This document shows, one piece after another, positions 1 to 60,799 of a stretch of DNA of 60,799 nucleotides. Each line of letters opens with the position of its first letter. Within the stretch, counting starts at the first letter, position 1. The translations under genes were made by a program, and so were the position numbers. The stretch covers positions 1 through 60,799 of IMG/VR virus record IMGVR_UViG_3300031851_006073. One strand, 5' to 3'. The DNA comes from a virus. The notes under the pieces were generated by a model. That model was not told where the DNA came from, did no database searches, and saw only the letters and a program-made list of their open reading frames with translations.

Positions 1-3000
1 TGTTACCAGCGGTGGGAAAATTAGTGTTGTAACTATTAATGACACCATCTGAATAGATATCCAATGATCTATTACCAGTATTGGACGGCTGTAAAGAAAC
101 TTTAGATCTTGTATTAGCCGCTTGACCACTAGTAAGGCTGCCGGCGACTTCAAGCTTTAGATCAGGATCTATAGTACCAATACCTACGTTGCCGCTGGAG
201 ACGATGCGCATCTTCTCATCCCCTCTGATGTTTAGGCGGATGTCTGAACCTAATCCTCCTGAACTGTCTTCATCTGCACCTATATACAGGCCATCACCAT
301 TAGGGCGAATCATGTGATAATAACTCTGTGAATCAACCGCTAACCGCAAGCCATCTAATCCTGTTGTGGAAAGATGAAGCTTAGAATCAGGATCCGTAAT
401 ACCAATACCGACGTTGCCGTCGGAGTCGCATGTGAGGGGAATATTTTTCAGAGAGCTGTCGTCATTAAGGTTGATTAATTGAAATTTCCCATCCCTAGCT
501 CTAAGAGCCTTGTATTTCTCATCAGCTGGAGCGTCTGCCTCCACCATAATTAAAGTTGCCTGAGTAGAACTACCAATAGCTAAGGAAGCTGCGCCATCAT
601 CATTATCAATATGAACTATTTTTCCTCCAAAATCAATAATTGGATCTAGGCTAGATCCGCCAGCATTAGAACCAGGACTTGCAGTACCAATACCGACATT
701 CCCGTCGGTATCTACAGTAATACCCTTTGGGCCTGAAACATTATTCCCAGATCCATATGCCCCTACTCCTAAATGGAATCCATTGCTATCTGCGCCCATC
801 CATGCAGAGCCTGAATTGCTTACGCTTCTACCCATTTGTAGTTGAACTCCAACATCTTTTTTAACTATGTCTAACGGAAAATCAGGAGTCGCAGTACCAA
901 TACCTACGTTGCCGTTTCCAGCAATAACCATAACTTCTTCAACATTTGAATTTGAAGCGAGATCATTATTGGCAGTTAAGAACGCTAACCCAACATCCTC
1001 TCCATCGCCAGAGAATTGTTTAGCTGCAATCGCCGCTTTTCTTCTTTGTGAAGAGCCATCTAAACGTGTAAAGCTTATAGCCCCACCATAAGCGCCATCG
1101 CTTGATGAATCGCTTGACTCAATAAAAATAGCTCCAGAATTATTTGTTTTACTGAAACTATCATTTTGCACAATATGTAAGCTTCCAACAGGACTCGTGG
1201 TACCAATACCTACGTTGCCGTCTCGATCAATACGCATAGCTTCATCAAGCGTTTCATCTTGTTGAGATACTTCAAAAACTAGCTCTGTACTTGTAGCGTT
1301 TTCTGTACCACCCTCTTTAACCGCTGCTATTCTTGCGCCTATTGCAGATGTTTCATAGTTGCCTACAGGAACTTTAAATAATATACCAAGCCCGTCTCCA
1401 GCTTGTAAGTCTTGCCCGCTTTTTTCTACCGCTTCTAAGGTCAATAAATTATCAATTGAATTCGTATCAGAATGAGTAGCTGTTATATGTAATTTGCTAG
1501 ATGGACTCGTAGTACCAATACCTACGTTGCCGTTGGAGTGCTTAATTGTTAATCTATTTGCGACAAAAGAATCTTCATCTGTCACTGTATCAATCTGGAA
1601 AAGAGAACCATTATTCCTTATTAGAGTGTTTAAATCTGTTTGATCATTTTCACTCAAAAATACTCTTGGTTGTGTACCCTCAAGCTTCATCGACGGAGTT
1701 CCACCAGCAATATGTAATTTAACATCAGGATTATCCGTGCCAATTCCTACATTGCCACCTTCAAATGCAAAACCCTTGTTCGACTGATATGTCAAACTAA
1801 CAGGTGACGCCGCACCAGCATCTCCAGTACCCCAAAGTATACCGGCATATGCACCACCAGCTCCAGGATATTCAGCGGTCAATTGATTGTGCCCTGTATT
1901 CGCCGCGATAACCAAATTGTGGTCTTCGATCTCCACAGTTTCTGTGTTGACAATAGTTTGCGTGCCATTGACAGTGAGATTTCCGCCAATAGTTAGATTG
2001 TCTACAGAAACATCGTCACCATCATAATAAATTGAGTTGCCGCCAGCACCAGTTTGCCAATAAACCTCTTTACCTCCAAAAGTGGTATGAATTTTATAAT
2101 TGTTAGCGGTAGGAATTGGATCGGAAAATACTGCATAATATCCGGTTGTAGAAACTCCAGATATAGCATAAGGAATAATATCCCCCTCAATAATCTCTAC
2201 GTCTGTAGAAATTGAAGGAACTGATTGGTAACCACCTTCAGGAGCATCAATAAATGAAATTGCTTGAATTGCAGATCCTTGATTCAACCAAGTATCAAAT
2301 GCACTTGGCACCTCACTTGATGAAGTAGCTCCACCACCACCAGGAGCGCTACCAGCAATCCATTTTGTTCCGTCCCATTTGATTACTTCATTAAAATCTG
2401 GACTTTGTCCACCAACTGCACCCAATGTAGAAACATTAAATTTATTGGCGACATTGATTCCTCCGTTTTCATTGTAAATTGTTCCATTTACATGTAAGCT
2501 ATAAGCGGGATCATTTGTGCCAATACCTACATTTCCGCTATTATAATAAATTTCTCCAGCGGTTAACGCATCCTCCCATTTTCCGGTTAACGCGGAACCT
2601 CCTTGTTCAGTCCCACCAAAAACAGTATGTATCTTGTAATTATTGTTTGGGATTTTTTTTGAAAAGATAAGATTGTATCCTGTTGTGGATACGCCAGAAA
2701 TAACATACGGAATGATTGATCCTTCGCCATCAATTTCCAATTCTGTAGCGATACGCGGTGCAGTATTATATGCATCAAGAAATGCAATTGATTGAATTGA
2801 TTGTCCGCTAATCAAGCTATTAATTAAAGAACTTGAAACTCCGCCACCACCAGCGCCATCACCAGCGCCACCACCACCAGGATTTTCACCAGCAACCCAT
2901 TTTGCGCCATCCCACTTTATGATATCATCAACCGAAGCAGGAGCAATTCCTCCAACAGCACCATTACTACCAAAATCAAATTCATCACGAATAGTAAAAC

Positions 3001-4012
3001 TGCCCTCAACATTTAACGAACCATTTACATCAAGCGCTGTGGCTGGATCTGTAGTTCCAATCCCCACATTTCCTTCCATATAATAAATTTCTCCAGCTTC
3101 TGAACTATCTTCCCATTTTCCCAAATCAGAAGAGGTTCCAGTTAATACAGGATTACCAGAAACGTAAAGACCTTTAGTAAAATTACCTTCTCCCAAAACA
3201 TCTAAGTCGAAAGAAGGATTGTTTGTGCCTATACCAACATAACCGTAATTATAAGATATTTCCTCATAGTTATAGACGTTAATCTCACCCTGCATAGAGC
3301 TAGGGTGACTTTCGCAATAATAAGTGTAAAGCCCCGTAGAAGTAGGAATAAAATTTGTTTCGCCGTTGGATTCATTAGCTACATCATTACCCTCAGAGTC
3401 TTTGATTGCTAAAGTGTGACCCCCTCCAATATTATCAAAAATTACAGCTTCTCCCAAAAAAACTTTCAAGGTGGGGTCTGCCCCGATAAAATCTTCAGAA
3501 AATACATAATTGTTGCCGTCTCCAGATATACTGACATTATAAATATTATTGACAGACTTAGGGCTTGATACCCAAATACTTCGGGAAATTTGAGATCTAA
3601 GAGCTACAGGCTCCCCATTAATAAAAACACCGCTTCCGAAAAGCCCGCTTCCATCTGCGCTAAGGTTGGTATTAAAATTCCAAGCATTATTAGAAGTTCG
3701 CCAATTAATTGTTTTATCGGTTAAACCTTTTAAAGAGATTCCTCCGCCGTCAACATCTTGATCAGAAACAGCTCCAACACCAAGTTCTATATTTTTATCA
3801 TCAATTTCAATAGTCGTTTGATTAAGTGTCCTGAAGTCTCCTTTGACGGTTAAGTTTCCATCTATTTGAGTATCTCCAGTCACATGAAAGTAAGATTGAG
3901 GAGTCGAAGTTCCGAACCCTATATTGCCTCCGCTAACACTAAGCAAAACTCCCGTTTCCTCGACAAATGAATTTTGCCCGCTTTTAATTAAATATAATTG
4001 ATTGATTGCCAT
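1..4012 (-). CDS. Long tail fibre protein with repeated GNVGIG modules (C-terminus beyond window)
   Basis: The reading frame is open from the ATG at 4012 to the left edge, giving at least 1337 residues; the C-terminus is missing. I checked that the repeat units at 3073, 2536, 1531 and 418 are all in the same frame. About eleven units of the form GNVGIGTxxP occur, a pattern seen in long trimeric fibres of marine phages, alternating with short phrases such as LTVNG and IKWDGxKW. Residues about 180-245 form a cupredoxin-like domain with H199, C233, H236 and M240. Two copies of another module end in GVSTTGY, at about 2640-2790 and 2075-2270, and a third copy is in the next gene upstream. The likely role is host receptor binding. 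The N-terminus should attach to the tail; a C-terminal chaperone domain may lie outside the window. A GTGTA motif lies about 30 bases before the start. Confidence 0.85.
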   Translation of the reverse strand, partial: MAINQLYLIKSGQNSFVEETGVLLSVSGGNIGFGTSTPQSYFHVTGDTQIDGNLTVKGDFRTLNQTTIEIDDKNIELGVGAVSDQDVDGGGISLKGLTDKTINWRTSNNAWNFNTNLSADGSGLFGSGVFINGEPVALRSQISRSIWVSSPKSVNNIYNVSISGDGNNYVFSEDFIGADPTLKVFLGEAVIFDNIGGGHTLAIKDSEGNDVANESNGETNFIPTSTGLYTYYCESHPSSMQGEINVYNYEEISYNYGYVGIGTNNPSFDLDVLGEGNFTKGLYVSGNPVLTGTSSDLGKWEDSSEAGEIYYMEGNVGIGTTDPATALDVNGSLNVEGSFTIRDEFDFGSNGAVGGIAPASVDDIIKWDGAKWVAGENPGGGGAGDGAGGGGVSSSLINSLISGQSIQSIAFLDAYNTAPRIATELEIDGEGSIIPYVISGVSTTGYNLIFSKKIPNNNYKIHTVFGGTEQGGSALTGKWEDALTAGEIYYNSGNVGIGTNDPAYSLHVNGTIYNENGGINVANKFNVSTLGAVGGQSPDFNEVIKWDGTKWIAGSAPGGGGATSSSEVPSAFDTWLNQGSAIQAISFIDAPEGGYQSVPSISTDVEIIEGDIIPYAISGVSTTGYYAVFSDPIPTANNYKIHTTFGGKEVYWQTGAGGNSIYYDGDDVSVDNLTIGGNLTVNGTQTIVNTETVEIEDHNLVIAANTGHNQLTAEYPGAGGAYAGILWGTGDAGAASPVSLTYQSNKGFAFEGGNVGIGTDNPDVKLHIAGGTPSMKLEGTQPRVFLSENDQTDLNTLIRNNGSLFQIDTVTDEDSFVANRLTIKHSNGNVGIGTTSPSSKLHITATHSDTNSIDNLLTLEAVEKSGQDLQAGDGLGILFKVPVGNYETSAIGARIAAVKEGGTENATSTELVFEVSQQDETLDEAMRIDRDGNVGIGTTSPVGSLHIVQNDSFSKTNNSGAIFIESSDSSSDGAYGGAISFTRLDGSSQRRKAAIAAKQFSGDGEDVGLAFLTANNDLASNSNVEEVMVIAGNGNVGIGTATPDFPLDIVKKDVGVQLQMGRSVSNSGSAWMGADSNGFHLGVGAYGSGNNVSGPKGITVDTDGNVGIGTASPGSNAGGSSLDPIIDFGGKIVHIDNDDGAASLAIGSSTQATLIMVEADAPADEKYKALRARDGKFQLINLNDDSSLKNIPLTCDSDGNVGIGITDPDSKLHLSTTGLDGLRLAVDSQSYYHMIRPNGDGLYIGADEDSSGGLGSDIRLNIRGDEKMRIVSSGNVGIGTIDPDLKLEVAGSLTSGQAANTRSKVSLQPSNTGNRSLDIYSDGVINSYNTNFPTAGN

Positions 4013-4036
4013 TTTACCTAAAGTTTAACTTTGTTA

Positions 4037-4046
4037 GTTTATACAC
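4037..4046 (-). promoter_or_regulatory. GTGTA-type promoter candidate for long fibre
   Basis: The minus strand reads GTGTATAAAC, 30 bases before the fibre ATG at 4012. The spacing is longer than for most members of this motif set, so a short leader is implied. Confidence 0.35.
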
Positions 4047-4052
4047 CGTCAT

Positions 4053-4532
4053 TTAGTCTTTATGAATAGAAATATCTAAATGATTTCCTGTTTCTGATAT
4101 TCGATCTGAAAATGCTATATAAAACCCAGTTGTAGTTACATTGTACGTTGAATATGCATAAAAGTATTCTGAATCTTCTCCAACCCGCATAGAAGCTAAT
4201 ACTTGAGGCGGTGTAGAATAATTATTACTATTCCCGATGGATTGATAAGTGTAAGAGAGAGCGTTCATTCCGCTAGGTATGCTAAGTGATGTAGAAAAAG
4301 GTCTTTCGCTATTGACTACGTCACCTATAGTCTCTCCCAAGCTTCTAATTTTTACCCAATCTGTAGAATTATTTTCACCTGTTTTTTCGTAAATAAAACT
4401 CGTATCAGAATCTATATACTGAGAACCAACTACTCCCGCAGCTTTTGCGCTGCCAGAAGGATGGCCAAAGTCAGTAATTAAAGGCTTCCGTATACCTAAA
4501 TTGGCATTAACAAAAGTTTCGAACGCTCCCAT
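4053..4532 (-). CDS. Small fibre-associated virion protein
   Basis: This 159-residue protein is not a family I can name. Its last 65 residues (TPPQVLASMRV to the end, with VTTTGFYIAFSD) match the two GVSTTGY modules inside the long fibre just downstream, so it is probably a fibre adaptor or a short fibre sharing that fold. The N-terminus (ETFVNANLGIRKPLITDFGHP) looks like the start of a trimeric fibre. It begins two bases after the portal stop codon, which suggests coupled translation in a portal-adaptor-fibre unit. The assignment to the virion is inferred from the shared module and the neighbours. Confidence 0.6.
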   Translation of the reverse strand: MGAFETFVNANLGIRKPLITDFGHPSGSAKAAGVVGSQYIDSDTSFIYEKTGENNSTDWVKIRSLGETIGDVVNSERPFSTSLSIPSGMNALSYTYQSIGNSNNYSTPPQVLASMRVGEDSEYFYAYSTYNVTTTGFYIAFSDRISETGNHLDISIHKD

Positions 4533-4534
4533 TC

Positions 4535-6523
4535 TTAGCTCCCCTTATTACTATGAAATAAAATAGCTGAAGAATATAAATCTAAATTATGCTCGACAGA
4601 CAATTCTTGTATTTTATTAAAAACACCCAAAAACTCTATCTTCTCAGGACTAGATATACAATCCTCAAGCTTCTGGCTCCACTCTTTTTGATTAGAAGAT
4701 AAAACTACTGACTCGCAAAGCTCGTCAATCATATCAGATTCGCTTTTCTTAAGCTTGTTTTTCTTAAGTTTCTTTCGCATTTGTTTGTAACCCTCGTTCC
4801 TCAACTCCTCTGTTGCATAAATAATTTCTTGCAAATCTTTTCTAGAAAATAGCTCTCGACTTACGCTTTTATTTTGCTGCGGAACGCCAGAAGTACCAAC
4901 AGGCCTACCGACCTCTTGTTTAGGTTTCGCATCTTCATTTTCTACACCGAATTCAGGAGAAACCATGGGTACTCCACCAACAATAGGATTATACATACCT
5001 TTTTTTCTTTCTTGAATATATTTTTCCTGAGACAAAGACATTTCCTCTGGCCTCGGATAAGTCCCTTTTTCTAAAACATGCATTCCTTGCTCAGGAGTAA
5101 TTATACCAAGCTCCATTAATCGAGTCGCAACTCTTTGAAGCTGAACTTCATCCTTGATATCTGTTTGTTCAAACTTAACAGTAGGGTACTTTCTGAAGCC
5201 TAAATTTTGACAAATCATTTTTACTTGAGGCTGCAAAAAGTCATATATAAACGCATTTCTAGACTCCTCTAGTCTTTCCAGAAATATCTTAGCTTTTACC
5301 TGAGTATTGCTATATCTCTCATCGCCGACAATAACATTCTGTAAACCGTCCTTAATATCGTTATTAATAACTTCATATTTTGCAGGTCCCACAACCTTAC
5401 CAATATCAGGTATAACAAATTGAGCTTTGGTTGTATAATCGCTAACGAGAACCCGCCCAACGCTTTCGTTTTTAAACAAATTTTGCATAGCCTCCATATT
5501 GCGAGGATTAATACCTCCCTTATCTGGTTCGGCTCCCATGGTTATCAAAAGAATTACATTTTCAATCGTTCTGCATATAGCTTGATCAATCTGTTTTAAT
5601 TCTAGCTTGAAATTTATATCATCCAAAACTGGATAACCAAAAGGAACAGCGAAAGGCTCATAATCTTGTTTTTTATAAAATGAGTATACTAAATGCCCAG
5701 GATCTAATTTTATCCTTATTCCATCTGAATTATATTTACCATTTTTAATTTTCTCCTTAGTATCAGCGTCTAGAGCTTCATACACTTGTTGATCATATTC
5801 AGTCTTTGGATTTTTTAGTCTCTCAATATCATATTCAGACAATATTTTTTCATATAGCCCCGTTTCAAAAGAAGATCCTTTCGTCGCGACAATATCGTAA
5901 GGGTTTAATAAAATATATTTAACAGGTAATTTGCCAGGTTTTAGAGCTAATGAAGACCCATAAATTTTTGTCAGCTTATCGAAATCAGACTTAGAAAAAC
6001 TTCCATCTACTCGATATAAAAATATATTCCCACTCCTGTAATATTCTCTAAAATACTGATCTTTTAAATTCCACAAGTTAATTCTCTCAAACCATTTATA
6101 TACAAAATCTCGAGAGTTTTGAGTTCCGCCCTCTAAGTAAATGTTTGAATTTGCAAACTCTGACATAACATCAATTGCATTCCTGAACACAGCGATGTTT
6201 GCATAAGCTTTCTGACATAACTCTATAGTATCTCTTACATTAACTCCATCACTACCATAAACATATGGAAGCATCCCTCCTGATATATTTGAAAACCTAA
6301 ACTTTTTATCCGACTTATGAACTTTATTTCTTCTTGAAGCAAATTCGCCAGAAGGAGACTGGGTTCTGCTATAATCAGCAAAAGACTCCATATAATAAGG
6401 TTCTCCCGCTGAAGACGGAGAAACTGCATCTTTTTGCAAAAAGTCACTCAAATTACCCGAAGAAGCTTTGTCGAATTTTTTCCAATAATCAGAACGTTTT
6501 ACGTATTTTCTTTTGCTCATCAT
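4535..6523 (-). CDS. Portal protein
   Basis: The 662-residue product has the look of a tailed-phage portal. A charged N-terminus is followed by a region with YRSGNIFLYRVDG (about 165-175), then PVKYILLNPYDI, PFGYPVLDDINFKLELKQID and a long helical part with EESRNAFIYDFLQPQVKMI, as in the stem and wing of portal proteins. The C-terminal 150 residues are charged and helical and may form a crown. The portal makes the dodecameric ring through which DNA enters and leaves the head. It is the first gene of the minus-strand group running into the fibre. The start is ATGATG; a GTGTA motif sits 6 bases before the first and 9 bases before the second ATG, so the second (6520) may be the real start. Confidence 0.8.
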   Translation of the reverse strand: MMSKRKYVKRSDYWKKFDKASSGNLSDFLQKDAVSPSSAGEPYYMESFADYSRTQSPSGEFASRRNKVHKSDKKFRFSNISGGMLPYVYGSDGVNVRDTIELCQKAYANIAVFRNAIDVMSEFANSNIYLEGGTQNSRDFVYKWFERINLWNLKDQYFREYYRSGNIFLYRVDGSFSKSDFDKLTKIYGSSLALKPGKLPVKYILLNPYDIVATKGSSFETGLYEKILSEYDIERLKNPKTEYDQQVYEALDADTKEKIKNGKYNSDGIRIKLDPGHLVYSFYKKQDYEPFAVPFGYPVLDDINFKLELKQIDQAICRTIENVILLITMGAEPDKGGINPRNMEAMQNLFKNESVGRVLVSDYTTKAQFVIPDIGKVVGPAKYEVINNDIKDGLQNVIVGDERYSNTQVKAKIFLERLEESRNAFIYDFLQPQVKMICQNLGFRKYPTVKFEQTDIKDEVQLQRVATRLMELGIITPEQGMHVLEKGTYPRPEEMSLSQEKYIQERKKGMYNPIVGGVPMVSPEFGVENEDAKPKQEVGRPVGTSGVPQQNKSVSRELFSRKDLQEIIYATEELRNEGYKQMRKKLKKNKLKKSESDMIDELCESVVLSSNQKEWSQKLEDCISSPEKIEFLGVFNKIQELSVEHNLDLYSSAILFHSNKGS

Positions 6524-6534
6524 TTATGGTACAC
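6524..6534 (-). promoter_or_regulatory. GTGTA-type promoter candidate for portal
   Basis: The minus strand reads GTGTACCATAA directly before ATGATG. No TTGACA-like box lies 17 bases upstream. It belongs to a motif set shared by many genes in the window. Confidence 0.5.
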
Positions 6535-6599
6535 AAAAGTTAAAGTAAAGTCTACTAAAAGCCTAAAGTTAACTTTTAACTTTCAATAAAATAGGAACT

Positions 6600-6609
6600 G
6601 TGTATATAT
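6600..6609 (+). promoter_or_regulatory. GTGTA-type promoter candidate
   Basis: GTGTATATAT lies 9 bases before the last A-preceding position of the ATG at 6614, on the strand opposite to portal. With the portal site it makes a divergent pair. Confidence 0.45.
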
Positions 6610-6613
6610 CAAT

Positions 6614-6790
6614 ATGTCTAAAGAGAAAAAGAAAATCTGCATCGTTTCTTCCGAAAATGGAGAAATGTCCGGGGAGGTCTTGAACCAATACGAAGAAATA
6701 GGAGGGCCAGAGGACGGCGCTATATTCGCAATTATAAGTTTGGAAAACGGGCAAACCCTTACTGTAAAAATACAAGAGCGCATAGACTAA
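6614..6790 (+). CDS. Small hypothetical protein (58 aa)
   Basis: This short gene encodes 58 residues beginning MSKEKKKICIVSSENGEM and ending TVKIQERID. I do not recognise the family. The sequence looks like a small beta-rich domain (ICIVSSENG, AIFAIISLENGQTLTVKIQE). It is supported by a GTGTA motif at 6600, balanced codon use, and a stop just before the next gene at 6814. It starts a plus-strand group that diverges from portal. Confidence 0.6.
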   Translation: MSKEKKKICIVSSENGEMSGEVLNQYEEIGGPEDGAIFAIISLENGQTLTVKIQERID

Positions 6791-6795
6791 TAACA

Positions 6796-6805
6796 GTGTA
6801 ACATA
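6796..6805 (+). promoter_or_regulatory. GTGTA-type promoter candidate
   Basis: GTGTAACATA lies 8 bases (13 from the GTGTA core) before the ATG at 6814. The same ten bases occur before the holin-like gene at 49334. Confidence 0.5.
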
Positions 6806-6813
6806 AAGAACGC

Positions 6814-7038
6814 ATGAACGACCACTTAAATAATAAAAACTTTAGATACTCCAATGATAACAGAGAATTGGACTTCGCAGACCATGATTATCCATCCCAG
6901 CAATCAATAGATTCATTCTCCCAAAAAGGAGAAATGCAATTTTACTCAAATGACAATGGAGGGTATTACCCAAATTCAAATAGAGTAAATACCAATTATA
7001 TTGATCCCAAATCAAACACCAACTTTATAAAATTATGA
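6814..7038 (+). CDS. Small polar hypothetical protein (74 aa)
   Basis: The 74-residue product is rich in Asn, Ser, Asp and Tyr (NDNGGYYPNSNRVNTNYIDP) and has no membrane segment or clear fold, so it is probably disordered. It ends in TTATGA, where the ATGA overlaps the start of the next gene, so the two are likely translated together. I cannot give it a function; the link to the coiled-coil membrane protein downstream suggests a shared job. Confidence 0.6.
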   Translation: MNDHLNNKNFRYSNDNRELDFADHDYPSQQSIDSFSQKGEMQFYSNDNGGYYPNSNRVNTNYIDPKSNTNFIKL

Positions 7039-9158
7039 TTTTCGCAATAACAACTTTAATTTCAGCTTTAAGCATATCTTTAATCGCAGCCTACTTCAGT
7101 ATAATTGGGCTTGCGACTATTTTTCCAGGATCCATAGAGGCTGTAATAGCTATGGGGGCAGCCCTAGAGATTGGAAAAATCGTCGCCGCAATCTGGCTTC
7201 ATAAAAACTGGAAATCCGCTCCTACCTCACTAAAGATATATTTATTTTCTGCGATTCTAGTCTTAATGGGCATCACAAGCATGGGGATATTTGGCTTCTT
7301 ATCTAAGTCACATATAGAGCACGAACAAAATAGCGTGAAAGCTAAAGCTCTCTCAGAACAAGTTGAAACAAAAATCAATAGAGAGCAAGAGTACATTCAG
7401 AGACAAAAAGAGCTTATCACTCGAAGCGAACAAAAGAATCAAAACCTATCAAACAAAAGCTCGGAAAATATAGATTTAGAACAGAAAAAAATTGAACAAC
7501 TAACTAAGCAACTCGAAAAAGACATAGAGCTTGATAATAAAATGCTCCTCCCAATTCAATCTAGAATAGATAAATTAAACGAAGAGCTAAACATGGTTAA
7601 AAACAAATCCGGTGGACTTTTCTCGAATAAGAAAAAGGAAATTGAGCAAATGGCCGCAGATCAATCGGAAGAGAGATTAGAGCTAAGCAAAAAGAAGACC
7701 GAAATACAAACTCGCATATCTAAGTTTAGAAACGAAACATCCACATTAATTTCTGAAATCAGAAAAAGAATACAAGATTATCAATCTATTGGATTTGAAA
7801 GTCCAGAAGATGTAGATTTAAAAATTGAAAAATTAAACCAAAACATATCTGAAGCCCTAAATAGAATAGATGAACTAGAGAGGCAAAAGTTTGATCTCGA
7901 TGACGGGTCGAGGCAGTTAGAGGCGGAAGTTGGGCCGGTGAAATATGTTGCAGAGTTAATAGCTGATTTCACAGGTATGGAGTTCGATATGGGCAAGGCC
8001 GTAAGGATAGTAATTATCATACTTATTTTTGTTTTTGACCCGCTCGCAGTATTATTAGTTCTAGCCGCACACATTAGCTTAAGTAAAAAATTCCCGAAAG
8101 CAATGGCGGACGATACAATTATTCTTGAAAAAATCGCCGAAGTAGAAGCTCAAAAAAAAGCGATTGAAAGCGAAGAAAATCAAATTTCTGAAAGAAAAAA
8201 AGACTTAGACCAAGAATTAAAAATAATAGAGCTAAAAGAAAACCAAGCAAAAAAATATCAAGAAGAAATATCTCAAAATAAAGAGGTTCTACGCAAACTC
8301 AAAATAGAGTCCCAGAAAGAGCTTCTCAAAAAAGAAGATACATCCCAGATAACAGAAGATCTTGAAGAGCTTATACGGCAAAAAGCCTGCGCAGAAAAAG
8401 AAATTGAAGAAATCAAAACAAAAAAACAAAACCTTCTTAATCGCGCAGACGAAACAATTAAAAGTGCAAAAGAAATAAAAACTGTATTAGGAAATCATAA
8501 AGAAAATAAAGAAAAAATAGAAGAGTTAAAATCAGAAATCTACTTAAATATAGAACAGTTCGAGAAAATAAAATTAAAAGCATCGTTAATGGAGAATGAA
8601 AATAAAGAGCTTTTATCTAAAAATAAAAAATTAACAGAAGATGATTTAAAATTAAAATCCAAAACAGAATCCATTAATATAGAAATAAAAGATTTAAAAT
8701 TAAAGTTAACAGAAACAGACTTCTTAAATAGTAAGCTAAATTCTGAAAACAAAGAACTTAAAAACAGAAAACTTCCTGACCCAAGCGAAAAACTTAAGCA
8801 AAAGTTAAATCAATTGATAGACTCAAAAAATAAATTGCTAGAAGAAAATTTGTTTATTAAAAAAGAAAAAACAAGAATAATAAAAGCGACATCAAAAGAC
8901 GGAATTTCTTTTGAACTCACAGCAAGCTCCTCAATGGGGGGAGACCACCAACTCCTTCAATCAAGAGAGTTTACAAAAAAAGAGGTCTCAACCTATTCAA
9001 ATATTTTCTTTGAGATTGATTTGGAGCATAAAGAAAAAGGGGCGACCCATTTAGAAAAGATTTTTGAGCAAAAAATAAGCAAGCTAATAAACCCAATGAC
9101 GAGCAACAAAAACTTCAATCAATTAAGGCCTAAATACAAGTTTATTCTTGACTCTTGA
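7035..9158 (+). CDS. Membrane-anchored long coiled-coil protein
   Basis: The 707-residue protein starts with three hydrophobic segments (about 3-25, 33-55 and 67-89, including IGLATIFPGSIEAVIAMGAA), then a charged coiled coil of about 220 residues. A fourth hydrophobic segment follows near 323-349 (VRIVIIILIFVFDPLAVLL), then a second coiled coil rich in Lys and Glu to about 600. A compact C-terminal tail has GISFELTASSSMGGDHQLL. Related membrane-plus-coil proteins are common in large phages, where some are virion proteins. It could act at the cell membrane during infection or as a tape-measure-like or injected protein. I favour a membrane role but cannot decide. It overlaps the gene before by four bases. 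Confidence 0.6.
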   Translation: MIFAITTLISALSISLIAAYFSIIGLATIFPGSIEAVIAMGAALEIGKIVAAIWLHKNWKSAPTSLKIYLFSAILVLMGITSMGIFGFLSKSHIEHEQNSVKAKALSEQVETKINREQEYIQRQKELITRSEQKNQNLSNKSSENIDLEQKKIEQLTKQLEKDIELDNKMLLPIQSRIDKLNEELNMVKNKSGGLFSNKKKEIEQMAADQSEERLELSKKKTEIQTRISKFRNETSTLISEIRKRIQDYQSIGFESPEDVDLKIEKLNQNISEALNRIDELERQKFDLDDGSRQLEAEVGPVKYVAELIADFTGMEFDMGKAVRIVIIILIFVFDPLAVLLVLAAHISLSKKFPKAMADDTIILEKIAEVEAQKKAIESEENQISERKKDLDQELKIIELKENQAKKYQEEISQNKEVLRKLKIESQKELLKKEDTSQITEDLEELIRQKACAEKEIEEIKTKKQNLLNRADETIKSAKEIKTVLGNHKENKEKIEELKSEIYLNIEQFEKIKLKASLMENENKELLSKNKKLTEDDLKLKSKTESINIEIKDLKLKLTETDFLNSKLNSENKELKNRKLPDPSEKLKQKLNQLIDSKNKLLEENLFIKKEKTRIIKATSKDGISFELTASSSMGGDHQLLQSREFTKKEVSTYSNIFFEIDLEHKEKGATHLEKIFEQKISKLINPMTSNKNFNQLRPKYKFILDS

Positions 9159-9176
9159 TAAAAAATTCATTACTAT
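9148..9176 (+). promoter_or_regulatory. Sigma70-like promoter of the recombination operon
   Basis: TTGACT at 9148-9153 and TACTAT at 9171-9176 are separated by 17 bases. Six bases then lead straight to a GTG codon at 9183, so the transcript should begin at or next to the start codon. This is the main support for GTG as the start. Confidence 0.7.
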
Positions 9177-9182
9177 GCTTAA

Positions 9183-9521
9183 GTGGCAAAGTTAAATAAA
9201 CGAAATTTAATTAAGAAGTTAGTAATCGAACCAAGCGGCCAAAAGCGCATGTTTTGGGCTAAAGAAATGAAGCTCCTCAATGATTTAATCGAGATTTTTC
9301 CCAAAGAGGTTTTTTGGGAGAGAATGAGCTTTGAAAAAGTCCCATCCCTTGCTGTTTTAAGGTCTGAACACGGACTTGTTAAATTAAAAAAACTATATAT
9401 GGAATTTAATTATATCATTCCGGAAAAAATAGAAATTCCCCTTGGAAATAAAACGGGAAAAGACAAAATTATCTCGAAAAAAACAAAAACAATACGACAA
9501 TTTATAGATGAGCAAAACTAA
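9183..9521 (+). CDS. Hypothetical protein upstream of UvsX (112 aa, GTG start)
   Basis: The product is 112 residues, basic, and predicted mostly helical (MKLLNDLIEIFPKEVFWERM). I do not recognise it. It contains RSEHGLVKLKKLYMEFNY, which could be a small DNA-binding segment. The start is GTG, chosen because a sigma70-like promoter ends six bases before it. Its last 14 bases overlap the start of the UvsX gene, so the two are probably coupled. A role in recombination or replication is inferred only from this position. Confidence 0.6.
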   Translation: MAKLNKRNLIKKLVIEPSGQKRMFWAKEMKLLNDLIEIFPKEVFWERMSFEKVPSLAVLRSEHGLVKLKKLYMEFNYIIPEKIEIPLGNKTGKDKIISKKTKTIRQFIDEQN

Positions 9522-10614
9522 AGATATTCAAACGACAGATCAGATAGCGAAATTTTTATCCGACAAAGATAACCAAAAGTACCACTACAATTTTCATCAT
9601 GCTGACGATTATAAAATACCAAGCGGCAGCCTTAATTTAGATATTGCGCTAGGCGGAGGATTACCTAGTGGTGCGCACAGATTCACAGGGATCAACGAGG
9701 GGGGCAAAACTAGTTGCGCTATGGCATTCGCAAGAAACTTTCAGAAATATTTTGGAAAAAAAGGCATGATTATATACATAAAAAGCGAAGGTAGATTTAG
9801 CGCAGAAATGATCGAGAGGTCTGGCATAGATACTGATCCTGAAAAATTCTTTTGCTTCGATTGTAATATTTTTGAAAAAGTTTTTGAATTAATCAGGGAG
9901 CTCGTCTTCGAAAATAAAGATGATAAAAAATACATGTTCATTATTGATAGCGTTGATGCTTTATGCAGGATTGGAGACATAGATAAACCTTTTGCAGAGT
10001 CAGAGCAGGTAGCGGGAGGAGCCTTAATCACGTCTGTCTTCTTAAAAAAAATGGTCCTCCCAATCTCAAAAATGGGACATACAATGATTTTAACAAGTCA
10101 AGTTCGTGTTGAAGTTGCAACAAACCCATACGCAGCTAGAGGCGGACCAAAAGTCAAGCAGGCAGGCGGCAACGCCATCAAACATTATGCCAACTTCATT
10201 CTCGAGTTTGAAGAAAGGTATACTTCAGACTTAATATTTAAAAATCCTACAGCCACAAAATTAGACGATAAAGGAGAACCTATTGGGCATTATTGCAAAA
10301 TAAAATTCAGGAAAAGCGTGAACGAAAAAACAGGATCTACTGCAAGGTACCCTATTAAATACGGACAAAAAAACGGCAGGTCTGTTTGGAGAGCTAGGGA
10401 AATTTTGGACATGTTATATCTATTTAACCTAATAGAAAAAAAAGGTGCATGGATATCTATATCTGAAGACTTAATTAAAGAACTTTTAGATAAAAAATTA
10501 GAAATAAATGAAAAATTTCAGGGAGAGCAAAGGCTAATAGATTTCCTGGAAGAAAGTGAAAAGCTTTCTGATTTTCTGTATGAAGACTTTAAAAATTTAA
10601 CCAATGCGCTTTAA
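9508..10614 (+). CDS. uvsX: UvsX/RecA-like recombinase
   Basis: This 368-residue protein is a RecA-fold ATPase that should form filaments on single-stranded DNA and drive strand exchange in recombination-dependent replication and repair. Seen directly are IPSGSLNLDIALGGGLPSG (about 37-55), the Walker A motif GINEGGKT (61-68), YIKSEGRF in the place of the RecA glutamate motif, the Walker B motif YMFIIDSVDAL (about 147), and SQVRVEVATNPYAARGG and GGNAIKHYA, which match DNA-binding loop 2 and the following motif. Length is close to RecA and UvsX. It sits between a small gene and a PD-(D/E)XK nuclease with overlapping ends, so they form one operon. Confidence 0.93.
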   Translation: MSKTKDIQTTDQIAKFLSDKDNQKYHYNFHHADDYKIPSGSLNLDIALGGGLPSGAHRFTGINEGGKTSCAMAFARNFQKYFGKKGMIIYIKSEGRFSAEMIERSGIDTDPEKFFCFDCNIFEKVFELIRELVFENKDDKKYMFIIDSVDALCRIGDIDKPFAESEQVAGGALITSVFLKKMVLPISKMGHTMILTSQVRVEVATNPYAARGGPKVKQAGGNAIKHYANFILEFEERYTSDLIFKNPTATKLDDKGEPIGHYCKIKFRKSVNEKTGSTARYPIKYGQKNGRSVWRAREILDMLYLFNLIEKKGAWISISEDLIKELLDKKLEINEKFQGEQRLIDFLEESEKLSDFLYEDFKNLTNAL

Positions 10615-11014
10615 GACTTTAAGCGGAGCAGAAAGAACAGTCAAAAAAGCTAAAAACTACTTGATAGACTGGGATAAGCCAAGCCGCAGTAAAATACAAT
10701 TTAACGTTAAAAAATTTCTATACAAGTACTGGAAAAACTATATCGTCTTCGAGGAATTTCCTGTTGCAGGAACGAGGCTTTCTTTAGATTTTTATAATGC
10801 AAATAAAAAAATAGCGATAGAAGTTCAAGGTAAGCAACATACAAAATACGTGCCATTCTTTCATGGTAAAAATAAAATTAATTATATCAATCAACTACAG
10901 CGAGATAGAGATAAATTAAAGTTTTGCGAAATAAATAAAGTTCAACTTATAGAAATTTACGATGGAGACTCTGTAGACGAAAAACTTTTTAAAAGTTTTG
11001 GCGTTCACCTGTAG
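10604..11014 (+). CDS. PD-(D/E)XK endonuclease, Vsr-like
   Basis: The 136-residue protein has the core of a small Vsr-like nuclease. D62 lies in LSLDFYNANKKIAIEVQGKQH (20 of these residues are conserved in style), followed by E73-x-Q75 and the GKQH motif at 76-79, then QRDRDKLKFCEINKVQLIEI, which is the usual following helix and strand. Such proteins cut DNA with a metal ion. It overlaps UvsX by 11 bases, so a role in recombination or branch processing is plausible; it might instead be a homing-type or degradative nuclease. The N-terminal 40 residues are basic. Confidence 0.7.
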   Translation: MRFKTLSGAERTVKKAKNYLIDWDKPSRSKIQFNVKKFLYKYWKNYIVFEEFPVAGTRLSLDFYNANKKIAIEVQGKQHTKYVPFFHGKNKINYINQLQRDRDKLKFCEINKVQLIEIYDGDSVDEKLFKSFGVHL

Positions 11015-11026
11015 TTGGTGTACTAT
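10998..11026 (+). promoter_or_regulatory. Promoter for 11034 gene (both motif types)
   Basis: TTGGCG at 10998-11003 and TACTAT at 11021-11026 have a 17-base spacer, with 7 bases to the ATG at 11034. The -10 box overlaps a GTGTA motif at 11018-11022, so both classes of signal coincide here. Confidence 0.5.
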
Positions 11027-11033
11027 ATATAGT

Positions 11034-11315
11034 ATGAGTGACGAATTTATCGATCCGGATAATTTATCAAAATTTAATTTACCGGAAAACATTATCAGTC
11101 AATTATTTGAATTTTCTGGTTCAAACGGAGGAGATAGCGGCTTTATATTATCCTACGTAAACCAAGAAGGCCTGCCAGCTATCATCACTAAAGCTAATTC
11201 CCCAATAATAGAAATGGGATTAAGAAAAGCTCTAGAAGAATATTTAGACCAAATTTCCGCGCAAAACATTGAACTTAATCTCCCTCCTGATTTAGGCGAC
11301 GAAGAAACTCCTTGA
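11034..11315 (+). CDS. Small acidic hypothetical protein (93 aa)
   Basis: The product is 93 acidic residues starting MSDEFIDPDNLSKF. I do not recognise it. A longer reading from 10998 is possible, but that start lies in the -35 box and inside the preceding gene, while the ATG at 11034 follows a -10 box by seven bases. The middle (GGDSGFILSYVNQEGLPAIITKA) looks like a beta sheet and the end like a helix. It lies between the nuclease and the DnaB helicase, so it may be a small replication factor, which is inference. Confidence 0.6.
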   Translation: MSDEFIDPDNLSKFNLPENIISQLFEFSGSNGGDSGFILSYVNQEGLPAIITKANSPIIEMGLRKALEEYLDQISAQNIELNLPPDLGDEETP

Positions 11316-11340
11316 CTTTAGTTATTTCGTGTGATACCAT
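11312..11340 (+). promoter_or_regulatory. Sigma70-like promoter of dnaB
   Basis: TTGACT (11312-11317), 17 bases, TACCAT (11335-11340), then six bases AGAGTT to the ATG at 11347. A leaderless message is predicted. The -35 box overlaps the stop codon of the gene before. Confidence 0.75.
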
Positions 11341-11346
11341 AGAGTT

Positions 11347-12861
11347 ATGGTATATTCATATGAATTAGAACAACACTTGATCGCAGGCTTAATAAAGCAT
11401 CCGGAAACATATCCGTTAATAGCTTCCTTTATAGACGCCTCAGATTTTTTTGATCAAAACACAATCGTAAATAAAACAATATTTTCTGTGCTAAGGCAAA
11501 ACCTTGAAAAAGGAGATTCCATAGACGAAGTTATTCTTACTCAAAAAGTTCAATCCTTAAACATATCTTTTGAAGATAATATAAATATATCTGATTATAT
11601 AAAAGCCTTATCTCTTAGGCAAATTTCAAAAGACGGAGTATTGAAAGTTTCTCAAGAATTAAAAAAGATTACCGTAAGAAGAGAGATTCACAACTCCTCT
11701 TTGGAAGTAGCAAAAAGTATGAAATCTCTACCTGGCGACGCCTCATTTGACGATATCGTGAGCCAAGCGGATAAAATATATAATGATAAAATAAATCTAT
11801 ATGAAATGGGATCGAATAAGCCCGAAAATCTTTTTGACGGAATGGAAGACTTTATTGAGGACCGAGGAAATAACCCGATCGACGAGTTTGGCCTAATGGG
11901 GCCTCACCAAAGGGTAAATGATCTTTACGGCTCTTTGCTTCGCCCAGGAAACATAACCGTTGTTGTCGCAAGGGCGGGTGTAGGCAAAACGCAATTCTGT
12001 ATGGACTTTTGCACCAAAGTTTCAGAAATGAATAATCACATACCCGTTTTGCATTTCGACAACGGAGAAATGAGCAAGGAAGAACTTATAATAAGGCAAT
12101 GCTCCGCCCTTTCAGGCGTCCCCATGCATTTGCTAGAAACTGGCAGATGGAGACAAGCTGGCGAAGAAATCGTGAACAAAGTAAGAAAAACTTGGAACAA
12201 AATCAAAAATTTTAAATTTTATTATTACAATGTAGCCGGGCACAGCATAGATAGCATGCTAAATATAATAAGAAGATTCTACTTTTCAGAAATAGGTAGA
12301 GGCAATAAAATGATATTTAGTTTCGACTATATTAAAACAACATACGAGAGACAAAACGGCGCAACCTCATGGGAAACGGTTGGAAGAATGGTTGATAAAT
12401 TTAAGCAATTAATTCAAAAAGAGCTTTGCTTCAATGATGCTCCTGCAGTAGCTATGCTTACCAGCGTTCAAAGCAACAGGTTGGGAATAACAAATAATCG
12501 TAGAGCTGAAAATGTAGTTGACGACGAAAGCATTGTTTCTCTATCAGATCAAATAACCCAATTTTGCTCGCACCTTTTCTTGCTGAGGCAAAAAACAATG
12601 GATGAAATCCAATCCGAGCCAGAAGATTTCGGAACTCATAAATTGATATGCCTTAAGTATCGCTGGTTAGGGAAAGATGTTCATAGAGCTCTTCAACCCG
12701 TAGAAATGCCGGACGGAAGTAAAAGAAAAAATTATATCAATTTACACATGGAGAACTTCGCCCTAGAAGAAAAGGGGGATCTTCAAGATTTAGTTGACCA
12801 TATGGATTCGGAGGGAGTAGAGGCTCTTGAAGGGTTCGCGGATGACCTTCCAAATATTTAA
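11347..12861 (+). CDS. dnaB: Replicative DNA helicase, DnaB-like
   Basis: The 504-residue protein has the DnaB plan. The N-terminal helical domain opens with ELEQHLIAGLIKHPETYPLI (about 6-25). A linker is followed by a RecA-type ATPase domain with GNITVVVARAGVGKTQF (Walker A about 208-216), VLHFDNGEMSKEELIIRQ and MIFSFDYIKT (Walker B). It should unwind DNA ahead of the fork as a hexamer. The length exceeds E. coli DnaB by about 30 residues. The primase gene starts two bases after its stop, which fits the usual helicase-primase pairing. The promoter just upstream suggests it heads its own transcript. Confidence 0.93.
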   Translation: MVYSYELEQHLIAGLIKHPETYPLIASFIDASDFFDQNTIVNKTIFSVLRQNLEKGDSIDEVILTQKVQSLNISFEDNINISDYIKALSLRQISKDGVLKVSQELKKITVRREIHNSSLEVAKSMKSLPGDASFDDIVSQADKIYNDKINLYEMGSNKPENLFDGMEDFIEDRGNNPIDEFGLMGPHQRVNDLYGSLLRPGNITVVVARAGVGKTQFCMDFCTKVSEMNNHIPVLHFDNGEMSKEELIIRQCSALSGVPMHLLETGRWRQAGEEIVNKVRKTWNKIKNFKFYYYNVAGHSIDSMLNIIRRFYFSEIGRGNKMIFSFDYIKTTYERQNGATSWETVGRMVDKFKQLIQKELCFNDAPAVAMLTSVQSNRLGITNNRRAENVVDDESIVSLSDQITQFCSHLFLLRQKTMDEIQSEPEDFGTHKLICLKYRWLGKDVHRALQPVEMPDGSKRKNYINLHMENFALEEKGDLQDLVDHMDSEGVEALEGFADDLPNI

Positions 12862-12863
12862 AA

Positions 12864-13898
12864 ATGTCTCCAGAAAAAATAAAAGAATCCCTAATAAGTT
12901 TAGGATATAAACTCGCAGACAGAGGTCCATATTGGCAGACAAACGCTGTTTTCAGAAACGGAGACAATAAGACTGCGATCCAAATCTATAAAAACACAGG
13001 GGTATGGAAAGATCATGTCCAAAATAGTTCCTTTTCGCCCTTTAAGCGCCTGGTAGAAATAACCTTAGGAACAAATGACTTGACTCAAGTCAAACAATAT
13101 ATCAACGAAGAGGATATTGGCTCAAATTACAACAAAATAACATTTTCAGAAAAATTAGAAATGGAAGAAATATACGAAGATAACTGCCTTGAAAGACTGC
13201 TGCCTCATTATAAGTTTTATAACGATAAAGGCGTATCAACTAAAAACCTGCAAAACCTAAAAGGTGGACTAGCAACAACGGGAAAACTAAACAAAAGGTT
13301 TGTTTTTCCTATATATAACGAACACAAACAGATACACGGCTTTTCCGGAAGAGATATGACGCAATCTTCGGATAGGCCGAAATGGAAACATATTGGCAGA
13401 AAAAAAAGCTGGATATACCCACTTTATGTAAATGAAGAAACAAGAGCCTCTATTGAAGAAAATCAGTCAGTTATTTTAGTAGAAAGCATTGGGGATATGC
13501 TTAATTTACACGAGTATGGGCACAAAAACGTTTTAGTAACATTCGGATTAGATGTGTCCTCCAAACTCGTCTGCTCCACCTTATCTTTAAATCCTCAAAA
13601 GATTGTAATATCTTTAAATAATGATTTTAACTCGAGTCAAAATAGGGGTCTTAACGCAAGTATAAAAAATTATTTAAAATTACTAAATTATTATAACCCA
13701 AATCAAATTTCAATATGCTTGCCGAATAAAAAAGATTTCGGAGAAATGGCCGACGAAGACTTTAATTCGTGGAACAATAAGTTATTATCTACAGAGCCAG
13801 AAAAACAAAGATCTTTCATCTTAGATAAAATAAATGAAATACATAAATCATTGCCCAAAACTTTATTAAAAAATAAAAAAATTATAGACAATGAGTGA
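12864..13898 (+). CDS. DNA primase, DnaG/Toprim type
   Basis: The 344-residue protein resembles the smaller DnaG-like primases of phages. There is no obvious N-terminal zinc finger. The catalytic core includes GRDMTQSSDRPKWKHIG and the Toprim motifs VILVESIGDMLNLHEYG (E in motif 1) and IVISLNNDFNSSQNRGLNA, where the usual Asp-x-Asp is partly replaced by Asn-Asn-Asp. It should make RNA primers for lagging-strand synthesis. It follows dnaB with a two-base gap and overlaps the RecB-like nuclease by eight bases. The odd acidic motif means metal binding may differ from the standard enzyme. Confidence 0.82.
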   Translation: MSPEKIKESLISLGYKLADRGPYWQTNAVFRNGDNKTAIQIYKNTGVWKDHVQNSSFSPFKRLVEITLGTNDLTQVKQYINEEDIGSNYNKITFSEKLEMEEIYEDNCLERLLPHYKFYNDKGVSTKNLQNLKGGLATTGKLNKRFVFPIYNEHKQIHGFSGRDMTQSSDRPKWKHIGRKKSWIYPLYVNEETRASIEENQSVILVESIGDMLNLHEYGHKNVLVTFGLDVSSKLVCSTLSLNPQKIVISLNNDFNSSQNRGLNASIKNYLKLLNYYNPNQISICLPNKKDFGEMADEDFNSWNNKLLSTEPEKQRSFILDKINEIHKSLPKTLLKNKKIIDNE

Positions 13899-14967
13899 GT
13901 TAACAAAATTATCAGCTAGCAGAATAAAAACCGCACAAACCTGCAGTTGGACCTATTGGTGCAACTACAAACTCAAACTCCCCGATTCTGGAAATGATGG
14001 ATCAAGTCGAGGGACTATTTGTCATAATGTTTTTGAGTTGCTAGGAACAAAGCATAAGAGAGAATTTAATAAAATAGTAAAAGAGGGAACTATCTGGAAT
14101 ACAGAAGCTGTAGCGACGCAGGTTAAAAAAGAAGCTGAAGAGCTTTCTGTGAATGACTCAGAAAACCTTGATCTTATGGATGAAATGATAGTCAACGGTT
14201 TACGCTGCGACTTCTTTGGGGATAGTGAGCAGAAGCCCATAAAAGCGGAATCAGAACAATTTTTTGATTTAGAAATACACAAAGAAGAACAGGGTATTAG
14301 ATATGCAATTCGTGGATATATAGATAAACTTTTTGTATATAAAGATAACTCTGTAATTATTCGAGACTTTAAAAGCAGCAAGTCGGTATTCAAAGGTAAA
14401 GAGATCACTGATAATTTGCAAAACTTAATTTATTGTCTCGCAGTAAAACATTTAATGCCAGAGACAGATCCTCAAAGCGAATTTTTGTTCCTGAGGTTTG
14501 ATTTGGATAAAGATTTACTAGGAAACTATGGAAAAGGTTATATTCGTATGGATAAGATCACCCAAGAAGAACTGGAAGGTTTTGAACATCAATTAACGCA
14601 ATTCCAACAATACTTAGATAACTTCGATAAAAGTTCGGCAACAAGTAATTTTGCTGCAACGCAAGATTTTCCAAGAGATGGAACTTTTGGTGGGCCATTG
14701 GCTTGCGGTAAAGATGGATATAAAATGTCAAAAGGAGAACCTATTCTTGATAAAAACGGAGAACCTATTAAAGCTTTTATTTGTCCCTATCGAAAACCAA
14801 TGGAATATTATGCCTTAAAAGACTCTGAAGGAAAAATTAAAAAAACCGCTTTTATAGACAATAAACACGAATTAAAAATAGAAGATGGAGATGAAATAGT
14901 TAAAATGAATTATGAAGGATGCCCGCATTGGCAAAACAAACAGAAACTAGATGACTTCCTTGAATAA
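13891..14967 (+). CDS. RecB-like PD-(D/E)XK nuclease
   Basis: The 358-residue protein fits the Cas4/RecB nuclease family. LSASRIKTAQTCSWTYWCNY (about 7-26) is the typical N-terminal motif. SSRGTICHNVFELL gives the family histidine, and IIRDFKSSKS with NLQNLIYCLAVKHL gives the catalytic D-E/D-x-K strand and the QxxxY-type helix. Cysteines at 18 or 24, 272, 298 and 344 could bind an iron-sulfur cluster as in Cas4 and AddB, but the spacing is wider than usual. It should be a 5'-3' or 3'-5' DNA exonuclease acting in recombination or host DNA breakdown. It overlaps primase and Nudix genes. Confidence 0.78.
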   Translation: MSELTKLSASRIKTAQTCSWTYWCNYKLKLPDSGNDGSSRGTICHNVFELLGTKHKREFNKIVKEGTIWNTEAVATQVKKEAEELSVNDSENLDLMDEMIVNGLRCDFFGDSEQKPIKAESEQFFDLEIHKEEQGIRYAIRGYIDKLFVYKDNSVIIRDFKSSKSVFKGKEITDNLQNLIYCLAVKHLMPETDPQSEFLFLRFDLDKDLLGNYGKGYIRMDKITQEELEGFEHQLTQFQQYLDNFDKSSATSNFAATQDFPRDGTFGGPLACGKDGYKMSKGEPILDKNGEPIKAFICPYRKPMEYYALKDSEGKIKKTAFIDNKHELKIEDGDEIVKMNYEGCPHWQNKQKLDDFLE

Positions 14968-15361
14968 AGGATATCATGCTGCAGGCATAGCAGTTAAGCT
15001 CAACAAACTAGTCCTCCTTGGAAGAAGAGCCGCAATTTGCCAAAACCTTGCAGGTTACTGGTCTGTTCCTTGCGGTTTGATAGAAAAAGGAGAAACTCCA
15101 GAAAATGCAGCTCGAAGAGAGTTCTTTGAAGAAACCGGAATTTGTGCCAAAAAAAATATTTCATTCATTGGCGATTTTGAAATCGCGACCCATAAATATT
15201 TCGCACTATTTTCTTTTGAGGTTAAAAATTTAATTTTTCCATCGATGTCCGCCCAAGACGCTTTTGAGCATGACGAGTGGGGCTTTTTTAAAATCGGAAA
15301 AAAAACGTTACCCAACCCAATGACGACCGAACTCATTGATTTAATAGTTAAATTAAAATGA
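14951..15361 (+). CDS. Nudix hydrolase
   Basis: A full Nudix box GLIEKGETPENAARREFFEE is followed by TGI in this 136-residue protein, preceded by GRRAAICQNLAGYWSVPCG. Nudix enzymes hydrolyse nucleoside diphosphates linked to another group, such as oxidised nucleotides, dinucleotides, nucleotide sugars or RNA caps. The start overlaps the RecB-like gene by 17 bases, and the end overlaps the first glycosyltransferase by four, so it bridges the replication and sugar cassettes. Both nucleotide cleaning and nucleotide-sugar control are possible; the substrate cannot be read from the sequence. Confidence 0.9.
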   Translation: MTSLNKGYHAAGIAVKLNKLVLLGRRAAICQNLAGYWSVPCGLIEKGETPENAARREFFEETGICAKKNISFIGDFEIATHKYFALFSFEVKNLIFPSMSAQDAFEHDEWGFFKIGKKTLPNPMTTELIDLIVKLK

Positions 15362-16203
15362 AAGTATTATTTGTTAGCGATTTTAATTTATCTCAAAATT
15401 ATGGCGGCGCACAGGTCAGTAACCAAGCTATAATCGACGCAGGCAAAAGCGCAGGGCACAATATAAAGCTACATACATTTGATAGTGATTATACAGATTT
15501 TTTTTGTAGCTACGACTTAATCATAAGCTCCAACTTAGAAGTGATATCCAAAAAAGATCCGGATAAATTAAATTTAATATGTAACCACAACAACCATATT
15601 AGATTAGAGCACGACTCTTGTTTTTATCTAGACAAGCAAGTTAGAAAAAATTTATTTTTATCTACGCAAAAAACTTTCTTCTTATCTGACTTTCACGCGA
15701 GTTTTTTTAAATCTTTATACGGAAATATTTTTAATAACATCGAAATTGTACCAGACCCAATAGATGAAGAGATATTCTTCGCTAAAGAAGAGGAAAAAAC
15801 ATATGACATAATTTATTGTGGATTTCTTCATGAATTAAAAGGCCTGAATAATTTAATTAAATTTGCCACAGACAATCCATCTAGAAAAATTGATGTTTTT
15901 GGTTGGGGCACAATTAACCTAGAGTCATTTTTTTTAAACTTTGACAATATAAACTTCCATGGAAGAGTTTCTCACCAAGAAACTGCAAGTATTTACAGAA
16001 AAAGTAAAGCGATATTCCACAACCCTATTGTTAATGAGCCGTTTTGCAGAATGATCGCAGAATCAATATTATGTGGAGTTAAAGAGTTTCATGGCGACAT
16101 GGCGAGAATTGGTTCTCATTTAGATTTTAAAGAAAAAGGGTTAGAACAATTTTCTGAAGAATGCAAAAACGCTCAAAATATTTTCTGGGAAAAAGTCTTA
16201 TGA
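15358..16203 (+). CDS. Glycosyltransferase, GT-B fold (GT4-like)
   Basis: The 281-residue protein starts MKVLFVSDFNLSQNYGGAQ, the typical N-terminal motif of group 1 glycosyltransferases. It contains IVPDPIDEEIF and IIYCGFLHELKGLNNLI, which resemble the linker and second Rossmann domain, and ASIYRKSKAIFHNPIVNEPF with FCRMIAESILCG, the donor-binding region with an E in place. It should transfer a sugar from a nucleotide sugar onto an acceptor. It is shorter than the usual 350-400 residues. It overlaps the next gene by four bases (ATGA). Confidence 0.82.
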   Translation: MKVLFVSDFNLSQNYGGAQVSNQAIIDAGKSAGHNIKLHTFDSDYTDFFCSYDLIISSNLEVISKKDPDKLNLICNHNNHIRLEHDSCFYLDKQVRKNLFLSTQKTFFLSDFHASFFKSLYGNIFNNIEIVPDPIDEEIFFAKEEEKTYDIIYCGFLHELKGLNNLIKFATDNPSRKIDVFGWGTINLESFFLNFDNINFHGRVSHQETASIYRKSKAIFHNPIVNEPFCRMIAESILCGVKEFHGDMARIGSHLDFKEKGLEQFSEECKNAQNIFWEKVL

Positions 16204-16883
16204 TTTCAGTAATTGTGTCAGTATATAATTCGGAAAAGTTCTTGCCTGAATATTTGAAATTTGTTAATGAACAGTTTTGCGAAAACTTTGAAATTATTTT
16301 TGTTGACGCAAATTCTACAGATTCTTCGCTGGAGATAATTAAAAATTTTAACTTCAGGAGGGGTATTAGTTCTCAGGTTTTACCCGAAAAATCTAAAATC
16401 TCTATATATCAAGCGTGGAATATAGCGATTAGAGCGTCCAGAAGTAAATATATAGTAAACTGGAATACAGACGATATTCTATTTCCTTCTGCCTTGCAAA
16501 CCTATAAAGCCTACTGCACTAAATTCCCTGATGTAGATTTGTTTTATGGAGGCTGCTTTCTATGCAGAGAGCAAAATATCTCTTCCATAAATAACATTTT
16601 CATGTGGCCCGAATATAGCCACCAAACATTACTTCAAAGATGCATTTGCGGCCCTTTCCCTTTAGTTAAAAAAAGCGCAATAAAAAATGTTGGATTGTTT
16701 GACGAAAATTACATTTCAAGCGGCGATTATGATATGTGGCTCAGTTTATCAAAAAATAATTATAAATTCAAGAGAATACCAGAAATCGTTGGAAGTTTCC
16801 TTGATAGGCCCGACTCGGTATCAAAAGACAAAATAGAATTAGCCAGACAAGAAGATATTGAAATTCAAAAAAAATATGAGTAG
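16200..16883 (+). CDS. Glycosyltransferase family 2
   Basis: This 227-residue protein starts MISVIVSVYNSEKFLPEYL, then has EIIFVDANSTDSSLEII and VNWNTDDILFPSAL, giving the GT-A fold with a D-D metal motif, and SGDYDMWLSL near the end. I chose the ATG at 16200, overlapping the stop of the gene before as ATGA, rather than a start 39 bases upstream inside that gene. It should add a sugar from a nucleotide donor to a lipid, protein or glycan acceptor. It belongs to the continuous cassette of five or six sugar genes. Confidence 0.88.
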   Translation: MISVIVSVYNSEKFLPEYLKFVNEQFCENFEIIFVDANSTDSSLEIIKNFNFRRGISSQVLPEKSKISIYQAWNIAIRASRSKYIVNWNTDDILFPSALQTYKAYCTKFPDVDLFYGGCFLCREQNISSINNIFMWPEYSHQTLLQRCICGPFPLVKKSAIKNVGLFDENYISSGDYDMWLSLSKNNYKFKRIPEIVGSFLDRPDSVSKDKIELARQEDIEIQKKYE

Positions 16884-17574
16884 ACTTGGAATCATTCAAC
16901 CGGGCAGATTAGGAGACATCATTATATGTCTGCCTATAGCAAAGTATTATTTTGATCGAGGTTACCAAATATTATGGCCAGTTCTTTGCGACTATATTGA
17001 TATATTTAGAGACATAGATTATGTCGAGACGATTAATTTAAAATGTAGTATAAACAATTCGGTTCTTCGCGCGAAAGAAATATGTAAGCAAGCTCAATAT
17101 AAGGAGCTAGACCTGTCCTTCGGTTTTTTTGGGAGCTCGGCTGAGCAATACTATTCAAATACTAATTTTGCAAAAAACTTCGTTGAAGCAAAATATAAAC
17201 TATCAAATGTTCCGATTGAAGAAAGATGGAAGCTTGACTTCAAAAGAGACTATTCTCGAGAAAATTCCTTATTTAAAAAAATGATTAAGAGCTCAAGTTA
17301 TGTACTTGCTCACGAAAATTCGTCACAAGGAAACCATGTTTTTATAGATGGAGACAATATAATAAAAGCCATGCCAATTAAAGGCTACAATATTTTTAAT
17401 TGGATGCAAATCATTGAAGGGGCTGAAGAAATATATTGCATTGATAGCTCTTTTTGTAACCTGATTGAATCTCAAAAACACTTAAAAGATAAAATTAAAA
17501 AATACATCCCCGCAAAGCAATTCGCTGCAGGCTGGGGCAGAACAACCTTGGACAATAATTGGCAGATATTATGA
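16876..17574 (+). CDS. Glycosyltransferase, heptosyltransferase-like (GT9-like)
   Basis: The 232-residue product begins MSRLGIIQPGRLGDIIICLP, which closely matches the start of GT9 heptosyltransferases and similar enzymes. The C-terminal half has IYCIDSSFCNLIESQKHL, in the place of the donor-binding loop. It is shorter than GT9 enzymes (about 330). I use the ATG at 16876, which lies eight bases inside the previous gene, since the motif begins right there. It may add a sugar to the phage or host glycan made by the cassette. The exact family is uncertain. Confidence 0.65.
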   Translation: MSRLGIIQPGRLGDIIICLPIAKYYFDRGYQILWPVLCDYIDIFRDIDYVETINLKCSINNSVLRAKEICKQAQYKELDLSFGFFGSSAEQYYSNTNFAKNFVEAKYKLSNVPIEERWKLDFKRDYSRENSLFKKMIKSSSYVLAHENSSQGNHVFIDGDNIIKAMPIKGYNIFNWMQIIEGAEEIYCIDSSFCNLIESQKHLKDKIKKYIPAKQFAAGWGRTTLDNNWQIL

Positions 17575-18548
17575 AATGGTTAATTTTTTCAACAATTGGT
17601 AAAAATCCTGGAGATGAATTTATAAGAGTAGGCGTAGAATACCTAATAAGCAAAATTGATGAAAACGCAATAATTAAAGTCCTCGATAAAGAAACTAGCG
17701 ATATCTATAACAGTTCTAATTTTGACAAATGCATATGGGCAGGGATGCCTGTTTTTTGGAGTTTATATTCAAACAATAACTGGGCTATTCAATGGTGGAA
17801 AAATATGACAGGACAATGGCCCTCTCAAAATAAAAATAATTTCTGCGTACTTGGTGCAGGCAGCTTTCAAGACTGGGAAAATATATATCGAGGAGCAGAC
17901 ATCGATGGATTATCTAGAAGTGCGCGGCAATTAAAAGATCATTCATTCGAGGTTGTCGCTAGAGATCCTGTAGTTAATGATATATGTAAATCAAGCTTTA
18001 AAGTATTAACTTGCCCTGCTATTTTTTCTTGCCAAAACAAACCAAAAACACAATCAATTAAAGCCTGCAACCTGATGCCAGGAGGCTCGCACTACAGAGA
18101 CTTTAACCCGAATCAATCTCAAATCTGGGACTCAATACAGAAACCTGTAGCAGATTCACTAATTAAAAATAATTTTGTTTTCTTTGCTCACAGTAATAAA
18201 GAATACCAACTTGCGCAACAGCTTGGCTGGAATCAAAAATCAATTATAAATTACAGTGGTAATACAAATTTGGTTTTAGAAAATTATAGAAATGTAGATA
18301 AGTTTTTTGGCAATCGAGTACATGGCTGCATAGTTTCTCGAGGCAATGGCGCAGATGTAATTTCGTGCGGTTACGACTCAAGGCAAGAGGCTGTCAAATT
18401 ATCTGGGGCAAAAACATTCTTACCTTCGCAGATTGATGTTCAAAAAATTTCGCAATGGGCGCAATCAGATCCTATTTTAGACAAACCAGATCTTGCTAGT
18501 CTAGAGCTTGAATATATAGACATATTAAAATCTTTTAAATATATATAA
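17571..18548 (+). CDS. Polysaccharide pyruvyl transferase-like protein
   Basis: The 325-residue protein has IGKNPGDEFIRVGVEYLI near the start and FGNRVHGCIVSRGNGADVIS near the end, the two signature parts of the polysaccharide pyruvyl transferase family, which adds pyruvate ketals to sugars using phosphoenolpyruvate. The R-x-H motif is present as NRVHG. The ATG at 17571 overlaps the stop of the gene before. The family is broad and some members have other roles in surface glycans, so the reaction is inferred. Confidence 0.75.
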   Translation: MKWLIFSTIGKNPGDEFIRVGVEYLISKIDENAIIKVLDKETSDIYNSSNFDKCIWAGMPVFWSLYSNNNWAIQWWKNMTGQWPSQNKNNFCVLGAGSFQDWENIYRGADIDGLSRSARQLKDHSFEVVARDPVVNDICKSSFKVLTCPAIFSCQNKPKTQSIKACNLMPGGSHYRDFNPNQSQIWDSIQKPVADSLIKNNFVFFAHSNKEYQLAQQLGWNQKSIINYSGNTNLVLENYRNVDKFFGNRVHGCIVSRGNGADVISCGYDSRQEAVKLSGAKTFLPSQIDVQKISQWAQSDPILDKPDLASLELEYIDILKSFKYI

Positions 18549-18577
18549 ATATCTACTATTCTAATTATTATCATACA

Positions 18578-19609
18578 ATGAAAAAAATTATAGTAACAGG
18601 AGTAACGGGTCAAGACGGCAGCCATATGGTTGACTATCTTCTAAAAAATACAGATTATAAAATATACGGCGCAGCGCGACGCTTAAGCGTAAAAAACCAT
18701 GAAAATATTCTGCATTTAGAAAATGAATCACGATTTGAATTGATTAATATGGACCTGAATGATGCGCATAGTATTAGAGATGTCGTTATTGATATTCAGC
18801 CAGATTATTTCATTAATTTTGCTGCACAGTCATTTGTGGCCGGAAGTTGGGATTATCCAATTCAAACATGGGACACAGATGCTGATGCAGTTTTACATAT
18901 TTTAGAGTCAATTCGTAGGTTTGCCCCAAACTGTAAATTTTATAATGCAGGTTCTTCAGAGGAATTTGGAGATGTAATTTGTAGCCCTCAAGACGAAAAC
19001 CACCCTCTCAGACCGCAAAGTCCATATGGCGCCGCGAAATGCGCAGCTAGGCATATTGTCAGGGTTTACAGGGAATCTTACAACCTGTACGCAGTTCAAG
19101 GTTGGCTATTTAATCATGAAGGATCAAGAAGGGGCTTGGATTTTGTAACAAGAAAAATTAGCCATACGGTAGCCAAAATAAAATTAGCTATAGAAGACAA
19201 AAAACAAACACCTGTTTTAAAACTCGGAAACCTAGAAGCTAAAAGAGATTGGAGCGACGCAGAAGATTTCATGGAAGGCGTTTGGCTCATGCTTAATCAA
19301 GAAGAACCTAAAAATTATGTTCTAGGCAGTGGCGAAATGCATACCGTGAGAGAGTTTTTAAATGAAACTTTAAAATGTGCAGGAATTGAATTTAAATCTT
19401 CTGGATCTGAAGATAATGAAAAATATTATACCTTAGATGGTCAATTAATTTTTGAGGTAAGCCCTAAATTCTACCGACCTGCAGAAGTTCATGAGTTATG
19501 CGGAGACTGTAATTTAGCCGAAAAAGAAATGGGGTGGATTAGGAAGACTGACTTTAAGGGTTTAGTAAAAAAAATGTATCAGAATGACTACATGCAATTA
19601 AGTCGATGA
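18578..19609 (+). CDS. gmd: GDP-mannose 4,6-dehydratase
   Basis: The 343-residue short-chain dehydrogenase begins KKIIVTGVTGQDGSHMVDYL (NAD(P)-binding GxxGxxG), carries NAGSSEEFGD with the catalytic Ser or Thr and Glu, and SPYGAAKCAARHIVRVYRES with the Y-x3-K pair. GWLFNHEGSRRGLDFVTRKI is a close match to the Gmd substrate-binding region. It should turn GDP-mannose into GDP-4-keto-6-deoxymannose. The next gene, overlapping by four bases, performs the following step to GDP-fucose. An AT-rich TATTAT box lies six bases before the start, with a weak -35. Confidence 0.93.
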   Translation: MKKIIVTGVTGQDGSHMVDYLLKNTDYKIYGAARRLSVKNHENILHLENESRFELINMDLNDAHSIRDVVIDIQPDYFINFAAQSFVAGSWDYPIQTWDTDADAVLHILESIRRFAPNCKFYNAGSSEEFGDVICSPQDENHPLRPQSPYGAAKCAARHIVRVYRESYNLYAVQGWLFNHEGSRRGLDFVTRKISHTVAKIKLAIEDKKQTPVLKLGNLEAKRDWSDAEDFMEGVWLMLNQEEPKNYVLGSGEMHTVREFLNETLKCAGIEFKSSGSEDNEKYYTLDGQLIFEVSPKFYRPAEVHELCGDCNLAEKEMGWIRKTDFKGLVKKMYQNDYMQLSR

Positions 19610-20562
19610 AAAGTAAAAAAGTTTTTGTAGCCGGCCACAAAGGAATGGTTGGGTCATCGGTTTTAAATAATTTAATCAAAAATGGTTATAAAAATCTACT
19701 AACCAAAACTCGCAGAGAATTAGATTTAACAAAACAAAAAGAAGTTGAATCTTTTTTTTGCAAAGAAAGACCCGAAGCTGTTGTTATATGCGCAGCAAAA
19801 GTTGGCGGTATTTTAGCGAACAGCAATTATCGCGCAGATTTTATATATCAAAATTTACAAATTGCATCTAATATAATATATGCTTCTCACAAATTTAATG
19901 TGAGTAAGTTAATTAATTTAGGCAGCTCATGCATATACCCCAAGAATGCAGACATTCCGATTAAAGAAGAAAGCTTACTAACAGATGTATTGGAAAAAAC
20001 AAATGAGCCATATGCGATCGCTAAGATAGCGGCGATTAAATTATGCGAAAGTTTTTACGATCAATATAAAAATAATTTTTATTCAGTCATGCCCTGCAAT
20101 ATGTACGGCCCTAGAGATAACTTTAACTTAAAAAGTTCTCACGTATTACCAGCTCTTATTAGAAAAGTTCATGAAGCAAAAGAAAATAATGCAAAAAATA
20201 TTGAAGTATGGGGCACAGGCAAACCCCTTCGTGAATTTTTGTATGTTGATGATTTAGCTAATGCGATAACATATTGCCTTGAATATGTCGATGCTAAGAA
20301 TATATATGATGAAAAAATTTCTCATATTAATTGTGGTTCTGAAGATGAAGTATCTATTCTTGAATTAGCGAATATAATACAAGACATAATCGGCTATCAA
20401 GGTGATATATTATTTGACTCATCTAAACCAGATGGAACTTATCGTAAAAAAATGGATAATAATAAATTATTAAAAATGGGATATAAGCCTACAACACCAC
20501 TTACAGACGGCATTAAAAAAACATGCTCTTGGTATATAGAAAATAAGCAAAAATTCGTGTAA
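19606..20562 (+). CDS. fcl: GDP-L-fucose synthase
   Basis: The 318-residue protein has KVFVAGHKGMVGSSVLNNL (NADP-binding), VGGILANSNYRADFIYQNL, LGSSCIYPKNADIPIKEESL and YAIAKIAA, with the catalytic S, Y and K, all diagnostic of GDP-4-keto-6-deoxymannose epimerase/reductase. Together with Gmd it should make GDP-L-fucose from GDP-mannose. The pair plus nearby glycosyltransferases suggests that fucose or a related deoxysugar is added to the virion or the host surface. The length is near the usual 310-320. Confidence 0.93.
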   Translation: MKSKKVFVAGHKGMVGSSVLNNLIKNGYKNLLTKTRRELDLTKQKEVESFFCKERPEAVVICAAKVGGILANSNYRADFIYQNLQIASNIIYASHKFNVSKLINLGSSCIYPKNADIPIKEESLLTDVLEKTNEPYAIAKIAAIKLCESFYDQYKNNFYSVMPCNMYGPRDNFNLKSSHVLPALIRKVHEAKENNAKNIEVWGTGKPLREFLYVDDLANAITYCLEYVDAKNIYDEKISHINCGSEDEVSILELANIIQDIIGYQGDILFDSSKPDGTYRKKMDNNKLLKMGYKPTTPLTDGIKKTCSWYIENKQKFV

Positions 20563-20566
20563 TAAA
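20557..20566 (+). promoter_or_regulatory. GTGTA-type promoter candidate
   Basis: GTGTAATAAA overlaps the end of the GDP-fucose synthase gene and lies 10 bases (from the GTGTA core) before the ATG at 20572. It may separate this gene from the sugar cassette. Confidence 0.45.
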
Positions 20567-20571
20567 TAACT

Positions 20572-21972
20572 ATGGAAAATGAATCTCACTCAGCTAAACG
20601 TCCTGGACCAAAGAGTTCAGCGCAAACACCCGCAAAAAAATCAGAAAAACGCAAAGGTTCAGATAAAAATAAGCCAGGTAGCGCAGGAGAAAAAGGCGGA
20701 AAAATTACCTTTTCAGAAAAAGTTCTAGAGTCCCTAAAATCTAAGGTAAAAGAACATAATGCTAAATACAGCAAAAAGGTTACACTTTCTCAATTAAAGA
20801 AAGTTTATCGCAGAGGCTCAGGAGCATTTTCTTCTAGCCATAGGCCAGGAAAAAGCAGAGGTCAATGGGCTATGGCTCGAGTGAATACATTCCTAAAAAT
20901 GGTTAGAGGCGGGAAAGTTAAAGATTCATACAGAAAAGCAGATCAAGATATCGCAAAAGCTTCTGCAAACGTTCTTATCGATGATGGCATAAGAGAAGAA
21001 AACTTTTTCACAGAAGAAGATTTTATTCAAGCAAAGTTAGATATTTACAATCATCAACTTCAAGAAGACCCAGAGTTTACAGATGAAATGTGGAGTACAA
21101 TTTTTATTGATGTTGATGAATTAGGTTTCGAAGAATATGTTAGCGAAGAAAGTTGGGCAGCAGAAGCTAATAAAGGGAAAAAGCTAAACAAACCTTTTAG
21201 AACGCCAAAAGGGCCAAAAAAGTTTTCTGTTTATGTTAAAAATGAAAAAGGCAATGTCGTTAAAGTAAATTTTGGTGATCCAAATATGGAAATAAAACGT
21301 GATAACCCTGGTCGCCGCAAAAATTTTAGAGCTCGTCATAACTGCTCTAATCCTGGTCCAAAAACAAAAGCTCGTTATTGGAGTTGTAAAATGTGGAGCA
21401 AAAAAAGTGTTACTAAAGTAACTAAAGGAGAAGAAGAAAACTTAGAAGAGTCCGAAGAATCTTCTGAAGCTGCTGAAGATTACATGAAAAAACCATTTAT
21501 GGATCATTGCGCAGGTTATGATAAAGATTTAGTAAATACAGCTGGAATGGATAAGGATAAAACATATGCTGCATGCGCTATGCAATACGATAAAATGAAA
21601 AGCTCTTTATACGAAAAAGGAGAGGCGGGTTTAACTGAAAAGCAAAAAAAATTACCTAAACCCCTACAAGATGCAATCCTCAAAAAACAAGGAAAAACTT
21701 CTGATGCAGGTCTCTGGGAAAACATTCAAAAAAAGAAAAAAAGAATGGGCAAAAACTATAAAACTGCAAAACCAGGAGATAAAGACTATCCTTCAAAAGA
21801 AGCCATCAAAAAAGCTCAATCTAAAAAAATGAAAAAAGATTATGCTAAAGAAGATTTCGAACCACATATGATGTATGACCCAAAAACAGGGAAAGGCTAT
21901 AAAGCAAAAACCTTAGAAGATCATCTTAAAATGAAAAAAATGGGCTATACCCACGAAAAACCTGAAAAATAA
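20572..21972 (+). CDS. Conserved large-phage protein with DUF5824-like and Cys motifs
   Basis: The 466-residue, Lys-rich protein has several recognisable blocks. LKKVYRRGSGAFSSSHRPGK (about 75-95) plus QWAMARVNTFL is a conserved motif in viral proteins (DUF5824-like). KKFSVYVKNEKGNVVKVNFG is followed by RRKNFRARHNCSNPGPKTKA and RYWSCKMW, a second conserved phage block with paired cysteines. HCAGYDKDLVNTAGMDKDKT is a third. Similar blocks occur in phage head-region proteins, so a virion or head-assembly role is possible. The N-terminus is low complexity. The function is not known. Confidence 0.55.
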   Translation: MENESHSAKRPGPKSSAQTPAKKSEKRKGSDKNKPGSAGEKGGKITFSEKVLESLKSKVKEHNAKYSKKVTLSQLKKVYRRGSGAFSSSHRPGKSRGQWAMARVNTFLKMVRGGKVKDSYRKADQDIAKASANVLIDDGIREENFFTEEDFIQAKLDIYNHQLQEDPEFTDEMWSTIFIDVDELGFEEYVSEESWAAEANKGKKLNKPFRTPKGPKKFSVYVKNEKGNVVKVNFGDPNMEIKRDNPGRRKNFRARHNCSNPGPKTKARYWSCKMWSKKSVTKVTKGEEENLEESEESSEAAEDYMKKPFMDHCAGYDKDLVNTAGMDKDKTYAACAMQYDKMKSSLYEKGEAGLTEKQKKLPKPLQDAILKKQGKTSDAGLWENIQKKKKRMGKNYKTAKPGDKDYPSKEAIKKAQSKKMKKDYAKEDFEPHMMYDPKTGKGYKAKTLEDHLKMKKMGYTHEKPEK

Positions 21973-21975
21973 ATA

Positions 21976-22572
21976 TTGGACCTTATACAAGGAAAAGATA
22001 GAGTTGTTTTAATACTCTCTCACTTCTGGACTCCAATTAATATTACCACAGCGAAAGAAGGGATTCGAAAACTAATATCTTGCGGATCAATATCTGATAA
22101 AAATTCTTCTATCAAAGTTTTATCGCAATCAGGAGAGCCTCTATACTGGGAAGAATGGGTAGATGAAGAGCGGGCTACTTACTATAAAAATCAGCCATTT
22201 ATATCTTCATCAAATAAGCTATACCCAGTTCCTACTATATTGCTAACTACTGCAAAATGGGTTCACCAAACAAAGCAAAAACCTAATTTAAGATATTTAT
22301 ATAAAAGATATAAAGGTTGCTGCCAAATCTGTGGAGATAAGTTTGAAATAAAAGATACGACCATTGAACATATCTATCCCAAAAGCAAAGGAGGCACAAA
22401 AGAGAGTCATAATGTCACACTCACCTGTCAACCATGCAACTCGAAAAAGGCAGCGATATATCCATACAAAAACTATAGAGGCGAAGATTTAAAGCCTTCC
22501 TACCCTTACCCTTTCTTTCATCCCTTTCAAAAAGAGCGCGCTGAATGGAGAAATTTTCTTTTTAAAAAATAA
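21976..22572 (+). CDS. HNH endonuclease (TTG start)
   Basis: The 198-residue protein has a zinc-bound HNH domain at the C-terminus: CCQICG and CQPCNS flank IEHIYPKSKGGTKESHNVTL, giving the catalytic His and Asn. The N-terminal part (VVLILSHFWTPINITTAKEG) matches the usual leader of this bacterial HNH family. No ATG is available near the N-terminus, so TTG at 21976, three bases after the previous stop, is the best start. It could be a free-standing homing nuclease or part of DNA processing. It sits between the conserved phage protein and Hsp20. Confidence 0.8.
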   Translation: MDLIQGKDRVVLILSHFWTPINITTAKEGIRKLISCGSISDKNSSIKVLSQSGEPLYWEEWVDEERATYYKNQPFISSSNKLYPVPTILLTTAKWVHQTKQKPNLRYLYKRYKGCCQICGDKFEIKDTTIEHIYPKSKGGTKESHNVTLTCQPCNSKKAAIYPYKNYRGEDLKPSYPYPFFHPFQKERAEWRNFLFKK

Positions 22573-22631
22573 TTGGCATAACTTTTGCAAATATAATTTT
22601 ATTATACCTTAACCCCTAACAAATACATATT

Positions 22632-23084
22632 ATGTCATATTACTTCAAAAAAAATTCTAGACCAGATTCAAATAAAACAAAAACAACAATGAATCATCTA
22701 TTAAATGATTTATTCCTTAACTTCTCATCACCCGAAGAAACAGATCATTTTAATGATTTAGATGATTATCCAGTTCAAGCTAATGTTATTGCGAGAGAAA
22801 AAGAAACCGTAATAGAACTACTAACTCCAGGAATACCCAAGGAAGACATCAACATCGAATGCGACAACGGAAAGCTCTCTGTCTCTTATAAAACCCCAAA
22901 AGAAGAATCTATTGAAGGAGAGTATATTCAGCAACAAATCTTTAAAGATGGATTCAAGAATACATTTAAGCTTACGTCAGAATTGGATTCTGATAAAATA
23001 TCTGCATCAATGAACAACGGTATATTGCAAATTAAAATCCCTCGCAAAAAAGGAAAGTTATCAAATAAAATAAAAATTGATTGA
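22632..23084 (+). CDS. Small heat-shock protein Hsp20
   Basis: The 150-residue protein contains an alpha-crystallin domain from about residue 50 to the end: VIELLTPGIPKEDINIECDN, LSVSYKTP and the closing ISASMNNGILQIKIPRKKG. Such proteins hold unfolding proteins and stop aggregation. Cyanophages also carry Hsp20 genes. The start is preceded by an AT-rich region about 35 bases long with no clear Shine-Dalgarno site. Downstream, an outer-membrane-like gene has its own promoter that overlaps this stop codon. Confidence 0.92.
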   Translation: MSYYFKKNSRPDSNKTKTTMNHLLNDLFLNFSSPEETDHFNDLDDYPVQANVIAREKETVIELLTPGIPKEDINIECDNGKLSVSYKTPKEESIEGEYIQQQIFKDGFKNTFKLTSELDSDKISASMNNGILQIKIPRKKGKLSNKIKID

Positions 23085-23108
23085 CATTTCTGATATATTA
23101 TATATAAT
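23081..23108 (+). promoter_or_regulatory. Sigma70-like promoter of OMP-like gene
   Basis: TTGACA at 23081-23086 and TATAAT at 23103-23108 are both perfect consensus with a 16-base spacer, and 12 bases follow to the ATG. This is one of the strongest promoters in the window. Confidence 0.8.
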
Positions 23109-23120
23109 CTTACTTTAATT

Positions 23121-23771
23121 ATGAAAAAATTATTAATTACTGCTACCGCCATTACGGCGCTTTTTATTAACGCAGCTTACGCTGGATCAGGCTCTGTATC
23201 TCTTGGATATGGAAGCGACACATTCAACAAAGGTTCCTTACTAACAGAAGAAAGTTTCTCTGCTTCAGTGGGTTACAGTCAAGAAATTGAAAGTCTAACT
23301 CTTGAAGGTTCGGCATCTTCTTTTGACGAACTATCTGACGGACAAAGTGTTTATGTTTTTTCTGTAGGAGCTTCTTCCGAATTTGCAGATTTACTTAAAG
23401 TTTATGTGGGTCTTGAGCACGAAGAAGTTGTAAGCGGTCAAAGTCAACTCGATGCAGTTGTGAAATTGAGCTTAAATACTGTATTGTCGCCTTATGTATT
23501 AATTCAAAGAGATACAAGTGACAATAACTATGTGTTCGAAGGAGGAATGTCGCATGGCTTTGATTTGCAATTCGCAAACCTAACCATTGTCGGATCAGTC
23601 GGCAATGCAGATAGGTATGGGGTTGAAAATAATGATTATTATCAAGTCGGAGCAACTCTTTCAAAAAATCTAACTAATTCTATTGAAGGTTCTTTAGGGT
23701 ATGCGAGAGTTGACTCTGAATCTATGAATGGAGAGGATTTATTGTCCGCAGCATTTAACTTTTCTTTTTAA
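23121..23771 (+). CDS. Outer-membrane beta-barrel-like secreted protein
   Basis: The 216-residue product has a clear signal peptide (MKKLLITATAITALFINAAYA, cut after AYA at about 21). The rest is made of alternating strands of about ten residues (VSLGYGSDTF, FSASVGYSQE, VYVFSVGASS, IEGSLGYARV), ending in SAAFNFSF with a terminal Phe, as in outer-membrane barrels. It should be exported and placed in the host outer membrane. A role such as blocking other phages or changing permeability is possible but not shown. It has its own strong promoter and a terminator, so it is a single-gene unit of host type. Confidence 0.8.
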   Translation: MKKLLITATAITALFINAAYAGSGSVSLGYGSDTFNKGSLLTEESFSASVGYSQEIESLTLEGSASSFDELSDGQSVYVFSVGASSEFADLLKVYVGLEHEEVVSGQSQLDAVVKLSLNTVLSPYVLIQRDTSDNNYVFEGGMSHGFDLQFANLTIVGSVGNADRYGVENNDYYQVGATLSKNLTNSIEGSLGYARVDSESMNGEDLLSAAFNFSF

Positions 23772-23794
23772 GAAATCTAGTAAATGTTCCATAG

Positions 23795-23820
23795 GCCACC
23801 CAGAAATGGGTGGCTTTTTT
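23795..23820 (+). terminator. Intrinsic terminator after OMP-like gene
   Basis: GCCACCC (23795-23801) pairs with GGGTGGC (23808-23814) around a six-base loop, followed by six T. Confidence 0.9.
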
Positions 23821-23843
23821 GTGTAATTATAGTCTCTAAATAT

Positions 23844-23849
23844 TATAAT
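23844..23849 (+). promoter_or_regulatory. -10 box of PSD1 gene
   Basis: A perfect TATAAT ends six bases before the ATG at 23856. The -35 region is poor; a GTGTAATTAT stretch lies at 23821-23830. A leaderless start is predicted. Confidence 0.5.
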
Positions 23850-23855
23850 CCTACA

Positions 23856-26126
23856 ATGAAAAAACTAATTTTATTATTCCTATCATCAATCTATTGCTTC
23901 GGCGATAAACTTTACTTTAACAACGGAAAAGGTCTAAAAGGAGATGTTCTTGAGGCGAATGCGACTCACGCTCTAATAAAAAGATCAAGCGATTTGCAAC
24001 TATTCAAAATAGCAATAGATTCTTTAACAGAAGATAATCAGGCTTATATTAAAAACAACTTCCCGCCCAGTCACACAGCTTTGCCTAAATTCAAGAAACC
24101 TCTATCAGATAATGATTTAAATACTCATGCGAGGTACATCGACAGTTTAATTGAAGCAAAATTAAGATCATATAATCTAAGACCAAATAAAGAGGTTAAC
24201 GATGCTACGTTTTTACGTAGATCATATTTAAAAGTTATCGGACGAACACCATCCTTAATCGAAGTAGAAGCTTTTTTAAATAATAAGGATAAAAATAAAA
24301 GATCTCAGCTAATTGATCAACTTTTAGGGAGCGAAGGGTATGTAAGTCATTGGTTTAATTTCTGGGCGGATATCTTAAGAATAAAAGACAGGTTAAATAA
24401 TAGAGTCTCAGGAATACCATACAAAAATTATGTAAAAGAATTTATATCAAATAATAGACCATACGACGAATGGGTTAGAGAAATGCTTTCTTCGTCCGGA
24501 GCTCTTTGGGTAAAAGGGAACGAAGGGGTTAGTTATTTCGCTCGAGACGTAAACATGCCTCTCGACAACATGGCAAACACAGTGCGGGTTTTTCTTGGAA
24601 CTAGTCTTGAGTGCGCTCAATGCCACGATCACCCTTTTGATCGCTGGACACAAAAGCAGTTCTATGAAATGGCGGCATTTACCAGCGGATCAACAAACTT
24701 AAGAAGAAGAGGTGTCGACAATTTGGGTCAATTCAACAGGCTAGTTGGAGCCGAACAACGAAGGCTTGAAAAAGCAGGTGAACCGCAAAAATCCAGGCAA
24801 CTAAGAAATGAATCTAGATCTATTCAAGATGTCCTTCAAACAGGTCTTGATAGTTTAGGTTCTGGCAAAATTAATTTGCCAAATGATTATCAATACGATA
24901 ATGCAAAACCAAGCGAAGTACTTTCAGGAAAAACAATTTTTGGTCAAGAAATTAACATAAAAACTAAAACTCCAGAAGCAGGTTCTAGGGAAATTTACGC
25001 TAATTGGTTAGCGTCAGACTCTAATCCAAGATTTACTGCGGTAATTGTAAATCGCCTATGGAAAGAGGTTTTCGGCTTAGCTTTAATCGAGCCTCTAGAT
25101 AATATGTTTGATGATACATTAGCTACAGATGCAAAGCTGCAGCTTCATTTAGAAAAAGTTATAGTTGCGCTAGACTATGACTTGAAAGAGTTTCTCAGGA
25201 TACTTTATAATACAAAAACTTTTCAAAGACAATCTGTCATTAGAGATGTTATCCCAAAAGATAATAAAGATCAATCTATACCTATTGAGGTAAAATGGAT
25301 TGTAGCTGGCCCAGACCCAGAAAAACAATCAAAAAATGCAATACCTTATTTTTACCAAGGCCCAATACTTGAAAGAATGAGTGGCGAACAAATTTGGGAT
25401 TCATTAGTAAATTTAACGTTTAACGATATAGACTCCAGAAAGTTAGAGCAAAACACAAAAGGTTACGAACAGTTTGAAAATTTCTCACCTATGACTGGAG
25501 AAGAATTATTTCAAGATCTTATGGCCAAAATTAATAAAACAGAAAGGCCAAAAATGGCAAGCGAAACAAAGTTTTCGGAACCAATAAATACCGATTGCCC
25601 AATCAAACCTGGAAGAGCTATTGATCCAACCTTATTAGCTCTCAACGAAAATGGAGAAACAATTGCATTTTGCTGTGAATCTTGTGTTGATAAATTCAAA
25701 TCTCAACAACAATCCAAGCAAGATGAATATAAACAAAATCACGTGAAAGACCGCAACTCCGTAAGAGCTTCTGAATTACCCTCCCCCGCGCCCGTAGGGC
25801 ACCTTATTCGCGAGTTTGGCGGTTCAGACAGAGAGCAGATAGAAAACTCAAATAAAAGCGCTTCTGCAACGCAGGTGCTAAACCTACTCAATGGTTTTGT
25901 GGAAACTAGATTATTAAAAAATAAAAACTTTGAAATTATTAAAGCGATTGAATCTCAAAAATCGTTAAACGATAAAGTTAAAGTAGGATATAAATATATA
26001 TTGAACAGAGAACCTTCTTCAAAAGAAATGAAAATATTTACTGACAATATTAAAGATAAAAAAGAGGCATATAAGGAAATAATATGGACGTTAATCAATA
26101 CTCATGAATTTATATTTGTGAAATAG
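23856..26126 (+). CDS. PSCyt2-PSD1 (DUF1549/DUF1553) secreted protein with SHD1-like and Cys domains
   Basis: The 756-residue product has a signal peptide (MKKLILLFLSSIYCFG), an SHD1-like domain to about 70 (KGLKGDVLEANATHALIKRS, then LTEDNQAYI), then DUF1549/PSCyt2 to about 300 with C253-A-Q-C256-H257, DHPFDRWTQKQFYEMAAF. A cysteine cluster at C581 and C606-C607-x2-C610 resembles a YHS or TRASH metal site. DUF1553/PSD1 motifs include SREIYANWLASDSNPRFTAV. The family is typical of Planctomycetes and Verrucomicrobia; its function is unknown. I use the ATG at 23856, six bases after TATAAT; an upstream in-frame start lies within the terminator. The DUF1501 gene nearby is its usual partner in bacteria. 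Confidence 0.85.
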   Translation: MKKLILLFLSSIYCFGDKLYFNNGKGLKGDVLEANATHALIKRSSDLQLFKIAIDSLTEDNQAYIKNNFPPSHTALPKFKKPLSDNDLNTHARYIDSLIEAKLRSYNLRPNKEVNDATFLRRSYLKVIGRTPSLIEVEAFLNNKDKNKRSQLIDQLLGSEGYVSHWFNFWADILRIKDRLNNRVSGIPYKNYVKEFISNNRPYDEWVREMLSSSGALWVKGNEGVSYFARDVNMPLDNMANTVRVFLGTSLECAQCHDHPFDRWTQKQFYEMAAFTSGSTNLRRRGVDNLGQFNRLVGAEQRRLEKAGEPQKSRQLRNESRSIQDVLQTGLDSLGSGKINLPNDYQYDNAKPSEVLSGKTIFGQEINIKTKTPEAGSREIYANWLASDSNPRFTAVIVNRLWKEVFGLALIEPLDNMFDDTLATDAKLQLHLEKVIVALDYDLKEFLRILYNTKTFQRQSVIRDVIPKDNKDQSIPIEVKWIVAGPDPEKQSKNAIPYFYQGPILERMSGEQIWDSLVNLTFNDIDSRKLEQNTKGYEQFENFSPMTGEELFQDLMAKINKTERPKMASETKFSEPINTDCPIKPGRAIDPTLLALNENGETIAFCCESCVDKFKSQQQSKQDEYKQNHVKDRNSVRASELPSPAPVGHLIREFGGSDREQIENSNKSASATQVLNLLNGFVETRLLKNKNFEIIKAIESQKSLNDKVKVGYKYILNREPSSKEMKIFTDNIKDKKEAYKEIIWTLINTHEFIFVK

Positions 26127-26488
26127 CCCCACTTCTTCTCTCTAAAAAAATATACCATATTTTTCTTCATATATAACCAACCAAATTTATCGGTATATAT
26201 GTAATCTTCATGCTCCGGAGTATTATATATCCAACCCAGTCTCTGAGAATACATCCAACACATAGAAGTCTTCTCTTTGTACGTTCCGTATACTTTGCCG
26301 ATATTTCTATAATTAAACCAAATGGGCTTAGGCTTTCTTTGACACATCCTTCTCCATTCTCCCAGATTTAAAGGTTGAGTATACTTGGCTTGCTCTTTGC
26401 ACCAATCACAATTATCTAAAAAATCTTGCCTTTGTAATCTAGCCCATAAAATACTGGGTATAACGAACATAAGTAATAAAAACCTCAT
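26102..26488 (-). CDS. Small secreted protein with WxY repeats
   Basis: The 128-residue protein starts with a signal peptide (MRFLLLMFVIPSILWA). It carries four cysteines in the first half, including C-D-W-C, and aromatic repeats in the second half (MYSQRLGWIYN, YTDKFGWLYM, VYFFREKKWGYF). Such GW-Y repeats are common in secreted proteins of Verrucomicrobiota and related bacteria, from memory. It runs against the PSD1 gene and its last 25 bases overlap that gene's end. A GTGTA motif lies nine bases before the ATG. The function is unknown. Confidence 0.65.
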   Translation of the reverse strand: MRFLLLMFVIPSILWARLQRQDFLDNCDWCKEQAKYTQPLNLGEWRRMCQRKPKPIWFNYRNIGKVYGTYKEKTSMCWMYSQRLGWIYNTPEHEDYIYTDKFGWLYMKKNMVYFFREKKWGYFTNINS

Positions 26489-26492
26489 TATA

Positions 26493-26502
26493 TATGATAC
26501 AC
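26493..26502 (-). promoter_or_regulatory. GTGTA-type promoter candidate for WxY-repeat gene
   Basis: The minus strand reads GTGTATCATA with nine bases between the GTGTA core and the ATG at 26488. Confidence 0.45.
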
Positions 26503-26508
26503 TTTCTG

Positions 26509-26538
26509 TTGACTTTTCTCAAAATTGTGTAATAATCT
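26509..26538 (+). promoter_or_regulatory. Promoter of DUF1501 gene (both motif types)
   Basis: TTGACT (26509-26514) is followed after 15-18 bases by TAATAA or TAATCT, and a GTGTA motif is at 26527-26531, 10 bases before the ATG at 26542. The exact -10 cannot be chosen by eye. Confidence 0.5.
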
Positions 26539-26541
26539 ATT

Positions 26542-27834
26542 ATGAACTTTAATACAATAGATGAATTAGGAAGAAGAGAATTTATAGCTCATGCAGCTAA
26601 AGCGTGTTTCGGCGTGGGATTGATGCCGATGGCAGGAGCATATATACATAACAATGTTAGCGCTTTGAACCCTGGAGCAAGAGTTCCGACAGCAAGGCAC
26701 GTTATTTACTTAAACATGGGGGGAGCCATGTCTCACCTTGATACATTTGGACCAAAGCCAGATGCGCCAGATATCCAAGGCCCTACTAAATCTATTTCAA
26801 CAAGCGCAGACGGGGTAATTCTTTCTGAAAACTTGCCAAAAACTGCAGAACTCATGCATCACGCAGCAATAATTAAAACGATGAACACAAGCCAAGGGGC
26901 TCACGAACAAGCAAGTTATTTAATGCATACAAGCTACCTTAAACGAGGTACAATTGTTCACCCTACATTTGGTAGCTGGGTATCTAAACTTTCTGGCTCA
27001 ATTAATAGAACGATACCTAGTAACGTTAAAATAGGTGGGGGCGGAGGCGGCGCGGGCTTTTTAGAATCAAAATATGGAGCGTTACCAATTAACAATCCAA
27101 ACTCGGGATTAGCTAACAGCAAAATGGCTTCATACTTAGATCACGAGCATTTTCAAAGCAGAATATCTATTGCAGAAGCTTTGAATGAAAATTTCTCCAC
27201 TCAGTTTCCGCAGAAAAAAGTAAGAGCTTATTCCGACTTATATAAAGATGCAATTAAATTAATGAATAGCAATGATCTAAATGCTTTTGACATTACAAAA
27301 GAGCCAGAGTCAACAAGCAATCTTTATGGTCAAACTAATTTTGCAAAAGGATGCTTATTAGCAAGAAGGCTCGTAGAGCATGGCGTAAGATATGTTGAGG
27401 TAACAAGAGGGGGATGGGATACGCATGATAATAACTTTGATAGAGTAGCAGCAAATTGTACCGATATCGATCAAGCTCTAAGCGGTCTGTTAATTGATTT
27501 AAACCGAAGAGGTATGCTTTCTAACACCTTAGTAGTTTTAACTTCTGAATTTGGAAGAACTCCAAACATCAATGGAAGAGACGGAAGAGATCACTGGCCT
27601 TATTGTTTTACGGCTTTTTTGGCAGGAGGAGGAGTTAAGGGAGGAATGACTTATGGAGAAACCGACAAAACAGGCCGCACCCCCGTAGAAGGCAAGCCTG
27701 TTAAGCCTGAAGACTTGAATGCAACTATTGCACATACTTTGGGCTTATCATTAAATGATTACCAATACTCTCCTTCCGGAAGACCGTTTACAATAGCCCA
27801 TAAAGGCGAGCCTTTGCTTGATATCTTGGCATAA
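26542..27834 (+). CDS. DUF1501 family protein with Tat-like signal
   Basis: The 430-residue protein has an N-terminal GRREFIAHAAKACFGVGL with twin Arg at 11-12, like a Tat export signal. The body has GGAMSHLDTFGPKPDAPD (about 58-76), GGWDTHDNNFDRV, LTSEFGRTPNINGRDGRDHW and NATIAHTLGLSL, which are diagnostic DUF1501 motifs; the family resembles the alkaline phosphatase and sulfatase superfamily with D, H and R likely binding metal. In Planctomycetes and Verrucomicrobia, DUF1501 genes usually sit next to PSD1 genes, as here. The length is near the usual 420-480, so it appears intact. The natural substrate is unknown. Confidence 0.88.
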   Translation: MNFNTIDELGRREFIAHAAKACFGVGLMPMAGAYIHNNVSALNPGARVPTARHVIYLNMGGAMSHLDTFGPKPDAPDIQGPTKSISTSADGVILSENLPKTAELMHHAAIIKTMNTSQGAHEQASYLMHTSYLKRGTIVHPTFGSWVSKLSGSINRTIPSNVKIGGGGGGAGFLESKYGALPINNPNSGLANSKMASYLDHEHFQSRISIAEALNENFSTQFPQKKVRAYSDLYKDAIKLMNSNDLNAFDITKEPESTSNLYGQTNFAKGCLLARRLVEHGVRYVEVTRGGWDTHDNNFDRVAANCTDIDQALSGLLIDLNRRGMLSNTLVVLTSEFGRTPNINGRDGRDHWPYCFTAFLAGGGVKGGMTYGETDKTGRTPVEGKPVKPEDLNATIAHTLGLSLNDYQYSPSGRPFTIAHKGEPLLDILA

Positions 27835-27855
27835 AAAAGCCCCCTTACGGGGGCT
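27833..27855 (-). terminator. Intrinsic terminator of the nrd genes
   Basis: AGCCCCC (27838-27844) pairs with GGGGGCT (27849-27855) with a four-base loop. On the minus strand it is followed by a T-run (A 27833-27838 on plus), which overlaps the DUF1501 stop codon. Confidence 0.85.
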
Positions 27856-27883
27856 AGAACATTTCTTTTGGAGTCGTTTGAAA

Positions 27884-28897
27884 TTAAAAGTCGTCTTCTA
27901 AAGCTCCGCTTTGTTGATATTCTCTAACTCTTCTCTCAAAGAAGTTTCCCATAGCTTGAACGTCCACAACTTCACTTAACCAAGGAAAAGGGTTTTTATC
28001 GCTTGGGAAACGATAATCTAAGCCAATAGCTTCTAACCGGCGATTACCAATGTAGTACATATAATCTACAAACATATCTGCATTTAAACCAAGAATACCC
28101 GTAGGTAATACATCATGCGCATAAGCTATCTCAAGCTCAACGGCTTTTTTCATATGGTCGACAAACTCATTTTGAATCTCTTTGGTCCAAATCTCTGGGT
28201 TTTGCTCTATTAAAGTATTAATTAGATACGTTCCAAAAGCGATGTGAGAGCTTTCATCCCTTAAGGTGTATTTAATTTGATCTGATATTCCTTGAAGTTT
28301 GTTTTGGCGACCTAAAGCCAATAACATTGCAAAGCCGCTGAAGAAAAATGTACCCTCGCAAACAATCCAAAAAGTTAGGAAATTGCGAAGAATTTCTTGC
28401 TTGCCTTCTATAGTATGAGCGCTAAAATCTGGTCGACTAATATCATTAGTGATAGTCATCAAAAAGTCATCTTTTGCTTTAATACTTGGTATTGTCTCGT
28501 AAGCCGCAAAAACCTCTTCTATATCCAAATCTAAACTATCGCAAACGTATACTACCGTAAGATTGTGAAGACTTTCTTCAAAAGCTTGACGAAGTATATA
28601 CTGACGACATTCAGCATCAGTAATAAACCTAAAAGCCGAAAGAAGCAGGTTATTGCCAACCAAAGACTCAGATCCCGCAAAGAACCCAAGACATCGTTTA
28701 ACGAGTAATTTTTCATCTTCTGTGATTTCATCGTTCTTCCATTGTTTAATGTCGTTCTGCATACTAATTTCAGTAGGCATCCAATTATTGGCGCAACTTT
28801 TTAAAAATAAATCCCACGCATATTTATGTTTATGAGGTAATATTCTATTTACCCCCGCGATATTTTCTGTTAATAATTCTCCTGTTTTATCATTCAT
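27884..28897 (-). CDS. nrdB: Ribonucleotide reductase small subunit, class Ic-like
   Basis: The 337-residue protein is an R2 subunit holding the metal centre for making deoxynucleotides. Metal ligands are E77 (FFAGSESLVGNN), E108, H111 (EESLHN), E181, E215 and H218. The first ligand is Glu rather than the usual Asp, and the position of the radical Tyr (H111+4) is V115. These two changes are the mark of Chlamydia trachomatis class Ic enzymes, and stretches such as ESLVGNN and RQAFEE match it well, as recalled. A manganese-iron centre without tyrosyl radical is therefore likely. I use the ATG at 28897, six bases after TACAAT; a start 30 bases upstream would lie in the -35 box. Confidence 0.93.
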   Translation of the reverse strand: MNDKTGELLTENIAGVNRILPHKHKYAWDLFLKSCANNWMPTEISMQNDIKQWKNDEITEDEKLLVKRCLGFFAGSESLVGNNLLLSAFRFITDAECRQYILRQAFEESLHNLTVVYVCDSLDLDIEEVFAAYETIPSIKAKDDFLMTITNDISRPDFSAHTIEGKQEILRNFLTFWIVCEGTFFFSGFAMLLALGRQNKLQGISDQIKYTLRDESSHIAFGTYLINTLIEQNPEIWTKEIQNEFVDHMKKAVELEIAYAHDVLPTGILGLNADMFVDYMYYIGNRRLEAIGLDYRFPSDKNPFPWLSEVVDVQAMGNFFERRVREYQQSGALEDDF

Positions 28898-28903
28898 AGT
28901 TTT

Positions 28904-28932
28904 ATTGTATAATAAATAACGTTTCAAGTCAA
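28904..28932 (-). promoter_or_regulatory. Sigma70-like promoter of nrdB
   Basis: On the minus strand, TTGACT and TACAAT are 17 bases apart and the ATG is six bases after TACAAT. This sets the nrdB start at 28897 and predicts a leaderless message. Confidence 0.8.
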
Positions 28933-28940
28933 GATTAAGT

Positions 28941-29210
28941 TTACTCTAATTTGTTTAATAGATGTTGATATTTTTCTATATCTATCGCAACTCTTATGGA
29001 TTCATCAGCTTCAGGATTTAATGATAGATATTTTTTTCCCCTATCAATTATTTCTTCTAACGTTTGAATGTAAGCTGTTTCTGCATAATCTCTTTGCTTT
29101 CTGTAATTTATAGAATCTATATTAGAGTTAATTCTCCTAAGGTCTTTCCTGATTAACTTGCATCTAACTACAGCTTCCTTAAAGGACTTTAAATGCTTGA
29201 ATCTCGTCAT
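28941..29210 (-). CDS. Small helical hypothetical protein between nrdA and nrdB
   Basis: The 89-residue protein is basic in the first half and helical throughout (RFKHLKSFKEAVVRCKLIRK, ETAYIQTLEEIIDRGKKYL). I do not recognise it. Its start overlaps the last base of nrdA, so it is made from the nrdA message, and the nrdB promoter sits just after it. It might be a regulator or partner of the reductase, but nothing in the sequence shows it. Confidence 0.6.
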   Translation of the reverse strand: MTRFKHLKSFKEAVVRCKLIRKDLRRINSNIDSINYRKQRDYAETAYIQTLEEIIDRGKKYLSLNPEADESIRVAIDIEKYQHLLNKLE

Positions 29211-31627
29211 TATTGACAGCTTTCACATATCTCTCCATTTCTCATAGCTTCAATGCTGCAAGCAGAAGGGTCTTCTTTTTTAACCTCTTCTGCGTGAGAC
29301 TTTTCTACCTTGGAAGCCGCTCTGTTTCGGAGGTAATAAGTAGTTTTTAATCCAGCCTCCCAGCAAGCTACATAAACATCATTTAAATATTTCAATGAAG
29401 TAGATTTATTATAAAGATTAAAACTCACAGCTTGATCGATCCATTTTTGGCGAACTGAATTGCATTCAATTAATTTAAACATATCGCGGTCAAATGCGGT
29501 TTTATATTTTTCTTTTAATTCCGTTGGGATATCCCCATTTAATAAAGATAGGTCTCCGTCAACACTCTTCACGAGCTTGGCTATTTCGCTATTCCATAAT
29601 CCTGCAGATTTCATATCATTGATGAAATGTTGATTAGTAATAAAAAAATTGCCGCTTTTATTCTCATAAACAAATAACACAGAGAAATTAGGTTCTATAC
29701 TTTGTTCGACTCCATTTATATAACCAATTGTAGCTGTGGGGGCGATAGCCATAACATTACTATTTCGCATTCCATGGTTGCAAATATGCTCCCTAACTTC
29801 GTCCCAATTTAAACTTGTATTAATTTCAGGTCTCTTACCTTTATACTTCATTAACTCAGAATATGAATCGATAGGCAATTTATTTTGACTCCAAAGAGAG
29901 CCATTAAATGTAGCGTATTTTCCTTTTTCTTTTGCTAACTTAGAGCTGGCCAAAATTGCATGATAAGAATAAAACTCAAATAATTTATCATTAAACTCAA
30001 CGGCTTCATCACTATCAATATTAATATTCATTCTATGACAGACATCATGTAGAGCCATTATACCTAAACCAATAGGTCGATGCTTTAAATTACTATTTTC
30101 CGCCTCCTTAGTCGGATAAAAATTAAGATCCACAACACTATCTAGCGCTCTAATAGCGGTATGTATTGTATTCTCTAACTTGCCATAATCTAAAGCGTTA
30201 TCATCATTTAAATGATTAAGTAAATTTACCGAGCCTAAATTACAGACAGCAGTTTCTCCAACGCTAGTTTTTTCCCCCTTATCGTACTTAGAGGATTTAG
30301 TGTGAAGAGTAATCTCTGTACATAAATTGCTGCTATGAACAACGCCTTCGTGTTGATTTGTGTAACGTATATTACATGGATCCTTAAAAGTATTCCATGG
30401 GTGCGAAGTTTCGAATAAAACCTTGAGCATCTTTTTCCACAGCTCTTTTGCTGGAGTAACCCTATAGTTTTTTATTAAACCCTCTTCAGCTTTCTCGCAT
30501 AATTCGTTATATTTCTTATCGAACTCTTCCCCGAATAGATCATGCAGACCGGATTCTTTTGGGTCGAAGAAGTACCAAGCGTCTTTGCCCTGAACTCTGC
30601 GCATAAATTCATCAGGAATCCAAGAAGCTGTATTCATATCGTGGCACCTCAATCTGTCATCTCCAGTGTTTCTTCTTAGATTTAAAAAATCTTCAAAATC
30701 TAAATGCCAAGGTTCTAAATAAGCGCATCCAGCTCCAGGCCTTTTCCCTCCTTGATTTACTGCTACAAGAAGGTCGTTATAGATCTTAAGCCAAGGAACA
30801 AGTCCGCTAGAAACACCGTTGGTCCCCTTAATGTGTGAACCTGTTGATCTAAAAGGGGTGACATCAAGACCTAGACCTCCAGCGTATTTGCTCTTGCGAG
30901 CTTCTTGCCAAGCCCCATCAAAAATACCGTCAATACTGTCATCAAAAGTATTTAAATAACACGAACTTAATTGAGATTTGACCGTCCCACTATTAAAAAG
31001 AGTAGGAGTCGAAGAGGTGTATAAAAATTGGCTAAACATATCATAATACTTGATTGCCCACGCTTCCTTGTCTTCCTCGTTAAGAGCGAGCCCCATAGCT
31101 ACGCGCATCCAAAAAGACTGAGGGGCCTCCATAATTTTATCGTCTTCTCTGATAAAATACCTATCCGCAAGAATTTGTATTCCTAAATATTTAAACGAAA
31201 GATCTCTGCGTATCTTAATAGCTTCTGACAGCCTAGTTAAATCATACTCAAGCATTCTTGGGTTTAATTTTTCGCTTTTAACTAATTTTTTAACCCCTTG
31301 AACGAAACTTTTTCGGTATTGCAGCTTAAAAACATCTGAATCAACACCCTCTTTAAATACTTCTTTATATACTGTGTTCAACAGCAGCCTGCCTGCAGCG
31401 TAACCATAATTAGGTTCTTTTTCTATTTTTTCTCTCGCACTTAAGATAAGAGCTGTATCAATTTCCTTGGTTGTGATTTTATCGTATAATTGCAACTGAG
31501 CGTCTAGCACAATTTCACTCACAGACACGTCAGAAATGTCATCACATGCGCGTTCAACATTAGCATTAATTTTCTCGACATTAAAGTCTTGAAGCCTACC
31601 GTTTCGTTTTTTTACTTTTATATCCAT
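29210..31627 (-). CDS. nrdA: Ribonucleotide reductase large subunit
   Basis: The 805-residue subunit carries out reduction of ribonucleotides. An ATP-cone-like domain fills about 1-95 (VKKRNGRLQDFNVEKINANV). The catalytic part has LSSCYLNTFDDSIDGI (first redox cysteine), CTEITLHT and CNLGSVNLLNHL, and the closing C-E-S-C-Q is the swinging tail cysteine pair. NSNVMAIAPTATIGYINGVE is the expected active-site region. It should pair with the class Ic-like NrdB nearby. It has its own promoter and diverges from the polymerase genes, so DNA building-block supply and polymerase expression may be switched together. Confidence 0.96.
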   Translation of the reverse strand: MDIKVKKRNGRLQDFNVEKINANVERACDDISDVSVSEIVLDAQLQLYDKITTKEIDTALILSAREKIEKEPNYGYAAGRLLLNTVYKEVFKEGVDSDVFKLQYRKSFVQGVKKLVKSEKLNPRMLEYDLTRLSEAIKIRRDLSFKYLGIQILADRYFIREDDKIMEAPQSFWMRVAMGLALNEEDKEAWAIKYYDMFSQFLYTSSTPTLFNSGTVKSQLSSCYLNTFDDSIDGIFDGAWQEARKSKYAGGLGLDVTPFRSTGSHIKGTNGVSSGLVPWLKIYNDLLVAVNQGGKRPGAGCAYLEPWHLDFEDFLNLRRNTGDDRLRCHDMNTASWIPDEFMRRVQGKDAWYFFDPKESGLHDLFGEEFDKKYNELCEKAEEGLIKNYRVTPAKELWKKMLKVLFETSHPWNTFKDPCNIRYTNQHEGVVHSSNLCTEITLHTKSSKYDKGEKTSVGETAVCNLGSVNLLNHLNDDNALDYGKLENTIHTAIRALDSVVDLNFYPTKEAENSNLKHRPIGLGIMALHDVCHRMNINIDSDEAVEFNDKLFEFYSYHAILASSKLAKEKGKYATFNGSLWSQNKLPIDSYSELMKYKGKRPEINTSLNWDEVREHICNHGMRNSNVMAIAPTATIGYINGVEQSIEPNFSVLFVYENKSGNFFITNQHFINDMKSAGLWNSEIAKLVKSVDGDLSLLNGDIPTELKEKYKTAFDRDMFKLIECNSVRQKWIDQAVSFNLYNKSTSLKYLNDVYVACWEAGLKTTYYLRNRAASKVEKSHAEEVKKEDPSACSIEAMRNGEICESCQ

Positions 31628-31639
31628 ATTGTGTTTAAA

Positions 31640-31668
31640 ATATTAACATTTAGAGGGGAAATTGTCAA
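31640..31668 (-). promoter_or_regulatory. Sigma70-like promoter of nrdA
   Basis: TTGACA and TAATAT are 17 bases apart on the minus strand, with 12 bases to the ATG at 31627. It lies back to back with the promoter of the polymerase genes. Confidence 0.75.
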
Positions 31669-31701
31669 CAGGAATATAATAGTGTTAATAACTTTTCTGT
31701 C

Positions 31702-31730
31702 TTGACATTTAACTGTGTTTAGTATAGAAT
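31702..31730 (+). promoter_or_regulatory. Sigma70-like promoter of polymerase genes
   Basis: TTGACA (31702-31707), 17 bases, TAGAAT (31725-31730), then seven bases to the ATG at 31738. Confidence 0.78.
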
Positions 31731-31737
31731 ATGTAGC

Positions 31738-32511
31738 ATGTTACCATTATTTAAAAGCCACTTTTCTATAGGCAAAAGCATATTAACGCTTGAAGATCCA
31801 ATTACACATAAAGAAGGCAAGTCGGACAGTGTTTTTTCAATTGCTATAGAAAATAACTTAAAAGAAGTAGTTCTTGTCGAAGATTCGTTAACTGGATTTT
31901 TGCAAGCCAAAAAACAAACAGACAACCTTGGATTGAAATTAATTTTTGGTTTAAGAATAAACATGAAAGAAGATGCAAAAACCAACCCAAAAGAAGAAAG
32001 CCAACAATCCTCTCATAAGATTATAATCTTTGCTAAAAATTCAAACGGTTGTAAATTGTTAAATAATATATCAAGCCTAGCTAATACGGAAAACTATAAT
32101 TGCGTCGATCGTAAAACTTTAAAAAAATACTGGGAAAATAAAGATTTATTATTAGCTGTTCCCTTTTATGATTCGTTTATATTTAATAATTTAATTAAAT
32201 TTTGCAACTGCACACCAAATTTTGACTTCTGCAAACCGATATTGTTTCTAGAAAGCAACTCTCTGCCTTTCGATAATTTTATAGGCGACAGAGTTAAGGA
32301 GTACGCGCAAAATAATAAACTTGAGACACAAACAACTAAAAGTATATATTATAAAAACAAAAAAGACGTAAAAGCCTTACAAACTTATAAGTGCATAACA
32401 GGCAGAAGCTTCGGCAATAAAACGTTATCAAAACCAAACTTAGATCACTTCGGTAGCAATGAATTTTGCTTCGAAAGCTGGAAGGAGAAAAATGAAAGAA
32501 TCACTACTTAG
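31738..32511 (+). CDS. PHP-like domain of split DNA polymerase III alpha
   Basis: The 257-residue protein resembles the N-terminal PHP domain of DnaE. LPLFKSHFSIGKSILTLEDP stands where bacterial enzymes have a HxHxS motif and is degenerate, and FSIAIENNLKEVVLVEDSLT with LGLKLIFGLRI matches the following strands. Later regions resemble the end of PHP (LQTYKCITGRSF). It is made as a separate protein, followed by an exonuclease and a polymerase gene. With metal ligands mostly missing it is probably structural. It overlaps the next gene by 20 bases. Confidence 0.7.
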   Translation: MLPLFKSHFSIGKSILTLEDPITHKEGKSDSVFSIAIENNLKEVVLVEDSLTGFLQAKKQTDNLGLKLIFGLRINMKEDAKTNPKEESQQSSHKIIIFAKNSNGCKLLNNISSLANTENYNCVDRKTLKKYWENKDLLLAVPFYDSFIFNNLIKFCNCTPNFDFCKPILFLESNSLPFDNFIGDRVKEYAQNNKLETQTTKSIYYKNKKDVKALQTYKCITGRSFGNKTLSKPNLDHFGSNEFCFESWKEKNERITT

Positions 32512-33136
32512 ATTTCAAAAAAATAAAAAGTATTTACTGTTTGATTATGAAACATGTAATTTAAATCTTGTATCAAATAATAAACCATGGCAACTAGCGT
32601 TTCTTGTGATAGAAAATAATAAAATTGTAGAGCAAAAAGATTATTGGCTTAAGTGGGACGAACTAAACGTTTCTCCTGATGCGGCTAAGATCACAGGCTT
32701 TACAGAATCAAAGTACAAGAAAAAAGCTTCGTGCCCCAAAGTCGCGCTAGATCATTTAGAGAAGTATTTGTATGACGACTCCTATCTTAAGGTTGGGCAC
32801 AACTTACTAGGGTTTGATGTTTATATGCATAATGTTCACCGCAAATTAATTGATGAAAATGCAGAAACAGATTTTAGCTATACTGAGCACTTAGTAGATA
32901 CCTTATGCCTTGCAAAAGCTCTCAAAAAGAGAATAAAGCTAGATAAAGATGATAATTTTTTAGCGTGGCAATACCGACTTAACCACCTGATTGAAAGAGG
33001 CTTAAGTTGCAACTTAAGGCAGTGCTGCAAAGATTTTGATGTTGACTTTGATGAGAAAAAATTGCATGATGCCTTATACGACATTAAAGTTAACTACGAA
33101 GTATTTAAAAAAATGATATGGGAAATAGAAGTATAA
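32492..33136 (+). CDS. DnaQ-like 3'-5' exonuclease
   Basis: The 214-residue protein is a DEDDh-type exonuclease: YLLFDYETCNLNL (D-x-E, about 16-20), VGHNLLGFDVYMHNVHRKL (D in motif 2) and LHDALYDIKVNYEVF (H-x4-D, motif 3). It should proofread for the polymerase. I chose the ATG at 32492 because GGAAGGAG, a strong Shine-Dalgarno site, lies just before it, rather than a longer reading upstream. It sits between the PHP and polymerase genes, as the exonuclease domain lies inside PolC. Confidence 0.85.
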   Translation: MKESLLRFQKNKKYLLFDYETCNLNLVSNNKPWQLAFLVIENNKIVEQKDYWLKWDELNVSPDAAKITGFTESKYKKKASCPKVALDHLEKYLYDDSYLKVGHNLLGFDVYMHNVHRKLIDENAETDFSYTEHLVDTLCLAKALKKRIKLDKDDNFLAWQYRLNHLIERGLSCNLRQCCKDFDVDFDEKKLHDALYDIKVNYEVFKKMIWEIEV

Positions 33137-35694
33137 TGAATTTTACAGAACAATTCGAAAAGTATGAAGACTGCGCCCCTCCAGGAGTGAAGCTTCCTGA
33201 GATTAAAATTGAAAAAAAATATTATGAAATGCTTGAAGCGTCAGAAGATATTTCTAACTTCGACTTTCTTCGAAAGCTTTGCTATAAAGGGGTATACGAT
33301 AGAGGGGTAGATAAATTTAAAAACAAGAAAGATTACTTTGAAAGAGCAAAATCGGAATTAAAAATTTTAGATGAACTAGGATTTATAGATTATATTTTAT
33401 TAAACTGGGATATAATAAATTATTGCCACGAAAATGATATTCCGACTGGCCCAGGAAGAGGGTCAGCCGCAGGCTCTTTAGTATTATATCTAATTGGGGT
33501 TACAAATGTCGACCCCGTTAAGTATAGTTTGTTTTTTGAGCGCTTTGTGTCCAAGAGTAGGGCGAGAAAAATAGAAAAAGACGGAGAAACGTATCTTGAC
33601 GGCAGTCTTTTGGCGGATATTGATAATGATATCGCATATGAAAGACGAGCTGAAGTTATCGAGTATATTGAAAGAAAGCATCCCTCTCGTACAGCAAAAA
33701 TATTAACCCTTAACACTCTTAGCGGAAAACTTTGCGTGAAAGAATGCGGCAAAATTGTTGGAGAACTTTCTGAACAAGAAGTTAATGAAGTCAGTAGTAC
33801 TATTCCAAAAAAATTCGGTATTGTTATGCCTATTTCGTCCGCAACAGAAGAAAGTGAAAAATTTGCAGATTGGGCGGCAAATAATCCAGAAGTTTTCGAG
33901 ATCTCTCTCAAACTAGAAGGTTTAAATAAAAACTCTGGCGTCCACCCTAGTGGCATTGCGATTTCTTTTCAAAAAATCACAGACATTTGTCCAATTCAAA
34001 AATCGAATGACGGAGCTTTAGTTACGGGTTACGACATGAATTGGGTGGCGGAGCTGATGGTTAAATTTGATATCTTAGGATTAAGGACTTTAAGTGTGAT
34101 TTATGATGTATGCAGAAACCTAGATATTGACATCTCATCGGTAGACCTTAATAACGCGGACGTATACACGCCGCTACGCTCCCTCAGCACGCCTCACGGA
34201 CTCTTTCAATTAGAATCTGACACAAACTATAGAGTCTGCAAAAAGATCAAACCTAAAGACTTAGAGCAGCTTAGCGCAGTTGTAGCAATTGGAAGGCCTG
34301 GAGCCTTAGAATTTTTAGATGATTACGCAACATATTCTGAGACGGGGGAAGCTCAGGTTATTCATGAATTTTTTAGTGACGTTTTAGATTATACGGGAGG
34401 AATCCCCCTTTACCAAGAGCAGCTAATGCAAATGGCAGTTAAGGTTGGATTCACGCTTGATGAAGCGGAGCAGCTTAGAAGAATTGTAGGTAAGAAAAAA
34501 GTCGACCAAATGCCTGCTTGGAAAAAAAAGATTGAGGACAAAATCCAGCAAAATAATCTTCCTTCAGAAATCTCTCATATACTATGGAGCGTCGCAGAAG
34601 ATAGCGCAAATTATTCTTTTAATAAATCGCACTCTCTTGCATACGCAACTCTGTCTGCTTGGACAGCATATTTAAAATTCAATTACCCAAGAGAATTTTT
34701 TATATCCTTATTAAAAATGACCAAATACGAACCATCTCCGCAGGAAGAAATATCAAAAGTTTCTAAGGAATTGTCCAGTTTCGGCATTAAACTTTTATGC
34801 CCTGATCTAGCTAAGTCTAGTATGGATTTTTCTTTTGAAGAAAAGAATATTAGATTTGGGTTAAATAGTATTAAAGGCGTAAGTGAGAAATCACTTCAGT
34901 CTCTCAGAGACTTTCGTTCTACCGAGACTCCCACAAAATATGATATCTTTCTTGCGGCAAAGCAGGCTGGATTAAATATTGGAATCTTAAGTTCGTTAAT
35001 ACAAGCTGGAGCTTTAGAAAGTAAAGGCGAAAACAGGTCTTTAATGGCTCTTGAAGCTCAAGCGTTTAACCTTCTTACTGATAGAGAGAAGCGTAATTTT
35101 ATTTCTCTTGGAGAAAAATATGAATACAAACTTCTAAACTGCATAGCAGACGCCAAAAAAGGAGACTTGGTCGGAGATGACGGTAAACCATTAATGAAAG
35201 AGTCTAGATTCAAAACGTTCAAGAAGAAATATGATGTTTACAAATTAATTTATGACAAAAATAAAATGTATCAAGGTTTCGCGAATTGGTATTTTGAAAC
35301 AGAACTTCTTGGATATAGCCATAGCTCATCCCTTAAATCGTGTTTTATTGATTCTTATAAAGCTTTAAAAGATTCAAGGGATTTAAATCTCATGGATTCG
35401 GATGAAAAAGGTAAATTCATTGGAGTCGTGGAAGACTGTATTAAAAGAACTTCTCGCAACGGGAACAAATATATGAAGCTGTCAATTACAGATGAACACG
35501 GCAAATATGACGCCATGCTTTTAAATTCCAGAAGAGGCAATTTTTATGACAGATATTTCGAATCAAAGAAGAAAACTCCATCAAAAAAGAATATAATCGT
35601 AGTGTATGGAAGAAAAGGGGAAGACATAGTATTTCTGGACTCATTAAACATAATGGATGAAAAGATATACATGAAAATGTCTGATATTAAATGA
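33136..35694 (+). CDS. dnaE: DNA polymerase III alpha catalytic part (DnaE-like)
   Basis: The 852-residue protein is a C-family polymerase without its PHP domain. Seen are IPTGPGRGSAAGSLVLYLIG (palm), LLADIDNDIAYERR with the two catalytic Asp residues, LMVKFDILGLRTLSVI with the third, and NKSHSLAYATLSAWTAYLKF in the fingers. A helix-hairpin-helix part (IRFGLNSIKGVSEKSLQ) and an OB fold (GKFIGVVEDCIKRTSRNG) follow. The order is that of DnaE, not PolC. The ATG at 33136 shares a base with the exonuclease stop. It should copy the phage genome with the two preceding subunits. Confidence 0.93.
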   Translation: MNFTEQFEKYEDCAPPGVKLPEIKIEKKYYEMLEASEDISNFDFLRKLCYKGVYDRGVDKFKNKKDYFERAKSELKILDELGFIDYILLNWDIINYCHENDIPTGPGRGSAAGSLVLYLIGVTNVDPVKYSLFFERFVSKSRARKIEKDGETYLDGSLLADIDNDIAYERRAEVIEYIERKHPSRTAKILTLNTLSGKLCVKECGKIVGELSEQEVNEVSSTIPKKFGIVMPISSATEESEKFADWAANNPEVFEISLKLEGLNKNSGVHPSGIAISFQKITDICPIQKSNDGALVTGYDMNWVAELMVKFDILGLRTLSVIYDVCRNLDIDISSVDLNNADVYTPLRSLSTPHGLFQLESDTNYRVCKKIKPKDLEQLSAVVAIGRPGALEFLDDYATYSETGEAQVIHEFFSDVLDYTGGIPLYQEQLMQMAVKVGFTLDEAEQLRRIVGKKKVDQMPAWKKKIEDKIQQNNLPSEISHILWSVAEDSANYSFNKSHSLAYATLSAWTAYLKFNYPREFFISLLKMTKYEPSPQEEISKVSKELSSFGIKLLCPDLAKSSMDFSFEEKNIRFGLNSIKGVSEKSLQSLRDFRSTETPTKYDIFLAAKQAGLNIGILSSLIQAGALESKGENRSLMALEAQAFNLLTDREKRNFISLGEKYEYKLLNCIADAKKGDLVGDDGKPLMKESRFKTFKKKYDVYKLIYDKNKMYQGFANWYFETELLGYSHSSSLKSCFIDSYKALKDSRDLNLMDSDEKGKFIGVVEDCIKRTSRNGNKYMKLSITDEHGKYDAMLLNSRRGNFYDRYFESKKKTPSKKNIIVVYGRKGEDIVFLDSLNIMDEKIYMKMSDIK

Positions 35695-35700
35695 TTTACA

Positions 35701-35710
35701 GTGTAATTAA
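35701..35710 (+). promoter_or_regulatory. GTGTA-type promoter candidate for clpC
   Basis: GTGTAATTAA lies right before ATG at 35711 and 11 bases (from the core) before the second ATG at 35717. The spacing in the rest of the set favours the second ATG. Confidence 0.45.
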
Positions 35711-38188
35711 ATGAAAATGACTCCAAAACCTAACTTTACGCCTCGAGCGCAACAAGCTATAAATGAAGCCAAAAAAGTTGCTAAAAAATATTTCAACGAG
35801 TATATCGCACTAGATCATCTATTTTTCGGCATGGTAAATTTAAATGCTGGTATTTTGAGTGAGATTTTGTTTTTATTGCAAATTGACCAAGCGCAATTAA
35901 AAGAAAAAATCGAAGACGCTATTTTTGCAGCATCTTCACAAGATGAATTTAATGCAGATCCAGAAGAAGTACGACCTGTTTATGACGAACATTTCCATTT
36001 AGTATTAAAGGTTGCGGCCTCTATTAGCGAAAAGCTTGGCCATGAATATGTAGGTATAGAACATATGCTATTAGCTTTGCTTAAATACGAAGAGTCAAAT
36101 ATACCAGAGTATTTTGATTCATTTAATGCCTCGGAAACCGATATTATTGCTGAAGTAAGAGAATACCTTCATTTATCAAAAGAGCATCAACCTGCCGAAA
36201 AAAGAAAGGAAAAACGCTTTATCCAGGCAGCTCCGGTGAAGGATGTGAAACTTCAAAATCTAGAGAAGTTTGCAACCAATTTAAATTCGCTAGCTTCTCA
36301 GGGAAAATTTGATACCATAATAGGGAAAAATGAAGAAATATCTGAAGTCTGCGAGATTTTATGCAGAAGAACCAAGAATAACCCAGTTCTTTTAGGCGAT
36401 CCAGGAGTAGGTAAAACCGCCATAGTTGAAGGCTTAGCTCAAGAAATCACTAACGGATCCTGCTCTGATTTCTTGTTGAATAAAACAATTTACTCGCTCG
36501 ACCTAGGTTCTTTAATTGCCGGAACAAAATATAGAGGGCAATTTGAAGAAAGGTTGAAAGGAATTATTGAAGACGCGAGAAAAAATAAAGATATAATATT
36601 ATTTATTGATGAAATACATACTTTAGTAGGGGCGGGTAGCGCCGAAGGAAGTATGGATGCAGCAAACCTGCTAAAGCCATTACTGGCGAGAGGTGAGTTA
36701 AAATGTATCGGGGCAACTACGCAAGAAGAATATAAAAAATCTATATTAAAAGATGGAGCTCTAGACAGGAGGTTTCAAGGTGTAAAGGTGATCGAACCAA
36801 CCAAAGAGGAAGCCAAACAAATAATTTACGGAATAAAAACCAAATACGAGCAATTCCACAGTATTCACTATCCAGATGAAGTGCTAGATTTAGTTGTAAA
36901 CCTTTCGGCGAGATATATTGTAGATAAACAATTTCCTGATAAAGCTATTGACATTCTTGACCAAGTGGGCTCGAAGGTCAAAATCAAAAACATCGAAAGG
37001 CCTCAGGAAGCTAAAGATATAGAGAGAGAGCTAGAAGATTTGGCGGTTGAGGAATCAAAAGTCCACTTAACTGGCGCAAGATCTATTGAATTAGAAGATC
37101 AGCAGCTAAACCTACTTGAGAGATATGACGAAGTTATTTCTAAATGGGCAAAAAAAACCATAAAATCTAAAATCTCAGTAAGAAAAAAGGATATATACGA
37201 AGTCATTTCTTCCAGAACAGGAATCCCTATGTCAGAAATTTCTAAAAAAGATTCAGAAAAAATGCTGGGACTCTTCAAGCAGTTAAATAAAAAAATAATC
37301 GGACAACACGAAGCCATTAAAGAAATTTCAGAATGCGTATTAAGGTCTAAATCTGGCTTGCAAGACCCGAGCAAGCCTGTAGGAAGCTTCTTGCTTGTAG
37401 GTTCAAGCGGCACAGGGAAAACATATACAGCAAAATGTATTGCTGAATTTATATATGGAAGCAAAGATAAGTTGATTCAGTTAGATATGAGCGAGTTTTC
37501 TGAAAAGATTTCTTCTAGTCGCCTTATAGGCGCTTCCCCAGGATATGTTGGCTATGAAGAAGGTGGAGAATTAACTGAAAAAGTCCGCAAAAACCCGTAT
37601 AGCGTTGTTTTGTTTGATGAAGTAGAAAAAGCGCATCCAGAGGTTTTAAATATTTTATTGCAAATCCTCGAAGAAGGTTTTGTTACAGACAATTCTGGTA
37701 GAAAAATCAACTTTTCTAATTGCACCATTATCTTAACAGGTAATATAGGTAGCGAAAAGATTAGCAAGCCCTCGATAGGCTTTGGCTCACCAATAGGAGA
37801 AACCGAAGCTATGAATAAGCTAAAGGATGAGTTAAAGACATTTTTTAGGCCAGAATTCTTAAACCGCTTAAATGAAATAATTTTATTTAAAAACTTCGAA
37901 GCAAAAGATATATCTAAAATTGTAAAGCTAGAATCTGACAAACTATCTTACAAATTAAAAGATAAAAATATCAAAATATCAATCACGCCCAAAGTATCAT
38001 CTTTTATCGCAGAAAATGCCGCTTTAGAGAAAATGGGGGCCAGGCCAGTAAAAAGGTTAATTCAAAAATATATAGAGAATAAATTATCAAAACTCATTCT
38101 AAGCAAAGAGTTAAGAGATAATCAAAACATTAAATTTAGTTTTATTAAAAACGAAATAATTTACAAAATTACGGAAGCAGAGGCTTAA
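35711..38188 (+). CDS. clpC: ClpC-like AAA+ unfoldase
   Basis: The 825-residue protein has the ClpC plan: N-domain to about 155 (FTPRAQQAINEAKKVAKKYF and a second repeat with YVGIEHMLLALL), first AAA+ module with LLGDPGVGKTAIVEG and ILFIDEIHTLVGAGSAEG, a short middle domain, and a second module with LLVGSSGTGKTYTAK and VVLFDEVEKAHPEV. I689-G690-F691 in KPSIGFGSPIG is the IGF loop used to dock on ClpP, so it may feed proteins to the host ClpP. It could remove host proteins or remodel phage ones. No ClpP gene is in the window. The start may be the second ATG at 35717. Confidence 0.93.
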   Translation: MKMTPKPNFTPRAQQAINEAKKVAKKYFNEYIALDHLFFGMVNLNAGILSEILFLLQIDQAQLKEKIEDAIFAASSQDEFNADPEEVRPVYDEHFHLVLKVAASISEKLGHEYVGIEHMLLALLKYEESNIPEYFDSFNASETDIIAEVREYLHLSKEHQPAEKRKEKRFIQAAPVKDVKLQNLEKFATNLNSLASQGKFDTIIGKNEEISEVCEILCRRTKNNPVLLGDPGVGKTAIVEGLAQEITNGSCSDFLLNKTIYSLDLGSLIAGTKYRGQFEERLKGIIEDARKNKDIILFIDEIHTLVGAGSAEGSMDAANLLKPLLARGELKCIGATTQEEYKKSILKDGALDRRFQGVKVIEPTKEEAKQIIYGIKTKYEQFHSIHYPDEVLDLVVNLSARYIVDKQFPDKAIDILDQVGSKVKIKNIERPQEAKDIERELEDLAVEESKVHLTGARSIELEDQQLNLLERYDEVISKWAKKTIKSKISVRKKDIYEVISSRTGIPMSEISKKDSEKMLGLFKQLNKKIIGQHEAIKEISECVLRSKSGLQDPSKPVGSFLLVGSSGTGKTYTAKCIAEFIYGSKDKLIQLDMSEFSEKISSSRLIGASPGYVGYEEGGELTEKVRKNPYSVVLFDEVEKAHPEVLNILLQILEEGFVTDNSGRKINFSNCTIILTGNIGSEKISKPSIGFGSPIGETEAMNKLKDELKTFFRPEFLNRLNEIILFKNFEAKDISKIVKLESDKLSYKLKDKNIKISITPKVSSFIAENAALEKMGARPVKRLIQKYIENKLSKLILSKELRDNQNIKFSFIKNEIIYKITEAEA

Positions 38189-38669
38189 CAGGATCGATTT
38201 GATCAGGCTCCTTAACTTCCATAGGGTCTTCGAATTTTTCTCCAGGATTTATTGGTGCTTCATCTTTTTTCTCGTTAAAAATAGACATACAGGCTGCAAA
38301 TCTATCCCCCTGAACTGGATATCTCTTTTTCATGTTAGCGTCAAGTATGCACCTTGTCATAAATTGATCCCCAGTTTCTTGAGATACGGGAGTTGGGTAC
38401 CTTTTGTCTTCATTGCTGAGGTAATTATTTTTTTCTTTATCTCCAAGCTCTTTTAGGTCTTCTTGATTGGGGAATATTTTTTCATATTCTGCATATTGCA
38501 GCGCTTGGTCTATATTTTCATAAGCATCGAAAATACTCTTTTTAACCCAATCCTCTAAAATGGTTTCATCCTTTACCATATCATACATTAACCTAGCTTT
38601 CTTCCAGATATGAAATAATTGAGATTTAACTATTTTATTTGAATTATTACCCTCAGACATGTTGTTCAT
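38169..38669 (-). CDS. Phage head-region protein with conserved Cys motif
   Basis: The 166-residue protein has a helical N-terminal part (FHIWKKARLMYDMVKDET) and a C-terminal block, QFMTRCILDANMKKRYPVQG with DRFAACMSIF, a motif pattern (C...M...YP...R.A.C) seen in phage proteins encoded near prohead proteases. Its function is unknown to me; the position next to head genes suggests head assembly. The end is proline and acid rich. It runs against clpC, and the two overlap by 20 bases. Confidence 0.6.
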   Translation of the reverse strand: MNNMSEGNNSNKIVKSQLFHIWKKARLMYDMVKDETILEDWVKKSIFDAYENIDQALQYAEYEKIFPNQEDLKELGDKEKNNYLSNEDKRYPTPVSQETGDQFMTRCILDANMKKRYPVQGDRFAACMSIFNEKKDEAPINPGEKFEDPMEVKEPDQIDPVKPLLP

Positions 38670-38673
38670 ATAT

Positions 38674-38683
38674 TATATTACAC
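38674..38683 (-). promoter_or_regulatory. GTGTA-type promoter candidate
   Basis: The minus strand reads GTGTAATATA, nine bases from core to ATG at 38669. The same ten bases occur at 49377. Confidence 0.5.
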
Positions 38684-38686
38684 CTT

Positions 38687-39196
38687 TTATTTATAATATG
38701 AATCCAGAGAAGTGTTTTGTCCGGTAGAGGGGGCGTCCGCTCCATAAACCTGATTTGGTTTTGCACTGTATAAATTATAAGAATAAACTAAATCTTTTAA
38801 TCGATCTTGGGAAGAATCGTATGCGTCCTGAAAGCTTTTCGCTATTAAGTTTTGATTCGGTTTCTGAATCATGGAATCGCCTTCTTTAATAACAAGGAAG
38901 TCAGTTCCATTTGCTGAACCATTTAAAACTTTTCTTTGAGATTTTCGATTATAGTCAGAGATATACATTTCTCTCATAATAGACTGTTCTTCAAGATTCA
39001 GTCCTTCTGGATTATTTCCGCTAAAACAAGTATAAATTAAATTATTTAATTCCCCTAAATGACCTTCTAGCCATCCAGATATTAAACCAATCTCTTTATT
39101 TCTCGCTTCACCATGCTCCTCTTCTCCAATATCCTGATCATATATGCCAACAGCGAGCTTTCCTAAGTTAGTATCTGGGGATAAATCGTGGGCCAT
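38687..39196 (-). CDS. Hypothetical head/neck-region protein (169 aa)
   Basis: The 169-residue protein is largely helical (RNKEIGLISGWLEGHLGELN, NLIAKSFQDAYDSSQDRLKD). I do not recognise the family. It starts one base after the stop of the SAP-domain gene and lies downstream of the major capsid gene, so it may be a head-completion or neck protein. The acidic start and the Ser/Tyr-rich end show no further motif. Confidence 0.55.
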   Translation of the reverse strand: MAHDLSPDTNLGKLAVGIYDQDIGEEEHGEARNKEIGLISGWLEGHLGELNNLIYTCFSGNNPEGLNLEEQSIMREMYISDYNRKSQRKVLNGSANGTDFLVIKEGDSMIQKPNQNLIAKSFQDAYDSSQDRLKDLVYSYNLYSAKPNQVYGADAPSTGQNTSLDSYYK

Positions 39197-39197
39197 G

Positions 39198-39617
39198 TTA
39201 ATTCTTTAGGTAATCAATTAATTCTTTATGCTTTGGATTATTTGGGTCTAATTTCATTGGTTCGCCGATCACCTGCACACTTCCTTTGCCGTGTAGACTA
39301 GAGTCGAATGCCCTTTTTATCTTGTTCCTTAATACAGTTTTGTTTCCCGAAGGAAAAACTCCAACTTTTACCGCAAAAGACTGAAGGTCAGTTAAATTCA
39401 TTTCTTGAATCATTTCTTCAAATATTCTTTTATCGTTTGTCTTAAATGGGTTTATTTTAGCGACGCCAAGAATATCCTCTAGTTCTCGCGCGCGAGCGAC
39501 TTGATCTTCGTAACTTTTGCCGTTTGTTTGCTGCAAACTGTCAAGGTTTGATTTCTTTTTTTTAGCGAGCTTCCCAGAGCTCGTAGATTTACTCGTTTTT
39601 GTTTTTTTATTTGTCAT
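39198..39617 (-). CDS. Small basic protein with SAP-like domain
   Basis: The 139-residue protein has a Lys/Ser/Thr-rich N-terminus to about 40 and a SAP-like helix-turn-helix (NLTDLQSFAVKVGVFPSGNK plus TVLRNKIKRAF, about 75-108), a fold that binds DNA. It heads a short group after the capsid terminator. AAAGGAAAAGG just before the ATG gives a Shine-Dalgarno site. It may bind DNA within the head or at the portal. This is inference from fold and place. Confidence 0.6.
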   Translation of the reverse strand: MTNKKTKTSKSTSSGKLAKKKKSNLDSLQQTNGKSYEDQVARARELEDILGVAKINPFKTNDKRIFEEMIQEMNLTDLQSFAVKVGVFPSGNKTVLRNKIKRAFDSSLHGKGSVQVIGEPMKLDPNNPKHKELIDYLKN

Positions 39618-39639
39618 AATTTTACCTTTTCCTTTGTGA

Positions 39640-39649
39640 ATTAATACAC
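39640..39649 (-). promoter_or_regulatory. GTGTA-type promoter candidate
   Basis: The minus strand reads GTGTATTAAT about 27 bases before the ATG at 39617, leaving room for the AAAGG ribosome site of that gene. It lies just after the capsid terminator. Confidence 0.45.
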
Positions 39650-39673
39650 TAATATATTATAAATTAATAAAAT

Positions 39674-39703
39674 AAAAAATCCACCCCAGTCGCCTGAGGT
39701 GGA
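39674..39703 (-). terminator. Intrinsic terminator of the capsid operon
   Basis: On the minus strand a ten-base-pair stem TCCACCTCAG/CTGGGGTGGA (one G-T pair) encloses a GCGA tetraloop and is followed by six T. It ends the major capsid gene. Confidence 0.92.
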
Positions 39704-39734
39704 CTTTTATAAAACGTTAATTTTATTTTAAAAA

Positions 39735-40859
39735 TTAAACGATGAGACCAAGTAGTACGCGGTCATCTATGATCATGCGACCTTCCTCAAGAGAGCCGTA
39801 GTAACCAATTTTAGATTGACGTGTAGCGAATTGATCATCAGAAACAAGACTAAACTCGTCTCCAGACTCGGAATCTGTAGCTACTGCACGAATCATTGAT
39901 TCGCGGCTAAGATCTACTCCAACAAGAATTTCTTCTGTAGAAGTGTCAAAAGCGGAAGCCGCATCAGAGGTCGTGTAATTACCTTCCCAGCTTGTGCTGC
40001 CTGCAGCTACACCAAACGTAGTATTCCATTTTTGACCATTACCCATTTCATTGTACTCTTGGATAGATACGCCGTAAAATTCGGGGATACCAGCGCTGTT
40101 AAAGATGGCATCACGCATACTATCAGTACCAGCGATATCAGTGTTATCACCTTTAGTATTGATTGGGTTGTAAGCTAAACCACGAATTTCTTCTACGATT
40201 TCAGGAGAAACAAGAAGATCTGTAATTCCGCGTCCACGACGCTCAGCAGGAGTACCGCCAGTCCAAGAAGTATTAATTCTTTTAGCGAGCGTAAACAACT
40301 TGTTCAGGTCGGAGAGTAAAAATCGACCTGCTTGAGCCGAACGAATAACATGGTTTTCAGACGCAGAATTAGTTTTTGCGTTTGCCAATGCAGTCATGAT
40401 CATAGTTGCAGAAGTCTTTTCTTGTTTAAGAAGGATTTCTTGCGCCATACGAGTAAACGTTTTACTTACAACGTCAAGCCTTGAACGAGAAGCGTAACGC
40501 TTATCGAAGCTTAATGCGCTATCGAGAGTATAAGTTGTGAACTTAAGCTCGCTTTGCGAAGGGGCAACTTGATTAGTTGGGAGACCTCCAGGAACGGATT
40601 GACTCCAAACCTGAATATAGTCTTCATCAGTAAGATCATGATAGAGATCTAAAGGAATGCTTGGACTCTCGTCAGAATTAAACTGAAGAGAATTAAACAT
40701 GTTACTGACCGTAGGGGCAGTATTAACGACTTCTGCTAATACTGGGCCAATAAACTCAGCAAGAGCAGTTTGCGCTTCGTAGGCAACCTCTCTATTTTTT
40801 GAAGCCATAGCTTTAACAAGCTCGACTTGCTCGGGTGTTCTTTCTAAAGTAATTTTCAT
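39735..40859 (-). CDS. Major capsid protein, HK97-like
   Basis: The 374-residue protein is rated as major capsid. It has a helical start (RTPEQVELVKAMASKNREVA), AYEAQTALAEFIGPVLAEVV, an E-loop-like TLDSALSFDKRYASRSRLDV, and a long C-terminal domain with RGRGITDLLVSPEIVEEIRG and FYGVSIQEYNEMGNG, as in HK97-fold proteins. It follows the protease-scaffold and decoration-like genes and is closed by a strong terminator, which fits high expression. AAAGGA lies 11 bases before the ATG. The fold call rests on pattern and gene order. Confidence 0.8.
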   Translation of the reverse strand: MKITLERTPEQVELVKAMASKNREVAYEAQTALAEFIGPVLAEVVNTAPTVSNMFNSLQFNSDESPSIPLDLYHDLTDEDYIQVWSQSVPGGLPTNQVAPSQSELKFTTYTLDSALSFDKRYASRSRLDVVSKTFTRMAQEILLKQEKTSATMIMTALANAKTNSASENHVIRSAQAGRFLLSDLNKLFTLAKRINTSWTGGTPAERRGRGITDLLVSPEIVEEIRGLAYNPINTKGDNTDIAGTDSMRDAIFNSAGIPEFYGVSIQEYNEMGNGQKWNTTFGVAAGSTSWEGNYTTSDAASAFDTSTEEILVGVDLSRESMIRAVATDSESGDEFSLVSDDQFATRQSKIGYYGSLEEGRMIIDDRVLLGLIV

Positions 40860-40877
40860 TATTTTTAAATTCCTTTC

Positions 40878-41501
40878 TTAGAAGCTAACTTTGCAGAGAT
40901 ATTTCTTTGCAGACGAATCGTTACTTTCTTCACCGATAGCGATTACAGAACCGACTACTGAGCCAGAAGACTGCGACCCTAATTTGCCATCAGCTTTAAT
41001 TTCTAGGTCATCACCAACAGATGGAGTTCCGTCAATTGAACCAGCAGAAAGAAGGACTAATCCACGGGTCAAAACAGGGACTGTTTGACCAGGAAGTACT
41101 CCTTGGGCTTCATCAAGTTTTTGTTTGTAATAGAGTAATTTTTCTCCATTCTCGTCGAAAGCTAAGGTTTCACGAAGAGTGATTCCAAGCCCTCGACCGC
41201 CAGCTGCAGCAGGAGCAACAGTCATACCTGTGTTAGCGGGGTATCCGTTGAATCCAATATGCGCGCCACTAAAACTAGCACCAAGATAATCTCTAAGATT
41301 ATCTGGAGTTTCTGCGCGCAATTCGGAAACCTCACCAGGTAGAGCTCCCGCACTTACAGAAACAACAACGCCTGAGTCCCACTTTCCGCTGCTAGCTTCG
41401 ACCCACCCAGAGAGTGAGTCACCGCTTTCAACCTTAAGTGAGAACATATTAACGACATCATGTTCACTGTAGTCTCGGTATGGTAGTATTCTTTTTGCCA
41501 T
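40878..41501 (-). CDS. Capsid decoration or stabilisation-like protein
   Basis: The 207-residue, Gly/Ser-rich protein has an all-beta look (FSLKVESGDSLSGWVEASSG, TRGLVLLSAGSIDGTPSVGD and GSVVGSVIAIGEESNDS). It lies between the protease-scaffold and the capsid gene, where phages usually keep decoration proteins such as lambda gpD or DUF2190 proteins. It may bind the outer capsid surface. AGGA lies 11 bases before the ATG. No sequence motif proves the family. Confidence 0.6.
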   Translation of the reverse strand: MAKRILPYRDYSEHDVVNMFSLKVESGDSLSGWVEASSGKWDSGVVVSVSAGALPGEVSELRAETPDNLRDYLGASFSGAHIGFNGYPANTGMTVAPAAAGGRGLGITLRETLAFDENGEKLLYYKQKLDEAQGVLPGQTVPVLTRGLVLLSAGSIDGTPSVGDDLEIKADGKLGSQSSGSVVGSVIAIGEESNDSSAKKYLCKVSF

Positions 41502-41522
41502 AATTTATTTTTTCCTATATTA

Positions 41523-43133
41523 TTAGTATGAAATTTTAACAGATTCTTTAAAAGTCTTCGCGAAACGATCTCGAAGAGAATTTCCTTCAGAAGAGCTTTC
41601 GTTATTATTAATTACAGCAGCTTCTTCAACTTCAAGAGAATCAAGAGCTTCAGAGATTTCATCTGATGCTTCACTTTCTTCTTGACTTGCAGACGCTTCT
41701 ACAACTTCAACTTTTTCTGTAACGCTTTCCAAAGCTTCGGAGGTTTGAGATAAACGTTTCTCAACTTCTTGAGCTACGCGATCTTCAAACGCTTTTTGTT
41801 CTGTAGCGATAAATTCTTTATTTTTGTGTTTCCAAACCTTAGCCAATTTTTCTTGATAACCAGCAAAACTTTCTTCAGTTTCCCCTAAGTTAGCAAGCTC
41901 AGAGGCTACGATTTTAGAATCATCTTCATCAAGCTCATAAATTTCATTTAGCGCCTCCATTCGAGAATTAAAGCGAACTTCTGCTTCTCGAGCAGCGTTC
42001 TCTTCCTCGAGGGCTGAAAGTTTTTCTTGAGTCGATTGTAATTGTTGTTCTACATTTCCCATTTTCTCTTGAAGAGAGTTTTGAGCCTGAACAGCTTCTT
42101 CTTTTTCAGCTTTAGCTTTTTCAAGGTCGGCGACATATTGTTCGCCTTTCTCGCGGATAGCTTCTATAAATACTTTTGAGATGCTAGCAACGCTTTCTTC
42201 AGAAAAGTCTTGGTTGCCAAGCTTTTCATCTAAAGCTGCTCGGAATTCGTTTATGATTATATCTTTGTCCATAATAGTATTATTATTGGTTTCTTTGTTT
42301 AGTACATCTTCTTCCATGGAATGGGAAGTTTTTTCGGTTTTTGTTATTAATTGATTAATTGGTTCACTTTTTCGCTGTTTAGGTTCGGGCGATTCTGTTT
42401 TTTCTGCAATAAGACCTTTTACGTCTGCGGCAGGATTAGATGTAAAACCAATACCAAGAGGGTAAATATCTCCAATTATTAGTCGATTAACTTTCCTACC
42501 GTCTTTCAGCATACCTTTTCCACCTAAAGATTTTAAATAAGGGGAGTAGGCTTTAATTTCTTGGGGGTCGGAGATAATAGTGGATCCATATAAATCATCT
42601 CCACCGACAGAAATCACATATTCATTAAACCCGACTTCCCAACTAGCAGAGACAGTTGCATAATAATCGCTTTCTTCATCAGTAGAATTAAGGACCAGAT
42701 CTGCAAATTCTTTGCTTGCAGTTTTATAAACTACAGCTGCAAGGGCAATATTATAAGCGTTATCCTCAATCAAAGCCTCTTCTTCCGACATTAGCTCGGA
42801 CGAATTATCGTATTTTGAGAAACCCGCGGATACAATATGCCCGACAATCTTATCTCTATCGTGCTCGATATTTGTTGGTTTATGAATAAAGAAATCTTTA
42901 ATGGCGACAGCTGCTTCGCTGTCAATACCGTCTCCATTTTTATTAAACTTATTAACTACCGCCGCGTTAAATGCGACGCCCAGTAAATCAATATTTCTGT
43001 CTAAATTGATATCTTTTGGAATTAACGGCCTGAGAGGCTCGAGAGAAGCTTTACTTATATTAGACCCCTCAATATCGCTCGAAGCAAAAACTGTGCTGTC
43101 AAAAGTTGTTGTATATTTATATTTTTTAGGCAT
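41523..43133 (-). CDS. Prohead protease fused to scaffold
   Basis: The 536-residue protein appears to be two parts. Residues about 1-230 look like a prohead protease: KPTNIEHDRDKIVGHIVSAG with a candidate catalytic His, and SDYYATVSASWEVGFNEYVI with a candidate Ser. From about 288 (MDKDIIINEFRAALDEKLG) the rest is coiled coil, acidic and Glu/Ser-rich, like a scaffold. The protease should cut the scaffold and capsid arms during maturation. An in-frame ATG at 42272 could give a scaffold-only form, as in lambda Nu3. The upstream GTGTA motif is 12 bases away. No other scaffold gene is near. Confidence 0.75.
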   Translation of the reverse strand: MPKKYKYTTTFDSTVFASSDIEGSNISKASLEPLRPLIPKDINLDRNIDLLGVAFNAAVVNKFNKNGDGIDSEAAVAIKDFFIHKPTNIEHDRDKIVGHIVSAGFSKYDNSSELMSEEEALIEDNAYNIALAAVVYKTASKEFADLVLNSTDEESDYYATVSASWEVGFNEYVISVGGDDLYGSTIISDPQEIKAYSPYLKSLGGKGMLKDGRKVNRLIIGDIYPLGIGFTSNPAADVKGLIAEKTESPEPKQRKSEPINQLITKTEKTSHSMEEDVLNKETNNNTIMDKDIIINEFRAALDEKLGNQDFSEESVASISKVFIEAIREKGEQYVADLEKAKAEKEEAVQAQNSLQEKMGNVEQQLQSTQEKLSALEEENAAREAEVRFNSRMEALNEIYELDEDDSKIVASELANLGETEESFAGYQEKLAKVWKHKNKEFIATEQKAFEDRVAQEVEKRLSQTSEALESVTEKVEVVEASASQEESEASDEISEALDSLEVEEAAVINNNESSSEGNSLRDRFAKTFKESVKISY

Positions 43134-43140
43134 TTACGAA

Positions 43141-43150
43141 AAAGGTACAC
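43141..43150 (-). promoter_or_regulatory. GTGTA-type promoter candidate for head operon
   Basis: The minus strand reads GTGTACCTTT, with 12 bases from the core to the ATG at 43133. It overlaps the stop region of terminase. Confidence 0.45.
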
Positions 43151-45022
43151 CTAGTTTATAAACATGGGAGTAAAAGTGTGATTCGTGTTTTCAGCCTTAA
43201 CATTCATCATGTCATAATAAAGCTTAACCATCCAATTTCCTAAGATTAATGCGGAGTAAGAATCCTTTCTTGCTTTTTCTGGTCCGGTTTGCCTTTTTAA
43301 GCTTGAAGGTAAATCAAAAGTTTGCGTCCCGCCCGCAGAAGTTGATATTTTAATCAAAGAGCACTGAGATTTAATTAAGTTCATCATATCAAATTGATGC
43401 TCCACAAAATCAATCATCTTAGCGTCATTGGTTTGTCTTTCTAAACTTTGAGAGGTTCTTAGGAATTTTATATCCTGTATCGGTATTTTTTTCTTTCTTT
43501 GTTCGTTGTATACATCGTCTATCGCTCTACTTGCGAAGTATATTCTATGATGATCGAAATTAGCCTGAAGCAATTCGTTCGCCAATCTAATCCACTGACT
43601 AGTTGGTTTACGTAAATAACAGATAGTCGTGTCTTGTAAATTGTATTCTTTTTTTCCTTCTATTAATTTTTTCTGGTAATGCTCTATGTCATCAAAGTTT
43701 GTATTCATACATCCAATATTTAATTTATTCTTTTTGAATAATGAACTTTCATTACAAGCATTAATAAACTGCACTCCTCCATTATAGTCGCCAATAATAG
43801 ATACAATATTAAAATGAGTGAGTAAATAATAAAAATAAAATATATGTTGTTTTAAATTTGTTCCAGATAACGCATAGCTATGGACTACGGTTCCAATTTT
43901 TTTATCGTCATTTAACTTTAAAACCATCATGGCAAAATCGTCACTACTCTCATTCTCTGCCCAACTTGGGTCAAAAGCTAATATATATTTCGAACCAACT
44001 TCCCCGCAAACTTCTACATGGGGATTTTCTCCGTCTTTGAGTGTGCATGATGCCATTTTAGAGGTTTTAAAATACCCGCTACTATCATCTGTAAATATAG
44101 ACCCAAACTCCCGATCGAACTGACTTTGACTCATGGTAGATTTAGCTTGATCTAGAAGATTTTGATCGTATAACTGCTTCGGGGCACAATCGTAGCTAAA
44201 TTGCATGATAACTCTGTGAGCATCACTTTGTTTTGAGCTCCCGGTGCGGATTAAATCTTCAAATTGTTCGTACGCTTTATACATATATTCAAACTTATAA
44301 CTAGCAGAAGAAAGTGCGATGAGTTTATTGTTTCTCCAAACATGCCGATCATCTTCTGACATTTCGCCTTTATCTATCAAACTTGTTTCTAGGTTATATA
44401 ACTGCTCTCTTTGAGTGGGATTTTCAACCACACTAAGGAAGGGTATTATAACCTCATTATAAATTCTTTCAGGCATAAGGGCGAACTCGTCAATAATGAT
44501 TCTGTGAAAACGAAACCCGCGTAATTTCTCACCGTCCCCAAGAGGCAAGGCTCGTATCCTACTACTACCTATTTCAAGAAGCCATTCATCATTACTTTTT
44601 GATTTATGCGTAATGCATTGAGCCAGATAAGTCGCTCCAGGCTTGGATGCTATATCCTCAATTTTTTTAAATATCATTTTTGCTTGACGAAACGACTTAG
44701 AAAGTATACCAATCTCAACTCCTTGATTAAGTATTGCGTCTAGATACGCATATATTGCTGTAGTAAATGATTTACTCATTCCTCGAGACCAAACTCCCAT
44801 AAAATAATCTGTACTAAACATAGCCTTAATCGCCATATGCTGAAAAGGGAACAGTTGAACCCCGCTAACCAAATCCGCGGTAAATGTAATATTTTCTCTT
44901 AAAAATTTATACAATAAAATCTTAGCTTCCTTTTCCTCGATAAAACCCTTGACTTCCTCAAGTTGTTCATTGAAATTCATTTCTGAATTCCTAGATAGTT
45001 GGTTTCCTGTTTCCCAAGCCAT
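43151..45022 (-). CDS. terL: Terminase large subunit
   Basis: The 623-residue protein packages DNA into the head. It has a Walker A-like GVWSRGMSKSF (about 76-86), Walker B HRIIIDEFALM, the coupling region KLIALSSASYKFEYMYK, and the nuclease domain with YILAFDPSWAENESSDDFAM and VSIIGDYNGGVQFI, giving catalytic Asp residues. A final helical part ends at the head-operon promoter. It is a fused ATPase and RNase H-fold nuclease as in other terminases. It is the last gene of the operon that begins with the zinc-ribbon gene. Confidence 0.92.
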   Translation of the reverse strand: MAWETGNQLSRNSEMNFNEQLEEVKGFIEEKEAKILLYKFLRENITFTADLVSGVQLFPFQHMAIKAMFSTDYFMGVWSRGMSKSFTTAIYAYLDAILNQGVEIGILSKSFRQAKMIFKKIEDIASKPGATYLAQCITHKSKSNDEWLLEIGSSRIRALPLGDGEKLRGFRFHRIIIDEFALMPERIYNEVIIPFLSVVENPTQREQLYNLETSLIDKGEMSEDDRHVWRNNKLIALSSASYKFEYMYKAYEQFEDLIRTGSSKQSDAHRVIMQFSYDCAPKQLYDQNLLDQAKSTMSQSQFDREFGSIFTDDSSGYFKTSKMASCTLKDGENPHVEVCGEVGSKYILAFDPSWAENESSDDFAMMVLKLNDDKKIGTVVHSYALSGTNLKQHIFYFYYLLTHFNIVSIIGDYNGGVQFINACNESSLFKKNKLNIGCMNTNFDDIEHYQKKLIEGKKEYNLQDTTICYLRKPTSQWIRLANELLQANFDHHRIYFASRAIDDVYNEQRKKKIPIQDIKFLRTSQSLERQTNDAKMIDFVEHQFDMMNLIKSQCSLIKISTSAGGTQTFDLPSSLKRQTGPEKARKDSYSALILGNWMVKLYYDMMNVKAENTNHTFTPMFIN

Positions 45023-45963
45023 TATATTAAATTGTTATCGATATAATATTGTAGATCTACATCCCAAAGCTTTTGGCCTAAAATTAATAATTTTGGAATT
45101 ATTCTTTCAGACTCTTTCCTGCTTCCGGTGAAAATAAATTGGCAGTTACCTGCGAATTCATGAGTTAACACCCTCATGTTGTGATAAATATATTTCATAT
45201 TAGACATATGCGGCGACCAACGGTTATGTTTTTCTATACTCGATATACTACCTTCGGTCACGACAAATAAATAACTATCGAAATCTCTAGCTCTCTGCAG
45301 TTCTTTTTTAAATCTTTCTAAGTTATTTTTGCTTAAAGTAGACTTAAAGTCCTGCTCCCCTTTTCTATCTACATAAGTATAATCATAATGTTCTTTACCT
45401 ACAGCATAATCTCCGAAGTCTAGTTTCAATAGTTCTGAACTAGAAAACTCTAAAGGTTGCTGTTCTCTTGTGTCTATGAAAATTTTAATAGAAGGGTCAA
45501 CCTCTGACCCCCAATCATCTGGCAGTCTAGACCCAAACATAGGCCTAACTTTAGCTTCCTTGCAGGCTGCAGAATACGACCCAAAATGTTTTTGATAAAG
45601 CTCTATGGTGGGCATCTCATTCACAGCGAGCTCTAAGTGAGAAGGGGCGCGCTTTAGATTTTTTTCTGACACTCTTTTTTTTAATAACTTTAGCATATAA
45701 GGTTTAACAATATCGCTTGATTGACTTTCGCACCACTTTATTAATTGATCCCTTGTAGAGAAATCTTTCGAGAAATATTGGTCTTTATTTTTGAAAGGAA
45801 GCAGCTCCTCTTTTCCTATTGATTGTGAATATAAATTATATCTAGGGTAGTATTTTATATAATACTCCGCTAGAGTTACCTTATGCGATCGCAGATGCAT
45901 GTGAAGTTTTTTCTCGCTCTCAAATCCTAGAGAGCAAATTTTGCATATATAATTAGATGACAT
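45022..45963 (-). CDS. XPF/ERCC4-like nuclease with C2H2 zinc finger
   Basis: The 313-residue protein has a zinc finger at the N-terminus (YICKICSLGFESEKKLHMHL then RSH; C-x2-C-x12-H-x3-H) and an ERCC4-type nuclease at about 165-290: KIFIDTREQQPLEFSSSELL, LKLDFGDYAVGKE and YVDRKGEQDFKSTLSKNNL, giving the D, E-R-K-like metal motif as V-D-R-K. Such nucleases cut branched DNA. Next to terminase it may resolve branches before packaging, as T4 endonuclease VII does. I use the ATG at 45963, preceded by AAAGAAG, rather than 18 bases upstream. It overlaps both neighbours. Confidence 0.8.
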   Translation of the reverse strand: MSSNYICKICSLGFESEKKLHMHLRSHKVTLAEYYIKYYPRYNLYSQSIGKEELLPFKNKDQYFSKDFSTRDQLIKWCESQSSDIVKPYMLKLLKKRVSEKNLKRAPSHLELAVNEMPTIELYQKHFGSYSAACKEAKVRPMFGSRLPDDWGSEVDPSIKIFIDTREQQPLEFSSSELLKLDFGDYAVGKEHYDYTYVDRKGEQDFKSTLSKNNLERFKKELQRARDFDSYLFVVTEGSISSIEKHNRWSPHMSNMKYIYHNMRVLTHEFAGNCQFIFTGSRKESERIIPKLLILGQKLWDVDLQYYIDNNLI

Positions 45964-47005
45964 CTTCTTTTGAAATCCCAAGCACCCTTGCTTTCCAGTT
46001 AGGCATAGACTCTAATCGATCAGCATCTTCTTTTGCAGCTCGCTTTTGTAATTCTGCAATTTTCAGCATAACCCCTCGCTCTTCTTCCTCCTGAAAAAGT
46101 TGAACTAGAGCTAATATGTTTGCATTCTGTTGCTGCTTAGAAGATATCCTCTTTGATCTATCTCCCTGCAATTTTTGAATTAAGGATTCCATTCTTTTTT
46201 CGCATTGATTATATTCTTCGCTTTTTGTTTTTAATAACTCCGCAAGTCTAACAGTTAAATCTTGCTGGTCTTCCGCTTCATCAAACATTCTATTTAATTT
46301 GTTAATCGCGCTTTGAATATTTTTTAAATGTATGTAATCCATGCAAACATTAATGTATAAATTAATTTCGTCACTAGTAAGGTCAGGTTTATCCCATGTT
46401 GCTCTTACGAATTCCGCTTCAAATAAGTCTCTATCGGCCTGCGCATCGTATGTATTTATTACCTGAATGAATCTGGGAGAAGAAAGAAAAGCTCCAAGGG
46501 ACTCAATACTTCTTTTCTCTGCCATCGTTAACTTGTCTTCGTTAATATTTGTTTGAGCGGAGTCGTTTATTTTTTTAATTATTTTACTTGTAGCTTTTGG
46601 CGAAGAATATCTCCTATTAATAGCGTCCTCTGAAGCTGGGGTTTTGATTTTTTCATTTGAATCTACGTAACCAAAAACCGCTTGATATTCCTTAGTGTTA
46701 TGAGTCACCCTAATTTCTGGAAACAGTACGGTAGCAACCTGCGCACAGGTCATGCCGTTTGACACAGATTGATCTACGAAATCTTTTTGCTCTTCAGATA
46801 ACGAAATATCTTCTTTAGGGTAAATATGCTTTGTTTCGTAATCGATTTCGTTGGTCAATAAAAACTCTCTAACAGCTCTTCCTTGTTTACTTCTTCCGTC
46901 AATTTTTTCTACCTCAGGAAAAGCCAGCTTAGTTAATTGCGTAAGGTCAGATACTTTTTTTGCATTTTCTCTAACGATCTGTTTTTGATCTTCCGTCAAA
47001 TCCAT
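45953..47005 (-). CDS. Candidate small terminase-like DNA-binding protein
   Basis: The 350-residue protein has two tandem repeats of about 55 residues: LTEDQKQIVRENAKKVSDLT with LTKLAFPEVEK, and LSEEQKDFVDQSVSNGMTCA with VATVLFPEIRV. Each looks like a helix-turn-helix. A helical middle and a coiled coil (QQDLTVRLAELLKTKSEEYN) follow. Together with its place two genes before terL this suggests a small terminase that recognises DNA, but no family signature is present. It overlaps the sigma-like gene by ten bases. A role as a transcription factor is an alternative. Confidence 0.5.
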   Translation of the reverse strand: MDLTEDQKQIVRENAKKVSDLTQLTKLAFPEVEKIDGRSKQGRAVREFLLTNEIDYETKHIYPKEDISLSEEQKDFVDQSVSNGMTCAQVATVLFPEIRVTHNTKEYQAVFGYVDSNEKIKTPASEDAINRRYSSPKATSKIIKKINDSAQTNINEDKLTMAEKRSIESLGAFLSSPRFIQVINTYDAQADRDLFEAEFVRATWDKPDLTSDEINLYINVCMDYIHLKNIQSAINKLNRMFDEAEDQQDLTVRLAELLKTKSEEYNQCEKRMESLIQKLQGDRSKRISSKQQQNANILALVQLFQEEEERGVMLKIAELQKRAAKEDADRLESMPNWKARVLGISKEDVI

Positions 47006-47739
47006 AATATTGTTGGCCTAACAGAGATGATATCCTCTCTCTTTAAAATTTCTTGAGCTTTTTGTTTAAATGTTTTCTTGAGATTCTTAATTTGTTTATA
47101 TCCAGCTTTTCTCCCTTTTTCGGAGGTTTTATACCCCATCTTCTTAGCGACTTCTTCTTCATCTAGATGTTTCACGAATAACAATTCATATACTTTATAC
47201 TGCTTAGCAGACAACTCTTTTTCCATATGTTTATTCAATTTATCTTGAGATTCCAGAAGGTCAAAATTCTGGTCATGCATCGATGAAATTTCATGGGTGT
47301 GATTTTCCAAAGCTAATGCCATTTTGATTCCATACGCAGGTTTTTTAGTTCTCTCCCATTTAGCGTATAAAGGGCAAGAGGAGTCTTGCGCACCGCTTTT
47401 AGTAAAGCCGCAAAGAGACGACTCTCCTCCGTCCTTAGTGGCGCACGATTGATTGAAGGGGCAGTTTAAGCACGGTCTTACAAAATTACTGTAGTTGTTT
47501 CGCAAGATGTTTTTCATTTGATTAGTAATAATTTTATTAACCCAAGGTTTTAAAGATCTAGATTGATCCCATTGGTGCCATTTTTTATGTATGTGAGCCT
47601 TTATTATTTGCTGAACGTCATCAAAGTCAAACCAGGCTAATGAATCCAAGAACCATTTACCTTTTCTCTTTTTTATCTCTAAGTCAATTTCTTCCGCCTT
47701 GTCCTCGTAAGAGAAATTAAGACTTTCTTGAGTTTCCAC
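46996..47739 (-). CDS. Sigma factor-like protein with cysteine cluster
   Basis: The 247-residue protein has a sigma region 2-like part at about 35-85 (FDFDDVQQIIKAHIHKKWHQ, then LKPWVNKIITNQMKNILRN) and a region 4-like part at about 175-235 (LSAKQYKVYELLFVKHLDEE, EEVAKKMGYKT). Between them is a cysteine cluster, C90, C93, C99, C110 and C122, which may bind zinc or an iron-sulfur centre. It should direct host RNA polymerase to phage promoters, as T4 gp55 does for late genes. It overlaps a zinc-ribbon gene upstream by 23 bases. The GTGTA motif before late genes is its possible target. Confidence 0.75.
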   Translation of the reverse strand: METQESLNFSYEDKAEEIDLEIKKRKGKWFLDSLAWFDFDDVQQIIKAHIHKKWHQWDQSRSLKPWVNKIITNQMKNILRNNYSNFVRPCLNCPFNQSCATKDGGESSLCGFTKSGAQDSSCPLYAKWERTKKPAYGIKMALALENHTHEISSMHDQNFDLLESQDKLNKHMEKELSAKQYKVYELLFVKHLDEEEVAKKMGYKTSEKGRKAGYKQIKNLKKTFKQKAQEILKREDIISVRPTILWI

Positions 47740-48061
47740 GTTTTTTAGTTTTCTTTGCAGGTTTATTATCTTCTTCGAAATTTTCGAAAGCTTCTAGTGG
47801 AACAAGATCTTTTAAATCAAATTTATTTTTGTCGCTTTCAATAGAGTACGATAGTTTTGAAATATGAGGTACTTCATAAATATCTACTCCATCAGGATCA
47901 TCAATCATTTCCGCTCTCCTTGGAGCGGATTTGCGCGGAGCAGCTTTTGTTTTTGCTGCAGATAATATATTTAAACTCTCTCCGCATCCACCACAGAATT
48001 TTGGAGCAAGAACAGAGTACATATTTTTAAATCCACAATGCGGACAGTAAGAAAAGGCCAT
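47717..48061 (-). CDS. Zinc-ribbon protein upstream of sigma-like gene
   Basis: The 114-residue protein begins with a zinc ribbon (YCPHCG and FCGGCGES, residues 6-28), then a basic linker rich in Lys, Ala and Arg, an acidic middle and a Lys-rich tail. It is translated with the sigma-like gene (23-base overlap), so a role as a partner in phage transcription is possible, like a T4 gp33-type co-activator; this is inference. Its promoter is the first of the operon that ends with terL. Confidence 0.6.
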   Translation of the reverse strand: MAFSYCPHCGFKNMYSVLAPKFCGGCGESLNILSAAKTKAAPRKSAPRRAEMIDDPDGVDIYEVPHISKLSYSIESDKNKFDLKDLVPLEAFENFEEDNKPAKKTKKRGNSRKS

Positions 48062-48069
48062 AATAATAT

Positions 48070-48097
48070 ATTATAGCTAAAAAAAAAATTATATCAA
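48070..48097 (-). promoter_or_regulatory. Sigma70-like promoter of the transcription-packaging operon
   Basis: On the minus strand, TTGATA and a perfect TATAAT are 16 bases apart, with eight bases to the ATG at 48061. It overlaps the end of the GAF-domain gene and should drive zinc ribbon, sigma, small-terminase-like, XPF-like and terL genes. Confidence 0.65.
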
Positions 48098-48679
48098 ATA
48101 CCCTGAGATAACTATAGCTTGTTTTTCTGTAAATTCTTCTGCATCAGAACCCCATTCCCTTTTCTCCTTTACATACTCAAGACAAATAACTCCCAGTATT
48201 TTTCCATTTAAAGTTTTAACGGGTCTAGAGAATAAACTTTTAACACCTTTTTTTTCTAGGAAAGATTTAAAACTTATATCTTCTCTATAATTCGCTACAT
48301 CTTTACATACGAAAGTTTTTTCCTCAGCGATAGATTTTGTTAAATCGTGAAGATTAGAAACTCTAATGTTTTGCATGTTCTGACATTCCGAGCTTATTCC
48401 CTCACTAATAACTTCGTATGTACAACTCAATTTCTGCTGACTTCTTCCAGAGAAATAGTGCTCTCCGTTATGAAATTCCAAAATGTAAACTCTATCAGCT
48501 TCTGTTTTTTGCATAATAAAATTTAATGCAGAAACGACATTACTATGAGCCCTAGGGTCATAATTTAATTCCTTACTTTTTTTTTCGTCGTATTTTATTT
48601 TCAACCACATTCCAATAACAGCTGTTGCTGCGGAGACTACAGCTGTTAGCACGCTTATAATATCAAGTCCACTATTCAT
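48089..48679 (-). CDS. Membrane-anchored GAF-like domain protein
   Basis: The 196-residue protein has a hydrophobic segment at about 8-28 (ISVLTAVVSAATAVIGMWL) followed by a GAF-like domain: ADRVYILEFHNGEHYFSGRS, LSCTYEVISEGISS and SRPVKTLNGKILGVICLEYV. Such domains bind small ligands or act as sensors. It starts inside the stop of the spanin-like gene (ATGA), in a three-gene group with the holin-like gene. That raises the idea of a sensor tied to lysis timing, but nothing shows it directly. Confidence 0.6.
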   Translation of the reverse strand: MNSGLDIISVLTAVVSAATAVIGMWLKIKYDEKKSKELNYDPRAHSNVVSALNFIMQKTEADRVYILEFHNGEHYFSGRSQQKLSCTYEVISEGISSECQNMQNIRVSNLHDLTKSIAEEKTFVCKDVANYREDISFKSFLEKKGVKSLFSRPVKTLNGKILGVICLEYVKEKREWGSDAEEFTEKQAIVISGYLI

Positions 48680-48903
48680 TTTTTAAAAATTAAAGGTATA
48701 ATTGTCGATAATAAAACTATTAATATAATCACCCCGAACCAAATTAAAGGGTCTTGATGGTTATATATTTCATCGGTTTTTATAATATTAAGTACATTTG
48801 ATTTTTCTTGAAGAGAATCAGTATTTGGTTTTCTGCTTAAAAGTTTTGCAGTTTTGTTTGTGCATGCATTAAAAAAGAAGGTCGTAAACAATAAAAACCT
48901 CAT
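48676..48903 (-). CDS. Candidate unimolecular spanin
   Basis: The 75-residue protein has a short signal followed by a lipobox-like FFFNAC (Cys at 14), about 40 polar residues, and a C-terminal hydrophobic segment (LIWFGVIILIVLLSTIIPLI) with a Lys pair at the end. A lipoprotein head and an inner-membrane tail are the plan of u-spanins such as T1 gp11, which join inner and outer membranes at lysis. It is shorter than T1 gp11. It lies between holin-like and GAF genes with ATGA overlaps at both ends. Confidence 0.55.
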   Translation of the reverse strand: MRFLLFTTFFFNACTNKTAKLLSRKPNTDSLQEKSNVLNIIKTDEIYNHQDPLIWFGVIILIVLLSTIIPLIFKK

Positions 48904-49334
48904 CTACGCTTACTGGGGATTGCATAAAAACCGATAACCATAAAACATAAATCCATAAACGACGCAAGCATCAACCCTCCGGTCATTTGAACTAATTCCC
49001 AATCTTTTCCTCCAAAAATCCATCCAAAAAATCCCCATTTTGCATTATCTCCTTTTGGGACGATTAAGTCGTATGATATATGAGGATTCATTGCGTAATA
49101 AATCATTAAAAAGCACATAGTGAAAGTTATGCTCATAAATAAAATTCTTCTGGTTATCTTGACAAACGGATCTCTTGCATTAGCTTCCTGGCTTGCGATT
49201 AGAGCGTTCAACATTTTCTCGTCCCTTGCGGCAAGCGCCAGCTGATCTTGCCTTTTTTGCTCTAGCCATGCATTAATTAAATTACATGCTAGTTTTATTC
49301 CGGCTCCTATAATAGTATTTAATATTGGCCCCAT
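48900..49334 (-). CDS. Holin-like membrane protein
   Basis: The 144-residue protein has two clear membrane segments (about 65-84, ILFMSITFTMCFLMIYYAM; about 117-138, GGLMLASFMDLCFMVIGFYA), perhaps a third at the N-terminus, and a basic end (PSKRR). It resembles multi-segment holins and gene-transfer-agent holins in outline. It is first in a coupled group with the spanin-like gene. No endolysin was found in the window, so the lysis assignment rests on topology and context. A GTGTA motif lies 11 bases before the ATG. Confidence 0.55.
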   Translation of the reverse strand: MGPILNTIIGAGIKLACNLINAWLEQKRQDQLALAARDEKMLNALIASQEANARDPFVKITRRILFMSITFTMCFLMIYYAMNPHISYDLIVPKGDNAKWGFFGWIFGGKDWELVQMTGGLMLASFMDLCFMVIGFYAIPSKRR

Positions 49335-49340
49335 AGGTCA

Positions 49341-49350
49341 TATGTTACAC
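49341..49350 (-). promoter_or_regulatory. GTGTA-type promoter candidate for lysis genes
   Basis: The minus strand reads GTGTAACATA, identical to the site at 6796, with 11 bases from core to ATG at 49334. Confidence 0.5.
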
Positions 49351-49376
49351 CTTCTAGTTAAAAAAATATAAAAAAC

Positions 49377-49386
49377 GTGTAATATA
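49377..49386 (+). promoter_or_regulatory. GTGTA-type promoter candidate
   Basis: GTGTAATATA, identical to the site at 38674, lies nine bases (from the core) before the ATG at 49391. It diverges from the lysis site 27 bases away. Confidence 0.5.
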
Positions 49387-49390
49387 TTAC

Positions 49391-49585
49391 ATGTCACAAA
49401 AGTCAATTCTTGAAACATTAAGTAAAAATTTAAATTCGTATCAATCTACCTGTTGGTTAAAAACAGAAAATGCAAAATTAAACGGTTCAACTCCGGCAGA
49501 GTTAATGATGGAAAATCAAACAGATAAAGTTGTTAGAATTTTACCAGATGAAATAAAAAGAATTAAAAGTAAAAAAAATGACTAA
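49391..49585 (+). CDS. MbcA/ParS/Xre-like C-terminal domain protein
   Basis: The 64-residue protein has CWLKTENAKLNGSTPAELMM and a following helix (KVVRILPDEIKRI), the pattern of the toxin-binding domain of MbcA/ParS/Xre antitoxins (W-L...LNG.TP.EL). No toxin gene is next to it; its neighbours are the holin-like gene and a fibre gene. It could be a decoy antitoxin against a host toxin or a small DNA-binding regulator. The gene ends one base before the convergent fibre gene begins to overlap it. Confidence 0.6.
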   Translation: MSQKSILETLSKNLNSYQSTCWLKTENAKLNGSTPAELMMENQTDKVVRILPDEIKRIKSKKND

Positions 49586-50293
49586 TTATTCTTGAGGGAA
49601 GTCAACCAATAAAAAACGCTTCCACGTATTGGTGTCTATGCAAAAATACATGTAATTTTGATCATACCCAAATTGACCTGGAACTCCGTAAGAATTACTC
49701 CCAGCGGGAACATATTTTACTGCGTCTTCTACTGTTGGAGAATCATAATCTGTTGAAATCGTCGCTAATATAGCTGCATTCAAAGGTTGAGAAGCGAGAG
49801 CGTTTAACGAAGGATATACACTTGAATTTCCAGTAATCTCATAATATATGTTTTCCAGCGATACTCGATCATTTACGAGGTCATAATTAATATCAGCATA
49901 TAATACAAAATTTATTGTTTTAATAATTTCTTGATTTGACAGGTACGAAGGAATGATGTTATCTACTCCATTTACAGAAAAAGATCCCGTCGGCTTAATG
50001 AGGTTAACCGAATTCCCTCCCCATGCAATATTAATTGAAAATGTACTATTTCTAGAAAGTAAGTTATCTGACTGAAAAATAATGTTATTTGCTGCGTTTG
50101 GGTTTGCATTAACGCTTATATTTTTTTGATCTAAATACTGCCTCAATTTTAATGATTCTTGCACGAACGTGCTACCTGCCATTTTATATGTGCCGCCCGC
50201 AGGTTTTTGGACTAGAATATAATCTAAATTAGGTTCGAATGATGTATCTAAACTCGGAAGAGTTGGTAAGTTTTCTATTCTTTGAGAAGTCAT
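49586..50293 (-). CDS. Short tail fibre or tail-tip protein
   Basis: The 235-residue protein ends with FGYDQNYMYFCIDTNTWKRF, a block typical of the C-terminal tips of phage fibres. The N-terminal part (LPSLDTSFEPNLDYILVQKP) looks like an attachment segment, and the middle is beta-rich. The function is likely adhesion to the host surface. It stands alone on the minus strand between two small plus-strand genes, with a GTGTA motif 12 bases before its ATG. Confidence 0.65.
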   Translation of the reverse strand: MTSQRIENLPTLPSLDTSFEPNLDYILVQKPAGGTYKMAGSTFVQESLKLRQYLDQKNISVNANPNAANNIIFQSDNLLSRNSTFSINIAWGGNSVNLIKPTGSFSVNGVDNIIPSYLSNQEIIKTINFVLYADINYDLVNDRVSLENIYYEITGNSSVYPSLNALASQPLNAAILATISTDYDSPTVEDAVKYVPAGSNSYGVPGQFGYDQNYMYFCIDTNTWKRFLLVDFPQE

Positions 50294-50300
50294 TGTTATA

Positions 50301-50310
50301 ATTACTACAC
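50301..50310 (-). promoter_or_regulatory. GTGTA-type promoter candidate for short fibre
   Basis: The minus strand reads GTGTAGTAAT, 12 bases from core to the ATG at 50293. Confidence 0.45.
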
Positions 50311-50453
50311 TTAATTTTGAAAGAGATCTTCCTAAAAAGATGGTTGCAAATCATTTGCACATTCTTATTTTATCGATTATATATTATATTTTCTATATAT
50401 ACTAAACAAAAATAATTTATTGATAATCTTATATTTTACACTACTATAACTTA

Positions 50454-50648
50454 ATGAATGATCATTTAACTATCGTGAGCTTACTATTAGCTTTATTTTT
50501 TATGATGTGGTTTGCATGGGATCAAAATGAATTGGTAAACAATCAAAATCAAGAAATTAGAACATTACAACAACAAGTAATATTTCATAATTTATTCACT
50601 CAAAGAATATATAACAATCAAAACCCAACATACAATAATACAGATTAA
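50454..50648 (+). CDS. Small single-pass membrane protein (64 aa)
   Basis: The 64-residue protein has one membrane segment at about 6-24 (TIVSLLLALFFMMWFAW) and a short polar helix after it (NQNQEIRTLQQQVIFHN) that could be a coiled coil, with an Asn-rich end. It could be an i-spanin-like or other membrane factor; I do not assign it. Its upstream region is very AT-rich (TATAAC and TACACT boxes) without a clear -35. Confidence 0.5.
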   Translation: MNDHLTIVSLLLALFFMMWFAWDQNELVNNQNQEIRTLQQQVIFHNLFTQRIYNNQNPTYNNTD

Positions 50649-50671
50649 TACTTTAAAAAAAATCAAAACTA

Positions 50672-50677
50672 TATAAT
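50672..50677 (+). promoter_or_regulatory. -10 box before 50685 gene
   Basis: A perfect TATAAT ends seven bases before the ATG at 50685. The -35 region is weak. Confidence 0.4.
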
Positions 50678-50684
50678 ATAAAAC

Positions 50685-50990
50685 ATGACAGATCAAAACA
50701 CTCAAAATACAGATAATCAAGTATCACAAGAACGCGAGGACGCAGTAGTTGCTCTAGCTAACGAATTTCTAGGGCGAGCAACGCTAGCAGAAGCCCTCTC
50801 TCAAGTCTCTCTTAACGCAGTGCTTCAATTAGTGCAAAACCAAGCTGTAGCTCAAGGACGTAAACAAGTTGAAGAAATGAATGACGATGAAGTTAAATCG
50901 TTGCTTGAAATTGCCGCGAAAAGCAAAACAGAAAATGCCGCAAATGAAGCGGTCGAGCAGGTTAGCGAAGAAACTGCTGCAGCGAGTTAA
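50685..50990 (+). CDS. Small acidic hypothetical protein (101 aa)
   Basis: The 101-residue protein is acidic, rich in Ala, Gln, Asn and Glu, and helical (LANEFLGRATLAEALSQVSL, AVAQGRKQVEEMNDDEVKSL). I do not recognise it. It converges on a 105-residue minus-strand gene, and their ends overlap by 29 bases. A terminator for this gene lies inside the other gene. Confidence 0.55.
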   Translation: MTDQNTQNTDNQVSQEREDAVVALANEFLGRATLAEALSQVSLNAVLQLVQNQAVAQGRKQVEEMNDDEVKSLLEIAAKSKTENAANEAVEQVSEETAAAS

Positions 50991-51279
50991 TAATTTCGCT
51001 TAGATTATAGCAGGCGATACGGTCTGTAACAATATTATAACCCGGGGTAGTTCCAATACTATACCCGGGTTCTTTTTGGTCTGTAAGAATTAACTCTGAG
51101 ATAAAATCATGAGCCCCCTTACTCTTTAACCAATTCCAGTAGATTGATCGAGTGCCAGGTTCGCACTCGAGTAGCACATCTTCAAAAATATAAGTTTTTG
51201 CGTATAATGTAACATCGCGAAAACAGGATATCTCGCTAGGAGGTTCGCTCAGGATCGATTGAATTATCAGTTTCTTCAT
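50962..51279 (-). CDS. Hypothetical protein after the giant tail protein (105 aa)
   Basis: The 105-residue protein has no motif I can name. It overlaps the end of the 1888-residue gene by 44 bases, so it is probably coupled to it, and runs against the 50685 gene. A PGYSIG/PGYNIV pair of phrases results from the terminator hairpin inside it. It may be a chaperone or an accessory of the giant protein, which is a guess from place alone. Confidence 0.5.
   Translation of the reverse strand: MKKLIIQSILSEPPSEISCFRDVTLYAKTYIFEDVLLECEPGTRSIYWNWLKSKGAHDFISELILTDQKEPGYSIGTTPGYNIVTDRIACYNLSEIINSLQQFLR
51039..51077 (+). terminator. Terminator of 50685 gene inside the opposite gene
   Basis: AACCCGGG (51039-51046) pairs with CCCGGGTT (51064-51071); the inner TAGT/ACTA can extend the stem with a bulge. 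The plus strand continues CTTTTT. It lies within the 50962-51279 coding region on the other strand. Confidence 0.65.
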
Positions 51280-54200
51280 TTAAATTTATATCTGCATGAT
51301 AATGCCCGCAAGAAGTGCATACCCTTTTGTTATTATAGCCTTCGGTTAAATAAGAAGATGCCTCTTGAACTCCGTATGCTGGATTACTTAAATATTCTTC
51401 CAAGCTTACGCTGTTTCTAAAATCAGGATCTTTCACCTTATAATATATATGAGTAAAATATTCTATACCTGTATATATTATAATTGGATCATCGATATCA
51501 TTTTCGAAAGATGTTTTAATTAGTTTTGATCCATCTTTGGCTACCGCATTATAATCAACGGAATACCCAAGATCCTCTAACATTCCAATGCCCACTGAAG
51601 TCATTGGGGATTCCTTGACATCATAAATTGCACTAATCATCTCTGTAAAAGTTGGCCTTATAGTATTACCAGATTTTCTTGCATATTCCGCAAAATGACC
51701 GCCTTTTTTACCTTCAGTTATTTCTATCTCCAATCCATAGCCCTGGGTAGGCACAGCGTTAGTGTCGAAAGGGGCTAATATACCTTGATTTTTTAAAGAC
51801 TGAATCGAATCAGTTTCAATATTATAATTAGTTTTGTTTATATATTTTGCATATTTAGCGGCATCAACCATCTCTTTATATTTCTGCAAAGCTTTCTGCC
51901 CGACATATTCCGATCCGAAAAGCCCATTTTTTAGAATATATGAGTACTGATTTACACTTCTCCAGTTTGGGCCAGCTCCAAACCCATGCCATAATTCATG
52001 AATCATGATTGCGCATAATTGAGTCACACCGTTCAACATACCATGTTTTCCTCTTGTATCGATTAGTTCTCGACCAGTACCCTCATATATATCAAAAGGG
52101 TCAAGATTTACCTGTATTGTTGTTATTTGTGGATGCGCCCCCAGAAAAGTATTCGAACTTGATTCGTCCATTTCTCTTGGACCTGCAGAAGCTAAAGTTC
52201 CTCCAACACCCCCTCCACTCATTAATGTTATATTTACGTCTATCTCCATATCTGTGGTGATAATTGACTCCCAGTATTCTCGAGCAATCTCTAATTGCAA
52301 TTTATCTTTATCTTCCAAATCTACAAAGTAATGATAATTTAATTTCAACCCAGAGGACCTTTCTCTTGGGAGATATAAATGAGGCATTGTCGCCCCATTT
52401 ATTGATCCATCATCAGAAGGTCCAGATAAAAATTCTACAATATTTTTTTGTGTTCCTTCTGCAAACAAAACAGGGTCTGTCCAATATATATGGCCAACAT
52501 TTTTAGTCCTATATCTATAAGGTCGACCATCTTCTGTAGGATACATCTCTTCAGTTACTCTATCGCTTACAAGATTTCCATCGTCGTCATATATTTTTAC
52601 CGAATAATTTTCGTCAAAAGAAGGGCTTCTTTCTCCATATCTAAATATTCCGACAGACATATAGATCTTATCAGATGGAGCTTGAATGCTTGGAATTTCT
52701 TTCGACCAACCATTCCAGTCCCAAACAACCCCTGTTTTAGTAGCAGGTTTTGGTATATAAGCTTGTCTATCTGACCATGTTTTTCCGTCCTTGTTAAGCT
52801 CCCAAACAATATCCTCCTTAGTCTTAATTGCCCAAACATATCTTGGATCATTTGGGATTGCGTCTGCATCGTATTGTCTTTGGTTTTCATTTATAGAAAA
52901 AGTTTGATTATTTTTTCTAAAAACAATGACGGCTTCAACAAATGAATATGAAGAATTTGGATATCCAAAATTAGTCCAAACAGATTTTTGATCTCTATAA
53001 TCTTCTGCTTGGTTATATTTTGAAGCGCCAACAGTTATGTAATGATCTCTACCAAAAAGTTTAAAAACAAATTTTTCAAATGGGTTAGCCCTTGGAAAAG
53101 ACCCTTGTTGTCGACGCCCCCATGTAATATTGCCATTCGTATCTCTTGTTCCTATGATGTAATTCATATATCCATCCCAATTTATTCTGTCAATTTTGTA
53201 ATCGTTTAGTAGTGTATTTTGGTCGGTGGGCATATCCCCATGTTCGTTTGTGTCCGAATTATATACTAAATCTACGGGTATATCACTCCATCCGTTCCCA
53301 TCTTTTCCGTCTGCAGGAGGCATTACAGTATCATTAATCGTCCTAACAGGATCCTTCTGTTCTGTCGAGTATGCATCATTACGAGGTAAAAAACCGCCCA
53401 TCGACATTTTGAATTTTATAACTGCACTTGATTTGTTAATAATTGCTGGAGCACCGCGTTCAACAAAAGATCGTCTAAACGCTTCAAACCTTAAAAATGA
53501 TAATGTGCTTTTAGCTTTCGTTGAAAAAGGTCCGTGCAAAGATTCTCCAGCAATATAACTTTCGGAATTAAGGTCTCCAGAATAATGATTATATGGTCGA
53601 TAATTTAATTCGCTTAAATTGCCGCTTGAATCCTCGCCCTTAACCCTTAAATTATGCATTAAAGCCCAAGATGATCTAGTTATTTTTTTATTATCTGGCT
53701 GAATATCTTTTTCGTTAAATTCATTATTATTATTTGTGCTTAAACTTTCAAGATTCAATAGAGATTCCCCTTTATCTTTTAAGATTTCTTGCTCAATATT
53801 AAAGCCAAAATTTACCGCGTTTCCCTGAGAGTCCTCTTCGTTCAACGAAGAGATGTCTTTCTGATACTCCAATGCTTCGCCTCCTGCAAAACAATATACC
53901 GCCCTATGATATTCGTCTTCAAAAAACAAAGCTGCATACCCTTGGTTCGTCTGCTTAAGAACGAGAGTTGATGCAGCAATAGCGTCTTGATCAGTAGTAA
54001 ATATATCAAAATCAGGTTCCACAGCAAAAAGCACTAGCTCATTTTTATTTAATTTATTAACTGCAACAAAACGTAATATTTTATATGCTAAAACAGTTCC
54101 TTGGAAAAATGGTCCTTCATTTGAATTCGAAATATAAGATAATCTAAAATAATAATAATTATGACTAGAAGGTTTCGGGAAATACTTACTCGCTTTATTT

Positions 54201-56902
54201 ACGTAAAATTTACCGCTATCAGCCCCATCGTTGCCATATCCTGCGGCGAAATCATACATATCTATTTCATGCAAACCCGAAGAGTTTATTGTTAATCTAT
54301 CTCCCGAGCTTGACACAAAGTAACAATTTGATGGGTCATTCACAGGTTCCCAATTTGATCCATCTGTAGAATATTCTACCTTTAAAGCGGGAAGAATTTT
54401 TGAATGAGAAATACTATTGCCGTATCTAAGCCAATAACTAATTGATTGACCAATAACTATTTCTTTCATCTCGAATTGGGCTGATACGCTTTGTGTTTGC
54501 GTCTGTTGTTTAGTGTCGTACTGAACATAAGCCGCATCTGTCTCAGAATTGTTTATCGTAGAAAAACATTTAGACTTAATAAAAGGCAGTCCGGGTCGCG
54601 AAATTGTTGAGCCAGGGTTATTGTATTCTCCCCCTAAAAAAGAATGAATTCTTATATTTAATAGAGCGTAAGTATTAATTTTATTATCACTATCTCCTCG
54701 AAAAACCGCGTAAGCATTTAGTTTAATTTGAAACGCACTTCTTTCTAAAAATGAGCCATCTATCAAAACATAAGTATTTATTTTTGGTGTGTTTCTGCCA
54801 TCAACAGCTGTTCGATTCAAAAGAACAAAAATAAAACCAAGAATATCTTCCTGTATATATGACGAGGAATTATAAGCGTAGTTTGCCAGCATGTAGTGCT
54901 TTTTCTTCCATTCTTCTAGGGCGTCTTCTTTTGAGTTGAAGCTTTGAACTAATTCCGCTTCTTGTTGACATTCAATAAAATCAACTGCAGCTCCAGACCC
55001 ACCATTCCAGTAAACAGGAGGATTTTCTAAACCAATAGAGATCTTGCAAGAAACCTTTCCATCTTCATCTAAACCTTGTGGATGACTAGAGGATGGAATA
55101 AATGAAAAAGAACCGTATTTAATCTCTTTTCTATCGGAAGAGCTAACGAAAACTGGTTGCTCATTAATATAAATTATTAAATTTCTAGAGTATTTTAAAT
55201 ATTTAAACGACAGAATAGTTTTTCTCCCTGGCGCCAGCTTCAAATCCCAAAAACATTGATCATGGGGCAAGACATTTCCAGAAACTGTTGAAATATAAAG
55301 TCTATTTATTATTTTTAACCCAGAATATAGTAGGGCCGAATCGTAACCTGAACCCAGAGGATCTGCGAAATCAATTTTTCTGCCCCCTTTTTCGTAAAGC
55401 CTATATTGATTTTGAACTTTTTTAATATAATAATCTAAAGTTGTTCCTGCATCAAATTGAAAATATCCATGACCATGATCTCCCGCTCGCAGGAATACGT
55501 CAGGAATATATGGGCTTTCAGAAATTTGCTCCATGCATGTTTGAGAAGATACTCCATCATATTTTGATGAGACATATTGGCCAAATTGATAGTTTTCACT
55601 TTCAATTAATATCCTCGACTCCGTATCTGAAACTGAAGCGCCGGGATCAACTAATTTTAATTTAGAATTTTCTATATTTGGTCGACCGAAGCCATTTGGA
55701 GAGGAATCTGTATTTTTAAATCTTGCGAAATAATCTTCTGCGATTTCAGTTGTACTACCATCAGACATAGCAGAATCGTATCGAAGCAAAATGTTAATTG
55801 GGTCATTTGTCCAAAAATCTTTATCATGTATTTTTTCGTATAAAGATGGTAAATGATAATAGATCTCATTAACTTTAATAAAGGGCATCCATGCCCATGA
55901 TCTGGTATCAGAATTATCTATTCCATTATCAAAAAATTGTGTTCCTACAGATATATAGTTGTTATTTCTTGTGCTTGGATATCCGTGATTACCAATTTGC
56001 GTATGATACCACCAATGCTGATGATTTGTATTCGCAACATTCAGTCCGGGAGGTATAATCGTTCGCACTGGTATATAAATAGTAACCCACTGAGATCCAG
56101 TATAAAATGTATTAGAAGTATGAATAACTTGTTCTGGTACTGCATAGCCCCATAAAGCTCCATAACCTCCTCCCGGTGTTTTACCAATTCTATAATCCCC
56201 GTCTACAGCATTATATATAGTATAATACAATCCTCCTCTTTGATATCGGACTTCTTTTGGCCAAACGATATAACTAATTTCATCAGAAAAATATGTTCTA
56301 GCGGTATATGTAATCCAAGGATTTAATATACTTCTGTAATCTTGGCTACTAGAATATTCTATGTGCGCAAGATTCTGTTGGAATCCTACTGGAGGACTGT
56401 TCTTTTCCAGCTTACTGTTAAAAACACATTGATCGTGAAATAGCCTGCAATTAATTTTCCGATATTTTGTTTGTTCATCTATAGTTGAAGTCTTAGTCCC
56501 ATTATATGTATCAGTCTGAGCTATATCATAAATGTGATTTTGATAAGCTAATGGAGTTTTAAATTTCGAACCATTTAAATCCATAAACCAAGAAATCTCT
56601 GATAAAAAATGACCTCCGGCGAAATATTCTCCAATTTTAGATCCAGCTTTATAAAGCAATGGATTGTCCCCACGATTTCTTTGAAAATATTCGCTTCCTA
56701 TTTTGAAATTATGCAACTCCGACAAACCATAAGGCGCGATATCATCTCCAAAAGGCAATTCTCCGTCTGCATTAATAATTCCTTCTGTAAGGCCTTTTAC
56801 ATTTGTAGGAAAAGTAGCGTTCACATGAGATGTCGCAAATAAATAAGCGTCCCTTATGCTTACGGGGTCCAAGTCTGACCTATCTGAATAAAATTCAGGC
56901 AT
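51236..56902 (-). CDS. Giant tail-associated protein with leishmanolysin-like peptidase domain
   Basis: The 1888-residue protein is mostly beta-rich and Tyr/Asn/Ser-rich, like a virion protein, with repeated phrases such as NTYALL and NAYAVF near 700-760. Near the C-terminus is a metal peptidase motif H1635-E-L-W-H1639-GFGAGP, followed by G-G-H1736-FAEYA and SPMTSVGIGMLEDLGYSVDY, the order of M8 leishmanolysin-like enzymes. The last residues hold C-T-S-C-G-H-Y-H, another possible metal site. It could digest host surface or matrix proteins during attachment. It follows phoH with an eight-base overlap, and its start is preceded by TTTGTAATAAATA. The N-terminal 1500 residues have no family I recognise. 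Confidence 0.72.
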   Translation of the reverse strand: MPEFYSDRSDLDPVSIRDAYLFATSHVNATFPTNVKGLTEGIINADGELPFGDDIAPYGLSELHNFKIGSEYFQRNRGDNPLLYKAGSKIGEYFAGGHFLSEISWFMDLNGSKFKTPLAYQNHIYDIAQTDTYNGTKTSTIDEQTKYRKINCRLFHDQCVFNSKLEKNSPPVGFQQNLAHIEYSSSQDYRSILNPWITYTARTYFSDEISYIVWPKEVRYQRGGLYYTIYNAVDGDYRIGKTPGGGYGALWGYAVPEQVIHTSNTFYTGSQWVTIYIPVRTIIPPGLNVANTNHQHWWYHTQIGNHGYPSTRNNNYISVGTQFFDNGIDNSDTRSWAWMPFIKVNEIYYHLPSLYEKIHDKDFWTNDPINILLRYDSAMSDGSTTEIAEDYFARFKNTDSSPNGFGRPNIENSKLKLVDPGASVSDTESRILIESENYQFGQYVSSKYDGVSSQTCMEQISESPYIPDVFLRAGDHGHGYFQFDAGTTLDYYIKKVQNQYRLYEKGGRKIDFADPLGSGYDSALLYSGLKIINRLYISTVSGNVLPHDQCFWDLKLAPGRKTILSFKYLKYSRNLIIYINEQPVFVSSSDRKEIKYGSFSFIPSSSHPQGLDEDGKVSCKISIGLENPPVYWNGGSGAAVDFIECQQEAELVQSFNSKEDALEEWKKKHYMLANYAYNSSSYIQEDILGFIFVLLNRTAVDGRNTPKINTYVLIDGSFLERSAFQIKLNAYAVFRGDSDNKINTYALLNIRIHSFLGGEYNNPGSTISRPGLPFIKSKCFSTINNSETDAAYVQYDTKQQTQTQSVSAQFEMKEIVIGQSISYWLRYGNSISHSKILPALKVEYSTDGSNWEPVNDPSNCYFVSSSGDRLTINSSGLHEIDMYDFAAGYGNDGADSGKFYVNKASKYFPKPSSHNYYYFRLSYISNSNEGPFFQGTVLAYKILRFVAVNKLNKNELVLFAVEPDFDIFTTDQDAIAASTLVLKQTNQGYAALFFEDEYHRAVYCFAGGEALEYQKDISSLNEEDSQGNAVNFGFNIEQEILKDKGESLLNLESLSTNNNNEFNEKDIQPDNKKITRSSWALMHNLRVKGEDSSGNLSELNYRPYNHYSGDLNSESYIAGESLHGPFSTKAKSTLSFLRFEAFRRSFVERGAPAIINKSSAVIKFKMSMGGFLPRNDAYSTEQKDPVRTINDTVMPPADGKDGNGWSDIPVDLVYNSDTNEHGDMPTDQNTLLNDYKIDRINWDGYMNYIIGTRDTNGNITWGRRQQGSFPRANPFEKFVFKLFGRDHYITVGASKYNQAEDYRDQKSVWTNFGYPNSSYSFVEAVIVFRKNNQTFSINENQRQYDADAIPNDPRYVWAIKTKEDIVWELNKDGKTWSDRQAYIPKPATKTGVVWDWNGWSKEIPSIQAPSDKIYMSVGIFRYGERSPSFDENYSVKIYDDDGNLVSDRVTEEMYPTEDGRPYRYRTKNVGHIYWTDPVLFAEGTQKNIVEFLSGPSDDGSINGATMPHLYLPRERSSGLKLNYHYFVDLEDKDKLQLEIAREYWESIITTDMEIDVNITLMSGGGVGGTLASAGPREMDESSSNTFLGAHPQITTIQVNLDPFDIYEGTGRELIDTRGKHGMLNGVTQLCAIMIHELWHGFGAGPNWRSVNQYSYILKNGLFGSEYVGQKALQKYKEMVDAAKYAKYINKTNYNIETDSIQSLKNQGILAPFDTNAVPTQGYGLEIEITEGKKGGHFAEYARKSGNTIRPTFTEMISAIYDVKESPMTSVGIGMLEDLGYSVDYNAVAKDGSKLIKTSFENDIDDPIIIYTGIEYFTHIYYKVKDPDFRNSVSLEEYLSNPAYGVQEASSYLTEGYNNKRVCTSCGHYHADINLNEETDNSIDPERTS

Positions 56903-57629
56903 TCTTTTTTTGTATTTTATTTATTACAAATTTTAATATTTCACTTCTTTGAATATCTTCTGCACCAAAATGAAACGTATGTATTCCTTTTTCGCGACTT
57001 TCTTCGTCATTAAATACAGAATACATGTCTGAAAAACCGCTTTTTCCATTGATGTCGCTTTGCATCGGATCGCCACAAATAATTAATTTGCTTCCTTTGC
57101 CTAATCGCGTCATTAACGTAGTTAATTCTTTAAATGTGAAATTTTGAGACTCATCCGCGATCACCACTTCGTCCCTCCAACTTGCGCCTCGTAAATAGTT
57201 GATGGGCATGCCTTTAACGATATCCTTTTCTTTGATTGTTCTGGCTTCCCCAGGAATTAATAACTCATCTAATTTTTCATTCATAGGCATCATGTACGGA
57301 TTTATCTTTTCCGCCATTTCGCCAGGTAATGCTCCAAGACTCTTTTCGCCACTTTCTGCAATGGTTCGAACATAAGTAATTCCGCGCTCATTATTCATAT
57401 TATAAAGCTGTAAAGCTCCATAAATCGCAACATATGTCTTACTTGTTCCCGCAGGACCACTTATAAATATTATTTTCGAATCATTATCAAAGATGATTTT
57501 TAATAATTGTTTTTGTTTATCCGTTAAACTTATTTTTTTAAGTTTTATATTTATTTTGGTTAATGAGACACGAATTCTTTCGATTTCCTCCTCATTCACG
57601 ATTTCAGGTTGTTTCTTGCGTCGAGGCAT
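56895..57629 (-). CDS. phoH: PhoH-like ATPase
   Basis: The 244-residue protein has KIIFISGPAGTSKTYVAIYG (Walker A), ITYVRTIAESGEKSLGALPG, EVVIADESQNFTFKELTTLM (Walker B) and KLIICGDPMQSDINGKSGF, all diagnostic of PhoH. PhoH genes are common in marine phages; the role is unclear, with RNA or phosphate stress links proposed. I use the ATG at 57629 (MPRRKKQPEI), seven bases after TATAAT, rather than an ATG 30 bases upstream. It seems to head the transcript for the giant tail protein. Confidence 0.93.
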   Translation of the reverse strand: MPRRKKQPEIVNEEEIERIRVSLTKINIKLKKISLTDKQKQLLKIIFDNDSKIIFISGPAGTSKTYVAIYGALQLYNMNNERGITYVRTIAESGEKSLGALPGEMAEKINPYMMPMNEKLDELLIPGEARTIKEKDIVKGMPINYLRGASWRDEVVIADESQNFTFKELTTLMTRLGKGSKLIICGDPMQSDINGKSGFSDMYSVFNDEESREKGIHTFHFGAEDIQRSEILKFVINKIQKKNA

Positions 57630-57636
57630 TTTATAT

Positions 57637-57642
57637 ATTATA
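57637..57642 (-). promoter_or_regulatory. -10 box of phoH
   Basis: The minus strand has TATAAT seven bases before ATG at 57629. A GTGTACTTTA stretch lies further upstream at 57650-57659. No good -35 is seen. Confidence 0.45.
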
Positions 57643-57792
57643 TTAACCATAAAGTACACGTTTTTTTAGTTTTTAGTAAAGGCGCGCGATTTTCTGATTT
57701 TATATATAAATTGGTTATTTTTAAAATAGGCGCCGATTTTTTTTAGCCCTAACATATGTTATAATTAAATGTATTGTATTTCATATTGAGAA

Positions 57793-57856
57793 AACCCACC
57801 CCCGGCTGTTTTTGCACAATTCGATTGCAAAATGAATCCATTTAATGGGTAGGGTT
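57793..57856. other. Possible structured element in the phoH intergenic region
   Basis: AACCC+ACCC (57793-57801) can pair with GGGT+GGGTT (57847-57856) with one bulged A, giving a nine-base-pair outer stem. Inside, TTTTGCA (57810-57816) pairs with TGCAAAA (57826-57832). It may be an RNA element, an operator or an origin part. The rest of 57630-57939 is AT-rich, with no gene that I can see. Confidence 0.35.
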
Positions 57857-57873
57857 CACTCTCTACGCTGTAG

Positions 57874-57928
57874 AATAATGCAATAAAATAGTTGAATTTT
57901 AGGCTTGTGTTTTCTGCTGTGGTATGCT
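57874..57928 (+). repeat. Duplicated promoter module, copy 1
   Basis: AATAATGCAATAAAATAGTT, then AATTTTA and GCTTGTGTTTT, and TGGTATGCT (an extended -10 type box at 57920-57928) lie 12 bases before the ATG at 57940. A close copy is at 58993-59047. Confidence 0.7.
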
Positions 57929-57939
57929 ACTTTAAATAT

Positions 57940-58131
57940 ATGATTAAGACAAATAATAAAGTAAACGGCTTCATTGCTAAAGTAAATATAATTGACCGTA
58001 AGACCGGCGAACTAATAAGCGAAAATGTCATGATGAAATGCGAGCATCATGCGTCAATTGAAGACTTAAACAAAGATCTCGCAAAGTTTGGACTGCCTAG
58101 AAAGTTTGAGCTTGTCGAATGGATAGCGTAA
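57940..58131 (+). CDS. Small hypothetical protein (63 aa)
   Basis: The 63-residue protein starts MIKTNNKVNGFIAKVNIIDR and looks like a small beta-beta-alpha domain (KTGELISENVMMKCEHHASI, then a helix). I do not recognise it. I use the ATG at 57940, after the promoter module, rather than an upstream TTG. It is the first of ten very small plus-strand genes. Confidence 0.6.
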   Translation: MIKTNNKVNGFIAKVNIIDRKTGELISENVMMKCEHHASIEDLNKDLAKFGLPRKFELVEWIA

Positions 58132-58159
58132 AAAAAACTTAAAAAAACTTTCTTTTTTC

Positions 58160-58188
58160 TTGCAATTGCACAAAAATTTTTATAGATT
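58160..58188 (+). promoter_or_regulatory. Sigma70-like promoter
   Basis: TTGCAA (58160-58165), 17 bases, TAGATT (58183-58188), six bases, ATG at 58195. Confidence 0.7.
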
Positions 58189-58194
58189 AGTATC

Positions 58195-58377
58195 ATGATT
58201 AAGATAATACAAAACCCAAACTTTTCCGAATGGTTCAACATCTTGCTTAATGGCGAGCTTGTTAACAACGCAAAATCTCATGCGCAAGCGTTAATAATCG
58301 CAAACCAAATTAGAAAAGATCTTCGTAAGCAAATCAAAACAGGAGCTCGCATCATCTCATCAATAGAAAGCGTTTAA
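58195..58377 (+). CDS. Small NPNF-family protein, copy 1 (60 aa)
   Basis: The 60-residue protein starts MIKIIQNPNFSEWFNILLNG, followed by ELVNNAKSHAQALIIANQI. It is a paralogue of the 52-residue protein at 59437, which shares NPNFxxWFNxLxNGxLVxxA and a SxAQA helix. The fold seems to be a beta hairpin plus a helix. The function is unknown. A leaderless promoter precedes it, and the next gene follows after four bases. Confidence 0.65.
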   Translation: MIKIIQNPNFSEWFNILLNGELVNNAKSHAQALIIANQIRKDLRKQIKTGARIISSIESV

Positions 58378-58381
58378 TACC

Positions 58382-58585
58382 ATGACAGATCAAAAAAAAT
58401 TCATCGAACTAGAGCTTGGACTCGCTCTTTCTAAAGCTGAAGGTAACCTGAATTTCCTTGCTACTGCAGAAATGAAAACATTCACACAAGGCGAAGCCGT
58501 CTTGGATGCGTTGCACGCAATACAGGAAGCAAGAAAACAATTGCAAGTAATTCTTCACAAAAATAGGCTTGACTCAACAAAGTAA
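58382..58585 (+). CDS. Small helical hypothetical protein (67 aa)
   Basis: The 67-residue protein is made of two helices (FIELELGLALSKAEGNLNFL and GEAVLDALHAIQEARKQLQV). I do not recognise it. It starts four bases after the NPNF copy 1 gene, so both share one message. The promoter of the next gene lies at its end. Confidence 0.6.
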   Translation: MTDQKKFIELELGLALSKAEGNLNFLATAEMKTFTQGEAVLDALHAIQEARKQLQVILHKNRLDSTK

Positions 58586-58596
58586 ATTGCTAGAAT
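58569..58596 (+). promoter_or_regulatory. Sigma70-like promoter
   Basis: TTGACT (58569-58574), 16 bases, TAGAAT (58591-58596), six bases, ATG at 58603. It overlaps the end of the gene before. Confidence 0.7.
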
Positions 58597-58602
58597 AAAA
58601 TT

Positions 58603-58911
58603 ATGCGAAAAGTAACACAGCAAATTAAAAACGCCTTCGAGCAAGGCACATCTTTAAAAGTCGGCAATACTAAAACAGACGGCAAAACCGTTTGGCTACA
58701 TGGTAACGCGATTGTCAAACGCGATCCTGACGGGCTTGTTAGATGGTCGCTTGCGGGATGGAATACACCCACCACACGCGAACGCGTCAACGGCATAGCT
58801 AACGCGGGCGTTTATCAGTACAAATTCGAGCCTGTACTAAATGGTCAAGAAATTGATTCATCCGATTGGTTCGCTTCTAATACTTCACAGCCCGATCTTC
58901 TAGTGTTCTAA
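58603..58911 (+). CDS. Conserved small phage/plasmid protein (102 aa)
   Basis: The 102-residue protein has TDGKTVWLHGNAIVKRDPDG and SLAGWNTPTTRERVNGIANA, a pattern (hGN.I......G..T.TTR.R.NG) that I recall from many small conserved phage proteins of unknown function. It is probably a compact mixed alpha-beta domain. It has its own leaderless promoter and is followed by a hairpin that may end the message. Confidence 0.65.
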   Translation: MRKVTQQIKNAFEQGTSLKVGNTKTDGKTVWLHGNAIVKRDPDGLVRWSLAGWNTPTTRERVNGIANAGVYQYKFEPVLNGQEIDSSDWFASNTSQPDLLVF

Positions 58912-58927
58912 GTAGCTAAGCAGTAAG

Positions 58928-58966
58928 GACTTAGGGCTCCGGCCCTAGGTTGTTGCATAACTCGTT
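58928..58966 (+). terminator. Hairpin repeat, copy 1
   Basis: A nine-base-pair stem with core TAGGGC/GCCCTA (58932-58947) and a TCCG loop is followed by the conserved TTGCATAACTC. A near copy is at 60368. The T-run is poor, so it may be a terminator or another RNA signal. Confidence 0.55.
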
Positions 58967-58992
58967 GAGTTACAGATAGTTACATGCGATAC

Positions 58993-59047
58993 AATAATGC
59001 AATAAAATAGTTTAATTTTATGCTTGTGTTTTTACTGTTTTATGCTT
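58993..59047 (+). repeat. Duplicated promoter module, copy 2
   Basis: This copies the module at 57874 with about 85-90% identity by eye and ends in TATGCT, 11-12 bases before the ATG at 59058. Confidence 0.7.
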
Positions 59048-59057
59048 ATGTTTAGGT

Positions 59058-59147
59058 ATGAATCAAAAAGATAGACAACCACTCACGGAAAGAGAAAAAA
59101 TACTCCTCGCCTTCAAACTTAAAAAAACTCAAAAAAAAGTAAAGTAA
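59058..59147 (+). CDS. Very small basic protein (29 aa)
   Basis: The reading frame gives 29 residues beginning MNQKDRQPLTEREKILLAFK and ending KKTQKKVK, a basic helix. Support comes from the promoter module directly upstream. No function can be given. Confidence 0.4.
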   Translation: MNQKDRQPLTEREKILLAFKLKKTQKKVK

Positions 59148-59150
59148 AGT

Positions 59151-59179
59151 TTGACATTAGCTAAAAAATAAACGATAGT
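59151..59179 (+). promoter_or_regulatory. Sigma70-like promoter
   Basis: TTGACA (59151-59156), 17 bases, GATAGT (59174-59179), five bases, ATG at 59185. Confidence 0.65.
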
Positions 59180-59184
59180 AAGAT

Positions 59185-59379
59185 ATGACAGAAGAACAAA
59201 TACAAAGACAAATTAGACTAGACAAAGCTCAACTTGAAATGTTTAAAGGTCAAATGGATCAAGAGGAGATTAATTGGATTAAAGCAAGAATTTCTGAATT
59301 TCAATTTATGTTGCCACAAGCTCGCTACCAAGATAAGATAAAAGCTTTCGGGTGGAAATCAGTTGAAAGAAACGCTTGA
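59185..59379 (+). CDS. Small helical hypothetical protein (64 aa)
   Basis: The 64-residue protein begins MTEEQIQRQIRLDKAQLEMF and is helical and charged, probably a coiled hairpin (MDQEEINWIKARISEFQFML). I do not recognise it. It has a near-leaderless promoter, and the promoter of the next gene overlaps its stop. Confidence 0.6.
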   Translation: MTEEQIQRQIRLDKAQLEMFKGQMDQEEINWIKARISEFQFMLPQARYQDKIKAFGWKSVERNA

Positions 59380-59404
59380 CAGGTTGCTTGAACTAGGTTA
59401 GTCT
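59376..59404 (+). promoter_or_regulatory. Sigma70-like promoter with leader
   Basis: TTGACA (59376-59381), 17 bases, TAGTCT (59399-59404). The ATG at 59437 is 32 bases away, so a short leader is predicted, unlike at most neighbours. Confidence 0.6.
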
Positions 59405-59436
59405 TTACTAATAACATCTAAAAACAAATTGCAAAA

Positions 59437-59595
59437 ATGATAAATGTATTCAGAAACCCAAACTTCCAAAATTGGTTCAATGTTCTTTACAACGGCAAGC
59501 TAGTAGATAGTGCAAAAAGTTACGCACAAGCTATGGAAATTGCAAAACGCTTGAGTAAATCAAAAAAAGCTCCTATTCTCTCAAACAATAAATAA
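59437..59595 (+). CDS. Small NPNF-family protein, copy 2 (52 aa)
   Basis: The 52-residue protein starts MINVFRNPNFQNWFNVLYNG and continues KLVDSAKSYAQAMEIAKRL. It is clearly related to the 58195 gene but lacks its last eight or so residues. The pair suggests a small gene family made by local duplication. The function is unknown. Confidence 0.65.
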   Translation: MINVFRNPNFQNWFNVLYNGKLVDSAKSYAQAMEIAKRLSKSKKAPILSNNK

Positions 59596-59597
59596 TC

Positions 59598-59675
59598 ATG
59601 ATTCTAGAAATAATCTTCCTCTCTTCGTTCTCTTTTGTCTTTTATGTTATGTGGTCTGACCTGCTAAAAGATTAA
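59598..59675 (+). CDS. Very small membrane protein (25 aa)
   Basis: The frame gives 25 residues, MILEIIFLSSFSFVFYVMWS then DLLKD, a single membrane helix. It starts two bases after the NPNF copy 2 stop. It is too short for certainty. Confidence 0.4.
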   Translation: MILEIIFLSSFSFVFYVMWSDLLKD

Positions 59676-59682
59676 AAAAAGT

Positions 59683-59710
59683 TTGACACAGAAAAAAAAT
59701 TATATAATAT
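59683..59710 (+). promoter_or_regulatory. Sigma70-like promoter with leader
   Basis: TTGACA (59683-59688), 16 bases, TAATAT (59705-59710), with 35 bases to the ATG at 59746. Confidence 0.6.
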
Positions 59711-59745
59711 CTTTACTTATAAACTAATTGCTAAAATATAAAATT

Positions 59746-60369
59746 ATGAAAATTGCAGAAAATCAACTCAACTCTCTTCGGTCATATGTTAACGAATCCC
59801 TTCGCGACATTAGAAACGGAATGGTTCACTCTCAAGGATCAGCTAATAAACAACACGGTAAAGCAGGTGAAATCGCAGTAGCAAGGCTCTTTAACTTCAG
59901 AAATCAGAACGGCAACCTTTTCGACCAAAATGGACACGCTTGCGATATCCCAAAATCTATTGCCGAGCGTAGCAACTTGCCAAAAGAATTCCATCAAGAC
60001 ATCGAAATAAAATTCTACGAAAAAAATCGTAAAACCTTTTTAATGGGCGACGCAATGAAGAAAATGAATAAAATAAAAAACGGACTTGTTTTGATTGTTG
60101 TCTTTTACGATAAAGTTCCTTGTAATGTCTGTGACTTGCAGGTAATAAAAGTCGAGCCTTGCACTAATAAATCTGACTTTGACCGCATGGAAAAAATTGC
60201 ATCTTTTGTGAAGGATAAATCAAACCCAATCAAAGGCTTTGGAGGTACAAGAGAAAAGGTTAAAGAAGAAAACAAAAAGTTAACTAGTAACCGATTCTAC
60301 TTAAATGATAACTCAAACTCTAAATCCAATGCTCGGCAGGTTCAACTTTGCTTTACGCCAAGTCCTTAA
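59746..60369 (+). CDS. Candidate PD-(D/E)XK nuclease
   Basis: The 207-residue protein has KQHGKAGEIAVARLFNF (E42), HACDIP (D67) and HQDIEIKFYEKN (E87-x-K89), which fits the PD-(D/E)XK core. A later segment NGLVLIVVFYDKVP would be the next strand. It may be a restriction-type nuclease or host DNA nuclease; the family is not named. I use the ATG at 59746, not an upstream TTG. It is followed by the second hairpin repeat. Confidence 0.6.
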   Translation: MKIAENQLNSLRSYVNESLRDIRNGMVHSQGSANKQHGKAGEIAVARLFNFRNQNGNLFDQNGHACDIPKSIAERSNLPKEFHQDIEIKFYEKNRKTFLMGDAMKKMNKIKNGLVLIVVFYDKVPCNVCDLQVIKVEPCTNKSDFDRMEKIASFVKDKSNPIKGFGGTREKVKEENKKLTSNRFYLNDNSNSKSNARQVQLCFTPSP

Positions 60370-60405
60370 GTATCAACGACTTAGGGCTTCGGCCCTAGGC
60401 TTTTG
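60368..60405 (+). terminator. Hairpin repeat, copy 2
   Basis: GGGC-TTCG-GCCC in TTAGGGCTTCGGCCCTAGG (60371-60389) is a UUCG-capped stem followed by CTTTT and TTGCATAACTC. It is a likely terminator of the 59746 gene. Confidence 0.7.
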
Positions 60406-60458
60406 CATAACTCATTGGAAAGCAATAGCTTACAATATAAAAAAAATTAAAATAATCC

Positions 60459-60487
60459 TTGACTTTTACTTCCAATTATACTAGATT
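60459..60487 (+). promoter_or_regulatory. Sigma70-like promoter
   Basis: TTGACT (60459-60464), 17 bases, TAGATT (60482-60487), six bases, ATG at 60494. Confidence 0.72.
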
Positions 60488-60493
60488 ACTATC

Positions 60494-60721
60494 ATGACAG
60501 ATACAACATACAACGGATGGAAAAATTGGGCAACTTGGAATGTAGCTCTTTGGTTAGGAAATGACGAATCTCTTTATAAGCTTTCTCGCAGATTTGTGCA
60601 TTACAAAGATCTTGCAAACAAGCTTGAAGAGATGGACGCACTCACAACCCCGGACGGAGCGAGGTTCAAAGATCCAGAGCTTGACACCTATGCACTTGAT
60701 GAGTGGTTAATGGATGAATAA
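60494..60721 (+). CDS. Conserved small phage protein, YNGWKN/TWN family (75 aa)
   Basis: The 75-residue protein has YNGWKNWATWNVALWLGNDE near the start and ends in a helical segment (LDTYALDEWLMDE). The YNGW.N..TWNV.LW..ND block is widespread in small phage proteins of unknown function. Its leaderless promoter is one of the clearest in the window. Confidence 0.7.
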   Translation: MTDTTYNGWKNWATWNVALWLGNDESLYKLSRRFVHYKDLANKLEEMDALTTPDGARFKDPELDTYALDEWLMDE

Positions 60722-60726
60722 AAAGC

Positions 60727-60755
60727 TTGCAATTACTTTTTTACTTTGCTAAAAT
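60727..60755 (+). promoter_or_regulatory. Sigma70-like promoter
   Basis: TTGCAA (60727-60732), 17 bases, TAAAAT (60750-60755), seven bases, ATG at 60763. Confidence 0.65.
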
Positions 60756-60762
60756 TACTTTT

Positions 60763-60799
60763 ATGACCAAAAACGAAATGCAAAAAGAAATCTTCGAAC
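60763..60799 (+). CDS. Start of a gene cut by the window edge
   Basis: The ATG at 60763 follows a good promoter by seven bases and opens a frame reading MTKNEMQKEIFE to the edge. It is probably the start of another small gene of this region. Confidence 0.5.
   Translation, partial: MTKNEMQKEIFE

Follow-up and report, generated by a model that had tools for sequence, protein, structure and literature searches.

Cyanophages carry psbA, a core host gene that tops up photosystem II, sometimes together with psbD. Both genes have been taken from hosts repeatedly and exchanged between phages, and they are under strong purifying selection.

PSCyt2/PSD1 and DUF1501 are protein families that have undergone strong expansion in Planctomycetota and Verrucomicrobiota; we found no demonstrated function for either in the literature. 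A DUF1501 domain is already known from one phage protein, A0A6J5M742 of an uncultured Caudovirales phage (named as such in BFVD), which is 14% identical to the protein described here and on which a literature search returned no study. Here we analyze the window, a 60,799-nucleotide stretch that constitutes the IMG/VR virus contig IMGVR_UViG_3300031851_006073, in which genes of both families lie close together.

A bacterial gene pair in a phage genome

The original prediction that a phage carries intact-looking copies of both families, flanking a small secreted gene, was borne out by Pfam matches, retained motifs and phage genes on both sides. The three genes are as follows.

23856..26126, plus strand: PSD1 protein gene (PSCyt2/DUF1549 and PSD1/DUF1553), 756 aa
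26102..26488, minus strand: small signal-bearing protein of no known family, 128 aa
26542..27834, plus strand: DUF1501 protein gene, 430 aa

The PSD1 protein matches PSCyt2/DUF1549 (PF07583, E = 2.4e-45) and PSD1/DUF1553 (PF07587, E = 4.6e-24), both above curated cut-offs (155.5 versus 29.8 bits and 85.6 versus 28.5 bits, respectively), and also DUF4214. Its predicted start at 23856 was preferred over the longest-ORF start at 23784, since homologues begin at Met 23856 and a terminator occupies 23793-23816. The DUF1501 match (PF07394) is full length, covering profile positions 1-390 of 390 (E = 7.3e-111; 371.5 versus 27 bits). Neither protein has a family in PHROGs or NCBIfam.

The phage context is firm. 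The window encodes TerL, DnaB, a UvsX-like recombinase, a tail fibre, a DnaE/Pol III alpha-type DNA polymerase and the ribonucleotide reductase (RNR) small subunit, and the cassette is surrounded by terminase, RNR, helicase and DNA polymerase genes. The genome also encodes an ATP-dependent protease, annotated by phrog_4871, and a tmRNA that was detected by Rfam and missed by ARAGORN. Sugar-nucleotide and glycosyltransferase genes occupy 15358-20562 (GDP-mannose dehydratase, epimerase, glycosyltransferase and pyruvyl transferase), and an outer-membrane-protein-like gene lies upstream of PSD1.

The small gene between the pair encodes a signal-like N-terminus. The protein is 51-74% conserved in other phages (L003, L004, L007 and L010), across which C27, C30 and C49 are invariant; other phages with the pair lack it.

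Domains and predicted structures

Both proteins of the pair are apparently exported, in agreement with the secretion originally proposed. Starting at 23856, the PSD1 protein has a Sec-like N-terminus, followed by an SHD1-like domain and, at the C-terminus, DUF4214, while DUF1501 begins with a twin-arginine, Tat-like signal; both signal types were assigned by eye. Three features of the two proteins stand out.

24612..24626, plus strand: CxxCH motif (C253-A-Q-C256-H257) of the PSD1 protein, invariant in 45 sequences
25596..25715, plus strand: TRASH/YHS-like cysteine insert (C..FCCxxC) within the PSD1 domain
26572..26577, plus strand: twin-arginine codons R11-R12 of the DUF1501 signal, invariant

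The CxxCH motif lies within PSCyt2, and its C253, C256 and H257 are unchanged in the phage and bacterial sequences aligned. Every one of the 72 distinct viral PSD1 proteins retains the motif (CxxCH was itself part of one of the two patterns searched with), which may represent a c-type haem site. The cysteine insert of the phage copy resembles TRASH (E = 0.031) and YHS (E = 0.24) weakly; the host orthologue L060 scores better (3.4e-4). A fold search of the AF2 model (pLDDT 87.9) against the PDB matched the N-terminal SHD1-like domain to 2hbp and returned nothing further except weak, linker-like C-terminal matches, with no cytochrome among them.

R11-R12 are present in a Tat-like context in 69/69 DUF1501 sequences from phages and bacteria, and the phage and bacterial families have invariant CxxCH and EFGRTP/RDH motifs in common. 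Foldseek analysis of the DUF1501 AF2 model (pLDDT 89.9) retrieved sulfatases and alkaline phosphatases (E = 4.9e-7, probability 1.00), with 201 PDB matches at E ≤ 0.001 and TM-scores of only about 0.4. The model thus predicts an alkaline phosphatase/sulfatase-superfamily core fold and fits an ester hydrolase of that superfamily, but the C/S-x-P-S-R formylglycine motif of sulfatases is absent, and we rejected assignment as a classical S1 sulfatase. After the second core strand the sequence instead reads GAHEQAS, in which the invariant His121 opens the helix where, judging from the topology, a nucleophile might be expected. A whole-protein profile match also failed, as hhalign against host sulfatases aligned 87 C-terminal columns (E = 0.0042, probability 8%). 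A C-terminal strand-loop of DUF1501 aligns with the sulfatase DNG site.

Promoters and terminator

Separate promoters had been proposed for the two genes, and a recurrent motif supports that proposal. Four regulatory elements are predicted in the intergenic regions.

23793..23816, plus strand: intrinsic terminator between the outer-membrane-protein-like gene and PSD1 (10-pair stem, 6 G-C, T tail)
23821..23849, plus strand: promoter-like GTGTA...TATAAT upstream of PSD1, recurrent motif
26494..26522, minus strand: divergent promoter-like TTGAGA-N17-TATCAT for the small gene, consensus match only
26509..26536, plus strand: promoter-like TTGACT-N16-AATAAT with a TGTGTA extension upstream of DUF1501, recurrent motif

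Comparable hairpins precede PSD1 in L003, L004 and L009. The GTGTA motif occurs upstream of PSD1 at 13 of 15 phage loci versus 0 of 25 host loci, and the DUF1501 site belongs to a TTGAC class common to the DnaB, NrdA and PHP genes of the window. PSD1 and DUF1501 apparently run from phage promoters.

On the minus strand, the GTGTA element also precedes a number of genes in the block containing the terminase and tail fibre. Together with the apparent export of both proteins, this would be expected if one or both were packaged in the virion or acted in lysis. We consider such a role improbable, as the genes lie among replication and nucleotide genes, with DUF1501 directly after NrdB in L025 and L036, and PSD1, unlike core virion genes, is missing from related phages. 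Furthermore, both are orthologues of host genes, have signal-like N-termini and are exchanged with hosts.

Distribution and exchange among viruses

A search of IMG/VR for both families found relatives widely. Close relatives were recovered in viral loci for DUF1501 (34) and PSD1 (23), DUF1501 usually being accompanied by PSD1, and broader viral scans identified at least 427 DUF1501 and at least 109 PSD1 stretches. The two genes are adjacent in several genomic contexts. Some phages have DUF1501 without PSD1, among them contigs of roughly 195 and 206 kb; PSD1 is the optional member of the pair and DUF1501 the less dispensable one. A tblastn search of 50,697 phage records returned no isolated-phage relative of either protein, and the lineage is marine and without cultured relatives.

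The phage copies do not form the single clade that had been considered. At least four viral DUF1501 clades are nested among Opitutia orthologues, and a single acquisition was rejected by AU tests of one viral clade (p = 2.2e-45; 1.6e-7 without L058). The PSD1 tree is concordant, with three viral clades, and family-wide at least nine label changes are forced. On these grounds the trees indicate repeated exchange with hosts, with the direction of transfer on some branches inferred. A recent pick-up from a single host with decayed motifs, which would have refuted the original prediction, was not encountered: the clades are several and the motifs conserved. L013 is 60% identical to the window in polymerase and 90% in DUF1501, while L018 is 81% identical in polymerase, 72% in DUF1501 and 48% in PSD1; because these identities are incongruent, the cassette moves independently of the core genome. 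Purifying selection on the cassette (dN/dS of 0.04-0.05 for PSD1 and 0.02-0.03 for DUF1501) is about equal to that on NrdB.

The host origin of these genes, and the host fragments that viral contig collections can include, raise the question whether the genes are passengers without a role in infection, or whether the contigs are chimeric or misclassified host DNA. This reading is largely contradicted and very improbable. Identical junctions recur across many independent contigs, with no sign of a chimera, and 15 of 24 large contigs checked for a terminase have a strong one. In addition, dN/dS is as low as for RNR, the viral clades have diversified, and the promoter-like motif was found in phage copies only, relative to the host loci examined.

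Predicted host and donor locus

The pair had been taken to mark a PVC host, and gene phylogeny, the sole basis here, narrows the nearest donors to one Opitutia (Verrucomicrobiota) family, which makes Opitutia the predicted hosts. Of 42 genomes in this family, 36 have exactly one copy of the donor DUF1501 orthologue, and five Opitutia genomes examined hold 10 to 55 DUF1501 genes each. The host locus reads PSD1-DUF1501-PSCyt1/LRR-SufS, with PSCyt1/LRR and SufS next in 21 of 25 loci. A blastp search with the host PSCyt1/LRR protein found no match in viral loci; a search for PSCyt1 genes in nine phage contigs was likewise negative, although it matched nowhere and is hence weak. CRISPR spacers of the 42 genomes gave gene-level matches only, none convincing, to window positions 28000-47999.

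A part at the cell surface or in breaking down polymers was an early, speculative suggestion for the pair. The donor locus also bears on whether the two exported proteins modify an envelope polymer that is sulfated, fucosylated or phosphorylated, thereby blocking further phage adsorption or aiding disruption at the end of infection, with the sugar-nucleotide and glycosyltransferase genes at 15358-20562 forming part of the same programme. Epimerase genes immediately upstream of PSD1-DUF1501 in L007, L008, L010 and L011 favour such remodelling, as do the predicted sulfatase/phosphatase fold and the clustering, in some bacteria, of DUF1501/DUF1800 genes with chitin synthase and sugar epimerase genes (PMC5122149). 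Other phages, however, have the cassette between RNR and polymerase genes, without sugar genes next to it, and the donor, near-core and single-copy, sits beside cytochrome-domain genes and SufS rather than in a patchy polysaccharide locus. We consider both the remodelling role and its shared programme with the sugar genes unlikely.

Discussion

On balance, PSD1-DUF1501 is probably a host-derived auxiliary metabolic cassette: its genes are of host derivation, have phage genes on both sides and are under purifying selection. Because the pair was repeatedly taken from hosts, kept intact and apparently driven by phage promoters, it probably matters during infection. We propose that a phage took PSD1 and DUF1501 from a core Opitutia locus, leaving the third gene (PSCyt1/LRR), and that the captured genes came to lie behind phage-type promoters. 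Their products would be exported to the periplasm, PSD1 via Sec and DUF1501 via Tat, and would supplement the corresponding host system as expression of host genes fails.

Two extensions are more speculative. Reliance on an exported redox/hydrolase module formed by PSD1 and DUF1501 may be widespread among PVC phages, with nine or more captures, PSD1 being a c-type cytochrome-like protein and the module marking a core envelope process that is limiting in infection; this is possible yet doubtful. A tentative and rather unlikely proposal is that DUF1501 carries out metal-dependent ester processing at the envelope, with PSD1 as a coupled partner that bears haem or a metal.

Repeated choice of one near-core orthologue among dozens of paralogues points to the physiologically important copy and suggests that infected cells run short of its activity. 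The gene pair is small enough to test, DUF1501 by itself being the minimal unit, and large phages without close relatives among the isolates searched become tied to a specific predicted Opitutia family.

Compared with the bacterial PSCyt2-PSD1/DUF1501 pair of Planctomycetota and Verrucomicrobiota, the phage pair has the same families, gene order and strand, and its DUF1501 is 63-81% identical to the orthologue specific to the Opitutia family. Unlike the bacterial pair, the phage copies are not followed by PSCyt1/LRR and SufS genes, their PSD1 lacks the PSCyt1 insert present in host L170, and they have promoter-like motifs and, in some phages, the reverse small gene between them. A close analogy is cyanophage psbA/psbD, in which one partner is likewise more widespread, as DUF1501 is here. 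In contrast to psbA/psbD, the cassette proteins are apparently exported, and the predicted hosts are Opitutia.

Layout of the PSD1/DUF1501 cassette

The window, a 60,799-base IMG/VR virus record, encodes a terminase large subunit, DnaB-like helicase, UvsX-like recombinase, tail fibre and DNA polymerase, together with the small subunit of ribonucleotide reductase (RNR). Both cassette genes have unambiguous Pfam assignments, and they are flanked by an outer-membrane-protein-like gene on one side and RNR genes on the other:

23856-26126, plus strand, PSD1
26102-26488, minus strand, small signal-bearing gene between PSD1 and DUF1501
26542-27834, plus strand, DUF1501

The PSD1 start at 23856 is matched by the starts of homologues, and a predicted terminator lies inside the longer PSD1 ORF beginning at 23784. 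Upstream, an Hsp20 small heat-shock protein (22632-23084) evolves fast relative to the cassette. Elsewhere in the window, glycosyltransferases, a polysaccharide pyruvyl transferase, a GDP-mannose 4,6-dehydratase and an epimerase stand in a row (15358-20562), and a split DNA polymerase III-like set (31738-35694) encodes its PHP domain, DnaQ-like exonuclease and DnaE-type polymerase each in a gene of its own. The protein adjoining the terminase (45022-45981) matches an ERCC4 nuclease and a homing-endonuclease-associated repeat, and PHROGs gave no match to an ORF of 1888 aa (51236-56902). The product of 46996-47739, with a weak sigma-70 region 2 match just under the cut-off (E 8.9e-5), is perhaps a phage sigma factor.

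Distribution among viruses

The original prediction had presented a phage carrying both families, and searching viral databases uncovered many further carriers, so the window's cassette is not a lone case. Scanning viral contigs at the protein level located DUF1501 in 34 loci (61-98% identity to the window) and PSD1 in 23, while profile-based scans of viral stretches recovered at least 427 with DUF1501 and at least 109 with PSD1. Most large contigs tested are genuine phages, since 15 of the 24 match a terminase strongly (E < 1e-20). Neither protein was found in isolated phages by tblastn against 50,697 records. Phage DUF1501 as such is already on record, because BFVD so names one protein of an uncultured phage (A0A6J5M742, 14% identity); our literature search found no paper discussing it.

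Near relatives largely keep the neighbourhood DUF5824, HNH, Hsp20, outer-membrane-like, PSD1, DUF1501, NrdB, NrdA, PHP, polymerase and protease, but in other viral loci the cassette follows NrdB, the epimerases or the protease gene, or precedes DUF5824. DUF1501 also occurs in contigs of up to 206 kb with no detectable PSCyt2 domain, and four phage loci (L017, L025, L034 and L036) lack an adjoining PSD1; presence versus absence of PSD1 requires a minimum of three state changes on the tree. Both genes were present in all 25 host loci examined. In phage contig L023, near the first DUF1501 gene, lies another (12902-14233) that belongs to a different clade (34-36% identity). In L031, a phage contig that lacks PSD1, a kinase-like gene (11336-12160) lies opposite DUF1501; it matches APS kinase (E 2.5e-12) and has a cytidylyltransferase-like part.

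Evolutionary history and donor

The expectation that phage copies form one clade failed: the DUF1501 tree contains at least four viral clades among Opitutia MAG sequences, and forcing them into a single clade was rejected (p-AU 2.2e-45, or 1.6e-7 once the long-branched L058 is left out). PSD1 gave three viral clades corresponding to those of DUF1501. A wider, quick tree of 108 representatives, built without bootstrap and therefore approximate, requires 11 virus/bacterium changes, at least nine of them forced by well-supported branches. Phage contigs L013 and L015 combine a distant polymerase (60-64% to the window) with a near DUF1501 (82-90%). The L018 group, by contrast, shows 81-82% identity in polymerase, 92% in NrdB, 72% in DUF1501 and 48% in PSD1. 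Together with the trees, this discord between polymerase and cassette indicates that the cassette moves between phages and has been re-taken from hosts.

Of 42 genomes in the Opitutia bacterium UBA3151 family, 36 encode the nearest bacterial DUF1501 protein (63-81% identity), one copy each. A set of 273 genomes drawn from the order gave 31 such matches, every one of them in this family. Because the five Opitutia genomes counted hold 10 to 55 DUF1501 genes each, the phages share one specific orthologue. Judged solely by gene phylogeny, the host is probably this UBA3151 family. Downstream of the pair, host loci encode a PSCyt1-domain/LRR protein and a cysteine desulfurase-like protein, whose name comes from inspection of its sequence rather than a family search; blastp did not find the PSCyt1 gene in phages.

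Selection and expression signals

Approximate dN/dS values, with several pairs near synonymous saturation, were 0.04-0.05 for PSD1 and 0.02-0.03 for both DUF1501 and NrdB. Upstream of PSD1, 13 of 15 mutually related phage loci have a GTGTA motif near the start codon, as does no host locus out of 25. Some of the phage upstream regions also contain TTGAC and TAATAAT. GTGTA precedes other window genes and 62 of 399 large phage ORFs overall; on sequence evidence it is a candidate promoter element.

Phage-encoded tmRNAs (Rfam RF00023, E down to 1e-50), for which ARAGORN gave no call, lie just ahead of DUF1501 in several phage contigs, their ends 7 to 73 bases from the gene:

Phage tmRNA positions
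L030:9588-9984, upstream of DUF1501
L026:6207-6570, upstream of DUF1501
L027:9617-9984, upstream of DUF1501
L031:9621-9984, upstream of DUF1501
L035:9619-9981, upstream of DUF1501
L015:7225-7658, just upstream of PSD1, not DUF1501

L015, from the cassette-bearing group, also has a manA RNA motif (RF01745, E 1.5e-17) at 18550-18751.

Protein features and possible function

The confident DUF1501 model (pLDDT 89.9) adopts an alkaline phosphatase/sulfatase fold, and the sulfatase motif is absent from the protein. Across 69 sequences, R11R12, H121, W292-D293, EFGRTP336-341, R349 and H351 are invariant, and D350 is kept in 67. The PSD1 model is likewise confident (pLDDT 87.9), and no solved fold matched it as a whole. 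PSD1 has an SHD1-like N-terminal domain and an invariant CxxCH, with a weak TRASH/YHS-like cysteine insert in the window's lineage. It is shorter (about 580-595 aa) in a second phage lineage and has an extra PSCyt1 cytochrome domain in one host locus (L170). The best-supported reading is a host-derived auxiliary pair, predicted to be exported, with DUF1501 as its key part; the main rival is that the cassette remodels the surface.

Among known relatives, a redox role was suggested for Rhodopirellula PSCyt2/PSD1 proteins, with RB10051 discussed in the stress response (PMC2754498), and in freshwater Verrucomicrobia these domains were described as of unknown function, often near sulfatases (PMC5615132). 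DUF1501 modules have been tied to PVC species having intracellular membranes (PMC4452313), and DUF1501/DUF1800 pairs, with a Tat signal noted, accompany chitin synthases (PMC5122149).

Follow-up and report, generated by a model that had tools for sequence, protein, structure and literature searches.

The class I ribonucleotide reductase (RNR) β subunit (R2, NrdB) encoded by the virus record IMGVR_UViG_3300031851_006073 carries a glutamate as its first metal ligand and a valine in place of the radical tyrosine. It is probable that this NrdB is an R2 protein that operates with a class Ic-type Mn/Fe oxidant and without a tyrosyl radical, and that it represents a viral clade with valine or isoleucine at the radical position located near the NrdBz enzymes. 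The metal ligands, homology and fold give good support to class Ic-type chemistry as such, i.e., a metal-centered oxidant and no tyrosyl radical. The sequence-only reading had assigned the protein to class Ic, and this assignment stands with respect to the chemistry but not with respect to strict membership in the clade of phenylalanine-type class Ic enzymes, because the viral proteins form a branch of their own and the enzymes combining a glutamate ligand with phenylalanine (E/F) are not monophyletic.

The window (the whole stretch of DNA that was analyzed, 60,799 bases) contains a terminase gene at 43151-45022 (PF03237), and related viral records reach 184-211 kb; therefore, the record is probably a fragment of the genome of a large tailed phage. 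The nrdB gene occupies positions 27884..28897 of the minus strand and codes for a protein of 337 amino acids, with an ATG start codon at 28897 and an alternative in-frame TTG at 28927. Its product matches the R2 family PF00268 with 257.7 bits and the NCBIfam model NF005550 with 454 bits (cut-off 309). The order of genes on the minus strand is nrdA (31627-29210), an ORF of 89 codons (28941..29210) and nrdB, and inspection of the sequence reveals a likely intrinsic terminator, AGCCCCCGTAAGGGGGCTTTTTT, 3' of nrdB (27833..27855, minus strand). The 89-residue product belongs to no known family, having no match in NCBIfam, Pfam or PHROGs, and the ORF is present in 10 of 80 close loci. The nrdA gene (29210..31627, minus strand) codes for a class I RNR α subunit of 805 amino acids with one ATP-cone (PF02867, PF00317, PF03477; 1014 bits with NF005544, cut-off 965). 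Judged by its sequence, NrdA is intact, with a complete set of catalytic and radical-transfer residues: the active-site cysteine, asparagine and glutamate, the tyrosine pair and the C-terminal CxxC motif are invariant across both viral clades described below.

When NrdB is aligned with the class Ic R2 chains 1syy/4d8f (Chlamydia trachomatis, hereafter Ct) and 6y2n, E77 (codon at 28667..28669; this and all other codons of NrdB are on the minus strand) falls on Ct E89, and V115 (GTA codon, 28553..28555) falls on Ct F127, both within ungapped stretches. The former position is occupied by aspartate in class Ia/Ib enzymes and the latter by their radical tyrosine. The sequence-only reading had named a glutamate first ligand at position 77, a valine instead of tyrosine four residues after H111, and the Glu and Phe pair of the Chlamydia enzyme; all three were borne out by this alignment, with the numbering correct and with valine, not tyrosine, at the radical position. 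The other ligands are E108 (28574..28576; Ct E120), H111 (28565..28567; Ct H123), E181 (28355..28357; Ct E193), E215 (28253..28255; Ct E227) and H218 (28244..28246; Ct H230), so that four carboxylates and two histidines of a ferritin-like R2 domain (PF00268) are in place. The radical-transfer residue W39 (28781..28783; Ct W51), Y210 (28268..28270; Ct Y222), D214, which is the counterpart of Ct D226, and the C-terminal radical-transfer tyrosine Y327 (27917..27919; Ct Y338) are also found. The match of flanking motifs to the Chlamydia enzyme that had been claimed holds only in part, since helix B reads HNLTV in the phage protein and HTHTF in Chlamydia.

The combination of glutamate with valine or isoleucine is not a peculiarity of one genome. 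We compared 82 close homologues (88-100% identity overall), which consist of 80 sequences from the viral collection (88-97% identity), one contig from a metagenome-assembled genome (MAG) and the window locus itself. Position 77 is glutamate in 82 of 82, while position 115 is valine in 68, isoleucine in 14 and tyrosine in none; none of the 82 departs from the six ligands or from the transfer residues, including W39, Y210 and Y327. When an alignment of phenylalanine-type class Ic sequences was used for a scan, a second viral clade emerged, 61-66% identical to the phage NrdB, which again has glutamate together with valine or isoleucine, and in the wider set this combination occurs in 224 full-length sequences (some contigs being counted twice). 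A sequencing error or misalignment is ruled out by the ungapped alignment and the many homologues. Among 25 representatives with identities under 70%, 12 have glutamate with phenylalanine, valine or isoleucine, 12 have aspartate with tyrosine (D/Y) and one has glutamate with tyrosine (Fisher p 2.7e-6, a value that ignores shared descent). The only relative found by scanning the genome collection is an 11-kb contig of a Woesebacteria MAG (90% identity, isoleucine at the radical position), which is probably viral DNA binned with a bacterial MAG.

The scan with phenylalanine-type sequences also found viral contigs with D/Y enzymes and, separately, contigs whose NrdB carries the classical class Ic E/F pair (L193, L194, L203, L205, L261 and the divergent L266); the L193 protein is 74% identical to the Chlamydia R2. 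Viral phenylalanine-type genes thus seem to exist as well, the contigs being putatively viral. In Pseudomonas phage vB_PpuM-Peetri, a hypothetical protein encoded immediately before nrdB (L084, 3204-3989) resembles, by eye, a second copy of R2 from which metal ligands have been lost.

The lack of tyrosine at the radical position, an established trait of class Ic (V115 here, valine or isoleucine in all close viral relatives), and the glutamate first ligand (E77) both agree with class Ic. For the residue at the tyrosine site, a review defines class Ic by a Phe/Glu pair (PMC8463856), Harrison 2019 describes NrdBzc as having F, L or V at this site together with a glutamate first ligand (PMC6370689), and L, I and V are cited in PMC3824934; valine is thus acceptable under the last two sources, while a 2026 preprint accepts only F or L (PMC12918982). 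Class Ia/Ib, which needs a radical tyrosine and an aspartate first ligand, is rejected by V115 and E77, and class Ie, in which carboxylate ligands are expected to be missing, is rejected by the presence of all four.

The best matches by sequence in the PDB are class Ic proteins, namely the Ct chains (E 7e-115, with 52% identity to the C. trachomatis R2) and 6y2n (2e-108). The next R2 follows at 8.5e-37, and E. coli class Ia (near 6e-16) and the class Id chains 6sf4 (2e-11) and 6cwo (2e-8) are weaker matches. In a Foldseek search of the PDB with a predicted model, the first 14 ranks are class Ic-type R2 chains; the model, built from an alignment of viral rows only, is a rough one (pLDDT 77, pTM 0.79, both ends poor, rmsd 7-11 Å to the matches).

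In phylogenetic trees inferred after removal of the two trait columns, the valine/isoleucine sequences form one clade (support 100/99), which lies beside, and not inside, the NrdBz-type enzymes and outside both the D/Y and the E/F sequences sampled. The E/F enzymes do not form a single clade, 6y2n being placed among D/Y enzymes; polyphyly of R2c was also found in an earlier study cited in PMC3824934. In AU tests, joining the viral clade to the D/Y enzymes alone is disfavored (p 0.022), while the test does not reject a union with the E/F enzymes (p 0.08 and 0.053), though such a joint clade has no tree support. The tree thus argues against a place among tyrosine enzymes alone but does not put the viral proteins inside a phenylalanine-type class Ic clade.

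T114 and C119 are invariant in the viral clade and are otherwise characteristic of E/F enzymes, being seldom met among D/Y enzymes. N112, V116, T211, I219 and G75 are fixed in the viruses as well, and L113 nearly so, whereas no class Ic or class Ia relative shares these residues, which flank the metal site. Because this second sphere is unlike that of the Chlamydia protein, a metal-centered oxidant made with another metal pair, either the Mn pair known from class Id or a high-valent Fe center with two Fe ions, has to be considered, and we regard it as rather unlikely. The clade-specific residues near the metal site speak for it, classes Ic and Id have identical first-sphere ligands (E, E, H, E, E, H; PMC6370689), and the preprint found no assignable metal pattern and left the cofactor open (PMC12918982). 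Class Id, however, keeps a tyrosine at the radical position (PMC8463856), so its Tyr/Glu pairing is only half present here and class Id proper is rejected; its PDB chains are remote compared to those of class Ic, and overall the protein resembles class Ic in both sequence and fold. With about the same low likelihood, the viral clade, with its valine or isoleucine and its rebuilt second sphere (N112, L113, V116, T211), may constitute a further subclass of class I found in abundant marine phages, whose metals or activation route would be unlike the Mn/Fe of Chlamydia.

The remaining explanations are much less probable. A tyrosyl radical could have been retained by shifting to the nearby Y117 (Ct Y129), which is invariant in the alignments, but this is very doubtful, as the same tyrosine is present in the Ct R2, which uses a Mn/Fe metal-based oxidant (PMC8463856), and also in D/Y enzymes that keep the usual tyrosine. 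Less probable still is that NrdB is no reductase subunit at all but belongs to the R2-like oxidases (R2lox) or represents an R2 paralogue without activity: R2lox proteins also have a glutamate first ligand and no radical tyrosine (PMC3824934, PMC4118035), but the C-terminal Y327, which is absent from R2lox, and W39 are invariant in the close relatives, the conserved F185 corresponds to Ct F197, which blocks the R2lox ligand channel (PMC4118035), R2lox NCBIfam models give 34-66 bits against 454 bits for the RNR β model, and nrdA adjoins on the same strand. Equally improbable is that the protein is a NrdBza-type class Ia enzyme relying on a tyrosyl radical, whose tyrosine was lost in one phage only through sequencing error or decay: although the closest homologues among deposited phages have the D/Y pair (45-46% identity), the valine/isoleucine state is kept in well over 100 viral contigs that form one fully supported clade, whose union with the D/Y enzymes alone is disfavored by the AU test, and an error is ruled out by the conserved homologues.

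In the favored reading, NrdB serves as the small subunit (R2) in an aerobic class I RNR of a large marine phage and supplies deoxynucleotides for the replication of phage DNA. By analogy with C. trachomatis class Ic (PMC8463856), the protein would bind one Mn ion in site 1 and one Fe ion in site 2, and reaction with O2 (or H2O2) would convert the center into the Mn(IV)/Fe(III) state. The Mn(IV) ion would then take over the function of the tyrosyl radical and oxidize the active-site cysteine in NrdA by way of W39, Y327 and the NrdA tyrosine pair.

The genes next to nrdB suggest the nature of the host. A DUF1501 gene (26542-27834, plus strand; PF07394, 371 bits) lies beside nrdB, and a gene at 23784-26126 (plus strand) encodes a protein of the DUF1549/DUF1553 (PSCyt2/PSD1) type that also matches DUF4214. 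Both are families typical of PVC bacteria; therefore, a PVC host is suggested. Neither protein has a match in 50,697 deposited phage records. Among the 10 large related viral records, eight contain DUF1501 and four contain DUF1549/DUF1553, and the DUF1501 gene is often located just downstream of nrdB in both viral clades, being within about 4 kb in 21/80 and 25/60 loci. In one related record (G069, that of L210), four DUF1501 copies lie close together at 100055-109431. Elsewhere on the plus strand of the window, DNA polymerase III α is split into separate ORFs (31738-35694), with a PHP-like portion at 31738-32511, an exonuclease of the DnaQ/PolC type at 32459-33136 and the polymerase portion at 33118-35694, followed by a gene for a ClpA/ClpB-type AAA+ chaperone (35711-38188; best NCBIfam score 796 bits, below the cut-off of that model). 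Two sugar-nucleotide genes adjoin each other at 18578-20562 (plus strand); one is of the GDP-mannose 4,6-dehydratase type, the other codes for an epimerase, and they may serve GDP-fucose synthesis.

Should the Mn/Fe assignment hold, hundreds of marine phages would replicate by means of a reductase that needs no tyrosyl radical, and viral replication would be tied to the supply of both Mn and Fe and perhaps protected from radical scavengers. The phage NrdB also provides a defined test protein for the viral group to which it appears to belong.

Of the known systems, the class Ic R2 of C. trachomatis (1syy, 4d8f, 4m1i; Mn/Fe) shares with the phage protein the same six ligands, the absence of the radical tyrosine, the W/Y/D/Y transfer residues and the fold, but it is a cellular and not a viral protein, has phenylalanine and not valine or isoleucine at the radical position, HTHTF and not HNLTV on the ligand helix, and other residues fixed near the site. 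The NrdBz enzymes (RNRdb; NrdBza is class Ia and NrdBzc is class Ic; PMC6370689) are the neighboring branch, and the phage NrdB scores far above the cut-off of NF005550, but the viral sequences branch separately. The RNR β of cyanophages of the Cyano SP group (class O or proposed If; PMC6370689, PMC9531940) is likewise a viral R2 with a glutamate first ligand and without the radical tyrosine, but it belongs to a divergent minimal RNR, has a second-sphere aspartate and not the glutamate found here (E107), and branches away from class Ic.

The closest likeness is to a group described in a bioRxiv preprint of February 2026 (PMC12918982), which reports 269 marine viral RNRs from GOV 2.0 with an α subunit nearest to NrdAz and a β subunit without the radical tyrosine, with isoleucine or valine in its place, named 'subclass Ic-like'. 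Matched by this description, the phage NrdB very probably belongs to this virioplankton clade. No class Ic was detected in the marine viral set of the preprint, and its authors call the residue inconsistent with class Ic. The existence of a viral group without the radical tyrosine is thus largely known already from that work. In the passages of the preprint that we covered, there is no mention of a glutamate as first ligand, of two sub-clades, of the transfer residues or of DUF1501 in the neighborhood; relative to those passages and the literature searched, what is new is the invariant glutamate, the division into two sub-clades, the coupled changes in the second sphere and the gene neighborhood. 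The conserved glutamate, which those passages do not mention, is an added reason to place the 'Ic-like' group within class Ic-type chemistry.
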